Assembly: GCF_014646815.1 (NCBI RefSeq)
Contig: NZ_BMNZ01000003.1
Coordinates: 496,001-560,000, forward strand
Origin: Terrabacter tumescens
Lineage (GTDB): Bacteria > Actinomycetota > Actinomycetes > Actinomycetales > Dermatophilaceae
DNA: 64,000 nt
Reading direction: 5' to 3'
In this document: positions 1 to 64,000 of the stretch, in pieces
Layout of the letters: each line of letters starts with the position of its first letter
How positions within the stretch are numbered: position 1 is the first letter of the stretch
The notes under the pieces: generated by a model
Told to the model about the DNA's origin: nothing
Seen by the model: the letters and a program-made list of their open reading frames with translations, nothing else
The model's database searches: none
Program-made: the position numbers and the translations under genes

Positions 1-74
1 TGGACCTCGAGGAGCTCCAGGCCCTGCACGCCTCGCTGACCCGCGTCATCGCTGCGTCGACGCCGACCCGCTAG
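1..74 (+). CDS. C-terminal end of an unidentified protein (cut by window edge)
   Basis: A frame open from the left edge (codons begin at base 3) ends in TAG at 72-74. The 23 visible residues, starting DLEELQALHASLTRV, look like an amphipathic terminal helix. Codon use is typical of the genome, with G or C in almost every third position. Too little is visible to name the protein. The next gene starts 238 bases downstream on the same strand. Confidence 0.5.
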   Translation, partial: DLEELQALHASLTRVIAASTPTR

Positions 75-235
75 GCCCCCCGGACCAGCATCCCCACGTC
101 AAAAGCGGCGTCGCCGCGCTCTGACAGCTCGAGCCGGTGCAGGGGTCGTGGTCGACGACGACGTGCGGGCCTGCCCCGCTCCGTTGCGCGCGACCATACG
201 CCCGAGGCCGACAGCCTGACCACCAGCCTGAGCGT

Positions 236-292
236 CTGCTGGACGTCCGCTGTGGGCTCGTTCTCAGGTGACGTCCAGCGACCGTCCAGCAG
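236..292 (+). promoter_or_regulatory. lysX leader with three related repeat arms that can form alternative hairpins
   Basis: The arm at 236-247 can pair with either of two later arms. Bases 238-247 are the exact reverse complement of 270-279 (10 bp). Bases 236-245 are the exact reverse complement of 283-292 (10 bp). The two pairings exclude each other because they share the left arm. The block lies 21 bases before the lysX start. It could be an attenuator-like RNA switch or a multi-site operator built on GTCCAGC; the sequence alone does not decide. Confidence 0.4.
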
Positions 293-312
293 CCGAGGGC
301 ATCGTCTGACGC

Positions 313-3300
313 ATGGGCACCCGAACACTGCGTGCGCCGGCCTCGCACCGACCCGCCCGACTGCTCACCGGCCTCTACGCGCTCGCCACCCTCGTGGCGC
401 TGCTGCTCACCCTGCTGGCCCGGGGCCGGACGCACCCGCTGCTCGCCGAGGACCTCTTCGGCCTGCTCAACGTGCCGGTGGCCCCGACCTTCGTCTCCGT
501 CGTCGTGCTCGCTCTCGCCACACGGGCGCTGCTGGGCCGCAAGCGGATCGGGCTGTGGTTCGTCGCCGTCTTCCAGGTGCTGGGGATCTACCTCGGCTTC
601 GTCGCCCTCGTCCCGGCGGCGCGGCTGCCCCGGACCGGGATGTGGGTCAGCCGTGGCGACCTCGGTCGCGGGCTCGACATCATCTCGACCGTCGTCGCGG
701 CTCTTGCCCTGTGGTGGCTGTGGCGGATCCGGCACGAGTTCACCGGACGGTTGCAGCGGGGCTCGTGGGGCCTGGCGATCGCCGCCCTCGCGGTGGGCTC
801 GGCGGTGACGCTCGGTGTGGCGTGGCTGTTGCTCGGCGCCGTCGGCGCCCCACGGTCGCAGGTCGACCCGCTCGTCGACACGGTGCTCGCGGTGTTCGGC
901 GGCGTCAGCCGGCGCACCCTCGCACTGGTGCCGCCCTGGGTGGTCGAGGTCGTGGCGGTCTGCGCCGGCCTGACGATCCTCGCGGCCGTGACCCTCTTCC
1001 TCGCGTCGGCGCGGCCTCGCAGTCGCTGGTCGCCCGACCGCGAGGTGGCCCTGCGCGGCCTGCTCGCCCGGCACGGCTCCGACGACTCGCTCGGCTACTT
1101 CGCCACGCGCCGCGACAAGGCGTCCGTCTTCTCCCCCGACGGTCGGGCCGCCGTGACCTACCGCGTGGTCGCCGGCGTGTCCCTCGCGTCGGCCGACCCC
1201 GTCGGGCACCCGGACAGCTGGCAGCCGGCGATCGAGGCCTGGCGCGCCGAGGCCCGCGAGTTCGGCTGGGTGCCGGCGGTGCTCGGCGCCAGCGAGCGGG
1301 GTGCCAGGGCATATGCCGCGACCGGCGGCATGCGCGTGCTGCTCCTCGGCGACGAGGCGATCCTCGATCCCACGCGCTTCGACCTGCGGCGCACGTCGCT
1401 GTCGGCGGTGCGGCACTCGGTCACCCGGGCCACTCGGGCCGGGACCCAGGTGCAGGTGCGCCGTCAGCGCGAGCTGGGCGCCGACGAGCTCGCCGAGCTC
1501 ACCAACCGCGCCGAGGCGTGGCGCAGTGGCGAGACGGACCGCGGCTTCTCCATGGCCCTCGGCCGCTCGGGCGACCCCGCGGACGCCGACGTCCTGCACG
1601 TCACGGCCCATGGACCGGACGGGGCGCTCGTGGGCATCCTCTCGCTCGTGCCGTGGGGCCGCTCGGGCGTCTCCCTCGACGTCATGCGGCGCTCACCCGA
1701 TGCCCCCAACGGCGTCACCGAGCTCATGGTGAGCGAGCTCATGGACCGATCCCGCGACCTGGGCCTGCACCGGGTGTCGCTGAACTTCTGCATGTTCCGA
1801 GGCGTCTTCGAGGACGCCGAGCGCCTGGGCTCGCGGTCGCTGACCCGCGTCGGGGCGTCGGTGCTCGGGCTCTTCGACCGGATCTGGCAGCTCGAGCGGC
1901 TCTACCGCTCGAACGAGAAGTACGAGCCGGCGTGGGAGCCGCGCTTCCTCTGCTACGACGACGCGGTCTCACTGCCGCAGGTGGCCGTCGCGGCCGGAGC
2001 GGCCGAGGGCTTCATCCGCTACCCGTCCCTGCACGGGGCGCCGGCCGAGCTCGACGCCGACCACCTGGCCCGGGCCGCCGCGGTGACCGCGGCCGCCGCC
2101 TCCGTCGACGTCGAGGCGCTGGGACCACGGCGCTCCGACCAGTTCCGGCACCGGCTCGCCACCCTCGACCGGATGCGCGAGGCCGGTCTCGACGCCTACC
2201 CCGTCGGCGCGGCCTCGGTCACCACCACCGCCCTCGCCGACCTCGGCGGGCAGCAGGGGCACGGCCCGGGAGCCGTCTCCGTCGTGGCACGGGTGCGGCA
2301 GGTGCGCAACCACGGCGGCGTCGTCTTCGCCACCCTCGTCGAGGGCGAGGCCACCCTGCAGGTGCTCCTCGACGCGGCCCGGGTCGGGGACGAGTGCCTC
2401 AGGCAGTTCACGACCTTCGTCGACATCGGCGACCTCGTGCGCGTCGACGGCTCGCTCGGCCGATCCCGCTCGGGCACCCGCAGTCTTCTCGTTCAGACGT
2501 GGCGCATGGAGGCCAAGTCCCTGCACCCGGTCCCCTTCCGCGCCTTCGACGACCCGGCCACCCGGGCCCGTCGTCGCTCGACCGACCTGCTCGTGCACCC
2601 CCGCGACGTCGACCTGCTGCGTCGCCGGTCGGCGGTCGTCGCCTCGATCCGCAGGACCCTCACCGACGCCGGCTTCCTCGAGGTGGAGACGCCCATGCTG
2701 CACACGACCCACGGCGGCGCCAGCGCCCGACCGTTCCGGACCTTCATCAACGCCTACGGCACGGACCTCTCGCTGCGGATCGCACCTGAGCTACACCTCA
2801 AGCGCCTCCTGGTCGCCGGTCTCGGGCCGGTCTTCGAGCTCGGCCGCAACTTCCGCAACGAGGGGGCGGACGCCACGCACAACCCGGAGTTCACCTCGCT
2901 CGAGGTGTACCAGCCGCACGCCGACTACACCGTCATGCGCCACCTCACCGAACGGCTCGTCCGCGAGGCGGCCCGGTCCGTCCACGGCCGGGAGGCGCTC
3001 CCCCTGCCCGGGCCGGGCTCCGTCCGCGGGGGGCTCGGGGCCCCCACGGGCGGGGACGCCGGGGACTCCAGGGACCTCAGGGGCATCAGGGACTCCCTGG
3101 ACTCCAGGGACGCCGGGGTCTCGCTCGTCGACATCAGCGGCGAGTGGCCGGTCGTGCCGGTCCTCGACGCCGTGTCGGAAGCGGTCGGGCGGCGGATCGG
3201 CCTCGACACCGACATGGACGTGCTCCTCGGGCTGGCCGAGGAGCACCACGTGGCCGTGCGACCCGAGATGCGCGCCGGCGCGGTCATCGAGGAGCTCTAC

Positions 3301-3726
3301 TCCGAGCTCGTCGAGCCCACGACGCTGCTGCCCACCTTCTACACCGACTTCCCCGTCGAGACCTCACCGCTGACCCGGCCGCACCGGACGGAGGCAGGAC
3401 TCGTCGAACGCTGGGACCTCGTCGTTGCGGGGATGGAGGTCGGCACGGCATACAGCGAGCTGACCGACCCCGTCGACCAGCGGGCGCGCCTGACCGAGCA
3501 GTCGCTCAAGGCGGCCGCGGGCGACCCGGAGGCGATGGAGGTCGACGAGGACTTCCTCCACGCGCTCGAGCTGGGCATGCCACCGACGGGTGGCCTCGGC
3601 CTCGGCGTCGACCGTCTCGTCATGCTCCTGACGAACAGCCCGATCCGCTCGGTGCTGACCTTCCCCTTCGTGCGGCCGATCCCGTCGACCGCGTCCGAGC
3701 GTGAGGCGAGCCCGGCATGGAGCTGA
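313..3726 (+). CDS. lysX: Bifunctional lysylphosphatidylglycerol synthase / lysyl-tRNA synthetase
   Basis: 1137 residues, close to the roughly 1170 of mycobacterial LysX. It should charge tRNA-Lys and transfer the lysine to phosphatidylglycerol in the membrane, lowering surface negative charge and giving resistance to cationic peptides. The N-terminal 235 residues hold about six membrane segments. A DUF2156/MprF-type transferase domain follows to about residue 560. An OB-fold anticodon-binding domain lies near 650-730 and a class II synthetase core from about 755 to the end. Motif 2 is FELGRNFRNEGADATHNPEF near residue 841; motif 3 is GLGLGVDRLVMLL near 1095. Residues about 903-938 are a low-complexity G/D/S/R insert encoded by imprecise repeats. 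The ATG has no clear ribosome site. The stop overlaps the next start by 10 bases, so the next gene is probably coupled. Confidence 0.93.
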   Translation: MGTRTLRAPASHRPARLLTGLYALATLVALLLTLLARGRTHPLLAEDLFGLLNVPVAPTFVSVVVLALATRALLGRKRIGLWFVAVFQVLGIYLGFVALVPAARLPRTGMWVSRGDLGRGLDIISTVVAALALWWLWRIRHEFTGRLQRGSWGLAIAALAVGSAVTLGVAWLLLGAVGAPRSQVDPLVDTVLAVFGGVSRRTLALVPPWVVEVVAVCAGLTILAAVTLFLASARPRSRWSPDREVALRGLLARHGSDDSLGYFATRRDKASVFSPDGRAAVTYRVVAGVSLASADPVGHPDSWQPAIEAWRAEAREFGWVPAVLGASERGARAYAATGGMRVLLLGDEAILDPTRFDLRRTSLSAVRHSVTRATRAGTQVQVRRQRELGADELAELTNRAEAWRSGETDRGFSMALGRSGDPADADVLHVTAHGPDGALVGILSLVPWGRSGVSLDVMRRSPDAPNGVTELMVSELMDRSRDLGLHRVSLNFCMFRGVFEDAERLGSRSLTRVGASVLGLFDRIWQLERLYRSNEKYEPAWEPRFLCYDDAVSLPQVAVAAGAAEGFIRYPSLHGAPAELDADHLARAAAVTAAAASVDVEALGPRRSDQFRHRLATLDRMREAGLDAYPVGAASVTTTALADLGGQQGHGPGAVSVVARVRQVRNHGGVVFATLVEGEATLQVLLDAARVGDECLRQFTTFVDIGDLVRVDGSLGRSRSGTRSLLVQTWRMEAKSLHPVPFRAFDDPATRARRRSTDLLVHPRDVDLLRRRSAVVASIRRTLTDAGFLEVETPMLHTTHGGASARPFRTFINAYGTDLSLRIAPELHLKRLLVAGLGPVFELGRNFRNEGADATHNPEFTSLEVYQPHADYTVMRHLTERLVREAARSVHGREALPLPGPGSVRGGLGAPTGGDAGDSRDLRGIRDSLDSRDAGVSLVDISGEWPVVPVLDAVSEAVGRRIGLDTDMDVLLGLAEEHHVAVRPEMRAGAVIEELYSELVEPTTLLPTFYTDFPVETSPLTRPHRTEAGLVERWDLVVAGMEVGTAYSELTDPVDQRARLTEQSLKAAAGDPEAMEVDEDFLHALELGMPPTGGLGLGVDRLVMLLTNSPIRSVLTFPFVRPIPSTASEREASPAWS

Positions 3727-4832
3727 CCGACACCAGCCTCCTCGTGCTCCTCGGCGCCCTCGCCCTCGTCGTGTTCGTGCTCGTCGTGGTCGGGCTCCCG
3801 CCTTGGGGCAACCACGTCGTGCGTGCCGTCATCCGTGGCGTGCAGGTCGTGCTGCTCAACCTGCTCGTCCTCGCCCTCGCCGGTGCGGCGCTCAACGACC
3901 AGTACCTCTTCTACTCCAGCTGGGGCGACCTCTTCGGCTCGCGCTCGGCCTCCGTGCAGGTGCACCACGGCGGGACGACGCACGAGGCCGTCGCCGCGCC
4001 GGTGAAGGGCCCCGGCTTCCAGGGCCTGACGACACCGACGTCGTTGCCGCCGCTCCCCCAGCCGGGGGCACGACTGCAGAACTACACCGTCGTCGACAAG
4101 CGGTCCAACGCCGAGGGCCAGGTCTTCGTCTACCTGCCCGCCAACTACGACCCGAAGTCCCCCCACGCGTACCCCGTCATCGTCGGTCTGCACGGCTTCC
4201 CAAGCGGGCCAAGGGGATTCGTCCGCCTCAACTTCCTCAGCACCATCGACACGCTCACCGCCGAGCACCGGCTCGCACCCTCCATCGTCGTCGTCCCGCG
4301 CATCGACACGCCCGCAGGCCTCGACACGGAGTGCGTCAACGGGGGCGCCGGCCAGCCGCAGACCGACACGTGGCTCGCGCGCGACATCCCCTCCTGGACC
4401 GCACGGCACTTCCGGGTGCAGCGGGCGAGGTCTTCGTGGGCCACCTTCGGCTACTCCTACGGCGGCTGGTGCGCGGCATCGCTCTCGATGCGCCACCCCG
4501 ATGTCTTCGGGGCCGCCATCGTGCTGCTCGGCTACTTCCGCCCCGACTTCAGCGCGGCCTACGACCCCCTGACGACGCAGGCGGAGCGTGGCTATGACCT
4601 CGTCACCATGGCGCACGCGGCGCCCCCGCCGGTCGCGATGTGGGTGCTGACCTCGCGCGAGGACGCGCTGTCGTACCCCACGACCTCGAAGTTCCTCAGC
4701 GTGGCGCGGCCGCCGCTCGACGTCACGGGCACCGTCCTCGCCCACGGAGGCCACCGCGACTCGGTCTTCACGCCCTACGTCCCCGCGGCCGTCGCGTGGC
4801 TGGGGCAGACGCTGCCGGGCTTCCGTGCCTGA
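3717..4832 (+). CDS. Membrane-anchored alpha/beta-hydrolase (esterase / mycolyltransferase-like)
   Basis: 371 residues. The N-terminus has two hydrophobic segments (about residues 8-26 and 38-60), so the catalytic part is probably outside the membrane. The nucleophile elbow GYSYGGWC places Ser247. HGFPSG near residue 158 fits an oxyanion loop, and GGHRDSVF offers His346 as the catalytic base. The overall pattern resembles the esterase-D / antigen-85 superfamily; the substrate is unknown. The ATG lies inside the last codons of lysX and the gene runs into the SGNH hydrolase that follows. This suggests that lysX and two hydrolases act together on envelope lipids or glycans, which is an inference from position. 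Confidence 0.75.
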   Translation: MELTDTSLLVLLGALALVVFVLVVVGLPPWGNHVVRAVIRGVQVVLLNLLVLALAGAALNDQYLFYSSWGDLFGSRSASVQVHHGGTTHEAVAAPVKGPGFQGLTTPTSLPPLPQPGARLQNYTVVDKRSNAEGQVFVYLPANYDPKSPHAYPVIVGLHGFPSGPRGFVRLNFLSTIDTLTAEHRLAPSIVVVPRIDTPAGLDTECVNGGAGQPQTDTWLARDIPSWTARHFRVQRARSSWATFGYSYGGWCAASLSMRHPDVFGAAIVLLGYFRPDFSAAYDPLTTQAERGYDLVTMAHAAPPPVAMWVLTSREDALSYPTTSKFLSVARPPLDVTGTVLAHGGHRDSVFTPYVPAAVAWLGQTLPGFRA

Positions 4833-4845
4833 GGACAGGGGGCGT

Positions 4846-5826
4846 ATGCCGTCCGCCGCACGTCACGTCGTGCGCTCGGTCCGCCGTCGCCCCCGGCACG
4901 TGGTCGCGGCGCTCCTAGGCGTCGCCGTCCTCGTGGCGCTGGTGCTCAGCGGTGCCGTGGCCGGCCTCGGATCGGCACCGTCGGCCGGTGGCCCCGGCGC
5001 TCCGACGGGATCGACTGCGACACAGGCGGACCCGAGCGCCCCACGCACCGCCACCGGCCACTCGTCGAAGGCGCCGCCCAGCCCGTCCGGCCCCCTGACC
5101 CTCGTCGGCCTCGGCGACTCCGTCCCGTCGGCGGGCCCCTGCGGCTGCGCCGGCTACGTCGAGCAGGTCGGCCGCCGGCTCGGCGAGCTGACCGGGCGCA
5201 CCTGGATGGTGCACAACGACGCGACGGGTGGGTGGACGACGGCTGACGTCGAGGGTGACCTGATGTCGGCGACCACGCAGGTCCATCTGGCCGGCGCCGA
5301 CCTCGTCCTCGTCGAGGTGGGTGCCAACGACTTCGACCTCGACCGGGTCGACGACCAGGGCTGCTTCCCCGCGGCGGGATCGACGTGCTGGTCCTCGACC
5401 ATCGCCGGTCTGCGCGACGGGCTCACCCGGATCATCGCGGGCATCAGGAGCGTCGACCACCGGCCCGATCTGCGCATCGCCCTCCTCGGCTACTGGAACG
5501 TCACCGTCGACGGCTCGGTGGGCCGTGCGCTCGGAGAGGACTTCGTGCTCGGCAGCGACGAGCTGACCCGGCTCGTCAACACCACCGTCCAGCAGGTGGC
5601 GGCGGCGACCGGCACCGTCTACGTCGACGCCTACACCCCGCTCAAGGGTCCGACCGGCACGCGTGACCCGACGCAGGACCTGCTCGACGACGGGGACCAC
5701 CCCAACGCCACCGGCCACGCGCTGCTCACGGCAGCGATCGTGGACCAGCTGCGCACGACCGGAGCGGTGGCCGCCTGGACGGCACCGACGGGACCCGGCC
5801 GTCAGTCCTCGTCGGACGGCGGATAA
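4846..5826 (+). CDS. Anchored SGNH/GDSL-family hydrolase
   Basis: 326 residues from the ATG at 4846, which has a purine-rich ribosome site just before it (GAGGACAGGGGG, 4831-4842). A GTG at 4825 overlapping the previous stop is a possible earlier start. One transmembrane segment at about residues 20-40 is followed by a Gly/Ser/Pro-rich linker and then the SGNH domain: GLGDSV with Ser92 as nucleophile, GANDFD as block III, and DDGDHPNATGH near the C-terminus giving Asp284 and His285. It probably deacylates a lipid or cell-wall sugar outside the membrane. Its last 25 bases overlap the end of the opposite-strand flavodoxin gene. Confidence 0.8.
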   Translation: MPSAARHVVRSVRRRPRHVVAALLGVAVLVALVLSGAVAGLGSAPSAGGPGAPTGSTATQADPSAPRTATGHSSKAPPSPSGPLTLVGLGDSVPSAGPCGCAGYVEQVGRRLGELTGRTWMVHNDATGGWTTADVEGDLMSATTQVHLAGADLVLVEVGANDFDLDRVDDQGCFPAAGSTCWSSTIAGLRDGLTRIIAGIRSVDHRPDLRIALLGYWNVTVDGSVGRALGEDFVLGSDELTRLVNTTVQQVAAATGTVYVDAYTPLKGPTGTRDPTQDLLDDGDHPNATGHALLTAAIVDQLRTTGAVAAWTAPTGPGRQSSSDGG

Positions 5827-6416
5827 GGGCTTCCGGCCAGGAGCCCGGCCAGGTGAGCTGCGTTGGCCGCGAGGGTGCGGGTGGTGCTGGTCACGGCATC
5901 GGGCGTCGACGCGAGGTCCTTGTAGTCGGTGCCGTGCATCGCCTCCCCGTTCCAGTACGTGACGCCTCCGGCCGGGATGGTGAAGCCGACGTCGTCGAGC
6001 GACTGGAAGAGGACCGCGCTGACGTGGTGCGCCCCGTCCTCGTTGCCGACGACGACCGCGACAGCGACCTTGCCGTAGGTCAGCAGTCGACCGTGCTCGT
6101 CCTTCTCGGACAGCTCTGCGTCGAGCCGTTCGAGGACGCGCTGGCAGACGCTGCTGTGCTGGCCGAGCCAGGTCGGCGTGGCGAGGACGAGGATGTCGCT
6201 GGCGATGACCCGCTCACGAAGCGTCGGCCAGGCGTCTCCGTCACCCATGTCGAGCTCGACACCCGGGCGCACGTCGTGGTCGACGACCCGGACCATCGAA
6301 CCGGTCACGCCGTGCTCGCCCAGGGCGTCGAGCACCTGCTGCGCGAGCAGCTCCGTGCTCGAGTCGGCGGGCGTGCGGCTGAGCGTGCAGTTGAGCGCGA
6401 GGGCGGTCAGGGCCAC
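5802..6416 (-). CDS. Flavodoxin-fold NAD(P)H-dependent FMN reductase-like protein
   Basis: 204 residues from a GTG with a good ribosome site (AGGAGG six bases upstream). The N-terminus LNCTLSRTPADSSTELLAQQ matches the phosphate-binding start of NADPH-dependent FMN reductases. LATPTWLGQHSSV in the middle is the usual second FMN loop. It is expected to be a cytoplasmic flavoprotein reducing quinones or flavins. An ATG further upstream would add a Pro/Arg-rich stretch that looks untranslated, so the GTG is preferred. The gene converges on and overlaps the SGNH hydrolase, and is divergent from the GH13 gene. Confidence 0.8.
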   Translation of the reverse strand: MALTALALNCTLSRTPADSSTELLAQQVLDALGEHGVTGSMVRVVDHDVRPGVELDMGDGDAWPTLRERVIASDILVLATPTWLGQHSSVCQRVLERLDAELSEKDEHGRLLTYGKVAVAVVVGNEDGAHHVSAVLFQSLDDVGFTIPAGGVTYWNGEAMHGTDYKDLASTPDAVTSTTRTLAANAAHLAGLLAGSPYPPSDED

Positions 6417-6433
6417 GGAATCCTCCTGGCATC

Positions 6434-6459
6434 GGGTACGTCGTCCCCGGCACGTACCC
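6434..6459. promoter_or_regulatory. Inverted repeat GGGTACGT-N10-ACGTACCC in a divergent promoter region
   Basis: Perfect 8-base arms at 6434-6441 and 6452-6459 sit between the divergent flavodoxin gene (start 6416) and GH13 gene (start 6565). The placement suits a shared operator. It could also be a hairpin in the leader of the minus-strand transcript, whose start codon is only 18 bases away. No regulator is known for it. Confidence 0.35.
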
Positions 6460-6564
6460 AGTCGTGCCGGAGGCAGCGGCCAGACGGGGCGTTGACGCGC
6501 GAGCCGAGGTGCGCTTGCCTGTCGCGGGGGTGATCCACCGAAGAGCGGGAGAGAGGTCTGCGCC

Positions 6565-8253
6565 ATGAGGATGAGCGACACCGGGGACGTCTGGTGGAAG
6601 AACGCGGTCGTCTACTGCGCCGACGTGCAGACGTTCTCGGACTCGAACGGCGACGGCATCGGCGACCTGCGCGGCATGACGGACCGCATCGAGTACCTCG
6701 CCGACCTCGGGGTGACCTGCCTCTGGCTCATGCCCTTCTACCCGACGGCCCGCAAGGACGACGGCTACGACATCACGGACTTCTTCGGGGTCGACCCCGA
6801 GCTCGGGACGCTGGGCGACTTCGTCGAGCTCGTGCGCACCGCCAGGGCTCACGGCATCCGGATCATCGTCGACTTCGTCATGAACCACACGTCCGACCAC
6901 CACCCCTGGTTCCGGTCCGCCCGCCGCAGCCGCGAGGACCCCTACCGTGACTACTACGTCTGGAGCCGCACCCGGCCGAGGTCGAGCAAGAAGGATGTCG
7001 TCTTCCCCGACGAGGAGGACAGCATCTGGGAGCGTGACGAGAAGACGGGTGACTACTACCTCCACCACTTCTACAAGCACCAGCCGGACCTCAACGTGGC
7101 CAATCCGGCTGTCCAGGAAGAGATCTCGCGCACGCTCGGCTTCTGGCTGGCCCTCGGGGTGTCGGGCTTCCGGGTGGACGCGGTGCCGTTCCTGTTCGCG
7201 CGCGACGGGGTGCCCGGCGTCGAGGACGCCGAGGCCGAGGCCTTCAACCCGGACCGCTACCTCGGCGACGTGCGATCGTTCGTGACGCGGCGCCTGGGGG
7301 ACGCGGTGCTCCTCGGCGAGGTCAACCTGCCCTACCCCGACCAGCGCCGCTTCTTCGGCGGCGACGACGGTGACGGCCTCAACATGCAGTTCGACTTCAT
7401 CGGCATGCAGCGCTTCTACCTCTCGCTCGCCCGCGGCGACGCCCGCCCGCTCGCGGAGGCGCTTCGGGAGCGGCCCGCGCTCGACGTCACCAGCCAGTGG
7501 GCGACCTTCGTGCGCAACCACGACGAGCTGACGCTCGACAAGCTGTCGACCACGGAGCGACGGGAGGTCTTCGCCGCGTTCGGACCCGACCCCGACATGC
7601 AGCTGTACGGACGCGGTCTGCGAAGGCGGCTGCCGCCGATGGTCAGCGGGGACGAGCGCCGCCTGCGCCTCGCCTACTCCCTGGTCTTCTCCCTGCCCGG
7701 CACCCCGGTCCTCTTCTACGGCGAGGAGATCGGCATGGGTGAGAACCTCGACGTGCCGGGCCGGCTGGCCGTGCGCACACCGATGCAGTGGACGCCCGCG
7801 CCGAGCGGAGGGTTCTCCTCGGCGCCGCCGCAACGGCTGACGCGACCGATGCCGGGCGGCGTCTGGGGGCCCGAGCACGTCAACGTCGCCGACCAGCGCA
7901 AGGACCCCGACTCGCTCTGGTGGTTCGTCCGCGCCCTCGCGCGACGCTACCGACAGCTGCCCCAGAGCGGCTGGGCGACCGTCGAGGTGCTCGACCACGC
8001 GGTCCCCTCGGTCCTGGCGCACGTCAGCCGGTGCGAGGACTGGGCCATGCTCGCGGTCCACAACCTCGGCGAGGACGGTGTCATCGTCCCCCTCACCGTT
8101 CCCGACGTGCCGGAGGGCGCCCGCCTCGTCGACGTGCTCGGCGAGGGCAGCGACATCACGCTCGATGGGTCGGGCGGCGTCGAGCTCGACCTCGGACCCT
8201 ACGGCTACCGCTGGCTGCTCGTCGCGCGTCCGGACGAGGACCCGGTCCTTTGA
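6565..8253 (+). CDS. GH13 alpha-amylase family protein, trehalose-synthase-like
   Basis: 562 residues with the full GH13 barrel signature and close similarity in pattern to TreS: SDSNGDGIGDLRG, DFVMNHTSDHHPWF, YYLHHFYKHQPDLN and RTPMQWTP. The catalytic residues are present: nucleophile Asp205 in GFRVDAVPF, acid/base Glu252 in LLGEVN, and Asp320 in RNHDEL. It probably isomerises or transglycosylates maltose-like sugars, perhaps maltose to trehalose, but a plain alpha-glucosidase or other GH13 activity is not excluded. No fused maltokinase is present. The start is the first of two nearby ATGs after GAGAGG. The gene stands alone, next to redox and stress genes, which fits a compatible-solute role. 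Confidence 0.85.
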   Translation: MRMSDTGDVWWKNAVVYCADVQTFSDSNGDGIGDLRGMTDRIEYLADLGVTCLWLMPFYPTARKDDGYDITDFFGVDPELGTLGDFVELVRTARAHGIRIIVDFVMNHTSDHHPWFRSARRSREDPYRDYYVWSRTRPRSSKKDVVFPDEEDSIWERDEKTGDYYLHHFYKHQPDLNVANPAVQEEISRTLGFWLALGVSGFRVDAVPFLFARDGVPGVEDAEAEAFNPDRYLGDVRSFVTRRLGDAVLLGEVNLPYPDQRRFFGGDDGDGLNMQFDFIGMQRFYLSLARGDARPLAEALRERPALDVTSQWATFVRNHDELTLDKLSTTERREVFAAFGPDPDMQLYGRGLRRRLPPMVSGDERRLRLAYSLVFSLPGTPVLFYGEEIGMGENLDVPGRLAVRTPMQWTPAPSGGFSSAPPQRLTRPMPGGVWGPEHVNVADQRKDPDSLWWFVRALARRYRQLPQSGWATVEVLDHAVPSVLAHVSRCEDWAMLAVHNLGEDGVIVPLTVPDVPEGARLVDVLGEGSDITLDGSGGVELDLGPYGYRWLLVARPDEDPVL

Positions 8254-8268
8254 CGGCCTCGTCGCCGG

Positions 8269-9294
8269 TCACTCGAGATTGCGACGTGCGGCCCGGTCGC
8301 CCAGGACGGTGAGCCGGTCGACGAGGGTCGAGCCCAGACGGCGTCGCGCCTCGCGCCCCGACGACGTTCGAGCGCCCTCCCGCCCCGGGGCGTCGGGCAG
8401 CAGACGCCCGGCCAGGCCGAGCACCCGCGTCGTGGTCGCCGGAGCGAGACCGCGGACACGGATGCCGATCCACGCGAGCGGGGTGAGCACGACCATCGGC
8501 CGTCCGGCGAGCACGGCGTCGACGATCCTCCGGGCTGCGCGTTCGGCGTCGACGGACAGGAGCGGCAACGAGGCGGCCGGCGCGAACCAGGCGTACTCCG
8601 CGGCGGCGTCTCCGCCGAAGCGCGCGTGCTCGTGCCCACCGGTGCGCATCAGCCCCGGAACGACGGTCGTGGCCGTGACGCCCGTGCCGCTGAGCGCCGC
8701 GGCGAGGCCGTCGGAGAAGCCCACGGCGGCGAACTTGGCCGTGGCATAGGGCAGCAGGTGCGGCGGCGACACCATGCCGCCGATGGAGGTCACCGTGCCG
8801 ATGCGGCCGTGTCCGCGGCGACGCATGTGCGGCAGCACCGTCATCGCGGCGTGGATGGGTCCCCACGCCATGGTGTCCATGGCGTCCTCGAACTCGTGCA
8901 TGACGAGCGACTCGAGGGGCGCGGCCTGGATGACACCTGCCACTGTGACGAGCACCTCGATCGGCCCGACCGTGTGCTCGACCCGGCCGACGAGGTCGCC
9001 CACGTCGTGACGATCGCGCACGTCGCACCGCTCGACCGACACCGCGCCGCCCCGCCCGCGCAGCACCGTGGCCGCCTCCTCGAGCTCGCCGTCGTCACGT
9101 GCGGCGACGACCACGTGATGACCTCGGGACAGCAGCTCCTCGGCGACGAGCAGGCCGAGGCCTCGAGAACCGCCGAGCACCACGGCGACAGGCAGCTCGT
9201 GCGGCTCCGCGTCGGGGTGATCCCACGTCGCGACAGGACTGCTGGGGTCCTGGCGCGCGGTCGCACCGTCCGGTGGTCCGTCGGGGGTGTGCAT
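8269..9294 (-). CDS. Short-chain dehydrogenase/reductase (SDR)
   Basis: 341 residues. The ATG at 9294 is preceded by GAGGAGG. A Pro/Asp-rich lead of about 33 residues precedes the Rossmann fold. The nucleotide loop is GGSRGLG (41-47), and the active site is YATAK with Tyr183 and Lys187. DVRDRHDV fits the adenine-binding aspartate. A C-terminal extension after about residue 245 contains Arg-rich and hydrophobic stretches, as in SDRs that act on lipids. The substrate is unknown. It is divergent from the zinc alcohol dehydrogenase, with about 50 bases between starts, and converges on the GH13 gene. Confidence 0.85.
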   Translation of the reverse strand: MHTPDGPPDGATARQDPSSPVATWDHPDAEPHELPVAVVLGGSRGLGLLVAEELLSRGHHVVVAARDDGELEEAATVLRGRGGAVSVERCDVRDRHDVGDLVGRVEHTVGPIEVLVTVAGVIQAAPLESLVMHEFEDAMDTMAWGPIHAAMTVLPHMRRRGHGRIGTVTSIGGMVSPPHLLPYATAKFAAVGFSDGLAAALSGTGVTATTVVPGLMRTGGHEHARFGGDAAAEYAWFAPAASLPLLSVDAERAARRIVDAVLAGRPMVVLTPLAWIGIRVRGLAPATTTRVLGLAGRLLPDAPGREGARTSSGREARRRLGSTLVDRLTVLGDRAARRNLE

Positions 9295-9308
9295 GCTGCC
9301 TCCTCGTT

Positions 9309-9334
9309 GTTTTCCTCGCACCGCCCATGGGTAG
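9309..9334 (+). promoter_or_regulatory. SigB/SigF-type promoter candidate ahead of the alcohol dehydrogenase
   Basis: GTTT at 9309-9312 and GGGTAG at 9329-9334 are separated by 16 bases, matching the general-stress sigma pattern GTTT-N13-17-GGGTAN. The coding start at 9345 is only 11 bases past the second box, so a transcript from here would be nearly leaderless. A stress sigma factor is encoded 2.7 kb downstream. Single matches of this kind are common by chance. Confidence 0.35.
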
Positions 9335-9344
9335 GACCCAGCAC

Positions 9345-10526
9345 ATGAAGGCACTCACCTGGCACGGCCTCGAGGACGTCCGCATCACCGACGTACCCGA
9401 CCCCGTCATCACTGACACCACCGACGCCGTCGTGCGTGTCACCTCGACCGCGATCTGCGGATCGGACCTGCACCTCTACGGCGTGCTGGCGCCCTACCTC
9501 CAGCCGGGTGACGTCCTCGGACACGAGTTCATGGGCATCGTCGAGGAGGTCGGGCCTGACGTCGCCACCCTCGCGGTCGGGGACCGGGTCGTCGTGCCCT
9601 TCAACATCTCCTGCGGGCGATGCTGGATGTGCCAGCGCGGTCTCTTCGCCCAGTGCGAGACGACGCAGAACACCAGGACCGGCAAGGGCGCCAGCCTCTT
9701 CGGGTACACCAGCCTCTACGGCTCCGTGCCGGGCGGGCAGGCGGAGTACGTCCGGGTCCCGCACGCCGACTTCGGTCCCATCGTCGTGCCGGAGGAGATG
9801 CCCGACGAGCGCTTCCTCTACCTGTCGGACATCCTGCCCACCGCCTGGCAGGCCGTCGACTACGCCGACGTCAACGGCAACGACACGTTGGTGGTCCTCG
9901 GGCTGGGTCCCGTCGGGCAGCTCGCCGTCCGCTCAGCCCTCCACCGGGGAGTGGGCCGGGTGATCGGTGTCGACCTCGTGGCCGACCGCATCGAGACGGC
10001 CCGCGCCGCCGGTGCCGAGGTCCTCGACGCGTCCGACACCGACGTCGCCGCTGCCGTCCTCGAGCTCACCGAGGGTCGTGGCGCGGACGGCGTCATCGAC
10101 GCCGTCGGCATGGAGGCCCACGGCAACCCCGTGTCGGAGAAGGTCATCGGTGCTGCAAGCAGGCTGCCCAAGCCGGTCGCCCGGCAGGCCATCGAGCGGT
10201 TCGGCATCGACCGGCTCGCCGCGCTGCACACCGCGATCGCCGCCGTACGTCGGGGCGGCACCCTGTCGATCAGCGGCGTCTACGGGGGCATGGCCGACCC
10301 GATGCCGATGATGGAGCTCTTCGACAAGGGGCTCACGGTCCGCATGGGCCAGTGCCACGTGCGGCGCTGGAGCGACGAGCTGCTCGACATCGTGCGGGGG
10401 GACGCGGACGTGCTCGGGCTCGAGGGCTTCGCCACGCACCACGGCAGCCTCTCGGATGCCCCGGACTACTACCGCATCTTCCAGGAGAAGCAGGACGAGT
10501 GCCTCAAGGTCGTCCTCACCCCCTGA
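9345..10526 (+). CDS. Zinc-dependent alcohol dehydrogenase (MDR family)
   Basis: 393 residues beginning MKALTWHGLEDVRI. Catalytic zinc ligands are Cys38 (ICGSD) and His60-Glu61 (GHE). The structural zinc cluster is complete: Cys90, Cys93, Cys96, Cys104. The NAD-binding loop is GLGPVGQLA. The length and the extra segment around GMEAHGN resemble glutathione-independent formaldehyde dehydrogenase-like members, which carry a longer insert than simple alcohol dehydrogenases. The substrate may be an aldehyde or alcohol, possibly a thiol adduct; this is not settled by the sequence. It is followed after 44 bases by a small gene with its own strong ribosome site. Confidence 0.88.
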   Translation: MKALTWHGLEDVRITDVPDPVITDTTDAVVRVTSTAICGSDLHLYGVLAPYLQPGDVLGHEFMGIVEEVGPDVATLAVGDRVVVPFNISCGRCWMCQRGLFAQCETTQNTRTGKGASLFGYTSLYGSVPGGQAEYVRVPHADFGPIVVPEEMPDERFLYLSDILPTAWQAVDYADVNGNDTLVVLGLGPVGQLAVRSALHRGVGRVIGVDLVADRIETARAAGAEVLDASDTDVAAAVLELTEGRGADGVIDAVGMEAHGNPVSEKVIGAASRLPKPVARQAIERFGIDRLAALHTAIAAVRRGGTLSISGVYGGMADPMPMMELFDKGLTVRMGQCHVRRWSDELLDIVRGDADVLGLEGFATHHGSLSDAPDYYRIFQEKQDECLKVVLTP

Positions 10527-10570
10527 GGTCAGCACGTTCTGGCACGCACCCCGACACGAAGGAGGGCGCC

Positions 10571-10939
10571 ATGAGCGTCACGAGCTACCAGGATCTTCCT
10601 CTCGCCGACCGCGACCGGGAGTGGGACGGCGACGCCGCCGAGAAGCGGGTGCGCACATGGGCGGACGCGACCGAGGAGCCCAACGCGAAGTACCGCGACG
10701 CCCACGTCTGGTACGACGCCGAGCACAAGGACAACTTCACGGCCTACAAGCTCCTCGTCGCCGACGTCGTCGACGGGCGACTGCGCGCCGTCCCTCGCGG
10801 CGTCATGGCGGCAGCCGCCGTCATGCAGGGATCGCGCGGCGGCGTGGACCTGCCCGACAAGGACCGTGACCGGGTCCGCAGCCACCTGGCGAAGTACTAC
10901 GCCAAGATGGGGGAGCAGGCCCCCTGGGAGCGCGACTGA
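10571..10939 (+). CDS. Conserved small protein of unknown function
   Basis: 122 residues, acidic at the N-terminus and basic in the middle, with a strong ribosome site (AAGGAGGG). The C-terminal half, with AVPRGVMAAAAVMQGSRGG and then VRSHLAKYYAKMGE, resembles a short domain that I recall from actinobacterial and phage-associated proteins, including prohead-protease-type polypeptides. That link is from memory and weak. No enzyme motif, membrane segment or signal peptide is visible. It may be cotranscribed with the alcohol dehydrogenase upstream. Confidence 0.7.
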   Translation: MSVTSYQDLPLADRDREWDGDAAEKRVRTWADATEEPNAKYRDAHVWYDAEHKDNFTAYKLLVADVVDGRLRAVPRGVMAAAAVMQGSRGGVDLPDKDRDRVRSHLAKYYAKMGEQAPWERD

Positions 10940-10975
10940 AGGGTCGCGCCCCACCTCTCGTGGCCACGGGGCAGC

Positions 10976-11878
10976 TCAGAAGACCGCCCCTCCCCCGGTG
11001 ACACCGAGCACGGTTCCCGAGACGTAGCTCGCATCGGCCGGCGATGCGAGGAAGACGTATGCCGGCGCCACCTCACCGGGCTGCCCGGCGCGGCCCAGCG
11101 GCGTGTCCGCACCGAAGGTCTCGATCTTCTTGCTGTCGCGCGTCGCCGGCTGGAGCGGTGTCCAGATGGGCCCGGGCGCCACCGCGTTGACGCGGATCCC
11201 CTTGGGCCCCAACGATGCTGCCAGGTTGACGGTCAGGTTGTTCAGGGCCGCCTTGGTCGCGGCGTAGTCGAGCAGTGCCGGCGACGGGTCGTAGGCCTGG
11301 ATCGACGTCGTGTTGATGATGGACGACCCCGGAGCCAGGTGCGGCAGCGCCGCCTGGCAGAGCCACAGCACGGCGTGCAGGTTGGTGCGCATGACCCGCT
11401 CGACGTGCTCCGGCTGCAGCCCCTCAAGCCCCTCCGGGCCGCGGTCCCAGTGGTATCCGGCGTTGTTCACGAGGATGTCGAGGCCGCCCAGGCCACGCAC
11501 CGCGTCGGCCACGGCGCGCATGCAGGTCTGCCGCTCGACGAGGTCGCCCGGCACGAGAACGGCTGTGCCACCGGCGTTCTCGACCCACTCGGCGGTGTCC
11601 TCGGCGTCGGACTGCTCACTCGGCAGGTAGCCGATCGCGACGTCGGCCCCCTCCCGGGCGTAGGCGATGGCCACGGCGCGACCGATGCCGGAGTCGCCAC
11701 CGGTGATGAACGCCCTTCTCCCCTCGAGCTTCCCGTGCCCGACGTAGGTCTCCTCGCCGTGGTCCGGCGTCGGGTCCATTCGGCTCGTCAGGCCCGGCGG
11801 CTCCTGCTGCTGCGCAGGAAAGCCACCTTGGTCGTCGTGGCGCACCAGGCTCTCGGCGCGGTCGGCGATGTCGGACAT
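10976..11878 (-). CDS. SDR family oxidoreductase, general-stress type (YghA/YdaD-like)
   Basis: 300 residues from an ATG with GGAGG upstream. An N-terminal tail of about 45 residues containing QQQEPPGLTSRMDPTPDHGE is typical of this stress-related SDR subgroup. The cofactor loop is GGDSGIGRA, and NNAG and YAATKAAL complete the active site; the C-terminus ends GVTGGGAVF. It is expected to be a cytoplasmic NAD(P)H-dependent reductase whose natural substrate is not known. It is divergent from the stress sigma factor, with 211 bases between starts. Confidence 0.88.
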   Translation of the reverse strand: MSDIADRAESLVRHDDQGGFPAQQQEPPGLTSRMDPTPDHGEETYVGHGKLEGRRAFITGGDSGIGRAVAIAYAREGADVAIGYLPSEQSDAEDTAEWVENAGGTAVLVPGDLVERQTCMRAVADAVRGLGGLDILVNNAGYHWDRGPEGLEGLQPEHVERVMRTNLHAVLWLCQAALPHLAPGSSIINTTSIQAYDPSPALLDYAATKAALNNLTVNLAASLGPKGIRVNAVAPGPIWTPLQPATRDSKKIETFGADTPLGRAGQPGEVAPAYVFLASPADASYVSGTVLGVTGGGAVF

Positions 11879-11996
11879 GACCTCATCCCTCCAGTCGGCT
11901 GCTGTTCGCCTCCTCCTACCCACTCACCGTCCCTGAGGACGGACGGGGCGAACGAGACCGTGCCCCCACCGCGCAGGTGCGGGACACATACCGACC

Positions 11997-12089
11997 ATTG
12001 CGAAATCGCCGGGATCGTGGCACTGTCGAAAGGTCTGAGCGGTCCAACCACAGCGCCGACTCCGTATCCGAGACATCCGGAGATGAGTC
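11997..12089 (+). promoter_or_regulatory. Conserved leader of the first sigma-factor gene (copy 1)
   Basis: The 93 bases before the sigma gene match the 94 bases before the second sigma gene at 63656-63749. Identical blocks include CGTGGCACTGTCG, GAGCGGTCCAA, CACAGCGCCGACTCCGT and CGGAGATGAGTC running into the start codon. Such conservation outside the coding frame implies a functional element: promoter, operator or structured 5' leader. GGAG at 12079-12082 is the ribosome site. An overlapping ATG at 12083 in another frame is conserved in both copies. Confidence 0.6.
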
Positions 12090-12953
12090 ATGGCGCAGCA
12101 CACCTCTCACACCCGACCCTCCTTCGCCGAGCGCGACGCCGAGACGTCCGAGCTCTTCGCGAGACTGGCGGCCACCGACGACCCCGACGAGTCCGAGCAG
12201 GTCGTGGAGCAGATCGTGATCCTCTACCTCGACCTGTGCACGACGATGGCCGGACGCTACGACGGTCGCGGCGTCGAGCATGACGATCTGGTCCAGGTCG
12301 CACGGCTCGCCCTCGTCAAGGCCATCCGGCGCTACGAGCCCGGGCACGCCCCGTCGTTCGCCGCCTACGCGGTGCCCACCATCTCGGGCGAGCTCAAGCG
12401 CTGGTTCCGCGACCGCGGGTGGGTCGTGCGCCCGCCGCGGCGTCTGCAGGAGCTGCGCGCCGACCTCCAGGCCGTTCGCGCCGAGCTCGAGCAGGAGCTC
12501 GGCCGCACGCCCACCGACGCCGAGCTCGCAGCAGCCGTGGGAGCGACGGTCGAGGAGGTGCGCGAGGTGGCGTCCGCAGCGACCGGCTTCCGGCCCCTCT
12601 CGCTCGACTGCAGCCCCGCGGACGACGAACGCCCCGGCCTCTCGACGTTCCTCGCCGAGGTCGACGAGGAGCTGCAGGCGGCCGACGACCGCGTCTGCCT
12701 CACCGAGGCGCTCACCGAGCTCGACGACGACGAGCGGGAGCTGCTGCTCATGCGCTACGTCGAGGGGATGACCCAGCGCGAGATCGGCGAGGCCCGCGGC
12801 GTCAGCCAGATGCAGGTGTCGCGCACCCTGAGGCGCATCACCGTGCGGCTGCACGACCACCTCACCGAGAAGCCCGTCGAGAACCCTGTCGAGAACTCTG
12901 TCGAGAACTCTGTCGAGCCCCTCGAGGCTGAGGCGATGACCTCCGTCTCCTGA
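12090..12953 (+). CDS. RNA polymerase sigma factor, SigB/SigF/SigG group
   Basis: 287 residues. Region 2 reads DDLVQVARLALVKAIRRY then FAAYAVPTISGELKRWFRDR, the hallmark of stress/sporulation-type sigma factors. Region 3 follows with ELGRTPTDAELAAAVG. Region 4 is LLLMRYVEGMTQREIGEARG with a helix-turn-helix at VSQMQVSRTLRRI. It directs RNA polymerase to stress promoters. No anti-sigma or anti-anti-sigma gene is adjacent, which is unusual for the group. The C-terminus carries a short repeat VEN(P/S) absent from typical members. A paralogue with the same leader begins at 63750. Confidence 0.9.
   Translation: MAQHTSHTRPSFAERDAETSELFARLAATDDPDESEQVVEQIVILYLDLCTTMAGRYDGRGVEHDDLVQVARLALVKAIRRYEPGHAPSFAAYAVPTISGELKRWFRDRGWVVRPPRRLQELRADLQAVRAELEQELGRTPTDAELAAAVGATVEEVREVASAATGFRPLSLDCSPADDERPGLSTFLAEVDEELQAADDRVCLTEALTELDDDERELLLMRYVEGMTQREIGEARGVSQMQVSRTLRRITVRLHDHLTEKPVENPVENSVENSVEPLEAEAMTSVS
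12876..12917 (+). repeat. In-frame 12-base tandem repeat in the sigma-factor tail
   Basis: Units GTCGAGAACCCT, GTCGAGAACTCT, GTCGAGAACTCT and a partial fourth unit lie at 12876-12917, encoding repeated Val-Glu-Asn-(Pro/Ser). The 12-base period keeps the frame, so copy number can change without breaking the gene. Confidence 0.9.
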
Positions 12954-12969
12954 CGGCGGTCATCGCCTC
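12930..12969. terminator. Bidirectional hairpin between convergent sigma and ANTAR genes
   Basis: GAGGCGATGACC (12930-12941) is exactly complementary to GGTCATCGCCTC (12958-12969). After one mismatch the inner CCGT/ACGG adds four more pairs. The stem overlaps the last codons and stop of the sigma gene and ends 11 bases before the stop of the opposite gene. There is no long U-tract, but the position fits a shared terminator. Confidence 0.65.
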
Positions 12970-12979
12970 CGCCGGCGAA

Positions 12980-13768
12980 TCACCCGGGGGCGTCCCGGCT
13001 CGGCGCCGGCTCGTGCTCCACTGCCGTTGCCGGCGTCCGGCCACGCACGATCGCGGGCAGGGCGCCGGTGTCGGCCACCTGCTGGGCCACCTCGCGCAGC
13101 TTGCGGTTGGCGTTCTGGCTCGCCATCCGCAGCAGGCCGAACGCCTGGTCGCGCGTCACCTGGTGGCGCGCCATGAGGATGCCCATGGCGACGCCGATCT
13201 CGCGGTTGGTGACGAGGGCCTTCTGGAGGTTCTCGACGTGCTGCTGGTTGGCCGCCAGCGCCACGGCCAGCGCTCCGTGCGTGGCCAGCATGAGCCCGAC
13301 GAGCTCGGCGCGCTCGTCGAAGGCGGCCACCTCGTCGGCGTAGATGTTGAGGCCGTCGATGGTCTCCTCGGTCTCGTGGCCGAGGCGATAGCTCAGCATG
13401 CTGAGCAGGCCGAGCTCGCTCGAGACCTTCGCGCCGTACTCGGGCCACCGGCTGTCGTGGCGCAGGTCCCGCGGGCGGTAGAGCGCGTCCTCGACGATGG
13501 CATCGAGGCACGGACCCGAGCCCAACGCATACTGGATGTCGTCGGCGCGGCGGGCGCGGTCGTCGGTGGCCGCCACGGTGCGGAAGCGGCCGTGGGAGAA
13601 GGTCGTGATGCTCGCGCACGTGGCGCCGGGCACCCGCTCGACCGCCATCCGGGCCACCGCGTCGAGGGCGGCGGCCGGACCCATGGACTCGAGCTCGACA
13701 CCCAGCTGGGCGAAGGACTCGGCGACCTCGCGCAGCTCGTCGTCCACCTGGAGCTCGTTACCGCCCAT
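12980..13768 (-). CDS. GAF and ANTAR domain regulator
   Basis: 262 residues. A GAF domain covers about residues 15-170 and an ANTAR RNA-binding domain about 175-240 (TNREIGVAMGILMARHQV, then FGLLRMASQNANRKL). ANTAR proteins act as antiterminators by binding paired hexaloop hairpins in nascent RNA. The GAF domain may sense a ligand or redox state. No kinase domain or phospho-acceptor is present. The start has AGGAGGAAGG upstream. It is divergent from the antiporter and convergent with the sigma factor, in a block of stress regulators. Confidence 0.88.
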   Translation of the reverse strand: MGGNELQVDDELREVAESFAQLGVELESMGPAAALDAVARMAVERVPGATCASITTFSHGRFRTVAATDDRARRADDIQYALGSGPCLDAIVEDALYRPRDLRHDSRWPEYGAKVSSELGLLSMLSYRLGHETEETIDGLNIYADEVAAFDERAELVGLMLATHGALAVALAANQQHVENLQKALVTNREIGVAMGILMARHQVTRDQAFGLLRMASQNANRKLREVAQQVADTGALPAIVRGRTPATAVEHEPAPSRDAPG

Positions 13769-13905
13769 CCGTCGCCGTCCTTCCTCCTGCCGACGGTAGA
13801 CCCCCGGAGCTGTGGGACGCGAGGGCCCGATCGGTTCGCCGCCGTCCCGGGTAGGTCATCAGGAGGCCAACCCCGGCCAATCCGGAGGAGTACCCGCGTG
13901 TCGTC

Positions 13906-15273
13906 ATGTCCATCAACCTGATCTACCTCATCGCCGGGGTCGCGATGTTCCTCGCAGCCGTGCTCCCCTCCGTGCTCGACCGGTATGCCGTGTCGGCCGC
14001 GATGGTGCTCCTCGTCCTCGGCATGGTGATCGGGCTGCTGCCGCTGCCCGAGGGGATGCGCCTCGACCCCGTCGTCATCCGGCCACAGGTCGAACGGGTC
14101 ACGGAGTTCACGATCCTCGTCGCCCTCATGGGTGTCGGGCTGGCGATCGACCGCTCGTTCGAGTGGCGCAGCCGCGCCGCGTGGGCCGCCTGGTCGCCGA
14201 CGTGGCGGCTGCTCGCGCTCGCGATGCCGCTGACGATCGCGTCCGTGGCCCTGCTCGGCTGGGGGCTCGGCCTCGCCCCGGCAGCGGCCCTGCTGCTCGG
14301 CGCGGCCCTCGCGCCCACCGACCCCGTGCTCGCGAGTGACGTCCAGGTCGAGGGGCCGCGGGTCGAGACCCCGGATGCACCCGACTCCCCTGACGACGGC
14401 GGTGACGAGGACGAGGCGCTCGGCGAGCCCGTCGACGAGAAGGACGACGTGCGCTTCGCGCTGACGTCCGAGGCCGGTCTCAACGACGGCCTCGCCTTCC
14501 CCTTCGTCACGGCCGCCGTGCTGCTCGCGCCCGCGGGCGGGTTGTCCTCGGTCGGCTCGTGGGGACTGCAGTGGCTCGCCTGGGACCTCGTCGGCAAGGT
14601 GGTCGTCGGCGTCCTCGCCGGCGTGGCGGTGGGCTGGGGCCTGGCCCGCCTCGCCTTCCGCTCCTCGCGGCGCTCACTGCGTCTGGCCGAGCAGGGCGAG
14701 CCGCTCCTCGCGCTCGCGGCCCTCGTCATGACCTACGGCGTCAGCCAGCTCGTCGGAGGCTACGGCTTCGTGTCGGTCTTCGCGTGCGGCATGACCCTGC
14801 GCGCGGCCGAGCGCAACCACCACTACCACCGCTCGATGCACGAGGTGGTCCAGCGGCTCGAGCGCCTGCTGACCCTCATCATCCTGCTCATGCTCGGCAT
14901 GGCCATGACCAAGGGTGTGCTCGGCGAGCTCGACTGGCGCGGCGTCGTCATCGCGCTCGCCCTCGTGCTCGTGCTGCGCCCGGCGGCCGGCTGGGTCAGC
15001 CTCCGCCTGCGGGCCCGACCGGCCGACCTGCCCGGCGGCCTCGGCCGCAAGGAGACCCTCGCGACCGCCTTCTTCGGCGTGCGCGGCATCGGCTCGCTCT
15101 ACTACCTCTCCTTCGCGGCCGGCGAGCACGCGTTCGCCGACGAGCGATGGATGTGGTCGACGGTGGCCTTCACCATCCTGCTGTCGGTCATGGTGCACGG
15201 CACGCTGGCGACCCCGGTGATGCGCTACCTCGAGCGTCGCCGCGAGCGGGCGGGGATCGCCGAGCCGGCCTGA
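13906..15273 (+). CDS. Cation:proton antiporter, CPA1 family
   Basis: 455 residues with about 11-12 hydrophobic segments. LAPTDPVLASDVQVEG is the CPA1 ion-binding region with the key TDP and SD residues. A charged, acidic loop follows at about residues 150-180 (DSPDDGGDEDEAL), after which SEAGLNDGLAFPF is the second family motif. It exchanges Na+ or K+ for protons at the plasma membrane. The best ribosome site (GGAGGAG at 13884-13890) is 15 bases from the ATG, longer than ideal. It would fit a GTG at 13898 better, but that frame stops after seven codons, so this short overlapping frame may couple translation. Confidence 0.88.
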   Translation: MSINLIYLIAGVAMFLAAVLPSVLDRYAVSAAMVLLVLGMVIGLLPLPEGMRLDPVVIRPQVERVTEFTILVALMGVGLAIDRSFEWRSRAAWAAWSPTWRLLALAMPLTIASVALLGWGLGLAPAAALLLGAALAPTDPVLASDVQVEGPRVETPDAPDSPDDGGDEDEALGEPVDEKDDVRFALTSEAGLNDGLAFPFVTAAVLLAPAGGLSSVGSWGLQWLAWDLVGKVVVGVLAGVAVGWGLARLAFRSSRRSLRLAEQGEPLLALAALVMTYGVSQLVGGYGFVSVFACGMTLRAAERNHHYHRSMHEVVQRLERLLTLIILLMLGMAMTKGVLGELDWRGVVIALALVLVLRPAAGWVSLRLRARPADLPGGLGRKETLATAFFGVRGIGSLYYLSFAAGEHAFADERWMWSTVAFTILLSVMVHGTLATPVMRYLERRRERAGIAEPA

Positions 15274-15317
15274 CGCCCACGCAGGCGCCCACGCAGGCGC
15301 CCACGCAGGCGCCCACG
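15274..15317 (+). repeat. 12-base tandem repeat directly after the antiporter stop
   Basis: Three perfect copies of CGCCCACGCAGG (15274-15309) and a partial fourth (15310-15317) begin at the base after the antiporter stop codon. The units do not form an obvious hairpin. The block lies in the 235-base gap before the glycosyltransferase operon. Confidence 0.9.
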
Positions 15318-15508
15318 AGAGGGACGCACCCGGCATACCCCGTTTTCGTGACGTAACGCCCATGTCGGGCACGTTCGACGACCGCGGTGCGCGGCGTGCA
15401 CGACGCGGGTATGGAGACAGACGGAGGCTCCAGCCCAGCGGCCACCGACCCCGCGCCGACGCCCCCTCGATCGCTGGGCGTCGGGCGTGCGTACCGAGAG
15501 GCAACCGG

Positions 15509-16612
15509 TTGAGTCCCGTCATCGCGTCCGTCCCGTCAGGCCACGTCTACGTCCGGCACCTCGCACCGCCGGACGGCGAGACGACGGTCCTCCGCCTGCC
15601 CGACCCGCGACCGCGGGCCGACGTCCCCGACGCGCAGTGGTGGCCGCCGGGGATGCTCGAAGCCGGGTGGGTCGACGAGCACGCGGACGAGTTCGACGTC
15701 ATGCACGTGCACTTCGGCTTCGACGCCGTCTCGCCCGACGACCTCGCTGACGTCGTCGCCAGCCTGAGGCGTCACGGCAAGCCGCTCGTCGTCACGGTGC
15801 ACGACCTTCGCAACCCGCACCACCCGGAGCCGGGACTGCACGACGCCCAGCTCGGCGTCCTCGTCAGGGCCGCGGACGCCGTGCTGACCCTGACCGCCGG
15901 CGCGGCCGCGGAGATCGCAGCGCGATGGGGCCGCGAGGCGCTCGTCGTGCCCCACCCGCACGTCGTGGAGGAGCCGCGGCTCTCGCAGGAGCGGGTGCCG
16001 CACGCCGGGTTCGTCATCGGCGTCCACGCCAAGAGCCTGCGCGCGAGCATGGACCCTCTGCCGGTCATCGAGGAGATCGTCGCCACGCTGCCCGAGCTCC
16101 CGGGTGCGCGGCTGCGCGTCGACGCCCACACCGACGTCATGACGCCCGGGAACCCGCGCCATGCCGCCGACCTCGAGCCGTGCCTGCGCCGGCTCGCCGA
16201 CGACGGCCGGATCGAGCTGCACGTCCACGACTACTTCACCGACGACGAGCTGTGGGACTACCTCCAGTCCCTCGACGTCTCGGTCCTGCCCTACCGGTTC
16301 GGCACGCACAGTGGCTGGCTCGAGGCGTGCTACGACCTCGGCACCACGGTCCTGGCCCCCGACTGCGGCTACTACGCCGACCAGCGGCCCTGCATCCTCT
16401 ACGGCGTGCCGGGCTCGGCGCCCGCGCGGAGCGGGGCCGGCGCCCCGCCGTTGCGCGAGGGGCTCGTTCGCGCCTACCGCGACCGCCCGACGTGGCGGGC
16501 CGTCCCCGAGGAGCGCCGCCGCGAGCGTCTCGAGATCTCCCGCGTCCACGAGCAGGTGTATGCCGACGTGCTCGCAGCCGTGGCGAAGCGGGGTGTCCCG
16601 TGCACGTCGTAG
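15509..16612 (+). CDS. Glycosyltransferase, GT4-like (first of four)
   Basis: 367 residues from a TTG at 15509 with GAGAGG before it. An ATG at 15362 would add an Arg-rich stretch that looks untranslated. GT-B fold features are DVMHVHFGFD and KPLVVTVHDLRNP in the N-terminal domain, and a C-terminal sugar-nucleotide site with GTHSGWLEACYDLGTTVLAP. No membrane segment is seen, so it is cytoplasmic. Acceptor and donor are unknown. It shares its last 13 bases with the next gene, starting a run of four overlapping glycosyltransferase genes. Confidence 0.75.
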   Translation: MSPVIASVPSGHVYVRHLAPPDGETTVLRLPDPRPRADVPDAQWWPPGMLEAGWVDEHADEFDVMHVHFGFDAVSPDDLADVVASLRRHGKPLVVTVHDLRNPHHPEPGLHDAQLGVLVRAADAVLTLTAGAAAEIAARWGREALVVPHPHVVEEPRLSQERVPHAGFVIGVHAKSLRASMDPLPVIEEIVATLPELPGARLRVDAHTDVMTPGNPRHAADLEPCLRRLADDGRIELHVHDYFTDDELWDYLQSLDVSVLPYRFGTHSGWLEACYDLGTTVLAPDCGYYADQRPCILYGVPGSAPARSGAGAPPLREGLVRAYRDRPTWRAVPEERRRERLEISRVHEQVYADVLAAVAKRGVPCTS

Positions 16613-17682
16613 TGCTCGGCTCGTCGAGGCACCCGATCGCCGAACCGTTCGCCGGCGGCCTGGAGTCGCTGACCTGGCACCTCGTGCGCGGGCTGCGCGA
16701 CCGCGGGGTCGAGGTGACGTTCTTCGCGGGCCCGGGCAGCGACCCCGCGCTGGGGGCGACCGAGCTCGACATCGCGCCGCTGCGCCTCAGCGACGCCGCC
16801 CGTTCGGACGTGTCGATGGTCCCGGAGGCGTGGCTGCGTGAGCACCACGCCTACCTGCAGGTCATGGTGGCCCTCCAGCACCGTGACGACATCGACGTCG
16901 TTCACAACAACAGCCTCCACCACCTCCCGGTCGCCATGGCGAACTCCCTGCACGTGCCAGTGCTGACGACCCTGCACACGCCCCCGACGCCGTGGCTCGA
17001 GCCGGCCATCGCCATCGACGCCCGCTCCCGCGGTGGGCTGCGGCGGGGACACTTCGTCGCGGTCAGCCAGCACACCTCACGCTCCTGGTCGCACGTCGCG
17101 TCCGCGGACGTGGTGCACAACGGAGTGGACGTGCGGCGCTGGGTCGCCGGGCCCGGCGGCGAGGACCTCGTGTGGGTCGGCCGCATCGTCCCGGAGAAGG
17201 CCCCGCACCGGGCCATCGCCATGGCGCGAGCGTCCGGACGGCGGCTGCGTCTCGCCGGACCCGTCGGCGACGTCGACTACTTCGAGCGCTACGTGGCGGG
17301 CGAGCTCGACGACGACATCGCGTACGTCGGCCATCTCGACACCGAGGCGCTCGTCGACCTCGTCGGCCGCAGCGCGGCCCTGCTCGTGACACCGGACTGG
17401 GACGAGCCCTACGGCCTCGTCGCGGCAGAGTCCCTTGCGTGCGGCACACCGGTGGTCGCGCTGGACCGCGGTGGTCTCCGCGAGTTCGTCGTCCCCGGTG
17501 TCGGGGTGCTGCTCCGGCCCGACGCCGACGGAGCCGAGGCCGCGCAGGCCGTGGCGACCGCAGTCGGGCTGGACCGGGAGGCCTGCCGGGCCCATGCCGT
17601 CGCCGCCTGCTCGGTGGACCGCATGGTCGAGCAGTACCTCGCCCGCTACCAGTCGCTCGCTGCCCTGCCCGGTGCCGCGTGA
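16600..17682 (+). CDS. Glycosyltransferase family 4 protein (second of four)
   Basis: 360 residues from a GTG overlapping the previous gene. The N-terminal domain has AGGLESLTWHLVRGLRDRGV (the glycine loop) and TTLHTPPTPW. The C-terminal domain has VGRIVPEKAPHRAI and the E-x7-E motif DEPYGLVAAESLACGTPVVA that binds the nucleotide sugar. It is a retaining GT-B enzyme, probably using a UDP- or GDP-sugar. The four-base GTGA overlap with the next gene implies translational coupling. Confidence 0.88.
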   Translation: MHVVVLGSSRHPIAEPFAGGLESLTWHLVRGLRDRGVEVTFFAGPGSDPALGATELDIAPLRLSDAARSDVSMVPEAWLREHHAYLQVMVALQHRDDIDVVHNNSLHHLPVAMANSLHVPVLTTLHTPPTPWLEPAIAIDARSRGGLRRGHFVAVSQHTSRSWSHVASADVVHNGVDVRRWVAGPGGEDLVWVGRIVPEKAPHRAIAMARASGRRLRLAGPVGDVDYFERYVAGELDDDIAYVGHLDTEALVDLVGRSAALLVTPDWDEPYGLVAAESLACGTPVVALDRGGLREFVVPGVGVLLRPDADGAEAAQAVATAVGLDREACRAHAVAACSVDRMVEQYLARYQSLAALPGAA

Positions 17683-18740
17683 TCGGCTACTACGTCCACC
17701 ACCAGGGCCTGGGTCACCTCACGCGGCTCCAGGCCGTCGCGGAGCACCTGCGCTCCCCCGTCACCGGCCTCAGCTCCCTGCCTGCGCCCGCGTCCTGGGA
17801 CGGCCCGTGGATGCAGCTCGAGCGCGACGACGCACTGGCGCCGGAGCAGGCTGCGTCCGCGGACGCGACCGCTCATAGCGTGCTGCACTGGGTGCCGCGT
17901 CACGACGAGGGCCTCGCGGGGCGCGCGGCCGCGGTGTCCGCGTGGATCCGTCGGGCACGTCCATCCCTCGTCGTCGTCGACGTCTCGGTCGAGGTCGCGC
18001 TGCTGAGCCGCCTCTGTGGCGTGCCGGTCGTCGTGCTCGCCATGCCCGGGGTGCGCACCGACCGGACCCACTCGCTCGCCTACGACGTGGCCGACGCGCT
18101 GCTCGCCCCGTGGCCCGACGGCGCCCACACCGACGGCTGGCCCGAGGCGTGGCGCGCGAAGCTCTGGACCGTGGGTGGGCTGTCGCGCTTCGACGGCCGA
18201 CGACCGGCCGGAGCGGCTGAACGCCTGGCGCCTGCGGGGCGCACCGACGTCGACGCGCCCCGCCGCGTCCTGCTCCTCTGGGGCGGCGGCGGGCATGGCA
18301 CCTCGGCCGTCCAGGTGGCCGCCGCGCGGGCAGCCACCCCCGGCTGGGAGTGGGTCGAGCGCGGCCCTGGCTCACCCTCACCCGACCTGTGGTCCGAGCT
18401 CGCCACCGCCGATGTCGTCGTGACGCACGGCGGCCAGAACGCCGTGGCCGAGGTCGCCGCGGCCCGACGGCCGGCCGTCGTGGTCGCCCAGCCCCGCCCG
18501 TTCGACGAGCAGGTGGCCACCGCTCGGGCCGTCGACCGGCTCGGCGCAGCGGTGGGCGTCGACACCTGGCCCGCTGCCGCCGACCAGTGGCCCGGGCTGC
18601 TCGACCGGGCGCTTCACCGAGGCGGTGACGGCTGGCGGCGGTGGTCCACCGGACACGGCGCCGCGACCGCCGCCGCGCACCTCGACGCGCTGGCAGACCG
18701 CGACGTGCGTGCCCGGCCGGCCACCCGGACCGCGTCGTGA
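17679..18740 (+). CDS. MurG/MGT-type glycosyltransferase (third of four)
   Basis: 353 residues from the GTG inside the GTGA overlap. HHQGLGHLTRLQAVAEHL resembles the acceptor loop of MurG-like and macrolide-type transferases. LLLWGGGGHGTS and VVTHGGQNAVAEVAAARRPA form the UDP-sugar site; the second is the typical HGG motif. The protein lacks a membrane segment but such enzymes often sit at the membrane. A further GTGA overlap links it to the fourth gene. Confidence 0.82.
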   Translation: MIGYYVHHQGLGHLTRLQAVAEHLRSPVTGLSSLPAPASWDGPWMQLERDDALAPEQAASADATAHSVLHWVPRHDEGLAGRAAAVSAWIRRARPSLVVVDVSVEVALLSRLCGVPVVVLAMPGVRTDRTHSLAYDVADALLAPWPDGAHTDGWPEAWRAKLWTVGGLSRFDGRRPAGAAERLAPAGRTDVDAPRRVLLLWGGGGHGTSAVQVAAARAATPGWEWVERGPGSPSPDLWSELATADVVVTHGGQNAVAEVAAARRPAVVVAQPRPFDEQVATARAVDRLGAAVGVDTWPAAADQWPGLLDRALHRGGDGWRRWSTGHGAATAAAHLDALADRDVRARPATRTAS

Positions 18741-19684
18741 CCGACGGCGCGGGCGGCCTCGCCGTCGTCACCATCGTGCATGGGCGCCACGACCACCTCG
18801 AGCGCCAGCTCTGGGGACTGCGTCAGCAGCGGCTCCAGCCCGAGGTGCACGTCGTCGTCGCCATGGACGACCCCGACGTCGGTGACCTCGCCCGCGCGAA
18901 CGCATGCGGCTGGGACGTGCTCGTGCCCTCCCTGCCCCGTCAGGACGGCCACCTGCCCCTCGCCGCCGCCCGGAACCTCGGCGTCGACGCCGCCGCGGGG
19001 GCCGGCGCCGACCGGGTCGTGCTGCTCGACGTCGACTGCATCCCCTCACCGGGAGTGCTCGAGCGGTATGCCGGCGTGCTCGCGACCGTCGACCCCCCTC
19101 AGCCCGATGCCTCCGACGTCCTCGACGACTCCCGGGTCCGCGCCGTCGGGGAGTCGCCGGTCGTCCTTGCCGGCGAGGTGGCCTACCTGCCGCCCAGCCC
19201 CGAGGGCCGGGACTACCGCGACCTCGGTCTCAAGGCCCTTGCCGGCCTCGCCGCGCCCCACCCGGCCCGACCCGTCCTCAATGCTGACGAGGTCCGCGAG
19301 GCGGCCGACCTGCGCCTCTTCTGGTCGCTGTCCTTCGCCCTGACCGTGCGCTCCTGGCGGGTCCTCGGGGGCTTCGACGAGGGCTACGTCGGCTACGGCG
19401 GTGAGGACACCGACTTCGGGCAACGCGTAACTGCAGCCGGAGGCCGGCTCCTCTGGGTCGGCGGCGCGCTCGCCCACCACCAGCACCACCCGACCTCGTC
19501 GCCGCCGGTGCAGCACGTGCACGACATCGTCGCCAACGCCAACCGCTTCGCCGGGCGCTGGGGCTGGTGGCCGATGGAGGGGTGGCTGGAGGCGTTCGCC
19601 GACCGTGGGCTGGCCCGCCGCGCCGACGACGGTTCCTGGCACGCGACCTTCCCCGCGCACACCGCGGAGACCGCTGACGCCTGA
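18737..19684 (+). CDS. Glycosyltransferase family 2, galactosyltransferase-like (fourth of four)
   Basis: 315 residues from an overlapping GTG. The GT-A fold is clear: LAVVTIVHGRHDHLERQL at the start, the metal-binding DxD as LLDVDCIPSP, and the catalytic loop GGFDEGYVGYGGEDTDFG typical of the C-terminal domain of galactosyltransferase-type GT2 enzymes. HHQHHPTSSPP later in the chain is a histidine-rich loop. It is an inverting transferase needing a divalent metal. A shared terminator separates it from the opposite-strand stress protein gene. Confidence 0.87.
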   Translation: MTDGAGGLAVVTIVHGRHDHLERQLWGLRQQRLQPEVHVVVAMDDPDVGDLARANACGWDVLVPSLPRQDGHLPLAAARNLGVDAAAGAGADRVVLLDVDCIPSPGVLERYAGVLATVDPPQPDASDVLDDSRVRAVGESPVVLAGEVAYLPPSPEGRDYRDLGLKALAGLAAPHPARPVLNADEVREAADLRLFWSLSFALTVRSWRVLGGFDEGYVGYGGEDTDFGQRVTAAGGRLLWVGGALAHHQHHPTSSPPVQHVHDIVANANRFAGRWGWWPMEGWLEAFADRGLARRADDGSWHATFPAHTAETADA

Positions 19685-19706
19685 GCGCCTGCGCCGGCGT
19701 CAGCGG
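19671..19706. terminator. Bidirectional hairpin between glycosyltransferase operon and stress protein gene
   Basis: CCGCTGACGCC (19671-19681) and GGCGTCAGCGG (19696-19706) are perfectly complementary over 11 bases with a 14-base loop. The two stops of the converging genes (19684 and 19700) fall within or beside it. Confidence 0.7.
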
Positions 19707-20173
19707 GCGAGGACCACCGTGCTGAGCGCGTGCTCGAGCACCGCGCGGCTCGTCGAGCCGAGATTCATGCCCGCGAATCCTCCACTGCCGGTGGCTCCGA
19801 GCACGACCTCCTCAGCGGCGGCGGACAGGTGGATCAGCTCCTCGGCCGCGTGACCGGAGACGACCTGCTGCTCGATGAGGACGTCCGGGAAGTCGTCCGC
19901 CACCTCGTCCACGACCTCCCCGAGGTAGGCCTCGGTGGCCTCCTGGGGGTCGGCCGTGAACCACCACGGCGACGTGCCGACTCGCTCGGGCGGAGCCAAT
20001 GGGTAGAGGTGCCACACCGCGACCACGACGACCATGTCCCCCTTGGCGCGCGCGTCGGCGCAGGCCCAGCGGAGCGCGATGCGACTCTGCTTAGAACCGT
20101 CCACCCCCACCACGATCCGGCCCATGCGTCGGTCGGCCGTCGGTCCACCCTCGGGGCGTGTCATCTCGTCCAT
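19700..20173 (-). CDS. Universal stress protein
   Basis: 157 residues, one UspA domain. RIVVGVDGSKQSRIAL opens the fold, and GATGSGGFAGMNLGSTSRAV is the ATP-binding loop of the G-2x-G-9x-G-S/T type, so it should bind ATP. In mycobacteria many such genes belong to the DosR dormancy regulon. Here a DosR-type box lies 71 bases upstream of the start, and a DevS/DevR pair is 1.6 kb away, which supports hypoxia or redox control as an inference. Confidence 0.9.
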   Translation of the reverse strand: MDEMTRPEGGPTADRRMGRIVVGVDGSKQSRIALRWACADARAKGDMVVVVAVWHLYPLAPPERVGTSPWWFTADPQEATEAYLGEVVDEVADDFPDVLIEQQVVSGHAAEELIHLSAAAEEVVLGATGSGGFAGMNLGSTSRAVLEHALSTVVLAR

Positions 20174-20243
20174 GGTGCGTCACCTCTCCACCCAGCATGC
20201 GGCCCGCCGACCGCACGGTGGCAGGTGCAAGAGGCCTGTCCGT

Positions 20244-20263
20244 TTCGGGACCTTGGTCCCACC
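20244..20263. promoter_or_regulatory. DosR/DevR-type binding box
   Basis: TTCGGGACCTTGGTCCCACC agrees with the mycobacterial DosR consensus TTSGGGACTWWAGTCCCSAA at 15 of 20 positions. The core is a GGGACC-TT-GGTCCC inverted repeat. It lies between the divergent universal stress protein (start 20173) and the flavodoxin-like gene (start 20355), so it could control both. The cognate-type regulator is encoded at 23472-24224. Confidence 0.65.
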
Positions 20264-20354
20264 AACCCACGACCTTCGGCCGTGTCCCGGCCGTGGCGCT
20301 CGCAGGCACCATCGACGCAGCGCCGCGCCCGACGGCTTCGACCAGGAGAGCACC

Positions 20355-21101
20355 ATGTGCACCGTCCTCATCACGTACTCCACCCCACCGCCGCCCAGCG
20401 AGACCACGACACCGGTCCAGGTCGGCCTGGTGCGGGAGGCCACCGCCCCGGTCCCGGCCACGGCGCGCGAGGAGTCGAACGTCGGCGAACCGTCCACCTC
20501 GTCCACCTCGTCCACGGAGCCGGCGGCGACCTGCGACGTGGTGACCGAGGTGACGCCGCCCGCACCGTCCTTCGCGGCCGCGACGGCCGGCATCGACGAG
20601 GCCATCGCCGCCACCATCGCCGACGAGCTGACCCGGGCCGGGCACCGGGTCGCGTGCCGGCCGAGCGTCGCCGTCACGACGACCGACGGCTTCGACCTCG
20701 TCCTCGCCGTCCACCGTCTCCGGGTCAGCCACCGCGACGGAGGCGCACCGCAGGCCATCGACGCGGACGACCCCCAGTCGGTCGAGGTGGCTCAGGGCAC
20801 CCGGACCCCGAACGACGGGGAGTCGACGATCCCCATGACGTGGTGCGCCGACTGGCGTGCCGTGGACGCGTGGGCCCGCAGCGTCGGGGACCACCTCGTC
20901 CACCTCCTCGAGCTGCGCACCGAGCTGGCTCGCGTGCGCGCCGAGCTGGACCGCTGCCGCACCATGCTGCTCGCGGCAACACCGGAGCCGCGTGCGCTCT
21001 CCGCCGTCGAGCTCGGCCGTCCGGTCGCGCGGGGCGCGGCGGCCCACGGCGGGCGGCGGGCGCACCGGCTGACTCCGACCAGCCAGACCACAGGAGCCTG
21101 A
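20355..21101 (+). CDS. Flavodoxin-like protein lacking a clear FMN loop
   Basis: 248 residues, ATG with AGGAGA upstream. It starts MCTVLITYS as a flavodoxin would. The next strand-loop is replaced by about 70 residues rich in Pro, Thr and Ser, including a (Ser-Thr-Ser) repeat. The fold then appears to resume with IDEAIAATIADELTRAGHRV and GFDLVLAVHRLRV, where flavodoxins of the HemG type have their second strand and helix. The FMN phosphate loop (T/S-x-T-G-x-T) is absent. Residues about 170-215 form a likely coiled coil (HLLELRTELARVRAELDRC). Function unknown; it may be a regulatory or structural relic of a flavoprotein. It sits beside a DosR-type box and two bases ahead of a PNPOx-like gene. 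Confidence 0.7.
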   Translation: MCTVLITYSTPPPPSETTTPVQVGLVREATAPVPATAREESNVGEPSTSSTSSTEPAATCDVVTEVTPPAPSFAAATAGIDEAIAATIADELTRAGHRVACRPSVAVTTTDGFDLVLAVHRLRVSHRDGGAPQAIDADDPQSVEVAQGTRTPNDGESTIPMTWCADWRAVDAWARSVGDHLVHLLELRTELARVRAELDRCRTMLLAATPEPRALSAVELGRPVARGAAAHGGRRAHRLTPTSQTTGA

Positions 21102-21102
21102 G

Positions 21103-21615
21103 ATGAACATGACCAGCCCCAGCAGCCACAGGGTGGGCCCCGACCGCACCCGCGCGCCGCACGCGCCGAGGTCGAACCGCAGGATCAACTACGTCGACCT
21201 GACGCCCACCGAGTGCCAGACCCTGCTCGAGTCCCGCGACGTCGGTCGCATCGGCTGGAGCGCCGGCCACGGCCCACAGATCTTCCCGGTCAGCTACGCG
21301 TGCGTGGCCGACCTCATCGTCTTCCGCACGTCGCCGTTCGGGGTGCTCTCCGAGCTCGTCCGCCCGACCCAGGTGGTCTTCGAGGTCGACGAGCTGGACG
21401 CCACCCGCCACACCGGCTGGAGCCTCATCGCCCGGGGACGCTGCCAGGCCGTCGCCTCGCCCGCCCTGCTGACCCACCTGTGGACCGTGGACGGTGCCGA
21501 GCCCTGGGCCGGGGGCGTGCGCAACGTCTTCATCGGGATCACGGTCGAGCGCCTGACGGGACGGTCGTTCGGCTCGCAGCGCGTGCCGACGGCGGCCCGG
21601 CGCGGGGCGCACTGA
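21103..21615 (+). CDS. Pyridoxamine 5'-phosphate oxidase-like flavin/F420-binding protein
   Basis: 170 residues. The split-barrel fold is recognisable from CQTLLESRDVGRIGWSAG, IFPVSYACVADLIVFRTS, and the dimer strand TGWSLIARGRCQAV. Family members bind FMN, F420 or haem. Several lie in the mycobacterial DosR regulon. The start is two bases after the previous stop and has GGAG upstream, so the two genes form one transcript. The kinase gene follows after about 130 bases. Confidence 0.85.
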   Translation: MNMTSPSSHRVGPDRTRAPHAPRSNRRINYVDLTPTECQTLLESRDVGRIGWSAGHGPQIFPVSYACVADLIVFRTSPFGVLSELVRPTQVVFEVDELDATRHTGWSLIARGRCQAVASPALLTHLWTVDGAEPWAGGVRNVFIGITVERLTGRSFGSQRVPTAARRGAH

Positions 21616-24224
<2,609 letters not shown>

Positions 24225-24282
24225 CGGCATACGCCGCGGGTGTCTGTAACGCATCGGCGCGGGCCGCGATGGTGTGGGTGAG

Positions 24283-24312
24283 GCGGCACCCGATCCCCCG
24301 AGCGGGTGCCGT
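24283..24312 (+). terminator. Hairpin in the 308-base gap after devR
   Basis: CGGCACCCG (24284-24292) pairs perfectly with CGGGTGCCG (24303-24311) around a 10-base loop. No U-run follows, as is common in high-GC actinobacteria. The rest of the gap 24225-24532 shows only the ribosome site GGGAGGAG before the LCP gene and, near 24503-24518, a weak 5-bp hairpin; I see no gene in it. Confidence 0.5.
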
Positions 24313-24532
24313 CTCGCTGTCCCCGGCGCCCGCGACCACCTCGCCGCGTGGGGACGCCACCGCCGCCCCTACTGTTTGAAGGGCGACGATGCCGCCACGT
24401 GCCCTGTACCCGACGGGCCCGAGGACGAACAGCACATCTCGGGATCCTCACCCAACGCGCCGCGCGCTCTGCCTCCGCGGCGGCATCATGGAAGGTGGGT
24501 GACCTGCCGGGAAGCAGGCCGGGAGGAGCGCG

Positions 24533-26044
24533 ATGGCAGCGGACGGGCCGCGCTGGCGCCGGGCGCTCGCCCTAACGGTCCTCGGGACGCTCGTCCCCGG
24601 TGCCGGGCTGACGCGGGCCCGCAACCGCTGGCTGGGCCGGCTCGGGTGGGTCATGGTCGCCGTCACGCTCGTCGTCCTGGGCACAGTCGCGTATGCCGTG
24701 TGGTCCCGCGGCTTCTCGAGCGCGGTCCTCGACGTGGTGTCGAGACCGGAGGCGCTGCGGCCCGCGGCGTTCGTCATCGCCGCCTGGGGCTTCCTCTGGT
24801 GCGCGTCGATCCTGCTGACCGCCGTGCAGGTCCGGCCCCGTCCCGGCGGGCGCCTCGGCGCCGTGCTGCTCGGCGCCTTCGCCGCGGTCATGGCCGGCGC
24901 GGTCGGGGCGGGGACCGTCGTCGCCGTCGACTACGCCCTCATCACTCGTGACACGGTCAGCGCCGTCTTCTCCGCCCCGCCACAGCAGCCCGGCGTCGGC
25001 GCGCGAGTGACCGAGGGTGCGGACCCGTGGGCCGCGCAGGCACGGGTCAACCTGCTGCTCCTCGGGTCCGACGCGGGCTCGGACCGCACCGGCATCCGGA
25101 CCGACTCGATGATCGTCGCCAGCATCGACACGAGGTCGGGACGCACGACGCTCGTCTCGATGCCGCGCAACCTGCTCTACGCGCCGCTCGCCCCCGGCAG
25201 CCCGCTCCGCGCGCGCTACCCGTCCGGCCGATTCGGCGCGCCGGACCGCACGTGCGCGCAGAACGCCCCCGGCGAGACCGGGCAGTGCCAGCTGACCAAC
25301 CTCTACGGCGAGGCGGAGGCGTATGCGCTCGACCACCCGGGCGCCTACGCCAAGGGCGTCGTGCCCGGTCGCGAGGAGGTCCGAGGCAGCGTGCAGCAGA
25401 TCGTCGGGCTGCCCATCGACCACGTCGTCGTCATCGACCTCAGGGGCTTCTCGCTGCTCGTCGACGCGATGGGCGGGATCGACGTCAACGTCAAGGACGC
25501 CGGGACCGGTGGACCCCTGCCGGTCGGTGGCCACGTCACGGCGGACAACCGTGTCGTCGGCGTCAAGGAGTGGTTCCGCGCGGGACGGCAGCACCTCGAC
25601 GGCTGGCACGCGCTCTGGTACGCCCGGTCGCGCGCGGCCGACAGCGACACCTACCGGCAGGCCCGGCAGCGCTGCGTCGTGCAGGCCATCGTCGAGCAGG
25701 TCGACCCGGCGGCGATGGTCCGGCAGTACCCCCGGCTGGCCCGGATCGCGCGCGACAACATCTACACCGACATCCCGGCCGCGAGCCTGCCGGCCTTCGT
25801 CGAGCTCGTCGAGCGCGCGCAGCGGGCCCGGCTCAACAGCGTCTCGCTGACGCTCGACGACGGCATCAAGCCGTGGGCACCCGACTACGCGAGGATCCGG
25901 GCCCTCGTGCGCCGCGGCATCGCGGCGCCGGCCCCGGCGAAGGCGGCGACGCCCTCGACGACACCGTCCCCGGGGCCGGCCGCTCCCCCGCGCCGGCCGC
26001 CAGCCACCCCGAGCCCGACGACGACGCCGTATGCGCAGTGCTGA
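24533..26044 (+). CDS. LytR-CpsA-Psr (LCP) family cell-wall glycopolymer ligase
   Basis: 503 residues. Three or four membrane segments occupy about residues 10-145, more than the single segment of typical LCP proteins. The LCP domain then starts with NLLLLGSDAGSDRTGIRTDS and includes SMPRNLLY, with the conserved Asp and Arg residues that bind the polyprenyl pyrophosphate, and WYARSRAADSDTYRQARQR. The end is a Pro/Thr/Ala-rich tail. LCP enzymes attach arabinogalactan, teichoic acid or capsule to peptidoglycan from outside the membrane. It may complete the work of glycosyltransferases such as those at 15.5-19.7 kb, but this is speculation. Confidence 0.88.
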   Translation: MAADGPRWRRALALTVLGTLVPGAGLTRARNRWLGRLGWVMVAVTLVVLGTVAYAVWSRGFSSAVLDVVSRPEALRPAAFVIAAWGFLWCASILLTAVQVRPRPGGRLGAVLLGAFAAVMAGAVGAGTVVAVDYALITRDTVSAVFSAPPQQPGVGARVTEGADPWAAQARVNLLLLGSDAGSDRTGIRTDSMIVASIDTRSGRTTLVSMPRNLLYAPLAPGSPLRARYPSGRFGAPDRTCAQNAPGETGQCQLTNLYGEAEAYALDHPGAYAKGVVPGREEVRGSVQQIVGLPIDHVVVIDLRGFSLLVDAMGGIDVNVKDAGTGGPLPVGGHVTADNRVVGVKEWFRAGRQHLDGWHALWYARSRAADSDTYRQARQRCVVQAIVEQVDPAAMVRQYPRLARIARDNIYTDIPAASLPAFVELVERAQRARLNSVSLTLDDGIKPWAPDYARIRALVRRGIAAPAPAKAATPSTTPSPGPAAPPRRPPATPSPTTTPYAQC

Positions 26045-26099
26045 GACCGGCTCCTCGCCGCACGTCCCGGTCCTCCCGATCACCCTCGAAGGGGGACTC

Positions 26100-26116
26100 G
26101 GGGTCAGGGTGACCCC
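26100..26116 (+). promoter_or_regulatory. Short perfect hairpin or operator between LCP and lipoprotein genes
   Basis: GGGGTCA-GGG-TGACCCC is a 7-bp inverted repeat with a 3-base loop, 16 bases before the lipoprotein start. It overlaps the zone where the ribosome would bind, so it could terminate the LCP transcript or control the next gene. Confidence 0.4.
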
Positions 26117-26131
26117 TCCTGCCGTGACGAC

Positions 26132-26680
26132 ATGAGGACCAGCACCGTCGTCACCGCCGCGCTCCTGTCCGCGAGCCTCGTGCCGCTCGCCGCGTGCACG
26201 TCCCAACCGGACCCGGTGCAGGAGCGGATCACCAACCCGGCCCGCGGCACGAGCGTCAACGCCGAGACCGGCCGGATCCGCCTGCTCGCCACTCGCATCG
26301 ACGCACCCGAGGAGCGCAAGCTGCTCGGGGGCTCCAACACCGGGCTGTTCACCACGCTCGCGAACGACGGCGACACGGCGGACCGGCTCGTGGCCGTGAG
26401 CACCGTCTACGCGCGGCAGGTCGTCATGCGCCCGGGCACCGACGGCACTGCGAGCCCGGTCCAGATCGAGGTCCCCGCCGCCGGCGTCGTGTCGCTGCAG
26501 TACCCGGGCGGCCTGCACCTCGAGATGGTCGGCCTCTTGGTCGACGTCCGGGCCGGGCGGCTGCTGCCCGTGACCTTCCGCTTCGAGAAGTCGGGCAGCG
26601 TCACGGTCAACGTCTTCGTCGACGGTTTCGGCCTGCCCACCGTCTCTCCGGTCTCAACCGTCGCGCCGGCCACTGGCTGA
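26132..26680 (+). CDS. PCuAC-like (copper chaperone family) lipoprotein
   Basis: 182 residues with a lipoprotein signal peptide: hydrophobic core, lipobox LAAC, acylated Cys22. The rest is a cupredoxin-like beta domain matching the PCuAC pattern near the C-terminus (PGGLHLEMVGL then VTFRFEKSGSVTVNVFV). Of the usual copper ligands H(M)-x10-M-x21-H-x-M, the H-x-M part is present as HLEM but the first His-Met is not obvious, so copper binding may be altered. It would act outside the membrane, possibly in cytochrome oxidase assembly. No copper transport gene is adjacent. Confidence 0.75.
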   Translation: MRTSTVVTAALLSASLVPLAACTSQPDPVQERITNPARGTSVNAETGRIRLLATRIDAPEERKLLGGSNTGLFTTLANDGDTADRLVAVSTVYARQVVMRPGTDGTASPVQIEVPAAGVVSLQYPGGLHLEMVGLLVDVRAGRLLPVTFRFEKSGSVTVNVFVDGFGLPTVSPVSTVAPATG

Positions 26681-26710
26681 AACGCTAGACGCCGCAAGGG
26701 ATCCCGCGCC

Positions 26711-27799
26711 TCACCCGCCCGGCGAGGTGGGGTGGGCAGTGGCCGGCTGGGTGGTGTGCGGGTCCGGGGCCGACGCGAAGACGTTGAGCCCCAGCGCCCT
26801 GCTCAGCGAGCGCGTGATGAGCTGCCCGCGGACGCTGTTGCCGGCGTCGTCGAGCAGCGGCGACCACACGGCCAGCCCGCCCTTGCCCGGCGCGACCGTC
26901 ACGACGGCGCCGCTCACGCCGCTCTTGCCCGGCAGCCCGACCTCCCACAGCCAGTCGCCCGACAGCTCGTAGAGCCCGGCGGTCGCCATGACGGCGAGCA
27001 CGTGCGCGCACGTCCGGTCCGACACGACGCGCGCGCCGGTCAGGGGGTTCACCCCTCCGTCCGCGAGGGTGGCTGCCATGACGGCGAGGTCGTGCACATC
27101 GACCGACACCGAGCACTGTCTCGTGTAGAGGTCGGTCGCGACGTCGGGGTCGCAGTGCAGGCGACCGTAGCTGTGGAGCAGGTGGGCGATGCTGCGGTTG
27201 CGCAGGTTGCTGGCGGACTCGCAGGCGTAGACCTCGTCGTCGACCTCGAGGGTGCGCCCGGCGAAGGCGGACAGCCCGCCGAGGACGACGTCCCAGGCCC
27301 GGTCCGGGGAGTCGGCCGGGTCCGCGGCACCTCGGGCGGGGCGCCGGGCAGCGACCTCGGGGGCCAGACTGGTCGCGGCGATGGCGCCGGCGTTGACCAT
27401 GGGGTTCATGGTGCGGTGGTCGTGCAGCTCGACGGCCATGACCGAGTTGAAGGCGAGCCCGGTCGCGTTGGCGCCCAACAGGTTCCGAGCCCGGTCCGGT
27501 CCGAGGGCCTCGACGACGAGCGCCAGCACGAAGGGCTTCGACACGCTCTGGATCGAGAAGCGCACAGCCGCGTCACCGACCTCGAAGGCACGTCCCGTCA
27601 CGGAGACCACCGAGGCCGCGCACCCGGTCGGGTCCGCGGCCGCGAGCTGGGAGATGTAGGTCGCGACCGCGCCGTCGGTGACGTGCCGGTGCTCGTCGTA
27701 GGCCGCCTGCACGAGCTCGCCGACCGTGGTGTCCTCGGGCAGGTGGCCCGTCGACACCTGCGCGAAGGGCCCGTCCGGGTCCACGTCCACCTCACCCAC
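26711..27799 (-). CDS. glsA: Glutaminase (beta-lactamase-like serine family)
   Basis: 362 residues, slightly longer than the usual 310 because of an insert around RRPARGAADPADSPDRA and a C-terminal tail. Catalytic S-x-x-K is in FSIQSVSKPF. FNSVMAVELHDHRTMNPMVNAGAI is a family block cut here by two spans, FNSVMAVELHD and NPMVNAGAI, and GLPGKSGVSGAV supplies the late active-site loop. It hydrolyses glutamine to glutamate and ammonia in the cytoplasm. The GTG start lies 12 bases after the abgT stop, so it is the last gene of a pepA-abgT-glsA operon. Confidence 0.92.
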   Translation of the reverse strand: MGEVDVDPDGPFAQVSTGHLPEDTTVGELVQAAYDEHRHVTDGAVATYISQLAAADPTGCAASVVSVTGRAFEVGDAAVRFSIQSVSKPFVLALVVEALGPDRARNLLGANATGLAFNSVMAVELHDHRTMNPMVNAGAIAATSLAPEVAARRPARGAADPADSPDRAWDVVLGGLSAFAGRTLEVDDEVYACESASNLRNRSIAHLLHSYGRLHCDPDVATDLYTRQCSVSVDVHDLAVMAATLADGGVNPLTGARVVSDRTCAHVLAVMATAGLYELSGDWLWEVGLPGKSGVSGAVVTVAPGKGGLAVWSPLLDDAGNSVRGQLITRSLSRALGLNVFASAPDPHTTQPATAHPTSPGG

Positions 27800-27811
27800 C
27801 TGTGCCGCCTG

Positions 27812-29461
27812 TCAGTTGAGGTGGACGGGAGCGCCCGGTCCCCACGGGATCCCGACGAGGTACCAGACGACGAAGAAGATGATCCACGTGACGAGCACGA
27901 TCGCGGTGTAGGGGATCATCATCGACACGACGGTGCCGAGACCGGACCTGCGCTGGTACCGCTGGCAGACGAGGACGATGAACGGCAGGTAGACCATGAG
28001 CGGCGTGATGACGTTCATCGGGCCGTCGCCGACGCGGTAGGCCGCGATCACCGTCTGCGGCGCGATGCCGAGCCGGTAGAAGAGCGGGATGAAGATCGGG
28101 GCGAGGATCGCCCACTTGGGGATGACGCCCGGCATGATCAGGTCGATGACGGCGACGAGCAGGATGAAGCCGATCAGCAGGGCCAGGGCCCCGATGTTGG
28201 CGCTCTCGAGGAGGTCGGCGAGGCCGGTCGCGGCGAGCTTGCTGATGTTCGAGTAGTTGAAGTACGCGATGAACTGGGCGATGAGCAGCATGAGGAAGAT
28301 CAGGCCACCCAGGCCGTTGAACGTCTTGACGATGGCGTTGATGACGTTGGTTCTGCCGGTCAACGTCCTGGCTCCCCTGCCGTAGCCGAGGCCGGCCGCG
28401 AGGAAGAGCATCGAGATGATGAAGAGCAGGCTGCTCATGAACGGTGAGGAGCCGAAGATCTCGCCGGTGTCGGGGTTCCGCAGCGGAGCACCGGGCAGCG
28501 CCGTCAGCAGGGTCACGACGGCGACCGCGACGAGCGTCCAGATGAGCGACATCCGCAGGCCCCGTGACTCGAGCGCCATCTCCTCGTCGGTCTGGACGGT
28601 CTCGGCGGGAGCCTCCTCGGCCGCCTCGGAGGAGTCCCACCTGCCGAGGCGCGGCTCGAGCAGCCGCTCGGTCACCCACGTCATGACGACAGCACAGAAG
28701 ATGAGCGATGCGGTGCTGAAGAAGAAGTTCTGCGTCACGTTGAGCGTGACGCCGGGCGCGACGAGGCCGATGGTCTCGTTCGTGACCTCCGTGATGATGC
28801 CGTCGGCCGGCGTGATGAGGACGTTGACGAAGAACGCCGCGCTGACGCCGGCATAGGCCGCCGCGATGCCCGCCAGCGGGTGCCGCCCCAGCGAGACGAA
28901 AGCCGCTGCGCCCAGGGGGATGAGCACGAGGTAGCCGGCGTCGGACGCGACGCTGGAGATGCCGCCGAGCAGGACGATGATGAAGGTGATCGCGCCGCGG
29001 GGAGCGACCTTGACCATCGTGCGGATCAGGGCGGCGATGAGGCCGGCCTCCTCGGCGACACCGACGCCGATCATGGCGACGAGGATGACCGCGACGACGC
29101 CGAAGTCGTTGAAGTTCTGCACGGCCGTCGTGAAGATGAAGCGGATGCCGTCACCGGTCAGCAGGCTGTTGGCGGTGATCGTCTCGCGCTCGATCTCGTA
29201 GTCCGGGACCGCCCCCGTCGGTGGGTGCGGGTAGCCCGGCACCGCGGTGCCGCCCTCGTAGTCGGGCACGGCCGGGACCGAGCCCGGCTCGGCGACGTCG
29301 GTCGTGACGCTCGCACCCGTCAGGTAGAGCACGTGCGAGAGCACGATGACCCCGATGATGAGCGCGAGGAAGATCAGCGCCGGGTGGGGCACCTTGTTGC
29401 CGAGCCGCTCGATGGCGTCGAGGAAGCGCTGGGTGCCGCCCGACCTCCCCTGGCCCCGCAC
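27812..29461 (-). CDS. abgT: AbgT family transporter (p-aminobenzoyl-glutamate type)
   Basis: 549 residues from the only in-frame start, GTG 29461. The family opening TQRFLDAIERLGNKVPHP is clear, and about 11-13 membrane segments follow. SSVASDAGYLVLIPLGAAAF and GDGPMNVITPLMVYLPF are the conserved AbgT re-entrant regions. Members import p-aminobenzoyl-glutamate or export antifolates. An ATG at 29525 overlaps the pepA stop as ATGA but is in a different frame, so the natural N-terminus may have been lost to a one-base shift. It sits between an aminopeptidase and a glutaminase, which suggests salvage of amide- or peptide-linked glutamate. Confidence 0.9.
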   Translation of the reverse strand: MRGQGRSGGTQRFLDAIERLGNKVPHPALIFLALIIGVIVLSHVLYLTGASVTTDVAEPGSVPAVPDYEGGTAVPGYPHPPTGAVPDYEIERETITANSLLTGDGIRFIFTTAVQNFNDFGVVAVILVAMIGVGVAEEAGLIAALIRTMVKVAPRGAITFIIVLLGGISSVASDAGYLVLIPLGAAAFVSLGRHPLAGIAAAYAGVSAAFFVNVLITPADGIITEVTNETIGLVAPGVTLNVTQNFFFSTASLIFCAVVMTWVTERLLEPRLGRWDSSEAAEEAPAETVQTDEEMALESRGLRMSLIWTLVAVAVVTLLTALPGAPLRNPDTGEIFGSSPFMSSLLFIISMLFLAAGLGYGRGARTLTGRTNVINAIVKTFNGLGGLIFLMLLIAQFIAYFNYSNISKLAATGLADLLESANIGALALLIGFILLVAVIDLIMPGVIPKWAILAPIFIPLFYRLGIAPQTVIAAYRVGDGPMNVITPLMVYLPFIVLVCQRYQRRSGLGTVVSMMIPYTAIVLVTWIIFFVVWYLVGIPWGPGAPVHLN

Positions 29462-29521
29462 CTCGCCCGGACGACTCGTCGGACCCCTGGCCGGACGAGT
29501 CGTGGGCCCGGGCGGCCGTGC

Positions 29522-31057
29522 TCATGACCCGGTCCCGGACCCGGCCCCACTCCCCGACGGCCGCTCGAAGGCGCACGCAAGCTCGACGAGCAGGCGGCTG
29601 CCGAAGGCGGTGGCGCCCTTGTTGCGCCAGCCACGGGCCTCCGGCAGCTGCGCCGTGCCCGCGATGTCGATGTGCGCCCAGGGCTTGTCGCCGACGAACT
29701 CCGCGAGGAAGAGCGCTGCGGTGATCTGGCCGGCGTTGGGTCCGCCCATGTTGGTCATGTCGGCGATCGGCGACTCGAGCTGCGAGCGGTAACGGCGGTG
29801 GAGCGGCAGGGGCCAGACCGGCTCGTCGACGGCGTCGCCCGCCGCGCGCACCTGGTCCACGAGGGCCGGGGAGTTGCCCATGACCCCGGCGACGTCGACG
29901 CCGAGGGCGCGCAGGCAGGCCCCGGTCAGGGTGGCGATGTCGACGATGGCGTCGACGTCGAGCTCGACCGCGAGTGCGAGCGCATCGGCCATGACGAGGC
30001 GCCCCTCGGCGTCGGTGTTGAGCACCTCGACCGTCTTGCCGTTCCGCATCTGGAGCACGTCGCCGAGCTTGAGCGCCGAGCCGGACGGCATGTTGTCGGT
30101 GCACATGAGGTAGCCGGTGACCTCGGTCTCGCAGCCGGCGTCGCGCAGGGCCGTCATCGCCGCGAGCACCGTCGCAGCGCCGGTCATGTCGTTCTTCATC
30201 TGCGCGTGCGACTCGTCGCTCGGCTTGAGGCTGATGCCGCCGGAGTCGTACATGATCCCCTTGCCGACGAGGGCGAGGTGGCCCCGCGACGGCCCCTCCG
30301 GCACGTAGTGCAGCCGCACCATGCGCGGCTCCTCGACACTGCCCAGGTTGACCCCGAGCAGACCGCCGCAGCCCATCTCGACGAGCTCGTCCTTGCCGAC
30401 GACGTCGACCTCGAGCCCGGCGGCGCCGCCCAGCTCCTGCGCCACCTCACCCATGCGGGTCGCCGTGAGCACGGCCGCGGGGCAGTTGGCGAGGTCGCGG
30501 CCGAGCGCGGCGGCCCGGGCCAGCACCTCACCCCGGCGCACCCCGGCCACCACGGCCTCGGAGTGCTCCGCGGGAGTGACGAGGACGAGCCGCTCGAGGA
30601 CCTGGTCCTCGGCCGAGTCGCTGATGCGGAAGCGCCACCGCGCGAGCAGCACCCCCTCGGTCACGGCCCGCGCGAAGTCGGCCGGGGACAGCCCGATGTC
30701 GCGGTCCGGCAGCTCCGCCGCGAGCCTCGTGTGCTGCGGTACGGCGCGGGCGAAGGCCGCAGCCAGGTCCCGCACCGAGGCCTCGTCGATGTCGCCGACG
30801 GCCCCGATCCCGACGGCCACGAGGGCGCGACCGCCGCTCGGCAGCACGAGCGTCTCGCCGTGCTTGCCGGTGAACCCGGCGGCGGCCAGGGCCGTCGAGT
30901 CCTGGCCGATCTCGGCCGGCGGCTCGGCGCCCTCCGCGACCGGCACGGCGACGGCGCCGACCTCGTCGGGGCCGGGCAGCTGGGTGACGACGTCGACGGC
31001 TGCGGACGACCGCGTGGACGGGACGGGATCCAGAGTGCGCATGGCTGGGGTGCTCAC
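29522..31057 (-). CDS. pepA: Leucyl aminopeptidase (M17 family)
   Basis: 511 residues from the GTG at 31057, which has GGAAGGAG five bases upstream. The M17 catalytic half is complete: VGKGIMYDSGGISLKPSD, MKNDMTGAATVLAAM and the signature NTDAEGRLVMADAL provide the Lys, Asp and Glu ligands for two metal ions and the catalytic Lys and Arg. The N-terminal half is the usual macro-domain-like regulatory part. It is a cytoplasmic hexameric peptidase that removes N-terminal residues. It is the first gene of the operon with abgT and glsA. Confidence 0.93.
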   Translation of the reverse strand: MSTPAMRTLDPVPSTRSSAAVDVVTQLPGPDEVGAVAVPVAEGAEPPAEIGQDSTALAAAGFTGKHGETLVLPSGGRALVAVGIGAVGDIDEASVRDLAAAFARAVPQHTRLAAELPDRDIGLSPADFARAVTEGVLLARWRFRISDSAEDQVLERLVLVTPAEHSEAVVAGVRRGEVLARAAALGRDLANCPAAVLTATRMGEVAQELGGAAGLEVDVVGKDELVEMGCGGLLGVNLGSVEEPRMVRLHYVPEGPSRGHLALVGKGIMYDSGGISLKPSDESHAQMKNDMTGAATVLAAMTALRDAGCETEVTGYLMCTDNMPSGSALKLGDVLQMRNGKTVEVLNTDAEGRLVMADALALAVELDVDAIVDIATLTGACLRALGVDVAGVMGNSPALVDQVRAAGDAVDEPVWPLPLHRRYRSQLESPIADMTNMGGPNAGQITAALFLAEFVGDKPWAHIDIAGTAQLPEARGWRNKGATAFGSRLLVELACAFERPSGSGAGSGTGS

Positions 31058-31176
31058 GACGACTCCTTCCGAGGGCAGGGACCTGGGGTCCTTCCGAGCA
31101 TGTCCGCCGAGCCGTTCATCCCGATTCACCCGTCGGGGGTGACCGGCCCGCGGGCGGCGACGACCACGATGAGACG

Positions 31177-32982
31177 GTGAGCCCGGCCACCACGAGCCTG
31201 GTCGTCCTCGGGGCGACCGTGGTCCTCTTCGTCTGGAACCGCCTGCCCGTCGGTGGCGTGGCGGTGCTGACCTGTCTCACCCTGTATGCCACGGGTCTCG
31301 TCGACGCGACCACGGCCCTCTCCGGCTTCGGCGACCCCGTCGTCGTCTTCATCGCCTCGCTCTTGGTCGTGAGCGAGGCCATCGACTCGGCGGGCGTGAC
31401 CACGTGGGCGGGCCAGCGGCTCATCGACGTCGTCGGCGACGGGGCCGTGCGCCTCATGGTCGCGGTGCTCGGGCTGTGCGCGGTCCTGACGGCCGTCATC
31501 ACGCTCAACGGCTCGGTCGCCGCCCTGATGCCCATGGTCCTGGTGCTCGCCACCCGCCTGAAGCGGTCCCCGTCGCTCATGCTGATGCCGATGGCCTTCG
31601 CCGGGAGCGCCGGCTCGCTGCTCGCCCTCACCGGCAGCCCGGTCAACGTCATCGTCTCCAACGCGGCCGTCGACGCCGGGTCGCAGCCCTTCCGGTTCTT
31701 CGACTTCGCGGTGGTCGGCCTGCCGCTCGTCGTCGTGACGATCGTGCTCGGGGTGGTGCTCGGCCCCCGGGTGCTCCCCCGGCGGCCCTCGACCCGGCCG
31801 GTGCGCGACCTCGGTCGCCACGCCGACCGGCTCGCGGCGTACTACGAGCTGCACGACGGCTTCTACCGTCTCCGGGTGCGACCCGGCTCACCGGTCGTCG
31901 GGGTGCCGGCCGGGAGACTCGACCTCACGGCATACCCCGGTGTGACGCTCATCGGCGTGCAGAGCGCGGGCGGCCACGCCGTCACGGGCACGACCGCGGT
32001 CGACGACGACGACGTCGTCATCGTCAGCGGTGCCAGCGACGCCGTCGGGCGCCTCGTGCCCGAGCTGCGCCTCGCGGTCGCGATGCGACCCATCACCGTC
32101 CGGACCGCCGGGATCATGAACCGCGAGGTGGGCGTCGTGGAGGTCGTCGTGCCTCCCCGGTCACCGCTCGTGGGCGAGACGTCGTTCCCCGGCCAGCTGC
32201 GGGGCACCGATCTCGTCGTGCTCGGCATCCGCCGTCTCGGGCGCGACGTCGGTGCGTCGCCGCTCGAGCTGACGGCGGGCGACAGCCTCCTGCTGCACGG
32301 CACGTGGACCTCGATCGAGGAGCTCGTGCACGACCGCGACGTCCTTCTCGTCGACTCACCCGATCTTGTTCGGCGACAAGCGGTTCCACTTGGCGCGAGA
32401 TCCGGGCGGGCCATCGTCGTGCTGCTCGCGATGGTGGTGCTGCTCGCGCTCGGCGTCGTGCCGCCGGCGATCGCGGGCCTCGCCGCGGCGACGGCGATGG
32501 TGCTGACGCGGGTGGTGAGCGTCAACCAGGCCTACCGCGCCGTGTCGTGGCAGACCGTCGTCCTCATCGGCGGGCTCATCCCGCTCTCGACCGCCATCGA
32601 GACGAGCGGCGCCGCGGGCCTCGTCGCCAAGGGCCTCATCGACGTCGTCGGCAGCGGCCGGCCCTACCTGCTGCTCGTCGCGCTGTTCGCCCTGACGGCC
32701 GTCGTCGGCGAGGTGGTCAGCAACACCGCGACGGTGCTCATCGTCGTGCCGATCGCCGTGGCCGCGGCCCAGGAGACGGGGGTCTCGGTCCAGCCCGTGC
32801 TCATGCTCGTGGCGGTCGCCGGGGCCGCCTCGCTGCTCACCCCGATCTCGACCCCGGGCAACATGATGATCATGGGGCCGGGTGGCTACCGCTTCGGCGA
32901 CTACTGGCGGCTCGGTCTGCCCGTGCTGCTCGTCTGGATGGCAGTGGCCGTCACGCTCATCCCGCTCGTGTGGCGCTTCTGA
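31177..32982 (+). CDS. SLC13 (DASS) family permease with RCK-C domains
   Basis: 601 residues from a GTG. Two hydrophobic halves of five to six segments each flank a soluble middle (about residues 210-385) holding two TrkA/RCK C-terminal domains (GVTLIGVQSAGG and LTAGDSLLLHGTW). GSPVNVIVSNAA in the first half and STPGNMMIMGPGGY in the second are the repeated substrate/Na+ sites of the family. Substrates of such transporters include sulfate, dicarboxylates or other anions. It is divergent from pepA, and its last 26 bases overlap the end of the opposite-strand flippase-like gene. Confidence 0.87.
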   Translation: MSPATTSLVVLGATVVLFVWNRLPVGGVAVLTCLTLYATGLVDATTALSGFGDPVVVFIASLLVVSEAIDSAGVTTWAGQRLIDVVGDGAVRLMVAVLGLCAVLTAVITLNGSVAALMPMVLVLATRLKRSPSLMLMPMAFAGSAGSLLALTGSPVNVIVSNAAVDAGSQPFRFFDFAVVGLPLVVVTIVLGVVLGPRVLPRRPSTRPVRDLGRHADRLAAYYELHDGFYRLRVRPGSPVVGVPAGRLDLTAYPGVTLIGVQSAGGHAVTGTTAVDDDDVVIVSGASDAVGRLVPELRLAVAMRPITVRTAGIMNREVGVVEVVVPPRSPLVGETSFPGQLRGTDLVVLGIRRLGRDVGASPLELTAGDSLLLHGTWTSIEELVHDRDVLLVDSPDLVRRQAVPLGARSGRAIVVLLAMVVLLALGVVPPAIAGLAAATAMVLTRVVSVNQAYRAVSWQTVVLIGGLIPLSTAIETSGAAGLVAKGLIDVVGSGRPYLLLVALFALTAVVGEVVSNTATVLIVVPIAVAAAQETGVSVQPVLMLVAVAGAASLLTPISTPGNMMIMGPGGYRFGDYWRLGLPVLLVWMAVAVTLIPLVWRF

Positions 32983-34051
32983 CCTCGGCCGCCTCTGCGG
33001 CGTGCTGCCGGCGCCACCAGGTGACGGTGCCCGCGCCGAGGACGAGTGGCACGAGCATCCAGCACACCCGGAAGACGACGAGACCTGCGACCGCCGTTGC
33101 CTCGTAAGGGCCCTGCTCGAGGCCGAGGATCGCGATGACAGCCGCGTCGAGCACGCCGACACCGCCGAAGGGCAGCGCCGTCAGGGGGTAGCTGACGAGG
33201 AGGGCGATGACGATCGTGACCGCCGACGCCGCCGAGGCCGGCATGCCGGCGAAGCGCAGAGAGAGCAGGAGCAGAAGAGCCTCGCTGAGCACGAGAGCGA
33301 ACTGGCACGCCATGGCCGGTGCCCAGCCGCGGCGCAGCACGTGGGCCGCCTGCCGCACGAACCGGGCCGCCCGGCTCGCCCACTCGACGGGGTCGACGCG
33401 CGCCGAGAAGCGGCGCAGCCGGACGGCCGTCCACTCCGTGGCCCGGGCCGCGGGGCGTTCACCGCGGGACGCGATGACGAGGGCGGCCACCACGACGAGG
33501 CTGACGGCTCCGCTCGTGAGGGCCGTCCACGCATACGTCGGCTCGACCTGACCGGCGACGACGGCGAGCCCCAGGCCGAGGACCGGCGCCCCGAAGCGGG
33601 CGACGTAGTAGGTCACGGTGTTGAGCGAGATCCCGGCGATGCCCTCGGTGGGCGGGGTCCCCCACGAGCGCACCATCGCGATGCGCAGCACGACGTCGCC
33701 CGGTGGAGGCGCCACCGTCGCGACGAGGTTGGCTGACAGGTCGTTGGACACGGCCCGGCGCAGCCCAAGTGACGGGACGAAGACCGCGAGGGGGCCGGCG
33801 TTGAGGCACTGGCGCACCGCGACGACCGCGAGCAGGCAGACGACCTCGAGGACCCCGAGCTGCGTGACGGCGTCCCAGACCGCGGGCCAGTCGACGCGGC
33901 GCACGACGCGGCTGAACCACCACAGGGCTACGAGGACGAGCGCCATCTTGAGCGCTCCGGCGAGCAGGCCCACCCGCCGGATGCCTCCGGTCGTCGTCTC
34001 GCGAGGCCCGCCCTCGCGGGCTGGGTCGGGCTCCTCCGACTCGTCGGGCAC
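32957..34051 (-). CDS. Lysylphosphatidylglycerol synthase TM-region / flippase-like membrane protein (UPF0104)
   Basis: 364 residues from a GTG, with about eight membrane segments. SANLVATVAPPPGDVVLRIAM and VSYPLTALPFGGVGVLDAAV are the signature loops of the LPG_synthase_TM / UPF0104 family. MprF uses the same fold to move aminoacylated lipids across the membrane. Here there is no synthetase half. It might flip the lysyl-lipid made by the LysX encoded at 313-3726, or an isoprenoid-linked sugar; both are speculation. A 68-residue gene ends six bases upstream, so the two are cotranscribed. Confidence 0.82.
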   Translation of the reverse strand: MPDESEEPDPAREGGPRETTTGGIRRVGLLAGALKMALVLVALWWFSRVVRRVDWPAVWDAVTQLGVLEVVCLLAVVAVRQCLNAGPLAVFVPSLGLRRAVSNDLSANLVATVAPPPGDVVLRIAMVRSWGTPPTEGIAGISLNTVTYYVARFGAPVLGLGLAVVAGQVEPTYAWTALTSGAVSLVVVAALVIASRGERPAARATEWTAVRLRRFSARVDPVEWASRAARFVRQAAHVLRRGWAPAMACQFALVLSEALLLLLSLRFAGMPASAASAVTIVIALLVSYPLTALPFGGVGVLDAAVIAILGLEQGPYEATAVAGLVVFRVCWMLVPLVLGAGTVTWWRRQHAAEAAEVRSATRAG

Positions 34052-34056
34052 GCCTG

Positions 34057-34263
34057 TCAGTCCGGGAGCCGGCGCAGCTCGAGCAGCGTGAAGCCGAGGT
34101 CCTGGAAGCGGTCGAGGATGCCGTGCAGGTGCGGGGCGTCGATGACGTCGCCGTACATGACCGACCCGGTGGTGCCGATCGCGACGGTCGACTCCTCGAG
34201 CTCGGGGAAGGCCGAGCGGGCGACGTCGGGGATGTGCTCGACCAGGATGAACTCGTAGCGCAC
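34057..34263 (-). CDS. Small conserved protein of unknown function
   Basis: 68 residues from a GTG with GGAGGGGG upstream. It begins VRYEFILVEHIPDVARSAF and ends TLLELRRLPD. The beta-alpha-beta pattern with a central Gly-Thr-Thr-Gly turn resembles small ACT- or ferredoxin-like folds. No catalytic residues are apparent. It lies directly upstream of the flippase-like gene and could be a regulatory partner of it. Confidence 0.7.
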   Translation of the reverse strand: MRYEFILVEHIPDVARSAFPELEESTVAIGTTGSVMYGDVIDAPHLHGILDRFQDLGFTLLELRRLPD

Positions 34264-34362
34264 GCTGCCCCCTCCACGGGTCGATCCGATGCCGAAAGCT
34301 CCTGGATCGATCGTGCCGCGCCGCGTGCAGCGCGACGTCACCCCGGGCGGGTGAGCGTCGCC

Positions 34363-37300
34363 CTACAGCAGGCCCAGACGCCGCGCGGCGGCCACGGCGT
34401 CACGCCGTGAGCCCACCCCGAGCTTCTGGAAGAGCGAGCGGAGCTGGGTCTTGACCGTGTTGCGGCTGACCGCCCGGGCCTGCGCGATCTCGGCCACGGT
34501 GAGCAGGGACGGCAGCTCGCGGAGCAGGCTCAGCTCGCGCGCGCTCAGGGCGACGTCGAGCAGCGGCTCCGCGGGAAGGTCCGCGAGAGCACGTGCCTGC
34601 ACGTTGAGCTCACCGACGAAGGGCTCCAGCTCTCCGAAGCGACCAGCGCCGGCCGCGAGCACGTCGGCGACCTCGGGAGCGACCTCGAGGACCATCCGCA
34701 GGGCGCGCTCGGGCGCCGCGAGGGTCAGCGCCGCGACGAGCTCCTCGTGGGCGACGGTCGGCTGGGCGTTGCGGTGGGCCACGACAGCAGCGACGAGGTG
34801 CGCGGTGACCGCGACCCGCAGGCGCGGCCTCTCGGGGAGCGCGGCCGCCGCGTCGCCCTGGGCCTTGACGGAGTCCTCGACAGGGCGGTGGGCCGGGTCG
34901 GCGGCCGGGTCCGCTTTCAGGTCCGGGCTCGGGTCGGTGGGCAGGTCGGTGGGCAGGCCGGACGCCAGCACGGGAGCCACGGCCGCCCGGGCCGCGGAGT
35001 CCTCTCCCGCGCGAAGATGACGGACCGCCGCCATCGTCGCGACCTCGGCGGCCGCGCCGGGAAGCCCCTCGCAGAGCTGCTCGACCTCGCGGGCGAGACG
35101 CGGGAAGCCCGCGAGCAGGACGACGCGGTGGGCACGGGAGAGCTCCCCCACGGCGAGCACGGAGGTCATCGAGACCTCCCCCACGCCGCGGGCACCGGCC
35201 ATGACCCGGTCCACGACGTCCTGCCGCACGCCGGGCTGGCCGGCTCCCTCGATGAGGTCGAGGTTGGCCTCGAGCATGCGGGCCAGGCGTGCCAGCTGCT
35301 CGAGCCCGCGCGCTGCCGTCGACATCTCGCCCGCGGGCGCACCTGCCTCGGCGCCGCCCCGGGCCTGCTCCTGCATCATCGACAGGACCACGCCCAGCAG
35401 CTCCAGTGCGGCCTCGTTGCGACCGCGGGCGGTCGCGTCGTCGAGCACGTTGAAGGCGGCCCATCCGGCGAGGACCTGGGCCGGTAGCAGCCGGGGCGAC
35501 CCGGCCCATGGCGTGGCCTGGGACTCGACGAGCACGCGCTCGGACCACGTAGACATCTCGGCGAGGTCCTCACGGGCAGCGGCCACGGAGGCCATACCCA
35601 CCATCGCCTGCAGTGCCGGCAGCTGGTGGCCGGCCGCCCGCGCCGTCGAGAGCGCCGACGCGTAGGCCGCCCTCGCCTCGCCGAAGCGTCCGGAGCCGAG
35701 GAGGACGTCGCCGCTCGTCAGCTGGTCGAGCAGCATGAGGTCGGCCTCGGCGTGGGGCACCCGACCGACCGCCAGCCCGTGCCCGGGCCCGTGCGCCCGC
35801 GAGGAGGCGTCGGGGCGCACGTCGTCGGCGAGCGCACGCAGCGCTGCGCGGTCAGGGACGGGATGACCCTCGGACCAGGTGCTGTAGGTCGAGTTCAGCT
35901 CCGCCGCAAGGCCTTTGGCGAGCCGATCGGCGCTCGTCGGGCCCGAGTCCGTGGCCGAGTCCGTGGCCGAGTCCGTCGCGTCGCCGTCGGGGTGTCCGAC
36001 AGTGTCCTTCCCCACGAAGGCGAGCCAGCGCAGCCCGACCGACAGGAGCCGCTCGAGCGGCAGCGCCGACGGGTCGACGTCAAGGTCGTCGGTGAGCTCG
36101 CCGGTCAGATCGTTGGGCTCCGGCTCGGTGAACCAGGACCCGGGTCCGGTCACGAGCGACGCGAGCTGGCGACGCGCCGCCTCCGGGTCGGAGAGGTCGA
36201 GGCTGGCCAGCGCCGCGACGGCCGTCATGACGGGGTCATCGGTGCGGACGGTGCGCACCGCCGCCTCGACCTCGGAGGCACGTCCGTCGAGCAGGAGGTG
36301 CAGCGCGTGCTGGTGGATGACGTCGCTCATGAGGTCGAGGTCGCCCGCGGCCTCCGCGTGACGCAGCGCCTGCCCGGGGACGTCGTGGGCGGCGTACCAC
36401 TGGGCGGCGCGGGCGTGGACCTCACGAGCCCCGCGGACGCTGCCCGCCTCGAGCATCGCGCCGAGGTAGCTGCGCAGGAGCACGTGGTAGCGGTACGTCG
36501 GCGTGCCGACCCGGTCGACGGTCACCATCGCGTTGTCGGCCGAGAGCGCGTCGAGGAGCGCGCCGGCGTCGTCCCGACCCGTCACCGCCGCACCGAGGTC
36601 GGCCGTGAGGTCCTCGAGGACCGAGGTGGACAGCAGGAAGTCGCGCGTCGCCGCATCGAGGCTCGCGAGCACCTCCTCGACGAGGTAGCCGGACATGGCC
36701 CGGTCGCTGCGCGCGAACTCCCCCAGGAACTCGTCGACGTCCCGCCCCCGCGCGAGCGACACCGCGGCGAGCGCGACACCCGCGGCCCAGCCCTCGGTGA
36801 GCTCCTGGAGGCGGCGCACCTGATGGTCCTCGAGCTGCAGGTCGTGCCGCGAGAGCAGCTCCCGGGTGTCGTCGAGGGAGAATCGGAGGTCGTGCTCCCG
36901 CACCTCGACGAGCCGCTCCTCGAGGCGCAGCCGGGCCAGGTGCAGCCCGGGGTCGGAGCGGGTCCCGATGATGACGTGCAGGTGCGCCGGCGCCCATCGG
37001 ACGAGCAGCTCGACGAGGTCGAGGCAGCGCGGGTCCCGCACGAGGTGCAGGTCGTCGAGGACGACCCAGACGTGCCGCGCAGCGGTGGCTGCGATCTCGA
37101 GCAACCGGGTCACGAGGGCCTGGCCGACCGCGCCCACAGCCGACTGGTCAGGCTCGTCCGCGAGCCACGGCGCGGTCGGGAGGGCCGCCGCCCGGACGGC
37201 GCCGAGGAGGGTCTCGGCCATGACCTGCGGGTCGTTGTCCTCGCGGTCGAGCGAGGCCCAGGCGATCAGGTCGCCGCGCCGCTCCAGCTCGCCGGCCCAG

Positions 37301-37659
37301 TCGGCGAGCAAGGTCGTCTTGCCGGTGCCCACGGAGCCGGCGACGAGCACCATCGTCCCGGCACCACGGTCGGTGGCCGAGATCAGGGGCGCGGGCGCCC
37401 GGATCGTGCTGCGGCGCACCGTGCGTCCCGTGAGCCCGGGCACCCGGTGCTTGGGTGACGTGCGGGTCGCGGCGCGCCCGACCCCTGTCGGGCGAGCCCC
37501 GGTCCGGTCACCGGTCCGGTCGGCTCGATCTCCGGTCGTGCTGACGGCCCCCGAGTCCACGGTCGTCAGCGCCCCTCCGCCGACCCCGGGCGGTCTCCTG
37601 CGCCAGTGAGCGGGTGCCGTCGAACGGCTGGTGCGGGACAACGACGCTGCGAGGGTCAT
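34363..37659 (-). CDS. LuxR-family ATP-binding regulator, MalT (LAL/STAND) type
   Basis: 1098 residues from the ATG at 37659; GTG 37662 is also possible and no strong ribosome site is seen. About 100 disordered residues precede the STAND ATPase with Walker A AGSVGTGKT (Lys114) and WVVLDDLHLV as Walker B. A long helical repeat region spans the middle, broken by Asp/Thr/Ser-rich and Pro/Asp-rich low-complexity inserts at about 36.0 and 34.9 kb. The C-terminal helix-turn-helix is LTVAEIAQARAVSRNTVKTQ then LFQKLGVGSRRDAV. It is a one-component transcription activator switched by ligand and ATP. Its regulon is unknown. Confidence 0.88.
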   Translation of the reverse strand: MTLAASLSRTSRSTAPAHWRRRPPGVGGGALTTVDSGAVSTTGDRADRTGDRTGARPTGVGRAATRTSPKHRVPGLTGRTVRRSTIRAPAPLISATDRGAGTMVLVAGSVGTGKTTLLADWAGELERRGDLIAWASLDREDNDPQVMAETLLGAVRAAALPTAPWLADEPDQSAVGAVGQALVTRLLEIAATAARHVWVVLDDLHLVRDPRCLDLVELLVRWAPAHLHVIIGTRSDPGLHLARLRLEERLVEVREHDLRFSLDDTRELLSRHDLQLEDHQVRRLQELTEGWAAGVALAAVSLARGRDVDEFLGEFARSDRAMSGYLVEEVLASLDAATRDFLLSTSVLEDLTADLGAAVTGRDDAGALLDALSADNAMVTVDRVGTPTYRYHVLLRSYLGAMLEAGSVRGAREVHARAAQWYAAHDVPGQALRHAEAAGDLDLMSDVIHQHALHLLLDGRASEVEAAVRTVRTDDPVMTAVAALASLDLSDPEAARRQLASLVTGPGSWFTEPEPNDLTGELTDDLDVDPSALPLERLLSVGLRWLAFVGKDTVGHPDGDATDSATDSATDSGPTSADRLAKGLAAELNSTYSTWSEGHPVPDRAALRALADDVRPDASSRAHGPGHGLAVGRVPHAEADLMLLDQLTSGDVLLGSGRFGEARAAYASALSTARAAGHQLPALQAMVGMASVAAAREDLAEMSTWSERVLVESQATPWAGSPRLLPAQVLAGWAAFNVLDDATARGRNEAALELLGVVLSMMQEQARGGAEAGAPAGEMSTAARGLEQLARLARMLEANLDLIEGAGQPGVRQDVVDRVMAGARGVGEVSMTSVLAVGELSRAHRVVLLAGFPRLAREVEQLCEGLPGAAAEVATMAAVRHLRAGEDSAARAAVAPVLASGLPTDLPTDPSPDLKADPAADPAHRPVEDSVKAQGDAAAALPERPRLRVAVTAHLVAAVVAHRNAQPTVAHEELVAALTLAAPERALRMVLEVAPEVADVLAAGAGRFGELEPFVGELNVQARALADLPAEPLLDVALSARELSLLRELPSLLTVAEIAQARAVSRNTVKTQLRSLFQKLGVGSRRDAVAAARRLGLL

Positions 37660-37925
37660 CACGGTGCACTTTCGGGAGGGGCACGGCTGCGACACGTCCG
37701 GGACGAGCGCTCGACCGCCGTCCTCCGCGGTGCCTCCGAGGTGACCGGCCGCTCGACCCGATTTCACCGTAGCGTCGCGCGGTCACCCCGGCGCGTTTTC
37801 AGGCGCTTCCGGCTCGGGGCGTCCGGATGCTGGCCACGGCGGCCGGGGAGGCAGGGACCCTCGGGTGGCGCCACGGAGTCGTCAACGCGTGGCCGGTGCG
37901 GTCGGCTTGTCGCCGTGGAGCGGCG

Positions 37926-39410
37926 TCAGCATCCGGCGGGTCCGCACGCCGCGCCGCCGCCCGACGGCGCGCCGAGGTGGACCAGCTGCGGCACCGCGGG
38001 CGCGCAGCAGCCACCGGCCTCCGCGGCGTCGGCCTTCGTGGCGTCGGGGGCGCCGGGGGCGTCGAAGAGACCTGCTCCTCCGCAGACCCCGGTCTCGGGG
38101 AGGGTGAGCTCGACGCGGGAGGCGGCCTCGATGTCGCCGGCCAGGGCTGCGGCCACCGAGCGGACCTGCTCGTAGCCGGTCAGGGCGAGGAACGTCGGCG
38201 CGCGGCCGTATGCCTTCATGCCGACGACGTAGACACCCTGCTCCTCGTGGGCGAGCTCGCTCGCGCCGTGCGGGTAGACGGTGCCGCACGAGTGGACGTT
38301 GGGGTCGATGAGCGGGGCAAGGCCGACCGGCGCCTCGAGCCGGGCGTCGAGGCGCAGCCGCAGCTCCGACATGATCGAGTGGTCGGGGCGGAAGCCGGTG
38401 AGGCCGATGACCTCGTCGAGCCCCTCGACACGTCGGCCGTCCTCGGCCACGAGCGCCACCGTGCCGGTGTCCTCGCTCTCGACGGCCTGGGTGCGGAATC
38501 CGGTGACGACCTCGACGAGTCCCGCCGACACGGCGTCGCGGGCGCGGAGTCCGAGGGCGCCACGGGCCGCGAGCTGGTCCGCGTCACCGCCGCCGTATGC
38601 GTTGCCGACACCCCCGCGTCGCAGGACCCACACGGCCTTGGTGCCGGGCACCTCCTGGGCGAGGGTGGCGAGGGCGACGAGTGCGGTCAGGGCCGAATGA
38701 CCTGACCCGACGACAGCCGTGCGCCGGCCGCCGAAACGCGTGACGTCGCTTGCCGCATCGACGTCCGGGACGCGGTGGGACAGATGTGCCGCGACGGCGG
38801 GCTCGCGCTCCCCGTCGGCCGGGTAGCCGTCGCTGCCGAGCGGGTTCGGGCCCGTCCAGGTGCCGGAGGCGTCGACGACGGCCCCGGCGACGAGGCGAGC
38901 CGTGCTGCCGTCGCTGCGGTCCACGTGGACCGTGAACGGCTGCTCCTCGCGGCCGGAGTCGACGACGCGGTCCCGGCCCCGGCGCGCCACGCCGGTCACG
39001 GTGGCGCCGTAGCGGACGCGGTCGGCGAGGGCGTCGGCCAGCGGCTGGAGGTAGTCCTGCACCCACTCGCGGCCGGTCGGGTAGCGGGTCGGGTCGGGAT
39101 CGGTCCAACCTCGGCCGGCCAGCAGCCGCCGAGCCGCCGGGTCGATGAGCTCGGACCACCGGGAGAAGAGCCGCACGTGCCCCCAGGACCTGACGGAGGT
39201 GGCAGCCCGCTCCCCGCGCTCGAGCACGACGGGGTCGAGCCCGCGCTCGAGCAGGTGGGCCGCGGCGGCCAGACCGACCGGGCCGGCGCCGATGACGGCG
39301 ACGGTCCCGAGGGGCAGGTCGGGCACGACGGGCTGGTGCGACGCGCTCGCGCCAGAGTCGGTGCTCGCGCCGGTGGGTGCTTCAGTGCTTGCGTGGGTCG
39401 CGCGGGTCAC
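37926..39410 (-). CDS. FAD-dependent oxidoreductase, ArsO-like, with cysteine-rich tail
   Basis: 494 residues from a GTG with GGAGG upstream; the frame is open further but the extension overlaps the arsR1 operator. FAD loop GAGPVG (41-46) and a second dinucleotide loop VGSGHSAL give the flavin-monooxygenase / thioredoxin-reductase-like layout. Such flavoproteins (ArsO) are known in ars operons, with a still unclear role in arsenic metabolism. The last 35 residues carry Cys-Cys and single Cys-Gly motifs (AGGCCAPAV, then AACGPAGC) and may bind As(III). It is divergent from arsR1 and shares its operator region. Confidence 0.82.
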   Translation of the reverse strand: MTRATHASTEAPTGASTDSGASASHQPVVPDLPLGTVAVIGAGPVGLAAAAHLLERGLDPVVLERGERAATSVRSWGHVRLFSRWSELIDPAARRLLAGRGWTDPDPTRYPTGREWVQDYLQPLADALADRVRYGATVTGVARRGRDRVVDSGREEQPFTVHVDRSDGSTARLVAGAVVDASGTWTGPNPLGSDGYPADGEREPAVAAHLSHRVPDVDAASDVTRFGGRRTAVVGSGHSALTALVALATLAQEVPGTKAVWVLRRGGVGNAYGGGDADQLAARGALGLRARDAVSAGLVEVVTGFRTQAVESEDTGTVALVAEDGRRVEGLDEVIGLTGFRPDHSIMSELRLRLDARLEAPVGLAPLIDPNVHSCGTVYPHGASELAHEEQGVYVVGMKAYGRAPTFLALTGYEQVRSVAAALAGDIEAASRVELTLPETGVCGGAGLFDAPGAPDATKADAAEAGGCCAPAVPQLVHLGAPSGGGAACGPAGC

Positions 39411-39501
39411 GGGACTGCCTCCGGGTCGGTCTGCGGTGGGGTGGCGGCACAGCACATCGTTGTTTCGATGGTTGTCGATGCCGACATGGCCATGTTGCGG
39501 C

Positions 39502-39535
39502 TGACATAGACAGATGTCAACATAGGTATATGTCA
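39502..39535. promoter_or_regulatory. ArsR-type operator region between arsO-like gene and arsR1
   Basis: TGACAT (39502-39507) and ATGTCA (39514-39519) form an inverted repeat with a 6-base spacer. A second ATGTCA overlaps the arsR1 start codon at 39530-39535, and ACATA/TATGT arms lie at 39520-39533. AT-rich dyads like these, beside the gene for the repressor, are typical ArsR/SmtB sites. The stretch is much richer in A and T than its surroundings. Confidence 0.6.
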
Positions 39536-39883
39536 AAGCCGTTGCCCGTCCTCGACGTCATCGAGACATCCTGCTGCGCGCCTCTCGCCCGTGCGCCGAT
39601 CGGCGAGGCGGATGCCGAGCGGGTGGCCGCCATGTTCAAGGCCCTGGGCGACCCGGTGCGTCTGCGGCTCTTCTCGAAGGTCGCGTCGTCCGAGGGCGGG
39701 GAGGCCTGTGTCTGCGACATCCAGGACGTCGGCGTCTCGCAGCCCACGGTCTCGCACCACCTCAAGAAGCTGCGGGAGGCCGGACTGCTGGAGTCCGAGC
39801 GCCGGGGCAGCTGGGTCTACTACCGGCTGGCGCCCTCGGCACTCGCGGTGATGGCCGACCTGCTGGCCCCGGTCCGGGCCTGA
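39530..39883 (+). CDS. arsR: ArsR-family arsenic-responsive repressor (copy 1)
   Basis: 117 residues. The winged helix is clear: FKALGDPVRLRLFSKVAS, VSQPTVSHHLKKLREAGLL, and the wing ERRGSWVYYRL. Possible As(III) ligands are the vicinal pair Cys15-Cys16 and Cys60/Cys62 in EACVCD. An N-terminal Cys15-Cys16 pair is also used by the Corynebacterium ArsR1 type, whose third ligand is Cys55. The ATG overlaps an operator half-site. It converges on the dinB gene, and a 12-base palindrome AGCCGGCCGGCT (39883-39894) spans the junction of the two stops. Confidence 0.92.
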   Translation: MSKPLPVLDVIETSCCAPLARAPIGEADAERVAAMFKALGDPVRLRLFSKVASSEGGEACVCDIQDVGVSQPTVSHHLKKLREAGLLESERRGSWVYYRLAPSALAVMADLLAPVRA

Positions 39884-39892
39884 GCCGGCCGG

Positions 39893-40426
39893 CTACCCCC
39901 GGAGCGTCAGCTGGGTGCGGTGGAAGTCGTAGTGCCGGCAGCCGTAGGCGTACACCTCGGCCAGCGTCATCGTGGGCTCGAAGAAGGGGTCCCAGCCGAC
40001 CGGGAAGTGCATGGTGCGACCGAGTGCCCGGTCCGACTCTGCGTCCAGCCGACGGTGCAGCCGAGCGATGGTGCGGTCGAGCCGGCGGGTGAGTCGCGGA
40101 CCGTGGAAGACGAGTGCGCCGCCGACGGACCCGAGGTAGTTGACGAGGTGGAACGGCCGGGTGGCAGCGTCGAGCAGCGCCGCGAAGGCCCTGCCGAACC
40201 CGTCGGGCAGTCGCCCGAAGATCCTCACGAGCGGGAGCAGCCGCTGCACGACGAGGAAGCCGAACGCCATGTGCCACAGCAGCTGGCCGTTGGTCCAGCG
40301 GGTGCCGTCGCTGCGTCGACGCAGGTCCGCCGCCCCCGCAGCGGCGACGAGCAGCGCGAAGTCGGCCCGCACCCTCTCCAGCTCCTCGTGGATGCCCTGC
40401 CTGCCGGTCGACGCGGACGTGGCCAT
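39893..40426 (-). CDS. DinB-family protein
   Basis: 177 residues, ATG with GGGAGA upstream. The four-helix DinB fold is suggested by LLWHMAFGFLVVQRLL and by CRHYDFHRTQLTL, which supply the His ligands of a metal site. The superfamily includes thiol S-transferases that use mycothiol or bacillithiol. It follows arsC by 52 bases on the same strand and is probably the last gene of the acr3-arsA-arsC operon. A mycothiol-linked role in arsenic handling is possible but not shown. Confidence 0.75.
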   Translation of the reverse strand: MATSASTGRQGIHEELERVRADFALLVAAAGAADLRRRSDGTRWTNGQLLWHMAFGFLVVQRLLPLVRIFGRLPDGFGRAFAALLDAATRPFHLVNYLGSVGGALVFHGPRLTRRLDRTIARLHRRLDAESDRALGRTMHFPVGWDPFFEPTMTLAEVYAYGCRHYDFHRTQLTLRG

Positions 40427-40478
40427 GAGCCAGTCTCCCGCGGGACGGCCCCACGTGGCGGCCTCCGCCGGGTCCCGG

Positions 40479-40904
40479 TCAGGCGTCGACGGGCGTGACG
40501 TCGAGGGACTCGAGCAGGCCGAGCACCCGCTGCCGGATCTCGTCGCGGATGGGGCGCACGGCCTCGACACCCTTGCCGGCGGGGTCCGCGAGCTCCCAGT
40601 CCTCGTAGCGCTTGCCCGGGAAGATCGGGCAGGTGTCGCCGCAGCCCATGGTGATGACGACGTCCGACTCCCGGACCGCGTCGGTGGTGAGGATCTTGGG
40701 CGTCTCTGCGGTGATGTCGATGTCCTCCTCGGCCATGGCGGCGACGGCCGACGGGTTGACCTGGTCGGCGGGCGCCGACCCTGCGGAGCGGACCTCGACG
40801 GCGCCACCCGAGAGATGGGCGAGGTAGGCGGCGGCCATCTGGGAGCGGCCGGCGTTGTGGACGCAGACGAACAGGACGGAGGGCTGGGCGGTTCGGTCGG
40901 TCAT
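40479..40904 (-). CDS. arsC: Arsenate reductase, low-molecular-weight phosphatase type
   Basis: 141 residues, ATG with GAGGAG upstream. The P-loop is FVCVHNAGRSQMAAAYL with the nucleophilic Cys. TMGCGDTCPIFPGKRYEDW carries the second and third cysteines needed for the intramolecular disulfide relay, and DPAGKG supplies the general-acid Asp. This layout suggests a thioredoxin-type reductase rather than the mycothiol-transferase subtype that lacks those cysteines. It reduces arsenate to arsenite for export. Its start overlaps the arsA stop as ATGA. Confidence 0.93.
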   Translation of the reverse strand: MTDRTAQPSVLFVCVHNAGRSQMAAAYLAHLSGGAVEVRSAGSAPADQVNPSAVAAMAEEDIDITAETPKILTTDAVRESDVVITMGCGDTCPIFPGKRYEDWELADPAGKGVEAVRPIRDEIRQRVLGLLESLDVTPVDA

Positions 40905-42712
40905 GGGTGGCTCCTCGACGTGGGCAGGAATGGGTTCGCGGCGGGGCGCGTGAGCTCGGACAGCGCTGCGACCCCGACGGGCTCGTGAGCCAGCAGGGGC
41001 AGGACGGCCACGCGACGGCAGAGCGTGGAGATCTGCCCGAGGGCGTCGGCCTCGGCGCGGGCGCGCGCCCGCAGGAACGGCGAGCGGGGCGCAGCCGCGG
41101 TGAGGCTGCCGTTGACGACCCACGCCCAGGGGGTGATCCCGGCTCGGGCCAGGTCGTCCTGCAGCTCCTCCGCCTCGAGCACGGGGGTCGTCTCGGGAAG
41201 GGTGACGACGAGGACCTTGGTGCGGGTCGGGTCCTGCAGCCGCATGAGCGGGGTGACGAAGTGGGCCCCCTCGCTCATCTGACGGGTGATCTCGCGGTGG
41301 TAGGAGCCGGTGGCGTCGAGCAGGAGCAGGGTGTGCCCGGTGGGGGCGGTGTCGAGCACGACGAACTGCTTGCGGGCCCTGAAGACGACGTGGGAGAACT
41401 GCTGGAAGACGGCCACCTCGTCGGTGCAGGGCGACTTGAGGTCTTCGGCGAGGACGGCCCGGCCGGCCTCGTCGAGGTCCTTCCCCTTGCCTGCCATGAC
41501 CCGCTCGCGATACCCCTCGATCGCCGCCCGGGGGTCGATGCGCTCGACGGTGAGGTGCGGGACGTCGGCCAGCAGCGTCTCGTCCAGGTGCGCCGCCGGG
41601 TCGGTCGTGGTCAGCAGCACCTCATGGCCTCGGGAGGCGAGCTCGAGGGCGACCGCGGCAGCGACCGTCGTCTTGCCGACCCCGCCCTTCCCCATGCACA
41701 TGACGAGCCCCGGACCGTCGGCCTCGAGCTGGTCGACCAGATGAGGCAGACCGGTGAAACCGGTTGGCAGCGTTGCGATCTCGGCGATCGGCGTCTGGCG
41801 TGACGCGACGTCGGGCTCGAGCAGCGACCGGAGGGCGGGCACACCGACGGTGTTGAAGGGCAGCAGCGGCAGGACGGCCCGGGGCAGCGCGGCCACGGCG
41901 GCCGGGACGGCCGCGAGGGCGGCCTCCTCACGCGAACGGACCGCGTGGGCCAGCTCGTCCATGGGAGTGCTGGTGACGGCATACTCCGGCATGAGGCCGT
42001 TGACGACGAGGTGGGCGTTCGTCATGCCCAGGTCGCGCAGCTCCCCATACGTGGTGGCGGCCTCTCGCAGGGAGGACGGCTGCGGGCGAGTCACGAGGAC
42101 CAGCCGGGTGCGCGTCGGGTCGGGCAGCGCTGCCAGCGCGCCGGCGTAGTCGTGGCGCAGCCGGTCGAGGCCCGCCACCGGCCCGAGGCACGACACGTCG
42201 CCCTTGCCGTCGGAGAGGTAGGAGGTCCACTCCCCCGGCAGCCGGAGCAGGCGCACGGTGTGGCCCGTGGGTGCGGTGTCGAACAGGACGTGGTCGTAGG
42301 CCGCTGTCGCGGACTCGTCGGCCAGGAGCGACGTGAACTCGTTGAAGGAGGCGATCTCCGTCGTGCACGCCCCGGACAGCTGCTCGGTCATCGCCGAGAC
42401 CTCGTCCGCCGGCAGGAGGTCGCGCACCGGGTCGATGATCGTGGCGCGGTACGCGTCGGCCGCCTGCTGCGGGTCGATCTCCAAAGCGTCGAGGCCGGGA
42501 ACGGTCGGAACCGGGGTGATCGTGTTGCCGACGGTGACCCCGAAGACCTGCCCGACGTTCGAGGCGGGGTCGGTGCTCGTCAGCAGGATCCGCCTGCCCT
42601 GCCCGGCGAGCTGCACAGCGGTGGCGCAGGCCAGGGACGTCTTGCCGACCCCACCCTTGCCGGTGAAGAAGAGGAACCGCGGCAGGTCGTCGAGGAAGGG
42701 CAGGGCTGGCAT
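40901..42712 (-). CDS. arsA: Arsenical pump-driving ATPase
   Basis: 603 residues in two homologous halves, each with a deviant Walker A: FTGKGGVGKTSLA (Lys24) and MGKGGVGKTTVAAA (Lys347). Both halves keep DTAPTGHT. Metalloid-binding cysteines matching those of plasmid ArsA are in SGACTTEIA, CLGPVAGL and KSPCTDEVA. It binds As(III) and energises the membrane carrier. It is fused end to start with acr3 (TGATG) and arsC (ATGA). No ArsD chaperone gene is present in the cluster. Confidence 0.94.
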   Translation of the reverse strand: MPALPFLDDLPRFLFFTGKGGVGKTSLACATAVQLAGQGRRILLTSTDPASNVGQVFGVTVGNTITPVPTVPGLDALEIDPQQAADAYRATIIDPVRDLLPADEVSAMTEQLSGACTTEIASFNEFTSLLADESATAAYDHVLFDTAPTGHTVRLLRLPGEWTSYLSDGKGDVSCLGPVAGLDRLRHDYAGALAALPDPTRTRLVLVTRPQPSSLREAATTYGELRDLGMTNAHLVVNGLMPEYAVTSTPMDELAHAVRSREEAALAAVPAAVAALPRAVLPLLPFNTVGVPALRSLLEPDVASRQTPIAEIATLPTGFTGLPHLVDQLEADGPGLVMCMGKGGVGKTTVAAAVALELASRGHEVLLTTTDPAAHLDETLLADVPHLTVERIDPRAAIEGYRERVMAGKGKDLDEAGRAVLAEDLKSPCTDEVAVFQQFSHVVFRARKQFVVLDTAPTGHTLLLLDATGSYHREITRQMSEGAHFVTPLMRLQDPTRTKVLVVTLPETTPVLEAEELQDDLARAGITPWAWVVNGSLTAAAPRSPFLRARARAEADALGQISTLCRRVAVLPLLAHEPVGVAALSELTRPAANPFLPTSRSHP

Positions 42713-43812
42713 CAGAGCCTGGCCTCGGCAGCCCTGAAGCGCCGGCGCAGCGCGAGGCTGACGTAGACGAGGGCCACGAGCGCGGGCACCTCGATGAGGG
42801 GTCCGACGACGCCCGCCAGGGCCTGACCGGAGGCCGCGCCGAAGGTCGCGATCGCGACGGCGATCGCCAGCTCGAAGTTGTTGCCGGCCGCCGTGAAGGC
42901 GAGGGTGGTCGTGCGCTCGTAGCCGAGGCCGATCGCGGCACCCAGCCCGAACCCGCCGCCCCACATCACCGCGAAGTAGACGAGCAGCGGCAGGGCGATG
43001 CGGGCGACGTCGAGGGGCCGGGACGTGATGGCCTCACCCTGCAGGGCGAAGAGGATGACGATGGTGAAGAGCAGTCCGTAGAGCGCCCACGGGCCGACCT
43101 TCGGGATGAACTTCGTCTCGTACCAGTCGCGCCCACGCGTCCGCTCACCCACGCGGCGGGACAGGAACCCGGCCAGCAGCGGGATGCCGAGGAAGACGAG
43201 GACGGACCGGGCGATGTCCCACGTGGACGCGTCGATGCCGGTCTGCTCGAGGCCGAGCCACCCGGGCAGGACCGAGAGGTAGAACCAGCCGAGACCGGCG
43301 AAGGCGACGACCTGGAAGATCGAGTTGAGCGCCACGAGCACCGCGGCGGCCTCGCGGTCACCGCACGCGAGGTCGTTCCAGATGATGACCATGGCGATGC
43401 ACCGTGCCAGTCCGACGATGATGAGGCCGGTGCGGTAGGCCGGCAGGTCGGGCAGGAAGATCCATGCGACGGCGAACATCAGCGCCGGTCCGATGAGCCA
43501 GTTGAGCACGAGCGAGCCCACGAGCAGGCGCTTGTCGCCGGTCACGGAGTCGAGCCGGTCGTAGCGCACCTTGGCGAGGACGGGATACATCATGACGAGC
43601 AGCCCGAGCGCGATGGGCAGGGAGACGCCGTCGACCTCGACCCGCGAGAGCGCGTCGCCGAGGACGGGGACCAGTCGGCCGAGGAGCAGGCCCGCCAGCA
43701 TCGCCAGGCCGATCCACACCGGCAGGAAGCGGTCGAGTGTCGAGAGCCTCGCGGCGACCGGATCGTGACCGGACGACCTCGACGTGAGGGATGGGCTGGT
43801 CGGGTGGGTCAC
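42712..43812 (-). CDS. acr3: Arsenite efflux carrier
   Basis: 366 residues from a GTG with GAAGGA upstream; in-frame ATGs further up (43836, 43842, 43854) are possible. It has ten membrane segments. The essential cysteine region is GLARCIAMVIIWNDLACGD, and TAAGNNFELAIAVAIATFG is the second Acr3 motif. It exports arsenite, and probably antimonite less well, driven by proton motive force or, with ArsA, by ATP. First gene of acr3-arsA-arsC-dinB, divergent from arsR2. Confidence 0.94.
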   Translation of the reverse strand: MTHPTSPSLTSRSSGHDPVAARLSTLDRFLPVWIGLAMLAGLLLGRLVPVLGDALSRVEVDGVSLPIALGLLVMMYPVLAKVRYDRLDSVTGDKRLLVGSLVLNWLIGPALMFAVAWIFLPDLPAYRTGLIIVGLARCIAMVIIWNDLACGDREAAAVLVALNSIFQVVAFAGLGWFYLSVLPGWLGLEQTGIDASTWDIARSVLVFLGIPLLAGFLSRRVGERTRGRDWYETKFIPKVGPWALYGLLFTIVILFALQGEAITSRPLDVARIALPLLVYFAVMWGGGFGLGAAIGLGYERTTTLAFTAAGNNFELAIAVAIATFGAASGQALAGVVGPLIEVPALVALVYVSLALRRRFRAAEARL

Positions 43813-43852
43813 CGGTGTCCTTCGAGCGACGGGCATCTTCATGTCGAACTGC

Positions 43853-43868
43853 ATCGACGCTGGTCGAT
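43853..43868. promoter_or_regulatory. Inverted repeat between acr3 and arsR2
   Basis: ATCGAC-GCTG-GTCGAT lies 41 bases upstream of the acr3 start, in a divergent and relatively AT-rich promoter region of 130 bases. It is a candidate site for ArsR2. The sequence differs from the TGACAT dyads next to arsR1, so the two repressors may recognise different operators. Confidence 0.45.
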
Positions 43869-43942
43869 ACTTCAACGTTGGCAGTCGCATCGGCGTGTGT
43901 CAATATGGACTGTCGTCGATGCAGCCGGACGGAGGACGGACC

Positions 43943-44287
43943 GTGGGTGTCACCACGCTGAGCACCACCCCGCAGAAGGTGTCCGCCTGCGGCAGCACTC
44001 CCGTTGAAGTCCTGGAACGCGCCGAGGCCGACCGGCGCGCGGCCCTGCTCAAGGCGCTCGCCGACCCCGTCCGCCTCCAGCTGCTCAGCATCATCAGCGC
44101 CTCCCCCGGCGCGGAGGCGTGCGTGTGCGACATGACCGACGCCGTGCAGGTGTCGCAGCCGACCGTCAGCCACCATCTCAAGACCCTCGTCGAGGCCGGC
44201 ATCCTCACCCGCGAGCGCCGAGGCAGCTGGGCGTGGTTCCGGCTCGAGGTCGACCAGCTCGCGGCGGTGCGCAGCTTCCTGGCCTAG
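43943..44287 (+). CDS. arsR: ArsR-family repressor (copy 2)
   Basis: 114 residues from a GTG with GGAGGA six bases upstream; an ATG at 43919 is possible. LKALADPVRLQLLSIISAS, VSQPTVSHHLKTLVEAGIL and ERRGSWAWFRL form the winged helix. Candidate ligands are Cys16 and Cys60/Cys62 in EACVCD. Unlike copy 1 it has a single N-terminal Cys. It is divergent from acr3 and probably represses it. Confidence 0.9.
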   Translation: MGVTTLSTTPQKVSACGSTPVEVLERAEADRRAALLKALADPVRLQLLSIISASPGAEACVCDMTDAVQVSQPTVSHHLKTLVEAGILTRERRGSWAWFRLEVDQLAAVRSFLA

Positions 44288-44311
44288 CGGCCCGCCCACT
44301 CACCGACGCCG

Positions 44312-44332
44312 CGCGTCACCTGTCGTGACGCG
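44312..44332. terminator. Hairpin between arsR2 and the aldo/keto reductase gene
   Basis: CGCGTCAC (44312-44319) and GTGACGCG (44325-44332) form a perfect 8-bp stem with a 5-base loop, between two converging stop codons (44287 and 44333). Confidence 0.6.
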
Positions 44333-45172
44333 TCACATCTCCTCGTGGGTGTCGGGGTCGCCGCCGAAGAGGCGCCCGTCGGGGCGCCCGAGCGCGCTGA
44401 TCGCGGCGACCTCGTCGGGGCTCAGCTCGAAGCCGAAGACGTCGAGGTTGGCGCGCTGGCGCTCGGGGTCGGACGACTTGGGCAGCGGCACGACGCCGAG
44501 CTGCACGTGCCAGCGCAGGATCGCCTGGGCGGGCGTGACGCCGTGCGCCTGCGCCGCGGCGGCGACGGGGTCCGCGCCGAAGGGCGCGTTGCGCTTGCCG
44601 AGCGGGCTCCACGCCTCGGTGAGGATGCCGAGTCGCTCGTGGGCTGCGCGCAGCTGCTCCTGGGGGAAGAGCGGGTGCAGCTCGACCTGGTTGAGCACGG
44701 GCGTCACACCGGTCGCCTCGATGACGTCGGCGAGGTGCTTCTCGGTGAAGTTGCTGACGCCGACGGAGCGCACGAGCCCGCGCTCGCGGCACTCGACGAG
44801 GGCGCGGTAGGCGTCGACGTAGAGCCCGACGCTCGGGTTGGGCCAGTGGATGAGGGCGACGTCGACCTGCTCGAGCCCGAGCCTCTCCAGGGAGCCCTCG
44901 ACCGAGGCGACGGCCCGGTCGAACGCGTGGTCCCGGCCGGGCACCTTCGTCTGCACGACGATCTCCTCGCGGGGCACCCCGGAGCGCCGGATCGCCTCCC
45001 CGACCTCCTGCTCGTTGCCGTAGTTCACGGCCGTGTCGAGCAGCCGGTAGCCGGCCTCGAGCGCCGACACCATGGCGCGTATGCCGTCCTCGCCCGTGAG
45101 CGGGTACGTGCCGAAGCCGGTGGCGGGCAGGGTCGTGCCGTCCTGGAGCGTGCGTGTCGGGGTGGTCGCCAT
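44333..45172 (-). CDS. Aldo/keto reductase (diketogluconate-reductase-like)
   Basis: 279 residues from the ATG at 45172; a GTG two codons earlier is possible. The AKR tetrad is in place: Asp and Tyr in RLLDTAVNYGNE, Lys in VVQTKVPG, His in VALIHWPNP. GVSNFTEKHL and VVPLPKSSDPERQRANLDVF are the NADPH-binding blocks. It is a cytoplasmic NADPH-dependent carbonyl reductase of broad or unknown substrate. It is divergent from a second, unrelated-subfamily aldo/keto reductase. Confidence 0.88.
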   Translation of the reverse strand: MATTPTRTLQDGTTLPATGFGTYPLTGEDGIRAMVSALEAGYRLLDTAVNYGNEQEVGEAIRRSGVPREEIVVQTKVPGRDHAFDRAVASVEGSLERLGLEQVDVALIHWPNPSVGLYVDAYRALVECRERGLVRSVGVSNFTEKHLADVIEATGVTPVLNQVELHPLFPQEQLRAAHERLGILTEAWSPLGKRNAPFGADPVAAAAQAHGVTPAQAILRWHVQLGVVPLPKSSDPERQRANLDVFGFELSPDEVAAISALGRPDGRLFGGDPDTHEEM

Positions 45173-45297
45173 GACCACAACCTACGCATCGCCGTCGAGG
45201 GTGCGCGAGAGCCGTCCGCCCGTCGTCGGGTATGGAGCCTTCGGCTCGCTGGTGCGGGCTGCAGCACCCACAGCCAGCAGCCGGAAGGACACCCACC

Positions 45298-46266
<969 letters not shown>

Positions 46267-46327
46267 GCGGGATGATCGACCCAGCGCGTCGATGCGCGCG
46301 ACCAGCCGGCTCCCAGGAGGCCACGCA

Positions 46328-46696
46328 GTGACGACGGACGACCACCGGCGCTTCCCGCGCTCGGTCTTCGAGGCGGGCGAGGACCCGGACCCCCGCTTCA
46401 GCCTCGCCAACGAGCGCACGTTCCTCGCGTGGATCCGCACGGGACTGGCGTTCGTCGCGGCCGGGCTCGCGCTCGAGGCCCTGCAGGTGCCGTTGCCGTC
46501 GTGGCTGCGCGTCACCGTCGCGATGGTGCTCGTCCTCGCGGGCCTCGCGGCCACGGCCCAGGCGTGGTTGTCGTGGGTGCGCACCGAGCGCGCGATGCGC
46601 CACCTCGCTCCCCTGCCCTCGTCGGGCCTCAAGCTCCCCATCGCCGTCATGCTCGGACTCGTGGCCCTCGCGGTCCTCGTGGGGCTGCTGCTGTGA
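46328..46696 (+). CDS. DUF202 (YidH) family membrane protein, longer member
   Basis: 122 residues from a GTG with AGGAGG upstream. After a charged lead, the DUF202 signature DPRFSLANERTFLAWIRTGL is followed by three membrane segments. Function is not established; in eukaryotes the domain occurs at the end of VTC polyphosphate polymerases. The stop overlaps the next gene, a second DUF202 protein, by four bases. Confidence 0.85.
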   Translation: MTTDDHRRFPRSVFEAGEDPDPRFSLANERTFLAWIRTGLAFVAAGLALEALQVPLPSWLRVTVAMVLVLAGLAATAQAWLSWVRTERAMRHLAPLPSSGLKLPIAVMLGLVALAVLVGLLL

Positions 46697-47037
46697 CCGC
46701 GCCCGACGCGGGCATGCAGGCGGAGCGCACGTCGCTCGCCTGGCGCCGCACGGCACTGTCGGTGGCCGTCGGCTCGCTCGTCGGGCTGCGCGTGCTGCCG
46801 CCGCAGCTCGGGGCGATGGGGTATGCCGTGTCGGTCCTAGGCCTGTTGTGGAGCCTCGACCTGGCGCTCAGTGCACGGCGCCGCTACCGCGACGGGCGGC
46901 ACCTGCTCGGCGCCCCCGCGGGCGCCACGACGGCGGGAGCCACGACGGCGGGCCGGAGCATCGCGCGTACCGCCCTGACGGCCGCCGGCTTCGCGGTCAC
47001 CGCCCTCGTCGCGCTCGTCGCCCTTGCTCTCCGCTGA
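46693..47037 (+). CDS. DUF202 family membrane protein, shorter member
   Basis: 114 residues from the GTG in the GTGA overlap. MQAERTSLAWRRTALS is the DUF202 signature, and three membrane segments follow. The loop between segments two and three carries a 15-base in-frame repeat (Ala-Gly-Ala-Thr-Thr). Paired DUF202 genes are common in actinobacteria and the two proteins may form a heteromer. Confidence 0.83.
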   Translation: MTAPDAGMQAERTSLAWRRTALSVAVGSLVGLRVLPPQLGAMGYAVSVLGLLWSLDLALSARRRYRDGRHLLGAPAGATTAGATTAGRSIARTALTAAGFAVTALVALVALALR

Positions 47038-47126
47038 GAGCCGGGGCGGTCACGACCCCGTGCCCACCCCGACGCGACCCCGGATGCCGCGCCCCCTCTC
47101 GCACACGGCATACGGGATCGGTCGGG

Positions 47127-49313
47127 TCAGCGGGCAGCCAGCTCGGCGGGTTCGCCTGTCGCACGGAGGTTCTCGCCCTCGATGTCGACGTTGGGCAGCG
47201 CCCGGTCGAGCCACCGCGGCAGCCACCAGGCCTTGTCGCCGAGGAACGACATGACCGCCGGCACGAGCGACAGGCGCACGACGAACGCGTCGACCGCGAC
47301 ACCGAACGCGAGCGCGAAGCCCATCGACTTGATGATCGGGTCGTCGACGAGGACGAAGCCGGCGAAGACCGACATCATGATGAGCGCGGCCGCGACGACG
47401 ACGCGGGCCCCATGGCCGACGCCGGCGACCACGGCCTCGCGGGCGGTGTCGCCGTGGACGAAGTCCTCGCGCATGCGCGAGACGAGGAAGACCTCGTAGT
47501 CCATGGCCAGGCCGAAGAGGATGCCGATGAGCAGGATCGGCAGGAAGCTGACGAGCGGGCCCGCGGTGTCGAGCCCGACGAGCGAGCTCAGCCAGCCCCA
47601 CTGGAAGATCGCGACGGTCGCGCCGAAGGCCGCGCCGACCGTCAGCAGGAAGCCGAGCGTGGCCTTGAGCGGCACGAGCAGCGAGCGGAACATCAGCATG
47701 AGCAGCACGAAACCGAGTCCGACGACGACGAGCAGGTAGACGGGCAGGGCCGCGGCGAGCTTGTCGGAGACGTCGACGCCGACGGCCGTGACGCCGGTGA
47801 CCGAGATCTCCGCGCCGGTGGCGCCGGCCGTTACCGCGAGCGCCGAGCGCAGGTCGCGGACGAGGTCGAAGGTCGCCTCGGCGGTCGGCCCGGACTTCGG
47901 GATGACGGCGAGGATCGTCGTGCGACCGTCGGCGCTCGTCTGGCCGGGCGCGACCGCGAGGACGTCGCCGAGCCCGGTGGCGGCCTTGGCGGCGCCGGCC
48001 GTGGCCTGCTGCACCTGCGGCTGCGAGTCGCCGTGGACGACCATGACGAGCCGGCCGTTGAAGCCCTCGCCGAAGCCCTCGGAGATGAGGTCGTACGCCA
48101 CCCGCTTGCTGCTCGTGACCGGCGCGGTGCCGTCGTCGGGCAGGGCCAGTCGCATGTCGGCGACGGGCACCGCGACCGCCCCGAGGACGACGATGCCGGC
48201 GAGCAGCACCGGGATGCGGTGCCGGACGGTGAAGCGGCCCCAGGCGAACCCGCGGTTGCCCGAGGCCTCGTCGAGGTCGGTCCCCGGCTCGTCACGGTCG
48301 GCCCGGCGCTGCCGGCGCGAGAGCACGCGGTCACCGGCGAAGCCGAGCAGCGCCGGCAGCAGGGTGACGGCGACGAGGACCGCGACGAGGACGGTGCCGG
48401 CGGCGGCGAGTCCCATGGCGGTGAGGAAGGGGATGCCGACGACGGACAGGCCGGCGAGGGCGATGATGACGGTGAGCCCGGCGAAGACGACGGCGGTGCC
48501 CGCGGTGCCGACGGCGCGGCCCGCGGAATCCTGCCGGTCGAGGCCCAGCGCGAGGTTGTGCCGGTAGCGCGAGGTGATGAAGAGCGAGTAGTCGATGCCG
48601 ACGGCGAGGCCGAGCATGAGGGCGAGCACCGGCGTGACGCTGGAGAGCTCGACGGCGTGGCCGACGATGAGCAGGCCGATCATGCCGACGCCGACACCGA
48701 TGAGCGCGTTGACCATCGTCATCCCGGCCGCGACGAGCGAGCCGAAGGTGATGACGAGCACGACGAGGGCGACGAGCACGCCGATGCCCTCGGTCGAGCC
48801 GATCTCGGGGGTGGCGAGGAGCGGCTCACCGCCGGCGGCCACGGCCCAGCCGGCAGGGGCGCCGTCGCCGAGCGCCTCGTAGGCAGAACGCTGCTCGGGG
48901 GTGAGCTCGTCCGCCGTCTTGTCGAACTGCACCGTGACGAGCCCGAAGCGCCCGTCCTGGCTGATCGCCTTGGTCTCGAGGGGGCCGAGGGCCGCGACGA
49001 CGCCGGGCACCTTGGCGGCGCGGGCCACGACGTCGTCGAGGACGGCCTTCGAGGTGGGCGCGACGACGGTCTGCCCCTCGGGCGCCCGGACGACGACGGT
49101 GCCGGACGCGCCGCTCGCCTGCGGGAACTCCCGGGCGAGCGCCTCGAGCGCGCGCTGGGACTCGGTGCCGGGGATCGTGACGCTCGAGGTCGGCGCGCTG
49201 CCCAGGGTGAGCAGCACCGCGGCGAGCACGGCGAGCAGGACGAACCAGGCGGACGCGACGACGCCGCGGCGACCGAACGCGAAGCGTCCGATCCGGTAGA
49301 GCAGGGTGGCCAT
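47127..49313 (-). CDS. MMPL-family RND transporter
   Basis: 728 residues from the ATG at 49313 (TGGAG upstream). It has about 12 membrane segments in the 1+5, 1+5 layout with two large extracytoplasmic loops. The first bundle has GIDYSLFITSRYRHNL and the second AMDYEVFLVSRMREDFVHG, the MMPL Asp-Tyr motifs that carry protons. Members export lipids or drugs. The promoter region holds two palindromes facing a divergent TetR gene, so induction by a ligand is likely. The substrate is unknown. Confidence 0.9.
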   Translation of the reverse strand: MATLLYRIGRFAFGRRGVVASAWFVLLAVLAAVLLTLGSAPTSSVTIPGTESQRALEALAREFPQASGASGTVVVRAPEGQTVVAPTSKAVLDDVVARAAKVPGVVAALGPLETKAISQDGRFGLVTVQFDKTADELTPEQRSAYEALGDGAPAGWAVAAGGEPLLATPEIGSTEGIGVLVALVVLVITFGSLVAAGMTMVNALIGVGVGMIGLLIVGHAVELSSVTPVLALMLGLAVGIDYSLFITSRYRHNLALGLDRQDSAGRAVGTAGTAVVFAGLTVIIALAGLSVVGIPFLTAMGLAAAGTVLVAVLVAVTLLPALLGFAGDRVLSRRQRRADRDEPGTDLDEASGNRGFAWGRFTVRHRIPVLLAGIVVLGAVAVPVADMRLALPDDGTAPVTSSKRVAYDLISEGFGEGFNGRLVMVVHGDSQPQVQQATAGAAKAATGLGDVLAVAPGQTSADGRTTILAVIPKSGPTAEATFDLVRDLRSALAVTAGATGAEISVTGVTAVGVDVSDKLAAALPVYLLVVVGLGFVLLMLMFRSLLVPLKATLGFLLTVGAAFGATVAIFQWGWLSSLVGLDTAGPLVSFLPILLIGILFGLAMDYEVFLVSRMREDFVHGDTAREAVVAGVGHGARVVVAAALIMMSVFAGFVLVDDPIIKSMGFALAFGVAVDAFVVRLSLVPAVMSFLGDKAWWLPRWLDRALPNVDIEGENLRATGEPAELAAR

Positions 49314-49381
49314 CGGGGTGACTCCAGGTGCGGTGCGGTGCGGGCTGACGGGTCGGCGGGCGACGCTGCCCGGCGTCCAAG

Positions 49382-49421
49382 TTAACCGATCGGCTAAGTC
49401 CGGGACAAGCCGATCGGCTAA
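49382..49421. promoter_or_regulatory. Twin TetR operators between MMPL and tetR genes
   Basis: TTAACCGATCGGCTAA (49382-49397) and CAAGCCGATCGGCTAA (49406-49421) share the palindromic core CCGATCGG and have centres 24 bases apart, about two helical turns. They lie 69 bases before the MMPL start and upstream of the divergent TetR gene. This is a classic layout for autoregulated repression of an exporter. Confidence 0.75.
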
Positions 49422-49512
49422 CTCCGCTAGGGTGACGCCCACCACGCCGGGTCGAGCGCGCAGGGTCGAGCCCCGGGGACGAGCGCCAGGAAGGTCGTCC
49501 CGGCAGGACGCA

Positions 49513-49557
49513 CCCGGCATACGACATCCCGGCCCACGACATCCCGGCACACGCCAT
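49513..49557 (+). repeat. 15-base tandem repeat in the tetR leader
   Basis: Three units with the pattern CCCGGC-NN-ACGNCAT (49513-49527, 49528-49542, 49543-49557) differ at two or three bases and are followed by a partial fourth. They end about 20 bases before the tetR ribosome site GAGGAGGAG. Confidence 0.85.
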
Positions 49558-49588
49558 CCGGCAGGACCGGCGACGAGGAGGAGAGCTC

Positions 49589-50149
49589 ATGGCCCGACCG
49601 CAGGCCCCGCGCGGCCACGGCCGCCGGCGCGTCATCGACGCCGCCGTCGAGCTCTTCGGCGAGCACGGTGTCACCGGCACGTCGCTGCAGATGATCGCCG
49701 ACCACCTCGGCGTCACGAAGGCCGCCGTCTACTACCAGTTCCACGCCAAGGAGGACATCGTCCTCGCGGTGCTCGAGGAGGCGCTCGTCGACCTCCGCGC
49801 GTTCGTCACCGCGGCCGAGGCCGAGCCCTCCCCCGACGAGGCCGCCATGGTGGCCCTGCGCGGGCTCGTCGACCTCATGATCGGCCACCGGCAGGTCGTC
49901 GCGGCGCTCATGCGCGACCCGGAGGTCGAGCGCATCATGGCGACGCACGACGACCTCAACTCGCTCGTCGGGAGGCTGACCGGGCTGCTGCTCGGACCCG
50001 AGCCCGACCTGCGTCGGCGCATCGCCGTCTCCGTCGTCGGGGCCGGCGTCGCGCAGGCCGGGATCGACCCGCTGCTCGCGGACGTCGACGACGAGACGCT
50101 GCGGGCCGAGCTGCTCGAGCTCGGCCCGTCGATGCTGCCCCGCCACTGA
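49589..50149 (+). CDS. TetR-family transcriptional repressor
   Basis: 186 residues, ATG with GAGGAGGAGAG upstream. The N-terminal helix-turn-helix is VIDAAVELFGEHGVTGTSLQ then MIADHLGVTKAAVYYQFHAK. The C-terminal ligand domain is mostly helical and short. It is divergent from the MMPL exporter and the twin palindromes between them are its likely operators. Confidence 0.92.
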   Translation: MARPQAPRGHGRRRVIDAAVELFGEHGVTGTSLQMIADHLGVTKAAVYYQFHAKEDIVLAVLEEALVDLRAFVTAAEAEPSPDEAAMVALRGLVDLMIGHRQVVAALMRDPEVERIMATHDDLNSLVGRLTGLLLGPEPDLRRRIAVSVVGAGVAQAGIDPLLADVDDETLRAELLELGPSMLPRH

Positions 50150-50170
50150 GGGCGCCGGCAGCGGAAGGGG

Positions 50171-50623
50171 TCAGAGCTCGCCGAGGTCGACGGTGCTGAG
50201 GGCCCAGATGACGATGACGTCGAGCGCGATGACGATGATCGCCCAGACCGGGAAGGACGGCAGCCACAGGAAGTTCGCGAGCGTCGACAGCACGGCGAAG
50301 GCGATCCCGACCGAGCGCGCGACGAGGTTGCCGGTGAAGATGAACGCGCCCGCGACCGCTGCCCCGAGGCCGATGACCATGTGGAACCAGCCCCACGCGG
50401 TGGCGTTGAAGGTGAAGACGTAGCTCGCCGTGCGCACGAGGAACTCCGGGCCGTTGACGAGCGTCACGAGGCCCTCGACGAACTGGAAGAGCCCGGCGAC
50501 GAGCATGACGGTGGCCGCGAACGTGCTGGCCCCGGCGGCGAACACGGTGCCGCGCGCCCGGGTCTGACGCACGGGGTGGGGCGGGGCCAGGCGGGCGGCG
50601 GGCGTGGGTCGTGACTTGGCCAT
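50171..50623 (-). CDS. Four-helix membrane protein of unknown function (DUF7144-like)
   Basis: 150 residues with a basic N-terminus and four membrane segments (about 29-50, 74-95, 100-118, 122-143). FNATAWGWFHMVIGLGAAVA is the recognisable block of a family widespread in actinobacteria. No function is known. It converges on tetR and lies 24 bases downstream of the hydrolase gene on the same strand. Confidence 0.75.
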   Translation of the reverse strand: MAKSRPTPAARLAPPHPVRQTRARGTVFAAGASTFAATVMLVAGLFQFVEGLVTLVNGPEFLVRTASYVFTFNATAWGWFHMVIGLGAAVAGAFIFTGNLVARSVGIAFAVLSTLANFLWLPSFPVWAIIVIALDVIVIWALSTVDLGEL

Positions 50624-50647
50624 GGGTCCTCCTTCGGTGGTCGGGTG

Positions 50648-52624
50648 TCAGGCGAAGGCGCCTTCGCGGTAGGCCTCGCGGCGGCGCACGGCGTCCTGGA
50701 TCGCGTCCATCTGCGCGTCGCTGCACTGCAGGTCGTAGACGTCCCGGATGAACTCCGGCAGGTCGGCGCGGTAGTCGTGGGCCCACGCGGCGAAGGGGCC
50801 GGGGACCTGCGCGTTCTTCATGTCGACGAGCGTCTGGACGAACGTCGTGACCGGACGCCACCGCATCCCCGCAGGTATGCCGCGTGGTGACCTCCCAGGC
50901 ACGACCTCGCGGCGGGGGCGGTCGGGTCCGAGCCAGGCGGGCCTGCGGTTCAGCAGGTCGAGACCGAACTTCGTGACGCCGTCGTTGTCGTGGCTGAGCA
51001 GGACGTAGCGCAGCCGGGAGCGCGCCTCGTCGCCGAGGGCCACGAGCTGCTCGTGGTCGTTGACGACGGTGACGAGCGACGGGTCGACGTCGGGCCGCGG
51101 GGCGCCGGTGACCTCGTGCATCCACTTGCTGCCGCCGGGTGTGCCGATCCACAGCGCGCGGTCGATGCCGAGCGCCTGCGGCCCGAGGGTGCCCCACCCG
51201 AGCAGGACGTCCGGGCTCGTGTGCGCGCCGAGCGACTCGCCGAAGAGCACGACCTCGGGTCGCTCGTCGGGCGGCATGGCCCGCACGCGCTGCAGGATGC
51301 GCAGCCAGAGCAGCCGGTTCTGCTCGCGCGCGTCCCGGACCTTGCCGAGCGACAGCGGCGACGGGCGCTTGGAGTACTGCATCGTGACGCTCGCGACGTC
51401 ACCGCGCGTCAGGTACTGCGCCGCGGCGATGGCGACGTAGTTGACGTAGCCGGTACCGGTCGGCGACACGAGCATGAGCAGCGAGCGGGACCACGCGTCG
51501 GTGCGGTCCATCTCGGCGATCGCGAGCTCGACGCGCTCCGTCGGCGTCGCGCCGCTGTCGAGGCCGACGAAGACCTGCACGGGGTGCGCGCGGGCGGGCT
51601 CGCCCATGACGGTCTCGATGGAGAGGTCCGACGGCACGCTGCCGTCCGGCAGGGTCCGGCGCTCCACGACCGGCGAGGGGCGCACGTAGGTCACCGCGTG
51701 CCGGCGGCCCTCGCGCCCGAGCGACTCCCAGGGGACGAGGCTGGCCGGGTCGCCGCTCACCATCGGGCTCGTCCACACGCCCGCCGCCTCCTGCATCCAC
51801 GGGTCGACCGTGGTCGTGACGGCCTCGATGCGTTGCATGACCCGGGTCCACAGCGCGCTGACGAGGACGCTGCCGCCGGCGAGGAAGGCTGCGTGCGAGG
51901 CGAGCTGCCAGGCGAGCCCGGACCCGGGGGTCGCACCCGGCGCGAGCCGCCGCACCTGCTGGGCCGTCCACCGCTCGGCCCAGCCGGCGCCGTAGAGGAC
52001 CGCGAGCACGCCGCCACCGGCGACGAGACCCCTGACCGTCGGGACGTCGTCGACGGTGTCGAGCCCGCGCTCGGACCCGGAGCGCCGCGCGCGCTCGATG
52101 ACGGCCGACGCGGCGAGGCCGACCGGGATCGACAGGGGCAGGGCGGCGACCCGGCCGTCGGCACCGAGCGCCCGGTCGAGGCGGCGCACCCCTGCGGTCG
52201 CGCCGATGAGCACCGTGCCGGAGAGCGCGCTCGAGCCGATCCGCCAGGCGACCTGCCGCAGCAGCCCGTCGGTGCCCGTGACGACACCACGACGGTCGAG
52301 GTATGCCGCGGCGCCGAGTCCCAGCGGCGCCACCGCCAGCTCGCAGCCCAGGGCCGCGACCGAGCTGCGTCGCGAGTCGGACCAGTCGTCGGGGAACCAG
52401 CCCCACGCGGCGGCCGCCCCCTCCACTCCCCGGGCCACGACGTCGATGACGTCCTGGGACGACAGGGCGAGCAGGTAGCTCGCTCCGGTCGACAGGCCGG
52501 TGATGAGTCCCTGGTCCTGCCAGGAGCGCCTCGACAGCGAGGGCGCCAGCGTGGAGGGGGTAACGACGGAGGCCATGACGAGACCGACCTTCTGCCCGGT
52601 GTGCACGAAGTCCGACTGCTCCAC
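50648..52624 (-). CDS. Large membrane-anchored alpha/beta-hydrolase (Abhydrolase_9 family)
   Basis: 658 residues from a GTG with GGGAGGGG just upstream; an ATG at 52660 lacks a ribosome site. The N-terminal 270 residues hold four to five hydrophobic segments. The C-terminal 380 residues are the hydrolase: VFVGLDSGATPTERVELAI, the nucleophile elbow LFGESLGAHTS (Ser464), and IGTPGGSKW. Such proteins are common in mycobacteria and relatives, and the substrate is unknown. Lipid or peptide ester hydrolysis at the membrane is likely. Confidence 0.8.
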   Translation of the reverse strand: MEQSDFVHTGQKVGLVMASVVTPSTLAPSLSRRSWQDQGLITGLSTGASYLLALSSQDVIDVVARGVEGAAAAWGWFPDDWSDSRRSSVAALGCELAVAPLGLGAAAYLDRRGVVTGTDGLLRQVAWRIGSSALSGTVLIGATAGVRRLDRALGADGRVAALPLSIPVGLAASAVIERARRSGSERGLDTVDDVPTVRGLVAGGGVLAVLYGAGWAERWTAQQVRRLAPGATPGSGLAWQLASHAAFLAGGSVLVSALWTRVMQRIEAVTTTVDPWMQEAAGVWTSPMVSGDPASLVPWESLGREGRRHAVTYVRPSPVVERRTLPDGSVPSDLSIETVMGEPARAHPVQVFVGLDSGATPTERVELAIAEMDRTDAWSRSLLMLVSPTGTGYVNYVAIAAAQYLTRGDVASVTMQYSKRPSPLSLGKVRDAREQNRLLWLRILQRVRAMPPDERPEVVLFGESLGAHTSPDVLLGWGTLGPQALGIDRALWIGTPGGSKWMHEVTGAPRPDVDPSLVTVVNDHEQLVALGDEARSRLRYVLLSHDNDGVTKFGLDLLNRRPAWLGPDRPRREVVPGRSPRGIPAGMRWRPVTTFVQTLVDMKNAQVPGPFAAWAHDYRADLPEFIRDVYDLQCSDAQMDAIQDAVRRREAYREGAFA

Positions 52625-52773
52625 TGCCCCTCCCGTCGCGCCCGTCCCTGGTCCGAGCATGGACGGTCAGGTGCGCCCGTCGCTCACCCGTGCGGGGTGA
52701 ATCTGGCTGTGGCGAGCCACCCGGTGGGCCCGGAGGGGTCCCGCAGCCCGTCACTCGTGGCCATCATGGACGC

Positions 52774-54201
52774 ATGGCAGGCAACGTCGACCTCGACCCG
52801 TCCACCGCTCGGTCGTCGGGCCTGACCCACCTGGAGTCACCGGACGGACGCTCGTTCGTCGCGCACGGACCCGTGGCCGAGCGACCGGTCCCCGGCGACT
52901 ACCTCGAGATCGAGGGCGAGGACGGCCTGCTCGCCTTCGTCGAGGACGTCGTGGACGTCGGTGGTGCTGGCGACGGCACTGGCTTCTCGGCCTCCGGGAC
53001 CCTCGTGCCGGTCGGCGGCGCTGCCCGCTCGAGCCGTCCCGCGGACGCGCCGTGGCACGATGCCGTGGTCCGGCCGACGCGTCCGGACGCGGTGCAGCGC
53101 CTGCTATCCGGCAGCGACCCCGAGCTCCACCTCGGACACCTCACCGGCCAGGACGACGTCGGGGTGGCGCTCGTGCCCAACCGGCTCAACCGGCACACCT
53201 TCTGGTGCGGACAGAGCGGGTCGGGCAAGACCTACGCGCTCGGCGTGCTGCTCGAGCGGATCCTGCTGACGACGCGCCTGCCGATGCTCGTCCTCGACCC
53301 CAACAGCGACTTCGTGCGCCTCCACGAGCAGGCCGGCGAGGTCGAGCCGGGCCAGGCCCGGGCGCTGCGGGAGCGCGAGGTGGTCGTCCTGCGACCGAAC
53401 GACCCGGACTCCCCGCTCCGGGTGCGCTTCACCGACATGAACGCGCGCGCCAAGGCCGCGGTGCTGCGGCTCGACCCCGTCGTCGACCGGGCCGAGTACA
53501 ACGCGCTGCTGCGCCTCTTCGACAGCGACTTCAACGCGGTCGAGGCGGAGAAGATCGTGCCGCACCTGCGCTCGCTGGGCGACCCGGACGCCGAGGCGCT
53601 GGCCCAGCGCCTCGAGAACCTCGGGGTCGTGGAGTGGAGCACGACGTGGGCGTTCGGCGGGGCGTCGGCGACCGACGTCATCGCCCGCCGACCGGCCGCC
53701 ACGGTGCTCGACCTCGGCGGCTACGACCGGCACGAGGAGCAGCTGACCGTCGCACTCGCCGTCCTCGACGACCTGTGGGAGCGCCGCGCCGAGCGCCGGC
53801 CCCTGCTCATCGTCGTCGACGAAGCGCACAACCTCTGCCCGCCCGACCCCGAGACGCCGCTGGGCGTCGCGGTCCGCGACCGGCTCATCCAGATCGCCGC
53901 CGAGGGCCGAAAGTACGGGCTGTGGCTACTGCTGTCGACGCAGAGGCCCTCGAAGGTGCACGCCGGCATCGTGTCGCAGTGCGACAACCTGACCCTGATG
54001 CGGATGAACTCGCGCGACGACCTTGCGCAGCTCGCGTCAGTCTTCGGCTTCGTGCCGCAGGGCCTGCTGGCGCAGGCGGCCCGCTTCCGGCAGGGCGAGG
54101 CGCTGCTCGCCGGCGGCTTCGTGCCGATGCCGAGCGTCGTCCGCGTGCGGTCACGCATCACGCCGCAGGGCGGCACCGACGTCCCGGTGCCGATGCCCTG
54201 A
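52774..54201 (+). CDS. HerA-like (DUF87) ATPase
   Basis: 475 residues. An N-terminal beta-barrel like that of HerA proteins (about 15-110) precedes the FtsK/HerA ATPase: Walker A GQSGSGKTYAL (Lys152), Walker B LLIVVDEAHNL (Asp349-Glu350), sensor region LLLSTQRPSKV and arginine-finger candidate LMRMNSRDDL. HerA proteins form hexameric DNA translocases, often with a nuclease such as NurA or with defence effectors. No nuclease gene is adjacent. It has the base composition of the core genome but borders the lower-GC patch with the AbiTii-like gene. Confidence 0.85.
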   Translation: MAGNVDLDPSTARSSGLTHLESPDGRSFVAHGPVAERPVPGDYLEIEGEDGLLAFVEDVVDVGGAGDGTGFSASGTLVPVGGAARSSRPADAPWHDAVVRPTRPDAVQRLLSGSDPELHLGHLTGQDDVGVALVPNRLNRHTFWCGQSGSGKTYALGVLLERILLTTRLPMLVLDPNSDFVRLHEQAGEVEPGQARALREREVVVLRPNDPDSPLRVRFTDMNARAKAAVLRLDPVVDRAEYNALLRLFDSDFNAVEAEKIVPHLRSLGDPDAEALAQRLENLGVVEWSTTWAFGGASATDVIARRPAATVLDLGGYDRHEEQLTVALAVLDDLWERRAERRPLLIVVDEAHNLCPPDPETPLGVAVRDRLIQIAAEGRKYGLWLLLSTQRPSKVHAGIVSQCDNLTLMRMNSRDDLAQLASVFGFVPQGLLAQAARFRQGEALLAGGFVPMPSVVRVRSRITPQGGTDVPVPMP

Positions 54202-54380
54202 CGTCGAGAGGTGACGGGCGCGGTCGACTGCCCGGTCAGCGCGACCCTGCTCGTTTACGCCCGAGGGAAGACGTTTCCCGGACATGCCGATGTGCGCGTA
54301 AGCGACGCGGGCGTGAGGCAGTCGCAAACCACTCAGGCACCTAGCGGCGTTACGGCGCGTTCCGAAGTACCTTGCTCAAC

Positions 54381-54806
54381 ATGGATCGCGACGAGCAGAT
54401 CTTCGCGGAAGGAGAGTCCCCGAGCGGGGACACGTGGCGGCTCGGTTGGCAGCCCGACGACCACAGCGGCATCACCTGGCTGCGAATCACCACCCCTGAC
54501 GGCCACACTCACAAGGGCGGCTACGGCAGCCCCTCCATCTCCTCGCACACGCCGGTGTCCATCTACACAGGTAGCGCCGACCATGTGCCCAACGGGGCCA
54601 TCATCCGTGTCGCCACCGGCGCGACTGAACTGGAAGTCACCACTTCCGACAGGCGCACTCAAACAGTCAACCTCGTCCAGCACCCGGCCCACGAGGGGGC
54701 GCTGGTCGGAGTCGTCGTCTACCCGCATGGGACCAACATTGAATCCGTCCGCTTCATCGACCAAAGCGGCCGACACGACGTGCCGATCACTCAGCACCAT
54801 CTGTAG
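54381..54806 (+). CDS. Unrecognised protein in the lower-GC patch
   Basis: 141 residues from the ATG at 54381 (a TTG three codons earlier is possible). No good ribosome site is present and it may be leaderless. The composition is rich in Thr, His, Gly and beta-branched residues, suggesting a small beta fold: DTWRLGWQPDDHSG and GGYGSPSISSHTPVS. No signal peptide or membrane segment. Codon use is more relaxed than in flanking genes, with many A/T third positions. Function unknown. Confidence 0.6.
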   Translation: MDRDEQIFAEGESPSGDTWRLGWQPDDHSGITWLRITTPDGHTHKGGYGSPSISSHTPVSIYTGSADHVPNGAIIRVATGATELEVTTSDRRTQTVNLVQHPAHEGALVGVVVYPHGTNIESVRFIDQSGRHDVPITQHHL

Positions 54807-54931
54807 TCCGGACTCGGGAACATCCGGAACTGCCGCAACCTGCGCAGTCGTACCAGTGACTAGATGTACCCATTGCCCGGTCGGGGCCTGATCTGCGGTG
54901 TCGCTTTCCACTCCCCACTGTCTTCGCTCCG

Positions 54932-55900
54932 TCATCCGACGAAGCCGGGATACACCTGCTCGAGAAGCGCCTTTAGCCCGTCGTAAGCCCCGTTGGTAGC
55001 CATCCCTGCGGCGAGCCCGATCCCGCCACTGCGGACCTTGGATAAGAAGCTCTTGGTCCTCTCGCCGGCTTGGCCGCCATCCTCGCTTAGGGCGTCTTGG
55101 AGGCCGTCGAGGCTGCTTGGTGCCAAGTAGGTGCGAGCAGCTTCGAGCAGGCCATCGAGGTCGCCAGTCTCGAGCCGGACCGCAACGGCACCCTCGCCAG
55201 TCGCCACAGTTGCATCGTCGCCGACGGTCACCGTGGCCTGCGCGCCGTAGATGTGGGTGAGGAAGATCGTGACCTCCCGACCAAGCTGGGGGTGAGTCTG
55301 CGCAGTCGGCCCCCCGGGAGTTCCGACTTCCGGGTCTACCAGCTCCAGCTCAAGCGCGAGGTCGAGAGCGCTCGTCTTGACACGGTCCACAACGCCGAGA
55401 AGCAGGGTGCGTGGAAAGAGCCGCCGCGCGTAGTTGGGCGTCATGAACTCGTAGCCGGGAACTTTTCGCTCGCCCATGGCGGATCGGTACATCGCTACCC
55501 AACTCATCGGCATCTCTGAGCCCGGGTCGTTCTGGCTTGCTGCGAGGGCCTCCAGCTCTGCAAGAGGCTGCCGAATCTTCGCGTCCCCGAGTTGAAGATT
55601 CTCGGGTAGTTCGAGGTCGGTGACGTTGATAGACGCCTCACTCCCCATTGGGCCATGAAAGGTCAGGGTGATAGGCAGTCCGCTGGCTGCCCGGTACTCC
55701 GGCACTTGGCCCTGCGCGGGGTAGCCATCGAGCTCCGAGCGCACCCACCGTGTGAGACTTTCGTTCCCTATGCGCCTCGAAACCACGAGCAGACTCCGCA
55801 ACGCCTCCGTCGCCCTGATGTCCGGAGTGCTGAGAGCATCGATCGCTCGCATCAACGGTGTGGTCATGCGGTGTATCGCATCACGAACTGGTCCGTTCAT
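54932..55900 (-). CDS. AbiTii-like abortive infection protein
   Basis: 322 residues from the ATG at 55900; the frame is open to 56107 and starts at 55921, 55867 or 55852 are also possible. The AbiTii domain is recognised from LLVVSRRIGNESLTRWVRSE followed by LDGYPAQGQVPEYR at about residues 40-75, the usual position after a run of helices. The rest is a mixed domain ending with a glycine-rich hydrophobic stretch (GGIGLAAGMATNGAYDG) and a short helix. AbiTii was defined from lactococcal phage-abortive infection; its mechanism is unclear. It lies in a lower-GC patch among unrecognised genes. Confidence 0.65.
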   Translation of the reverse strand: MNGPVRDAIHRMTTPLMRAIDALSTPDIRATEALRSLLVVSRRIGNESLTRWVRSELDGYPAQGQVPEYRAASGLPITLTFHGPMGSEASINVTDLELPENLQLGDAKIRQPLAELEALAASQNDPGSEMPMSWVAMYRSAMGERKVPGYEFMTPNYARRLFPRTLLLGVVDRVKTSALDLALELELVDPEVGTPGGPTAQTHPQLGREVTIFLTHIYGAQATVTVGDDATVATGEGAVAVRLETGDLDGLLEAARTYLAPSSLDGLQDALSEDGGQAGERTKSFLSKVRSGGIGLAAGMATNGAYDGLKALLEQVYPGFVG

Positions 55901-56109
55901 GCGGGAACCTGGCGCATCCATGTAGGACGTCAGTGAACGGGCCGAGGCGGCCTCCACCCGCGGTGCCTTTGAGCGTGCAGCGGTCCTGTGGGCAGAATGC
56001 GCCGGCTCATCGCTACCTCTCGCGGGCGGGGCCTTCCAAACGTCCGCCATTGCCGCGCTGAGGACGGCTACGCTCGTCCGACTCTGCCGCGGAGGGCGTG
56101 GCCGCATGT

Positions 56110-56565
56110 TCAGCGCTTCCTGGCCTTCATCTCGCGGACGGTGAGCATGGGAAGAGTCCCGAGGGAGGCTCGTACTGCGGCCGCCTCTTCCTCGGTGACG
56201 TTGAAGGAGATCGAGGAGCCCGTGTCAGAGAAGTAGGCCACCCACCGCATCGACACGTCGTAGAGCTCGACGCCTATGGACCAGGAAGCGAACGCGCGGA
56301 GCAGACTCACATGGTCGGATCGGCGAACATCAAGTTCAACTCCAAGGCCTGAGTCTCCACACCCCTGCGGCAGGCCCACCTGCACGAGCGCAGTCTGCGT
56401 TGCCCGAGGCGCCGCTGGCAGGTCCTTGTGGTCCGAGATGGCATCGATCCACGTCCTGTCCACTCGAGGAAGGACAGCGGCAAGGACGGCCTGGCACGCG
56501 AGCTCGGCCTCGCCAGGATCGCCCAAGTCGCGGTCAACGCAGTATTCGGTAACTGGCTCGGCCAT
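56110..56565 (-). CDS. Unrecognised protein upstream of the AbiTii-like gene
   Basis: 151 residues from the ATG at 56565 (GTG 56595 possible). The N-terminal half is helical (ELACQAVLAAVLPRV). The C-terminal half is strand-rich with RWVAYFSDTGSSISFNVTEE, then ends in basic residues MKARKR. No known motif. It reads in the same direction as the AbiTii-like gene, about 210 bases ahead of it, and so might be a partner. Confidence 0.55.
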   Translation of the reverse strand: MAEPVTEYCVDRDLGDPGEAELACQAVLAAVLPRVDRTWIDAISDHKDLPAAPRATQTALVQVGLPQGCGDSGLGVELDVRRSDHVSLLRAFASWSIGVELYDVSMRWVAYFSDTGSSISFNVTEEEAAAVRASLGTLPMLTVREMKARKR

Positions 56566-56648
56566 GAGCACAGTCTGTCGCCCGGACAGGGCCACACGTC
56601 CGCAAATGCCGCGTTGTGGTCGCCCTTCTCCGCGTGGACGCCGGCCTT

Positions 56649-56951
56649 TTACAGAACGTGAACGTCAGTCAGCTCTACGGCACCGGCTGCGGTCATCTCC
56701 AGTTCGGCGCTGAGGTCACTGGGTGACTCTTGGACAGTCCACAAGGGGACGACGATGGCAGCTGTGCCATCCTCACGCTCGAGGTAGTCCGTTTCGGGGT
56801 GATCCCAGATTTCTTCGGGCTGCGTGATGAGTTCCGCGCCAGAGGCACCGTAGTTGCGCACCCACACCAGCAAGTCAGGGCGGCGACCCTCAACGAGCTC
56901 CTCGAGCGCGGAACGTACGGCCGGCCGGTGTTGTTCAGGAATCGTCCCCAC
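56649..56951 (-). CDS. Small acidic protein (DUF7668-like)
   Basis: About 100 residues from the GTG at 56951; an earlier start up to 57074 is possible but would overlap the divergent gene. YGASGAELITQPEEIWDHPE and VPLWTVQESPSDLSAELEM match, from memory, a small family (DUF7668) of proteins that often sit beside toxin or defence genes. Acidic and without catalytic residues, it could be an immunity or inhibitor protein. That role is inferred only. Confidence 0.5.
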   Translation of the reverse strand: MGTIPEQHRPAVRSALEELVEGRRPDLLVWVRNYGASGAELITQPEEIWDHPETDYLEREDGTAAIVVPLWTVQESPSDLSAELEMTAAGAVELTDVHVL

Positions 56952-57052
56952 AGCGAGACTGTAGACACGGCTCGCGCCCTGATGCGCGCTCAAGCCGCAG
57001 GTCGTTCGATAATCCCGCTCTCGTCCGAGACGACGACCTCTATGGTGCAGCC

Positions 57053-57655
57053 GTGTGGGTATCGCTGGAGACATGGTTGATTGGCGATGGACAGTTGCCT
57101 GAACTGGGGCTGGGCGCGGTCGTCCGTGACTGTGGGCTGCGCCTGAACTCCTCCTACCTGAAGGCGTCCGACCAGTCGCTCGAAGGGGTTCGAGAAGTTC
57201 ACGTCGACGATGTAGGTCGAGTGCGATATGAAGTCACCGGCCGATGCCAGTCGGTAACGAGCCCGATGGCGGCTCTGATCGCGATGCCGGGCTGGCTCAC
57301 GATTGCCGAACCCGAGGCCTACCGCGCCGTCGAGAGCGCCCTTGACTCTCCCGCTTTCGAACCATGGTCGGAGCAGTTCCGCCCTCCGTCCCCGACCGAG
57401 ATGCTCAGGGCCGAGGGCTGGCTCGGAGTCGTCGCTGATCACGAGTGGGACGCGTTCGCCATCCCTGACTCACGAATGGACTGGCGCCTTCAGAGGATCC
57501 AGCTCATCGAGCACCAAATGGTGCGTGTGCCCGGAGAGCCGTCCGACACGCGCACGTTCGGCCGTGTCGTCCGGGCCACCCATGTGGATCGGCTGAGCCG
57601 GGCCGCCGACGGAGTCGCGGGAGCTCGATTCCTCGTGGAGTTGCTACCAGCCTGA
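57053..57655 (+). CDS. Unrecognised protein in the lower-GC patch
   Basis: 200 residues from a GTG at 57053. No membrane segment or signal peptide. Two Trp-rich blocks (EPWSEQFRPPSPTEMLRAEG, WDAFAIPDSRMDWRLQ) and a C-terminal strand GARFLVELLPA are visible. Function unknown. It is divergent from the small acidic gene, with about 100 bases between starts. Confidence 0.5.
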   Translation: MWVSLETWLIGDGQLPELGLGAVVRDCGLRLNSSYLKASDQSLEGVREVHVDDVGRVRYEVTGRCQSVTSPMAALIAMPGWLTIAEPEAYRAVESALDSPAFEPWSEQFRPPSPTEMLRAEGWLGVVADHEWDAFAIPDSRMDWRLQRIQLIEHQMVRVPGEPSDTRTFGRVVRATHVDRLSRAADGVAGARFLVELLPA

Positions 57656-57732
57656 CGTCCTCATTTGCCGCCAGTTGCGCTTGGCAACTCGGATCGATGA
57701 GTTCCCTCGGCCAGCAGCGGGAACGTCGCGCT

Positions 57733-57990
57733 GTGACGTCCGATTCGAATGTGCCCGATCCCCTGATACTCGACCAGGCGTATCGGGCGGCCTTCTTCGT
57801 GACCGACGTGTACGTCGGCATGGAATCCAGGCCGGACGAGTGCTTGGGGCTCTTCCACCAGTACCTGCAGTCGGGTCAGGCCCGCCGGTCACCCGAGCGA
57901 CCGCCCGCACGGGCTCAGGCGACGTTGCGCCGAAGCCCGAGCAGCTTCCAGCCCACCAGGGCGAACCAAGCCGGCAGCAGCAGTCCGTAG
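57733..57990 (+). pseudogene. Truncated small gene at the right edge of the accessory patch
   Basis: From GTG 57733 (ATG 57697 also in frame) the frame reads DPLILDQAYRAAFFVTDVYV and GLFHQYLQSG, which looks like a genuine small actinobacterial protein that normally continues with a conserved Trp-rich end. After about base 57885 the reading becomes Arg/Pro/Ser-rich and overlaps the opposite-strand gene, so the true 3' end seems to be missing. Family unnamed. Confidence 0.45.
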
Positions 57991-58655
57991 ACGAGATAGG
58001 CCGAGCCGATGACGGGCCGGAGGGCCTCCGCGACGATGCCGACCGTGCCGGCCACGACTCCGACCAGCGCGACGCCGCGGCCGAAGTCGCTGCGTGCCAT
58101 GGTCGAGGACAGGGCGAGGATGGCGGCCGCCGTGAGGATTCCCGCCCAGGACACGGCGTTGGTCGCGGCGATCAGCGCGTCCGCGGCGCTGGCCACACCG
58201 GCACGTTGGGCATCGCTCGCCGCGGAGGTGTAGGAGCTGCTGAGCACGACGAGTCCCCCGTTCAGCGACTGCGGACTGCTGCCGAGCGCGAGCGCGATGG
58301 TCTCGGAGACGACGCCGAACAGGCCGCCGATGAGCGCGACACTCTTGTTGACCTCCTTGAGGGCGGCCGCGACCGCCGCGAACACCACCAGCGCCGGCAC
58401 GCTCAGCCCGACGAAGCAGACCAGCTCGGTCAGGTACACGCCGCGGTGCGCGGCGATGTAGGTCATCAGGGCCGCGCCGTCCGTCGGCGGCACCGGGGCA
58501 GCGAACACCAGGACCACGGGCACCAGGACGAGGACCACGTAGACCAGCGCCGAGAAGGCGCCCACCCGGTACAGGGTCGCCCAGGACGGGTCTGCACGCA
58601 CCGGTTCCCGAGCCGCGTGAGGGTGGACAGGAGTGCTGCCCGCGCGCGTGCTCAC
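57915..58655 (-). CDS. Six-helix membrane protein (DUF4386-like)
   Basis: 246 residues from the GTG at 58655; the frame is open further upstream but the extension looks untranslated. Six membrane segments follow a polar lead, including LVYVVLVLVPVVLVFAA and the end GSAYLVYGLLLPAWFALVGW. NGGLVVLSSSYTSAASDAQR is a conserved-looking loop. The pattern resembles DUF4386 integral membrane proteins, whose function is unknown. Confidence 0.65.
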   Translation of the reverse strand: MSTRAGSTPVHPHAAREPVRADPSWATLYRVGAFSALVYVVLVLVPVVLVFAAPVPPTDGAALMTYIAAHRGVYLTELVCFVGLSVPALVVFAAVAAALKEVNKSVALIGGLFGVVSETIALALGSSPQSLNGGLVVLSSSYTSAASDAQRAGVASAADALIAATNAVSWAGILTAAAILALSSTMARSDFGRGVALVGVVAGTVGIVAEALRPVIGSAYLVYGLLLPAWFALVGWKLLGLRRNVA

Positions 58656-58952
58656 GGCCGGGCCCGTCCACTCCTGCGCCGCGTCGAAAGCGCCATCTTC
58701 CCTCCGGTCAGCGAGCGAGGGACCGGACAGCCGTCCCTCCGCACCAACCAACTGTTCGCTCTCTGCCGCCCTCCGGCTAGGGAACAAGGTCCCGCTCTGG
58801 GGATCCACTCGTGGTCCAGACCACGGACGGTGGCCCCCAGGCGCCAAGGACGTTCGACGCGTTCGCGAGGGAGAGGCCAGGCGCTGACTCGGCGCGTGGG
58901 TTTCAGTCCCACGCCGGCGTCGCGATGACCGGACGCCTGTCCAGCACCCGGG
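58656..58952. other. Intergenic region without a recognised gene
   Basis: The 297 bases between the DUF4386-like gene and the fbpC stop contain no convincing frame or ribosome site. GGTCCAGACC-type short dyads occur near 58811 but no strong terminator. The region probably holds the promoter of the DUF4386-like gene and the end of the iron transport transcript. Confidence 0.5.
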
Positions 58953-60086
58953 TCAGGCGTCGGGAGGGAAGGCGATGGCCTCGCCCTCGATGCGCAGCCG
59001 CAGCTCGGTGCCCCTGGCCGCGATGAACGCGTTGGAGTGACGGATGCTGATGATCTCTCCGCTGCGCGCGAGCGCCGATGTCTCGCAACCGGGTTCGCGA
59101 CCGGAGGTGAGCTCGAGCCGCACCGTGCTCTCGGGGCCGAAGTAGTCGGTGTCGACGACGACGCCACGGATGGGACCGTGCTCGTCGACCCGGATCTGCT
59201 CGGGCCGAAGCATGAGCTGGACCCGGCCCCGGTGCGCCGTCGGCGCGAGCCGGACGGCCCCGAGCGAGCAGGTCGCCATGTCGCCGTCGACCCAGGCCTC
59301 GAGCATGACGGCGTCGCCGAGGAACTCGGCCGTGGCCCGGTCGACGGGTCGGGTGTATACCTCGAGCGGGCTGTCGACCTGGGCGAGCAGCCCGTCCCGC
59401 ATGACGGCCACCTGGTCGGCGAAGCTCAGCGCCTCCGCCTGGTCGTGGGTGACGAGGACCGTGGTGATGCCGGCGTCCTGGAGCACCCTGGACACGGTGC
59501 GCCGGGTCGCGACCCGCAGGCCGGCGTCGAGGGCCGAGAACGACTCGTCGAGCAGCATGAGCTCCGGCTCACGGGCGAGGGCACGGGCGAGCGCCACGCG
59601 CTGCTGCTGGCCACCCGAGATCTCGTGCGGTCGGCGGGCAGCGAGGGCCGCGTCGAGCGAGACCATCTCGAGCAGCTCGGCGACCTTGGCGCGCGTGGCC
59701 TTGCGTCCCTGCAGCCGGGGCGTGTCGATGCCGAAGGCGATGTTCTGGCCCACGGTGAGGTGCGGGAAGAGGGCGCCGTCCTGCGCGACGTAGCCGACCC
59801 CACGGTGGTGCGCCGGCACCCACGCGTCGCCAGCGGCGAGCGTCCGACCGCTCAGCACCACCGAGCCGGCCTCGGCCCGCTCGAAGCCGGCGATGAGCCG
59901 CAGGAGGGTCGTCTTGCCCGAGCCCGACGGGCCGACGATGGCCGTCGTGCTGCCCGGGTCGACCGACAGCGTGACGCCGCGCAGCACCTGCTGGGAGCCG
60001 AAGCTCTTGACGAGGCCGTCGACCTCGAGCCGACCGCGCGCGCCGGGGTCGTGCTGGTCCGGGATGGTCGTGGTCGTCGTCGTCAT
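58953..60086 (-). CDS. fbpC: Iron(III) ABC transporter ATPase
   Basis: 377 residues from the ATG overlapping the permease stop (ATGA). Walker A is GPSGSGKTT (Lys58), the Q-loop is in [12 protein letters not shown], the signature is [14 protein letters not shown], and Walker B is [12 protein letters not shown], with Ser where most relatives have Pro. The C-terminal 120 residues are a TOBE-like regulatory domain ([16 protein letters not shown]). It powers uptake of ferric iron with the permease and binding protein encoded upstream. Confidence 0.92.
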
Positions 60087-61699
60087 TGTCCGGCCGCTTT
60101 CTTCGACTGCTGGAAGAGCAGGTAGGTCATCGGCGCCGAGAGCACGACCATGAGCAGGGCGTACGGCGCGGCGCCGGCGTAGTCGATCTCGCTGCTCTTG
60201 GCCCAGAACTCTGTCGCGAGGGTGCGGGTGCCGTTGGGCGAGAGCAGCAGGGTCGCCGTCAGCTCGTTGACGATGGCGAGGAAGACGAGGGCCGCTCCCC
60301 CGGCGGCCGCCGGCGCCGCGAGGCGCAGGGTGACCTTGGCGAAGGCGAGCAGCGGCGGCACCCCGAGCGCCTGGGCCGCCTCCTCGAGCTCGCGCGGTGC
60401 CTGGGCCAGACCCGAGCGCAGGCTGACGAGCGCACGGGGCAGGAAGAGCAGCACGTAGGCCGCGACGAGCACGAAGGCCGTCTGGTAGACGCCTGGCAGG
60501 AACCGGATGCTGACCGTGACGAACGCCAGGCCGACGACGATGCCGGGCATCGAGCTGGTGACGTAGTTGGACAGCTCGAGGGAGCGGGTGAACCAGCTCG
60601 GCCGCCGCACCGCGAGAAAGGCCATCGGGAAGGCGACGAGCGTCGTCGCCGCCGCGCCCGCCACCCCGTAGAGGAGCGTCTGGACGAGGGCGGGGACCAG
60701 CTCGTCGGGCGCCCAGATCGCCGAGCCGCCGAGCACGACCCACCGCACGACGAACCACATCGGCACGCCGACGGCGAGCACGACGAGGAGCAGGAGCGCG
60801 AGCTGGGCCGGCACGTGGAGCCGGCGCAACGGCATACGACCCGGTGCCGCCTGGCCGCCTGAACCGACGCGGGCGTAGCGGGCGGTGCCACGGCTGCGCA
60901 CCTCGGCGACGAGCAGGAGCAGGCACAGCACGACGAGGACGCTCGCGAGCATGTTGCCGGCCGCACCGTTGAAGGTCGACTGGTACTGCACCATGATCGC
61001 CGTCGTGAAGGTGTCGAAGCGGATCATCGCGAAGGCGCCGTACTCGGCGAGCAGATGCAGCCCGACGAGCAGCGCACCGCCGGTCATCGCCAGGCGCAGC
61101 TGAGGCAGCACGACCCGGCGGAACACCTGCCACGGGCCGAGGCCGAGCGCGGCCGCGGACTCCTCGAGGGAGGGGTCGAGGCGGCTCAGCGTCGCGGCGG
61201 CGGGGATGTAGACGAGGGGGAAGTAGGACAGCACCGAGATGAGCACGCCCGACCAGAGGCCGGCCAGCGAGGGGACCGCCGAGACCCAGCCGTAGCTGTT
61301 GACGAAGGCCGGGATCGCGAGCGGCGCGGCGAGCGCGAGGGCCCAGAACCTGCTGCCGCGCAGCTGGGTCCGCTCGACGAGCCACGCTCCCCCGACGCCG
61401 AGCACGAGGCACAGTGGCACCGAGAGGACCATGAGCAGGATCGTGTTGAGGAGCAGCTCACCGACCCGCGCCCGGAAGATCAGGGCGACCGCGGTGTCCC
61501 AGCCGGTCGCCACCGTCATCGCGACGACGTAGCCGAGCGGCATGAGCGAGAACAGCGCGATGAGCACGGCGATGACCGCCAGGACCGGTGGTCGACGACG
61601 CCCGGACGCCGGGCCCGGGCGGGTGCCCGGGCCCGGCGTGGGGGCCGTGCCGGTGTCGGTCGCGCGGTGCGCGCCCGGTGCGGTGAGGTCGGTGGTCAC
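60083..61699 (-). CDS. fbpB: Iron(III) ABC transporter permease (fused two-domain type)
   Basis: 538 residues from a GTG, with about 12 membrane segments in two BPD-type halves. Each half carries an EAA-type loop: [20 protein letters not shown] and [20 protein letters not shown], which contact the ATPase. This duplicated form is the rule for FbpB/SfuB permeases. It lies seven bases after the binding-protein stop. Confidence 0.92.
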
Positions 61700-61706
61700 C
61701 AGAGAA

Positions 61707-62747
61707 CTACAGCAGACCAGCCTGGGTCATCAGATCGGTGACCGTGGCGGAGTTGAGCTTGGCGGGGTCGACCTTGGGCGCCTGGAGGTCCTTCAGCGGC
61801 ACGAGCGCCGCGTTGGAGGGCACGTCGGAGCCGACGGCGTACTCGAACGACGTGCCCTTCTGTAGCACCTCCTGGCCGGTCTTGCCGGTGATGAACTTCA
61901 GCAGCGACTGGGCGGCCGCGGCGTTCTTCGACGACTTGAGCACGCCACCACCGGAGACGGAGACGAAGGCGCCCGGGTCCTCGTTCTTGAAGTAGTGGGT
62001 GCCGACGTTGGCCGAGTTCTCACCGGTCTTGGCCTGGTCGCCGTAGTAGTAGTAGTGGTAGATCAGCGCGGTCTCGACCTCGCCGGAGTTGACGGCCTTC
62101 ATCGCGGTGCTGTTGCCCTTGTAGACCTTGGCGTTGGTCTTCATCGCCGTGAGCCAGTCCTTGGTGACGGCCTCGCCCTTCAGCTCGAGCAGCGCCGAGA
62201 CGATGGCCTGGAAGTCGGCGCCCGACGGCGAGGCGGCCCAGCGGCCCTTCCACTCCGGCTTGGCGAGGTCGAGCATCGAGGCGGGAAGCTGGTTCGGCTG
62301 GACCTTGCGCTTGTCGTAGACGAGGACGGTCGAGCGGGCCGCGATGCCGGTCCACTTGCCCGTGGACGGGCGGAACTCGGCCGGCACCTGGTCGAGCGTG
62401 GCGTTGTCGACGTCGGCGAAGAGACCCGCGTTCTCGACCTGCGTCATCGCGGGGCTGTTCTCGGTGAGGAAGACGTCGGCCGGCGATGCCGCGCCCTCCT
62501 GCATGAGCTGGTTGGACAGCTCCGTGTCGGAGCCGTTGCGCACGGTGACCTTGATGCCGGTCTGCTTGGTGAACGCGTCGACCCACTCCTGGGTCAGGCT
62601 CTCGTGCTGGGCGTTGTAGACGGTGATGCTGCCCGAGCCGCCGGCCGATCCGCCGTCCGCGGACGAGCCGGAACCGCAGGCCGTCAGGGCCAGGGCGCCG
62701 GCCGTCGCGATGGCGACGCCGATGGTCAGGTGGGAACGGGAGGTCAT
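61707..62747 (-). CDS. fbpA: Iron(III)-binding lipoprotein of the ABC transporter
   Basis: 346 residues, ATG with GAAGGA upstream. Signal peptide with lipobox LTAC and acylated Cys24. [16 protein letters not shown] opens the transferrin-like fold, and [10 protein letters not shown] holds the tandem tyrosines that bind Fe(III) in FbpA-type proteins. It acts outside the membrane and delivers iron to FbpBC. An IdeR-type box lies 55 bases upstream, so expression should rise when iron is scarce. Confidence 0.93.
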
Positions 62748-62801
62748 GTGAGCTTCCTTCGTGATCCGGGAGACGAGCCGGTCGGGTCGACGGCTCGCCT
62801 A

Positions 62802-62820
62802 GTAGGTAAGGCTTACCTTA
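62802..62820. promoter_or_regulatory. IdeR/DtxR iron box
   Basis: GTAGGTAAGGCTTACCTTA matches the consensus TTAGGTTAGGCTAACCTAA at 15 of 19 positions, with A/T swaps at three of the others. It lies between divergent fbpA (start 62747) and lsr2 (start 62907). Iron-loaded IdeR/DtxR would repress fbpABC here; an effect on lsr2 is possible. Confidence 0.85.
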
Positions 62821-62906
62821 CATGGCGTCCGGAGTGTCCCCGACCACGTCCACGAGCTGGGCGACCGGTGCGCGGAGGACGCCCCGCGGCGCACTACGCT
62901 GCAGCC

Positions 62907-63254
62907 ATGCGTCAGACCATGGTGACCCTCGTCGACGACCTCGACGGGTCCGACGCCACCGAGACGGTGAGCTTCGGCATCGACGGGATCGCCTTCGAGA
63001 TCGACCTGTCCGCCGCGAACGCCCACGACCTGCGGGCCTCCCTCGACAGCTGGGTGGCCAGCGCCCGACGTGCGGGCGAGGAGCGCCGCACCGAGCCGGG
63101 CACGCTGACCCGCTCCCTGACGGTGCTGCCCGCCGTGGGCGAGTCGCGCAACGCGCTCATCCGCGCCTGGGCGGCCGAGAACGGCCACCACGCCCCCGCC
63201 CGGGGTCGCATCCCCCAAGCCGTCGTCACCGCATACAAGGCCGCCCAGCGCTAG
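62907..63254 (+). CDS. lsr2: Lsr2-family nucleoid-associated protein
   Basis: 115 residues. The N-terminal dimerisation domain is MVTLVDDLDGSDATETVSFG then IDGIAFEIDLSAANAHDLRA. The C-terminal DNA-binding domain is IRAWAAENGHHAPARGRIPQ with the Arg-Gly-Arg hook for AT-rich minor grooves. It silences horizontally acquired AT-rich DNA in actinobacteria, functionally like H-NS. No ribosome site precedes the ATG, so it may be translated from a leaderless mRNA. An iron box lies in its upstream region. Confidence 0.92.
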   Translation: MRQTMVTLVDDLDGSDATETVSFGIDGIAFEIDLSAANAHDLRASLDSWVASARRAGEERRTEPGTLTRSLTVLPAVGESRNALIRAWAAENGHHAPARGRIPQAVVTAYKAAQR

Positions 63255-63266
63255 ACCCGACGCGGC

Positions 63267-63290
63267 GGGGCGGGGTGGGGCGGGGCGGGG
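63267..63290 (+). repeat. G-rich tract with five G4 runs (G-quadruplex candidate)
   Basis: Five runs of four G separated by single C or T bases occupy 63267-63290, just after the lsr2 stop on the coding strand. This fits the pattern of a very stable G-quadruplex in DNA or in the lsr2 mRNA tail. Confidence 0.7.
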
Positions 63291-63320
63291 CAGCATCCGG
63301 CGCAGAGCCCGGAGGACGAC

Positions 63321-63545
63321 TCAGGTCTGCTGGCCCGTGGAGCGGTCGCGGTACTCCTGCTCGGTCATCTGCTTGCCGAAGACCCAGTACTGCACCGACC
63401 CGTCCTCGGCCTCCACGGCCGGGCCGTCGAGGCGGTGCAGGCGGGCTGCGGTGAAGTAGAGGGTGTCGCCACGGGCGACGATGACCTTGTCGTAGCCGCC
63501 CGTGGGGTGGGGGGTTCCGCTTCTCCAGTCGGGCTGCGACGTCAC
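63321..63545 (-). CDS. Small conserved protein of unknown function
   Basis: 74 residues from a GTG. The core RLHRLDGPAVEAEDGSVQYW then VFGKQMTEQEYRD resembles a short repeat unit (His-Arg-x-Asp-Gly-Pro-Ala, Trp, Gly-Lys) found in many bacterial and phage proteins. No membrane segment. Function unknown. It converges towards lsr2. Confidence 0.65.
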   Translation of the reverse strand: MTSQPDWRSGTPHPTGGYDKVIVARGDTLYFTAARLHRLDGPAVEAEDGSVQYWVFGKQMTEQEYRDRSTGQQT

Positions 63546-63655
63546 GGTTCGGTGTCTCCGGGTGTTGGGGATACGGCCGCCGTCAGGCTACTGGGACCGG
63601 CGTCGACGCACGAAGACGACCCGTTGCCGGGCGCGTCGGGTGAGCAGGAGAGGAG

Positions 63656-63749
63656 ATTGCGCAACCGGAGATGTCGTGGCACTGTCGGAGCGTCAGAGCG
63701 GTCCAATCACAGCGCCGACTCCGTCGTCCGAGACCATCGGAGATGAGTC
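63656..63749 (+). promoter_or_regulatory. Conserved leader of the second sigma-factor gene (copy 2)
   Basis: Matches 11997-12089 in length (94 against 93 bases) and in long identical blocks up to and through the start codon. The flanking bases further upstream do not match. This marks the left limit of the conserved element at about the ATTGCG at 63656. Confidence 0.6.
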
Positions 63750-64000
63750 ATGGCGCCCTACTCCGCCGACCCCCGCCCGTCGTTCACGGAACGCGACGCA
63801 CAAACGTCGGAGCTCTTCGACGCACTGGCTGCAGCCTCTTCGGAGGCGCAGAAGGACCAGATCACCGAGCAGGTGGTTCTGCTCTACCTCGACTCTGCAC
63901 GACGATGGCCAAGCGCTACGACGGTCGGGGCATCGAGCACGAGGACCTCGTGCAGGTCGCCCGGCTCGCGCTCGTCAAGGCGGTCCGCCGTTACGAGCCG
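63750..64000 (+). pseudogene. Second SigB/SigF-group sigma-factor gene, frameshifted and cut by window edge
   Basis: From ATG 63750 the frame reads MAPYSADPRPSFTERDAQTS and continues parallel to the sigma factor at 12090 for 48 codons, to LLYLD. There one base is missing compared with copy 1 (around 63893-63895), and the original frame reads nonsense. One frame over, the match resumes with the equivalents of MAKRYDGRGIEHEDLVQVAR and LALVKAVRRYEP to the window end. It is either a decayed paralogue or a sequencing error. Confidence 0.7.

Follow-up and report, generated by a model that had tools for sequence, protein, structure and literature searches.

Four linked glycosyltransferase genes in Terrabacter tumescens and their possible role in the formation of a soluble oligosaccharide

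What could four different glycosyltransferases (GT) make together when their genes follow each other with overlapping starts, and do they belong to one pathway at all? This question is raised by a locus of the actinobacterium Terrabacter tumescens, of which we analyzed a stretch of 64,000 nucleotides (the window).

Genes of the operon and of the window

Re-deriving frames and start sites gave four GT genes on the forward strand at 15509–19684 with overlaps of 13, 4 and 4 bases, as stated in the original prediction. P1 (15509–16612, 367 aa, TTG start) is a GT4-like glycosyltransferase according to its frame and fold model and is followed by the three core genes, namely P2 (16600–17682, 360 aa, GTG start), a GT4 glycosyltransferase of the glucosylsucrose synthase/tetrahydrobiopterin glucosyltransferase group, P3 (17679–18740, 353 aa, GTG start), a GT-B glycosyltransferase (GT1/GT28, MGT-like), and P4 (18737–19684, 315 aa, GTG start), a glycosyltransferase with a galactosyltransferase C domain (GT7/GT27/chondroitin-synthase-like). 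The predicted mixture of two GT4-like, one MurG/MGT-like and one galactosyltransferase-like enzyme was recovered with Pfam, P1 being a weak GT4 (25.3 bits against PF13439, below the cut-off of 28.5), P2 a clear GT4, P3 a GT28-C protein with PF04101 as the sole model reaching its cut-off, and P4 a Glyco_transf_7C protein. The TTG start of P1 and its ribosome-binding site GAGAGG (15496–15501, forward strand) are conserved in an upstream alignment with two Terrabacter and one Terracoccus genome. A longer P1 frame begins at an ATG at 15362, which is unlikely to be the true start as a conserved GGGTAT box would fall inside the extension and as TTG and GAGAGG are conserved.

A Pfam scan of the 25 genes called between 313 and 29461 of the window revealed no family for sugar-nucleotide synthesis, flippases or polymerases, as had been predicted, nor was a polyprenyl-phosphate sugar transferase or a polysaccharide exporter among them. 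Without a flippase/exporter, a polymerase and an initiating lipid sugar transferase, these 25 genes do not resemble a Wzx/Wzy- or ABC-dependent surface polysaccharide locus. The missing sugar-nucleotide genes would be explained if the donors of the core were drawn from primary metabolism, probably as UDP-sugars. Alternatively, the four enzymes might form a glycolipid of the membrane or a cap oligosaccharide at the cell surface, with export relying on transporter genes elsewhere in the genome. We regard this as rather unlikely: four GT without a polymerase would fit it, but among the 25 genes scanned none for lipid-linked initiation or export accompanies them. A LytR-CpsA-Psr (LCP) gene identified with Pfam 5 kb downstream (24533–26044) would also fit, but such a gene lies near the operon solely in Terrabacter/Terracoccus among 109 loci, which include the best 80 of 329 P1 relatives. 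The genes at 10571–10939 and 20355–21101 were without any Pfam match among the 25 scanned, and neither RNA families at gathering score nor tRNAs were found in the window. A structured leader RNA was rejected (z −1.23 and −0.45), as was an anti-phage defence system, no PADLOC family having matched any of the four proteins (E up to 0.01).

Conservation in actinobacteria

Among the 119 genomes sampled from the order, an identical set of 26 carries P2, P3 and P4, and 24 of the 26 carry P1 as well, at cut-offs that were set after inspection of the lists (E about 1e-33 for P1, 3e-39 for P2, 1e-15 for P3 and 2e-30 for P4) and with co-occurrence tests that carry no phylogenetic control. The raw tallies were 29 genomes for P1, 33 for P3 and 39 for P4 at E 0.001, and 30 for P2 at E 1e-30. 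For P2 the margin is thin, with a match in genome G029 (2.8e-39) being kept and one in G049 (6.0e-39) being dropped; the former has P3 alongside and the latter lies on a contig without other core genes. A sample of 296 genomes of the phylum contained 10 genomes with strong P1 and 11 with strong P3 matches, 10 of them in common, after leaving out as weak P1 in G324 (45 bits) and P3 in 32 genomes (156 bits or less).

The order P1-P2-P3-P4 on one strand was found in 68 of the 109 core-bearing loci, 67 times without an intervening gene, and the three junctions show a start–stop gap of −4 in 41, 62 and 42 of these 68 loci (loci L089 and L245 were left out of the counts). As the scan loci in this collection were limited to the best 80 out of 329 P1 relatives that had been confirmed, it favours P1-bearing, window-like loci; the canonical order is seen in 58 of these 80 versus 9 of the 28 loci from the order sample. 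Genes were predicted with a simple gene caller and some loci stop at contig ends, thus a gene missing from a single locus is no proof of its absence. The synteny check proposed with the original prediction revealed no loss of synteny: in other orders of the actinobacteria the four genes are arranged in the same way, and the three-gene core extends to the proteobacteria. The operon reappears as a whole in scattered actinobacterial genomes and, given the conserved gene order and co-occurrence, the grouping of the four GT is not due to chance. Together with the Pfam scan this supports the predicted co-functioning set without attached export or polymerisation genes.

It is worth asking how closely P1 is tied to the others, as four unrelated GT could co-travel in stress islands via a common promoter without forming one pathway. 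The distances of P1 correlate less with those of P2, P3 and P4 (r 0.43–0.65) than the latter do among each other (0.80–0.82, both without phylogenetic control), P1 is inverted or placed apart from the core in several loci, four genomes of the order sample carry P1 without the other three, and in Paracoccus yeei P2 occurs with a sucrose-phosphate synthase (SPS) and without P3 and P4. Nevertheless, P2-P3-P4 have remained linked, despite varying orders and strands, in actinobacteria as well as in alphaproteobacteria and one gammaproteobacterium, and at the cut-offs used those genomes of the order sample that carry one of them carry all three, making such mere co-travelling very improbable.

Sucrose-phosphate synthase and the solved relatives of the four enzymes

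Core relatives are carried on proteobacterial plasmids, where a neighbouring gene was identified as sucrose-phosphate synthase/phosphatase (SPS-SPP) by TIGR02472 and TIGR02471. It is present in 23 of 36 P3-bearing plasmid records, adjoining P3 in 20 and having P4 in between in three. Six SPS plasmid records have no P3, four of them from Paracoccus yeei with SPS abutting the P2 relative (judged from coordinates, with one record read). Neither SPS nor P1 is found in another six of the 36 P3-bearing records, for which the contexts in Novosphingobium resinovorum HR1a, Sphingobium RAC03 and Psychrobacter were examined, the rest being three Novosphingobium records. Besides Paracoccus yeei, a Rhodococcus koreensis plasmid has a P2 relative (in pieces) without P3 and P4. 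A family search for sucrose-phosphate phosphatase (S6PP) gave no convincing match in the genome of the window (best 43 bits, partial), so that sucrose is not established as the acceptor in actinobacteria. In the same search (PF05116), on which SPS-derived sucrose was rejected as acceptor in this genome, 112 of the 119 genomes had a match, in most cases one of the generic HAD kind; the one strong match among those listed (141 bits, G069) is not from one of the 26 GT-positive genomes.

The nearest solved relative of P2 is the glucosylsucrose synthase TeGSS (PDB 7fg9/7fga, profile E 2.9e-64), followed by UDP-glucose:tetrahydrobiopterin glucosyltransferase (PDB 5zer, 5ze7), and both glucosylate soluble acceptors, sucrose and tetrahydrobiopterin, respectively. 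P2 falls into this TeGSS/BGluT subgroup of GT4 and the alignment shows the UDP-phosphate-binding R, K and E residues, which are named for TeGSS in the available part of PMC9909042, to be present; R195, K200 and E269-x7-E277 are conserved in 25 rows. The same part of PMC9909042 describes TeGSS of Thermosynechococcus (Tll1591) as adjoining the sucrose-phosphate synthase Tll1590, just as the proteobacterial P2 relatives adjoin SPS-SPP. However, the catalytic Tyr18 contacting sucrose in TeGSS is not kept in P2, where an Ala18 (with an inferred offset in chain numbering) occupies a column that is variable in the 25-row alignment. P2 also differs from TeGSS by the usual addition of P3 and P4, and the actinobacterial operon has P1 and no SPS. 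The tetrahydrobiopterin glucosyltransferase resembles P2 as its second nearest solved relative and its acceptor is small and soluble, but by name a pterin, and we know of no P3 or P4 partners for it.

The fold model of P1 is a GT-B of the GT4 type. In its 20-row alignment R178 and E272 are invariant. Glu is missing from all rows at the first position of the GT4 motif EX7E, where an invariant H267-S-G-W-x-E272 is found in its place. P3 shares the GT-B fold and the GxGH N-terminal loop (G10, G12 and H13 are conserved) with OleD, YjiC and the kitacinnamycin glycosyltransferase (GT1) as well as with MurG; its model is nearest to the GT1 macrolide-type enzymes, although the best structural matches share only about 18% identity with it. 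P4 matches the domains of chondroitin synthase, beta-1,4-galactosyltransferase and polypeptide GalNAc-transferase and keeps DxD and ED pairs (D98, D100, E223 and D224 are conserved, as is H248), but unlike these it has a single domain and its own conserved C-terminal WGxWPMxGWL block. The conserved residues of P1 to P4 presumably have the roles generally assumed for their families. An assignment of P4 as mycofactocin MftF (TIGR03965) was rejected, with 40.7 bits versus an equivalog cut-off of 280.

One hydrophobic stretch is present in P3, and P1, P2 and P4 have no membrane-like segment. Together with the soluble acceptors of the P2 relatives and the adjacency of SPS in many proteobacterial versions, this leaves nothing specific in favour of the four-step glycolipid or cap oligosaccharide suggested originally. 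The operon might instead glycosylate a specialised small molecule made elsewhere in the genome, such as a pigment, an antibiotic or a cofactor-like compound. The fold of P3, being nearest to macrolide- and enediyne-type glycosyltransferases, the action of the second P2 relative on tetrahydrobiopterin, the remote similarity of P4 to MftF and the patchy, partly plasmid-borne distribution would all be consistent with this. On the other hand GT1 folds are common to many enzymes, none of the ten recurrent neighbour clusters identified is a biosynthetic core enzyme and the SPS partnership suggests sugar metabolism, and thus we consider it improbable.

Proposed product and stress neighbourhood

The product is probably a protective soluble oligosaccharide that is so far undescribed. 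This agrees with the family libraries and with our literature searches, in which no description of the operon or its partners was found, in line with the prediction that it is not a known actinobacterial pathway; PMC6669644, in the part available, deals with other clusters. As a tentative reading, about which we are slightly more doubtful than confident, the operon would assemble stepwise a soluble cytoplasmic hetero-oligosaccharide or an oligoglycosylated small molecule acting as stress protectant. P2 (a retaining GT4), P3 (an inverting GT-B) and P4 (an inverting GT-A) would form the core adding successive sugars. The primer would probably be sucrose from the neighbouring SPS-SPP in proteobacteria, and in actinobacteria P1 at the head of the operon would instead make the primer or transfer the first sugar, or some other acceptor would serve as primer. 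In some genomes the product may be modified further by accessory enzymes of the acetyl-, methyl- and deacetylase type. It would be a protectant of the compatible-solute type, and, at least in some lineages, a general-stress promoter of the SigB/SigF type would drive the operon.

A bolder version, conceivable although doubtful, would be a new class of compatible solutes, mobile and built from several sugars, in which the trans-phylum P2-P3-P4 core extends a non-reducing disaccharide primer, made by SPS-SPP in proteobacteria versus a GT4-like P1 synthase in actinobacteria, to a branched or mixed-linkage oligosaccharide with optional acetyl, methyl and N-deacetyl/N-methyl decoration. If the proposal is true, many soil actinobacteria and some proteobacteria would make an undescribed stress sugar spread partly by plasmids, and it could be tested directly how general-stress sigma factors are linked to protective oligosaccharides. 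Functions could then be suggested for four GT families so far named by fold alone, and the enzymes might be used for making defined hetero-oligosaccharides.

Some accessory genes would rather fit the membrane glycolipid or surface cap. WcbI (PF18588, by name a polysaccharide enzyme family) is found in 17 of the 119 genomes, all within the 26 with the GT core, while a profile search found none in the genome of the window. An FkbM methyltransferase occurs near some clusters, and one operon of Sphingomonas includes a polysaccharide pyruvyl transferase. A PIG-L/NodS-like gene was rejected as an obligate partner, being present in 16 of the 26 GT-positive but also in 18 of the 93 other genomes (E up to 1e-20, some matches spanning one domain only); the genome of the window has it on a contig other than that of the operon. 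The TreS-like gene at 6565–8253 was dismissed as a pathway member, being near the operon solely in Terrabacter/Terracoccus.

Upstream of P1 the SigB/SigF-like −10 box GGGTAT (15407–15412, forward strand) is identical in four aligned sequences. Compared with GNNT-N14-17-GGGTA[TC], which we take to be the SigB/SigF consensus, the −10 of the window matches and its −35 (GTGC-N16) has one mismatch; the −35 of the Terrabacter Root85 and Ter38 sequences is GTGT-N16. Such a pattern precedes 19 of 87 P1 genes versus 60 of 1032 controls (p 2.5e-6, in loci including the best 80 of 329), the controls, stress genes included, being further genes called in these loci that have 60 or more upstream bases. Genes for SigB/F sigma factors and ANTAR regulators are frequent near the operon. 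A SigB/SigF/SigG-type sigma factor, a candidate regulator, is encoded at 12090–12953 (forward strand), with Pfam sigma-70 regions above cut-off and SigBFG as best NCBIfam model (219 bits, just below the cut-off of 234), and an ANTAR-domain regulator (Pfam) follows at 12980–13768 on the reverse strand; 25 and 23 homologous genes, respectively, were found in 109 other loci including the best 80 of 329 P1 relatives.

As the marker clusters had been defined on the same loci, separate tests were made with independent and random loci. An ANTAR gene was present in 6 of 15 loci with 0.48 genes expected (16 loci were chosen and L140 left out); locus counts were taken from the sequence cluster and genome counts from PF03861, so that at least one gene, near L123, was missed. 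For the stress neighbourhood as a whole the independent test is weak, with 7 positive loci among the 28 of the order versus 2 among 40 random ones (p 0.021), the control regions including four overlapping pairs, and among ten stress markers in the independent set Zn-ADH alone fell below 0.05, uncorrected. A universal stress protein gene (Pfam) at 19700–20173 on the reverse strand, which is convergent with the operon and regarded as a neighbour only, has six homologous genes in the 109 other loci including the best 80 of 329.

Organization and conservation of the operon

The operon of four glycosyltransferase (GT) genes is real and conserved and, as far as our literature and family searches reach, it is not described as a pathway. 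Its genes lie on the forward strand as P1 (15509–16612, TTG start, weak Pfam match to GT4), P2 (16600–17682, GTG start, clear Pfam GT4), P3 (17679–18740, GTG start, Pfam GT28 C-terminal domain) and P4 (18737–19684, GTG start, Pfam Glyco_transf_7C), coordinates and starts that match exactly the original prediction of a layout with overlaps of 13, 4 and 4 bases. No score of P1–P4 against the NCBIfam models came near any model's cut-off. As the TTG codon of P1 and its GAGAGG site are kept in an alignment of two Terrabacter and one Terracoccus genome and the GGGTATGG block 5' of P1 is conserved there as well, we take TTG as the P1 start. Terrabacter/Terracoccus sequences share a well-conserved operon leader (15413–15508), in which no RNA structure reached significance.

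A P1-alignment scan of named bacterial genomes gave 80 loci, the best 80 of 329 confirmed P1 relatives, from Streptomyces, Nocardioides, Mycobacterium, Rhodococcus, Nocardia, Gordonia, Amycolatopsis, Pseudonocardia, Agreia and others, including Solirubrobacter and an acidimicrobial MAG. Adding 28 loci from 119 Actinomycetales genomes (the order sample) and the window itself brings the core-bearing loci to 109. In 68 of them the canonical order P1-P2-P3-P4 stands on one strand, in 67 without an intervening gene; the successive junctions have a four-base overlap in 41, 62 and 42 of the 68. The remaining 41 have a partial or rearranged set, and only 9 of the 28 order loci are canonical. Across the 78 loci with all four genes the distance correlation is 0.80–0.82 among P2, P3 and P4 and 0.43–0.65 between P1 and each of these; by this measure P2-P3-P4 form the core, with P1 more loosely attached.

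One set of 26 among the 119 order genomes gives strong matches to P2, P3 and P4 alike; strong P1 matches come from 24 of the 26 and from four further genomes. These counts were made at cut-offs chosen after the match lists were seen, with some rows dropped and uncorrected for relatedness. All 10 genomes with strong P1 in a phylum sample of 296 lie within the 11 with strong P3, likewise uncorrected. At the chosen cut-offs, five or more genera in the order sample include one genome with the whole set and another lacking all four genes (for example the pairs G004 versus G023 and G052 versus G019), which suggests that the four genes are acquired or lost together. That the four GTs are an unrelated grouping is highly improbable.

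Residues and folds of the four enzymes

In alignments of 20 to 25 rows per protein, P2 conserves R195, K200 and E269-x7-E277, P3 the G10-x-G12-H13 loop, and P4 the D98/D100 pair, E223-D224 and H248, so that all three retain the residues expected of active enzymes. P1 keeps R178 and E272 (20 rows) and has no Glu at the first position of the GT4 EX7E motif, where an H-S-G-W-x-E block stands in 20 of 20 rows. The roles of these residues are those we presume from general GT family knowledge. A PDB search gave no sequence relative of P1, the sole profile match at E up to 0.1 being a DNA polymerase III tau fragment. The P1 model (mean pLDDT 91) comes closest to GT4 enzymes, for example glycogen synthase, BshA, methylmannose-polysaccharide mannosyltransferase, GlgM and SPS (sucrose-phosphate synthase), a likeness that is generic. 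The P3 model (mean pLDDT 88) is closest to OleD/YjiC-type GT1 structures. That the operon makes a glycosylated specialised metabolite seems quite improbable to us.

Plasmid and proteobacterial relatives and the possible product

P1 occurs in seven plasmid records, all from Rhodococcus and all with P3, and none of the seven carries SPS-SPP (sucrose-phosphate synthase/phosphatase). Two of these loci were read; both are canonical and lie close to a gene for a SigB/F/G sigma factor or to genes of the GAF and ANTAR types. On a Rhodococcus koreensis plasmid the set is reduced to a fragmented P2 relative next to GAF/ANTAR genes.

Relatives of P2, P3 and P4 are also present on proteobacterial plasmids. 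Sulfitobacter pontiacus, Pontibrevibacter and Sphingomonas R1 share the order SPS-SPP, P3, P4, P2, with P2 two genes further on in Sulfitobacter alexandrii. The first gene in S. pontiacus (NCBIfam TIGR02472, 302 bits, and TIGR02471, 149 bits, both under cut-off) is assigned by sequence as a putative sucrose-phosphate synthase with a phosphatase domain. Paracoccus marcusii KGP has the same order, but its P3 and P2 look broken: next to SPS-SPP and P4 they are spread over several short frames (7511–9902 of its fetched locus), by decay or sequencing error. Relatives of the Sulfitobacter P3 appear in 36 plasmid records, 23 of them with SPS-SPP; it adjoins P3 directly in 20, and P4 separates the two in three. 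Conversely, 23 of 29 SPS-SPP plasmid records hold P3; in four more (Paracoccus yeei) SPS-SPP stands directly 5' of a P2 relative. The last two, from Acidithiobacillus, show no P3 or P2 relative among the matches listed. A Psychrobacter plasmid carries P2-P3-P4 alone. Three Sphingobium/Novosphingobium operons read P2, GT2, P3, acyl-CoA-dehydrogenase-like, PIG-L, NodS-like, P4, two of them beside a catalase, and one Jiella region joins SPS-SPP, P4, P3 and P2 relatives with PIG-L and acyl-CoA-dehydrogenase-like genes. In Sphingobium xenophagum the P3 relative is annotated as two separate frames (4604–5652 of its locus) and has probably decayed.

The best solved relatives of P2 are the Thermosynechococcus sucrose glucosyltransferase and tetrahydrobiopterin glucosyltransferases. 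Excerpts of one report state that the gene of the former adjoins an SPS gene and that its product increases under salt and heat stress in cyanobacteria (PMC9909042). As P. yeei shows the same pairing of SPS with P2, to which other proteobacteria add P3 and P4, a sucrose-based oligosaccharide is the simplest reading there. P2 does not conserve the Tyr that touches sucrose in the solved enzyme, so the same function is not to be assumed. As the window's genome gave no convincing SPS-SPP match and P1 heads the actinobacterial operon, we leave the actinobacterial primer unassigned; P1 might make it. We tentatively consider the operon's product to be a soluble stress oligosaccharide or glycoside, while the surface glycolipid or cap first proposed appears somewhat unlikely.

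Accessory genes vary. Among 29 fetched order loci, 16 have a second GT2, 14 a second GT4 and 11 a WcbI-family enzyme. WcbI (PF18588) is found in 17 of 119 order genomes, all among the 26 GT-positive ones and at a distant locus in several; the window's genome gave no match. Directly beside the core, a few loci have a PIG-L/NodS-like deacetylase-methyltransferase, an acyl-CoA-dehydrogenase-like enzyme and a small GT2; the association of PIG-L is only loose (16/26 GT-positive versus 18/93 other order genomes). The window's genome has PIG-L, with matches to its two partners, on another contig (C1, ~353–360 kb), at a second locus with SDR, FAD oxidoreductase, SRPBCC, small GT2, PIG-L/NodS-like and acyl-CoA-dehydrogenase-like genes.

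Stress-related neighbourhood and surroundings

The window operon neighbours a SigB/F/G-type sigma factor (general-stress type), an ANTAR regulator, two SDRs, a Zn-ADH, a Na+/H+ exchanger, a universal stress protein and a GAF histidine kinase with its regulator. Homologues of the sigma factor (25 genes) and ANTAR regulator (23 genes) recur in 109 other loci, where the exchanger is kept in only 8, the universal stress protein in 6 and the kinase in 4. ANTAR genes occur in 6 of 15 loci (21 kb) against 0.48 expected from counts over the 15 whole genomes. The pattern GNNT-N14-17-GGGTA[TC], which we take to be the SigB/SigF consensus, precedes 19 of 87 P1 genes versus 60 of 1032 other genes having an upstream gap (p 2.5e-6); the −35 in the window is one base off GNNT. 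Stress markers learned on the scan loci gave only mild enrichment in the order loci (7/28 versus 2/40 random loci, p 0.021). The stress link is thus good for loci of the Terrabacter, Nocardioides, Mycobacterium and Rhodococcus type, and weak among the order loci.

Genes for large catalases are repeatedly present close to the operon (11 in all, from 10 genera or unnamed loci, e.g. 3134–5308 of L104 and 14153–16297 of L189, two fetched loci) and likewise adjoin the Novosphingobium and Sphingobium RAC03 operons. Two window genes were seen near the operon only in Terrabacter/Terracoccus, a trehalose-synthase-like GH13 enzyme (6565–8253; 523 bits to TIGR02456, whose cut-off is 678) and a LytR-CpsA-Psr family gene (24533–26044). 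The stretch 54001–58000, with GC of ~0.65 against ~0.73 around it and few well-scoring genes, is possibly a recent insertion.
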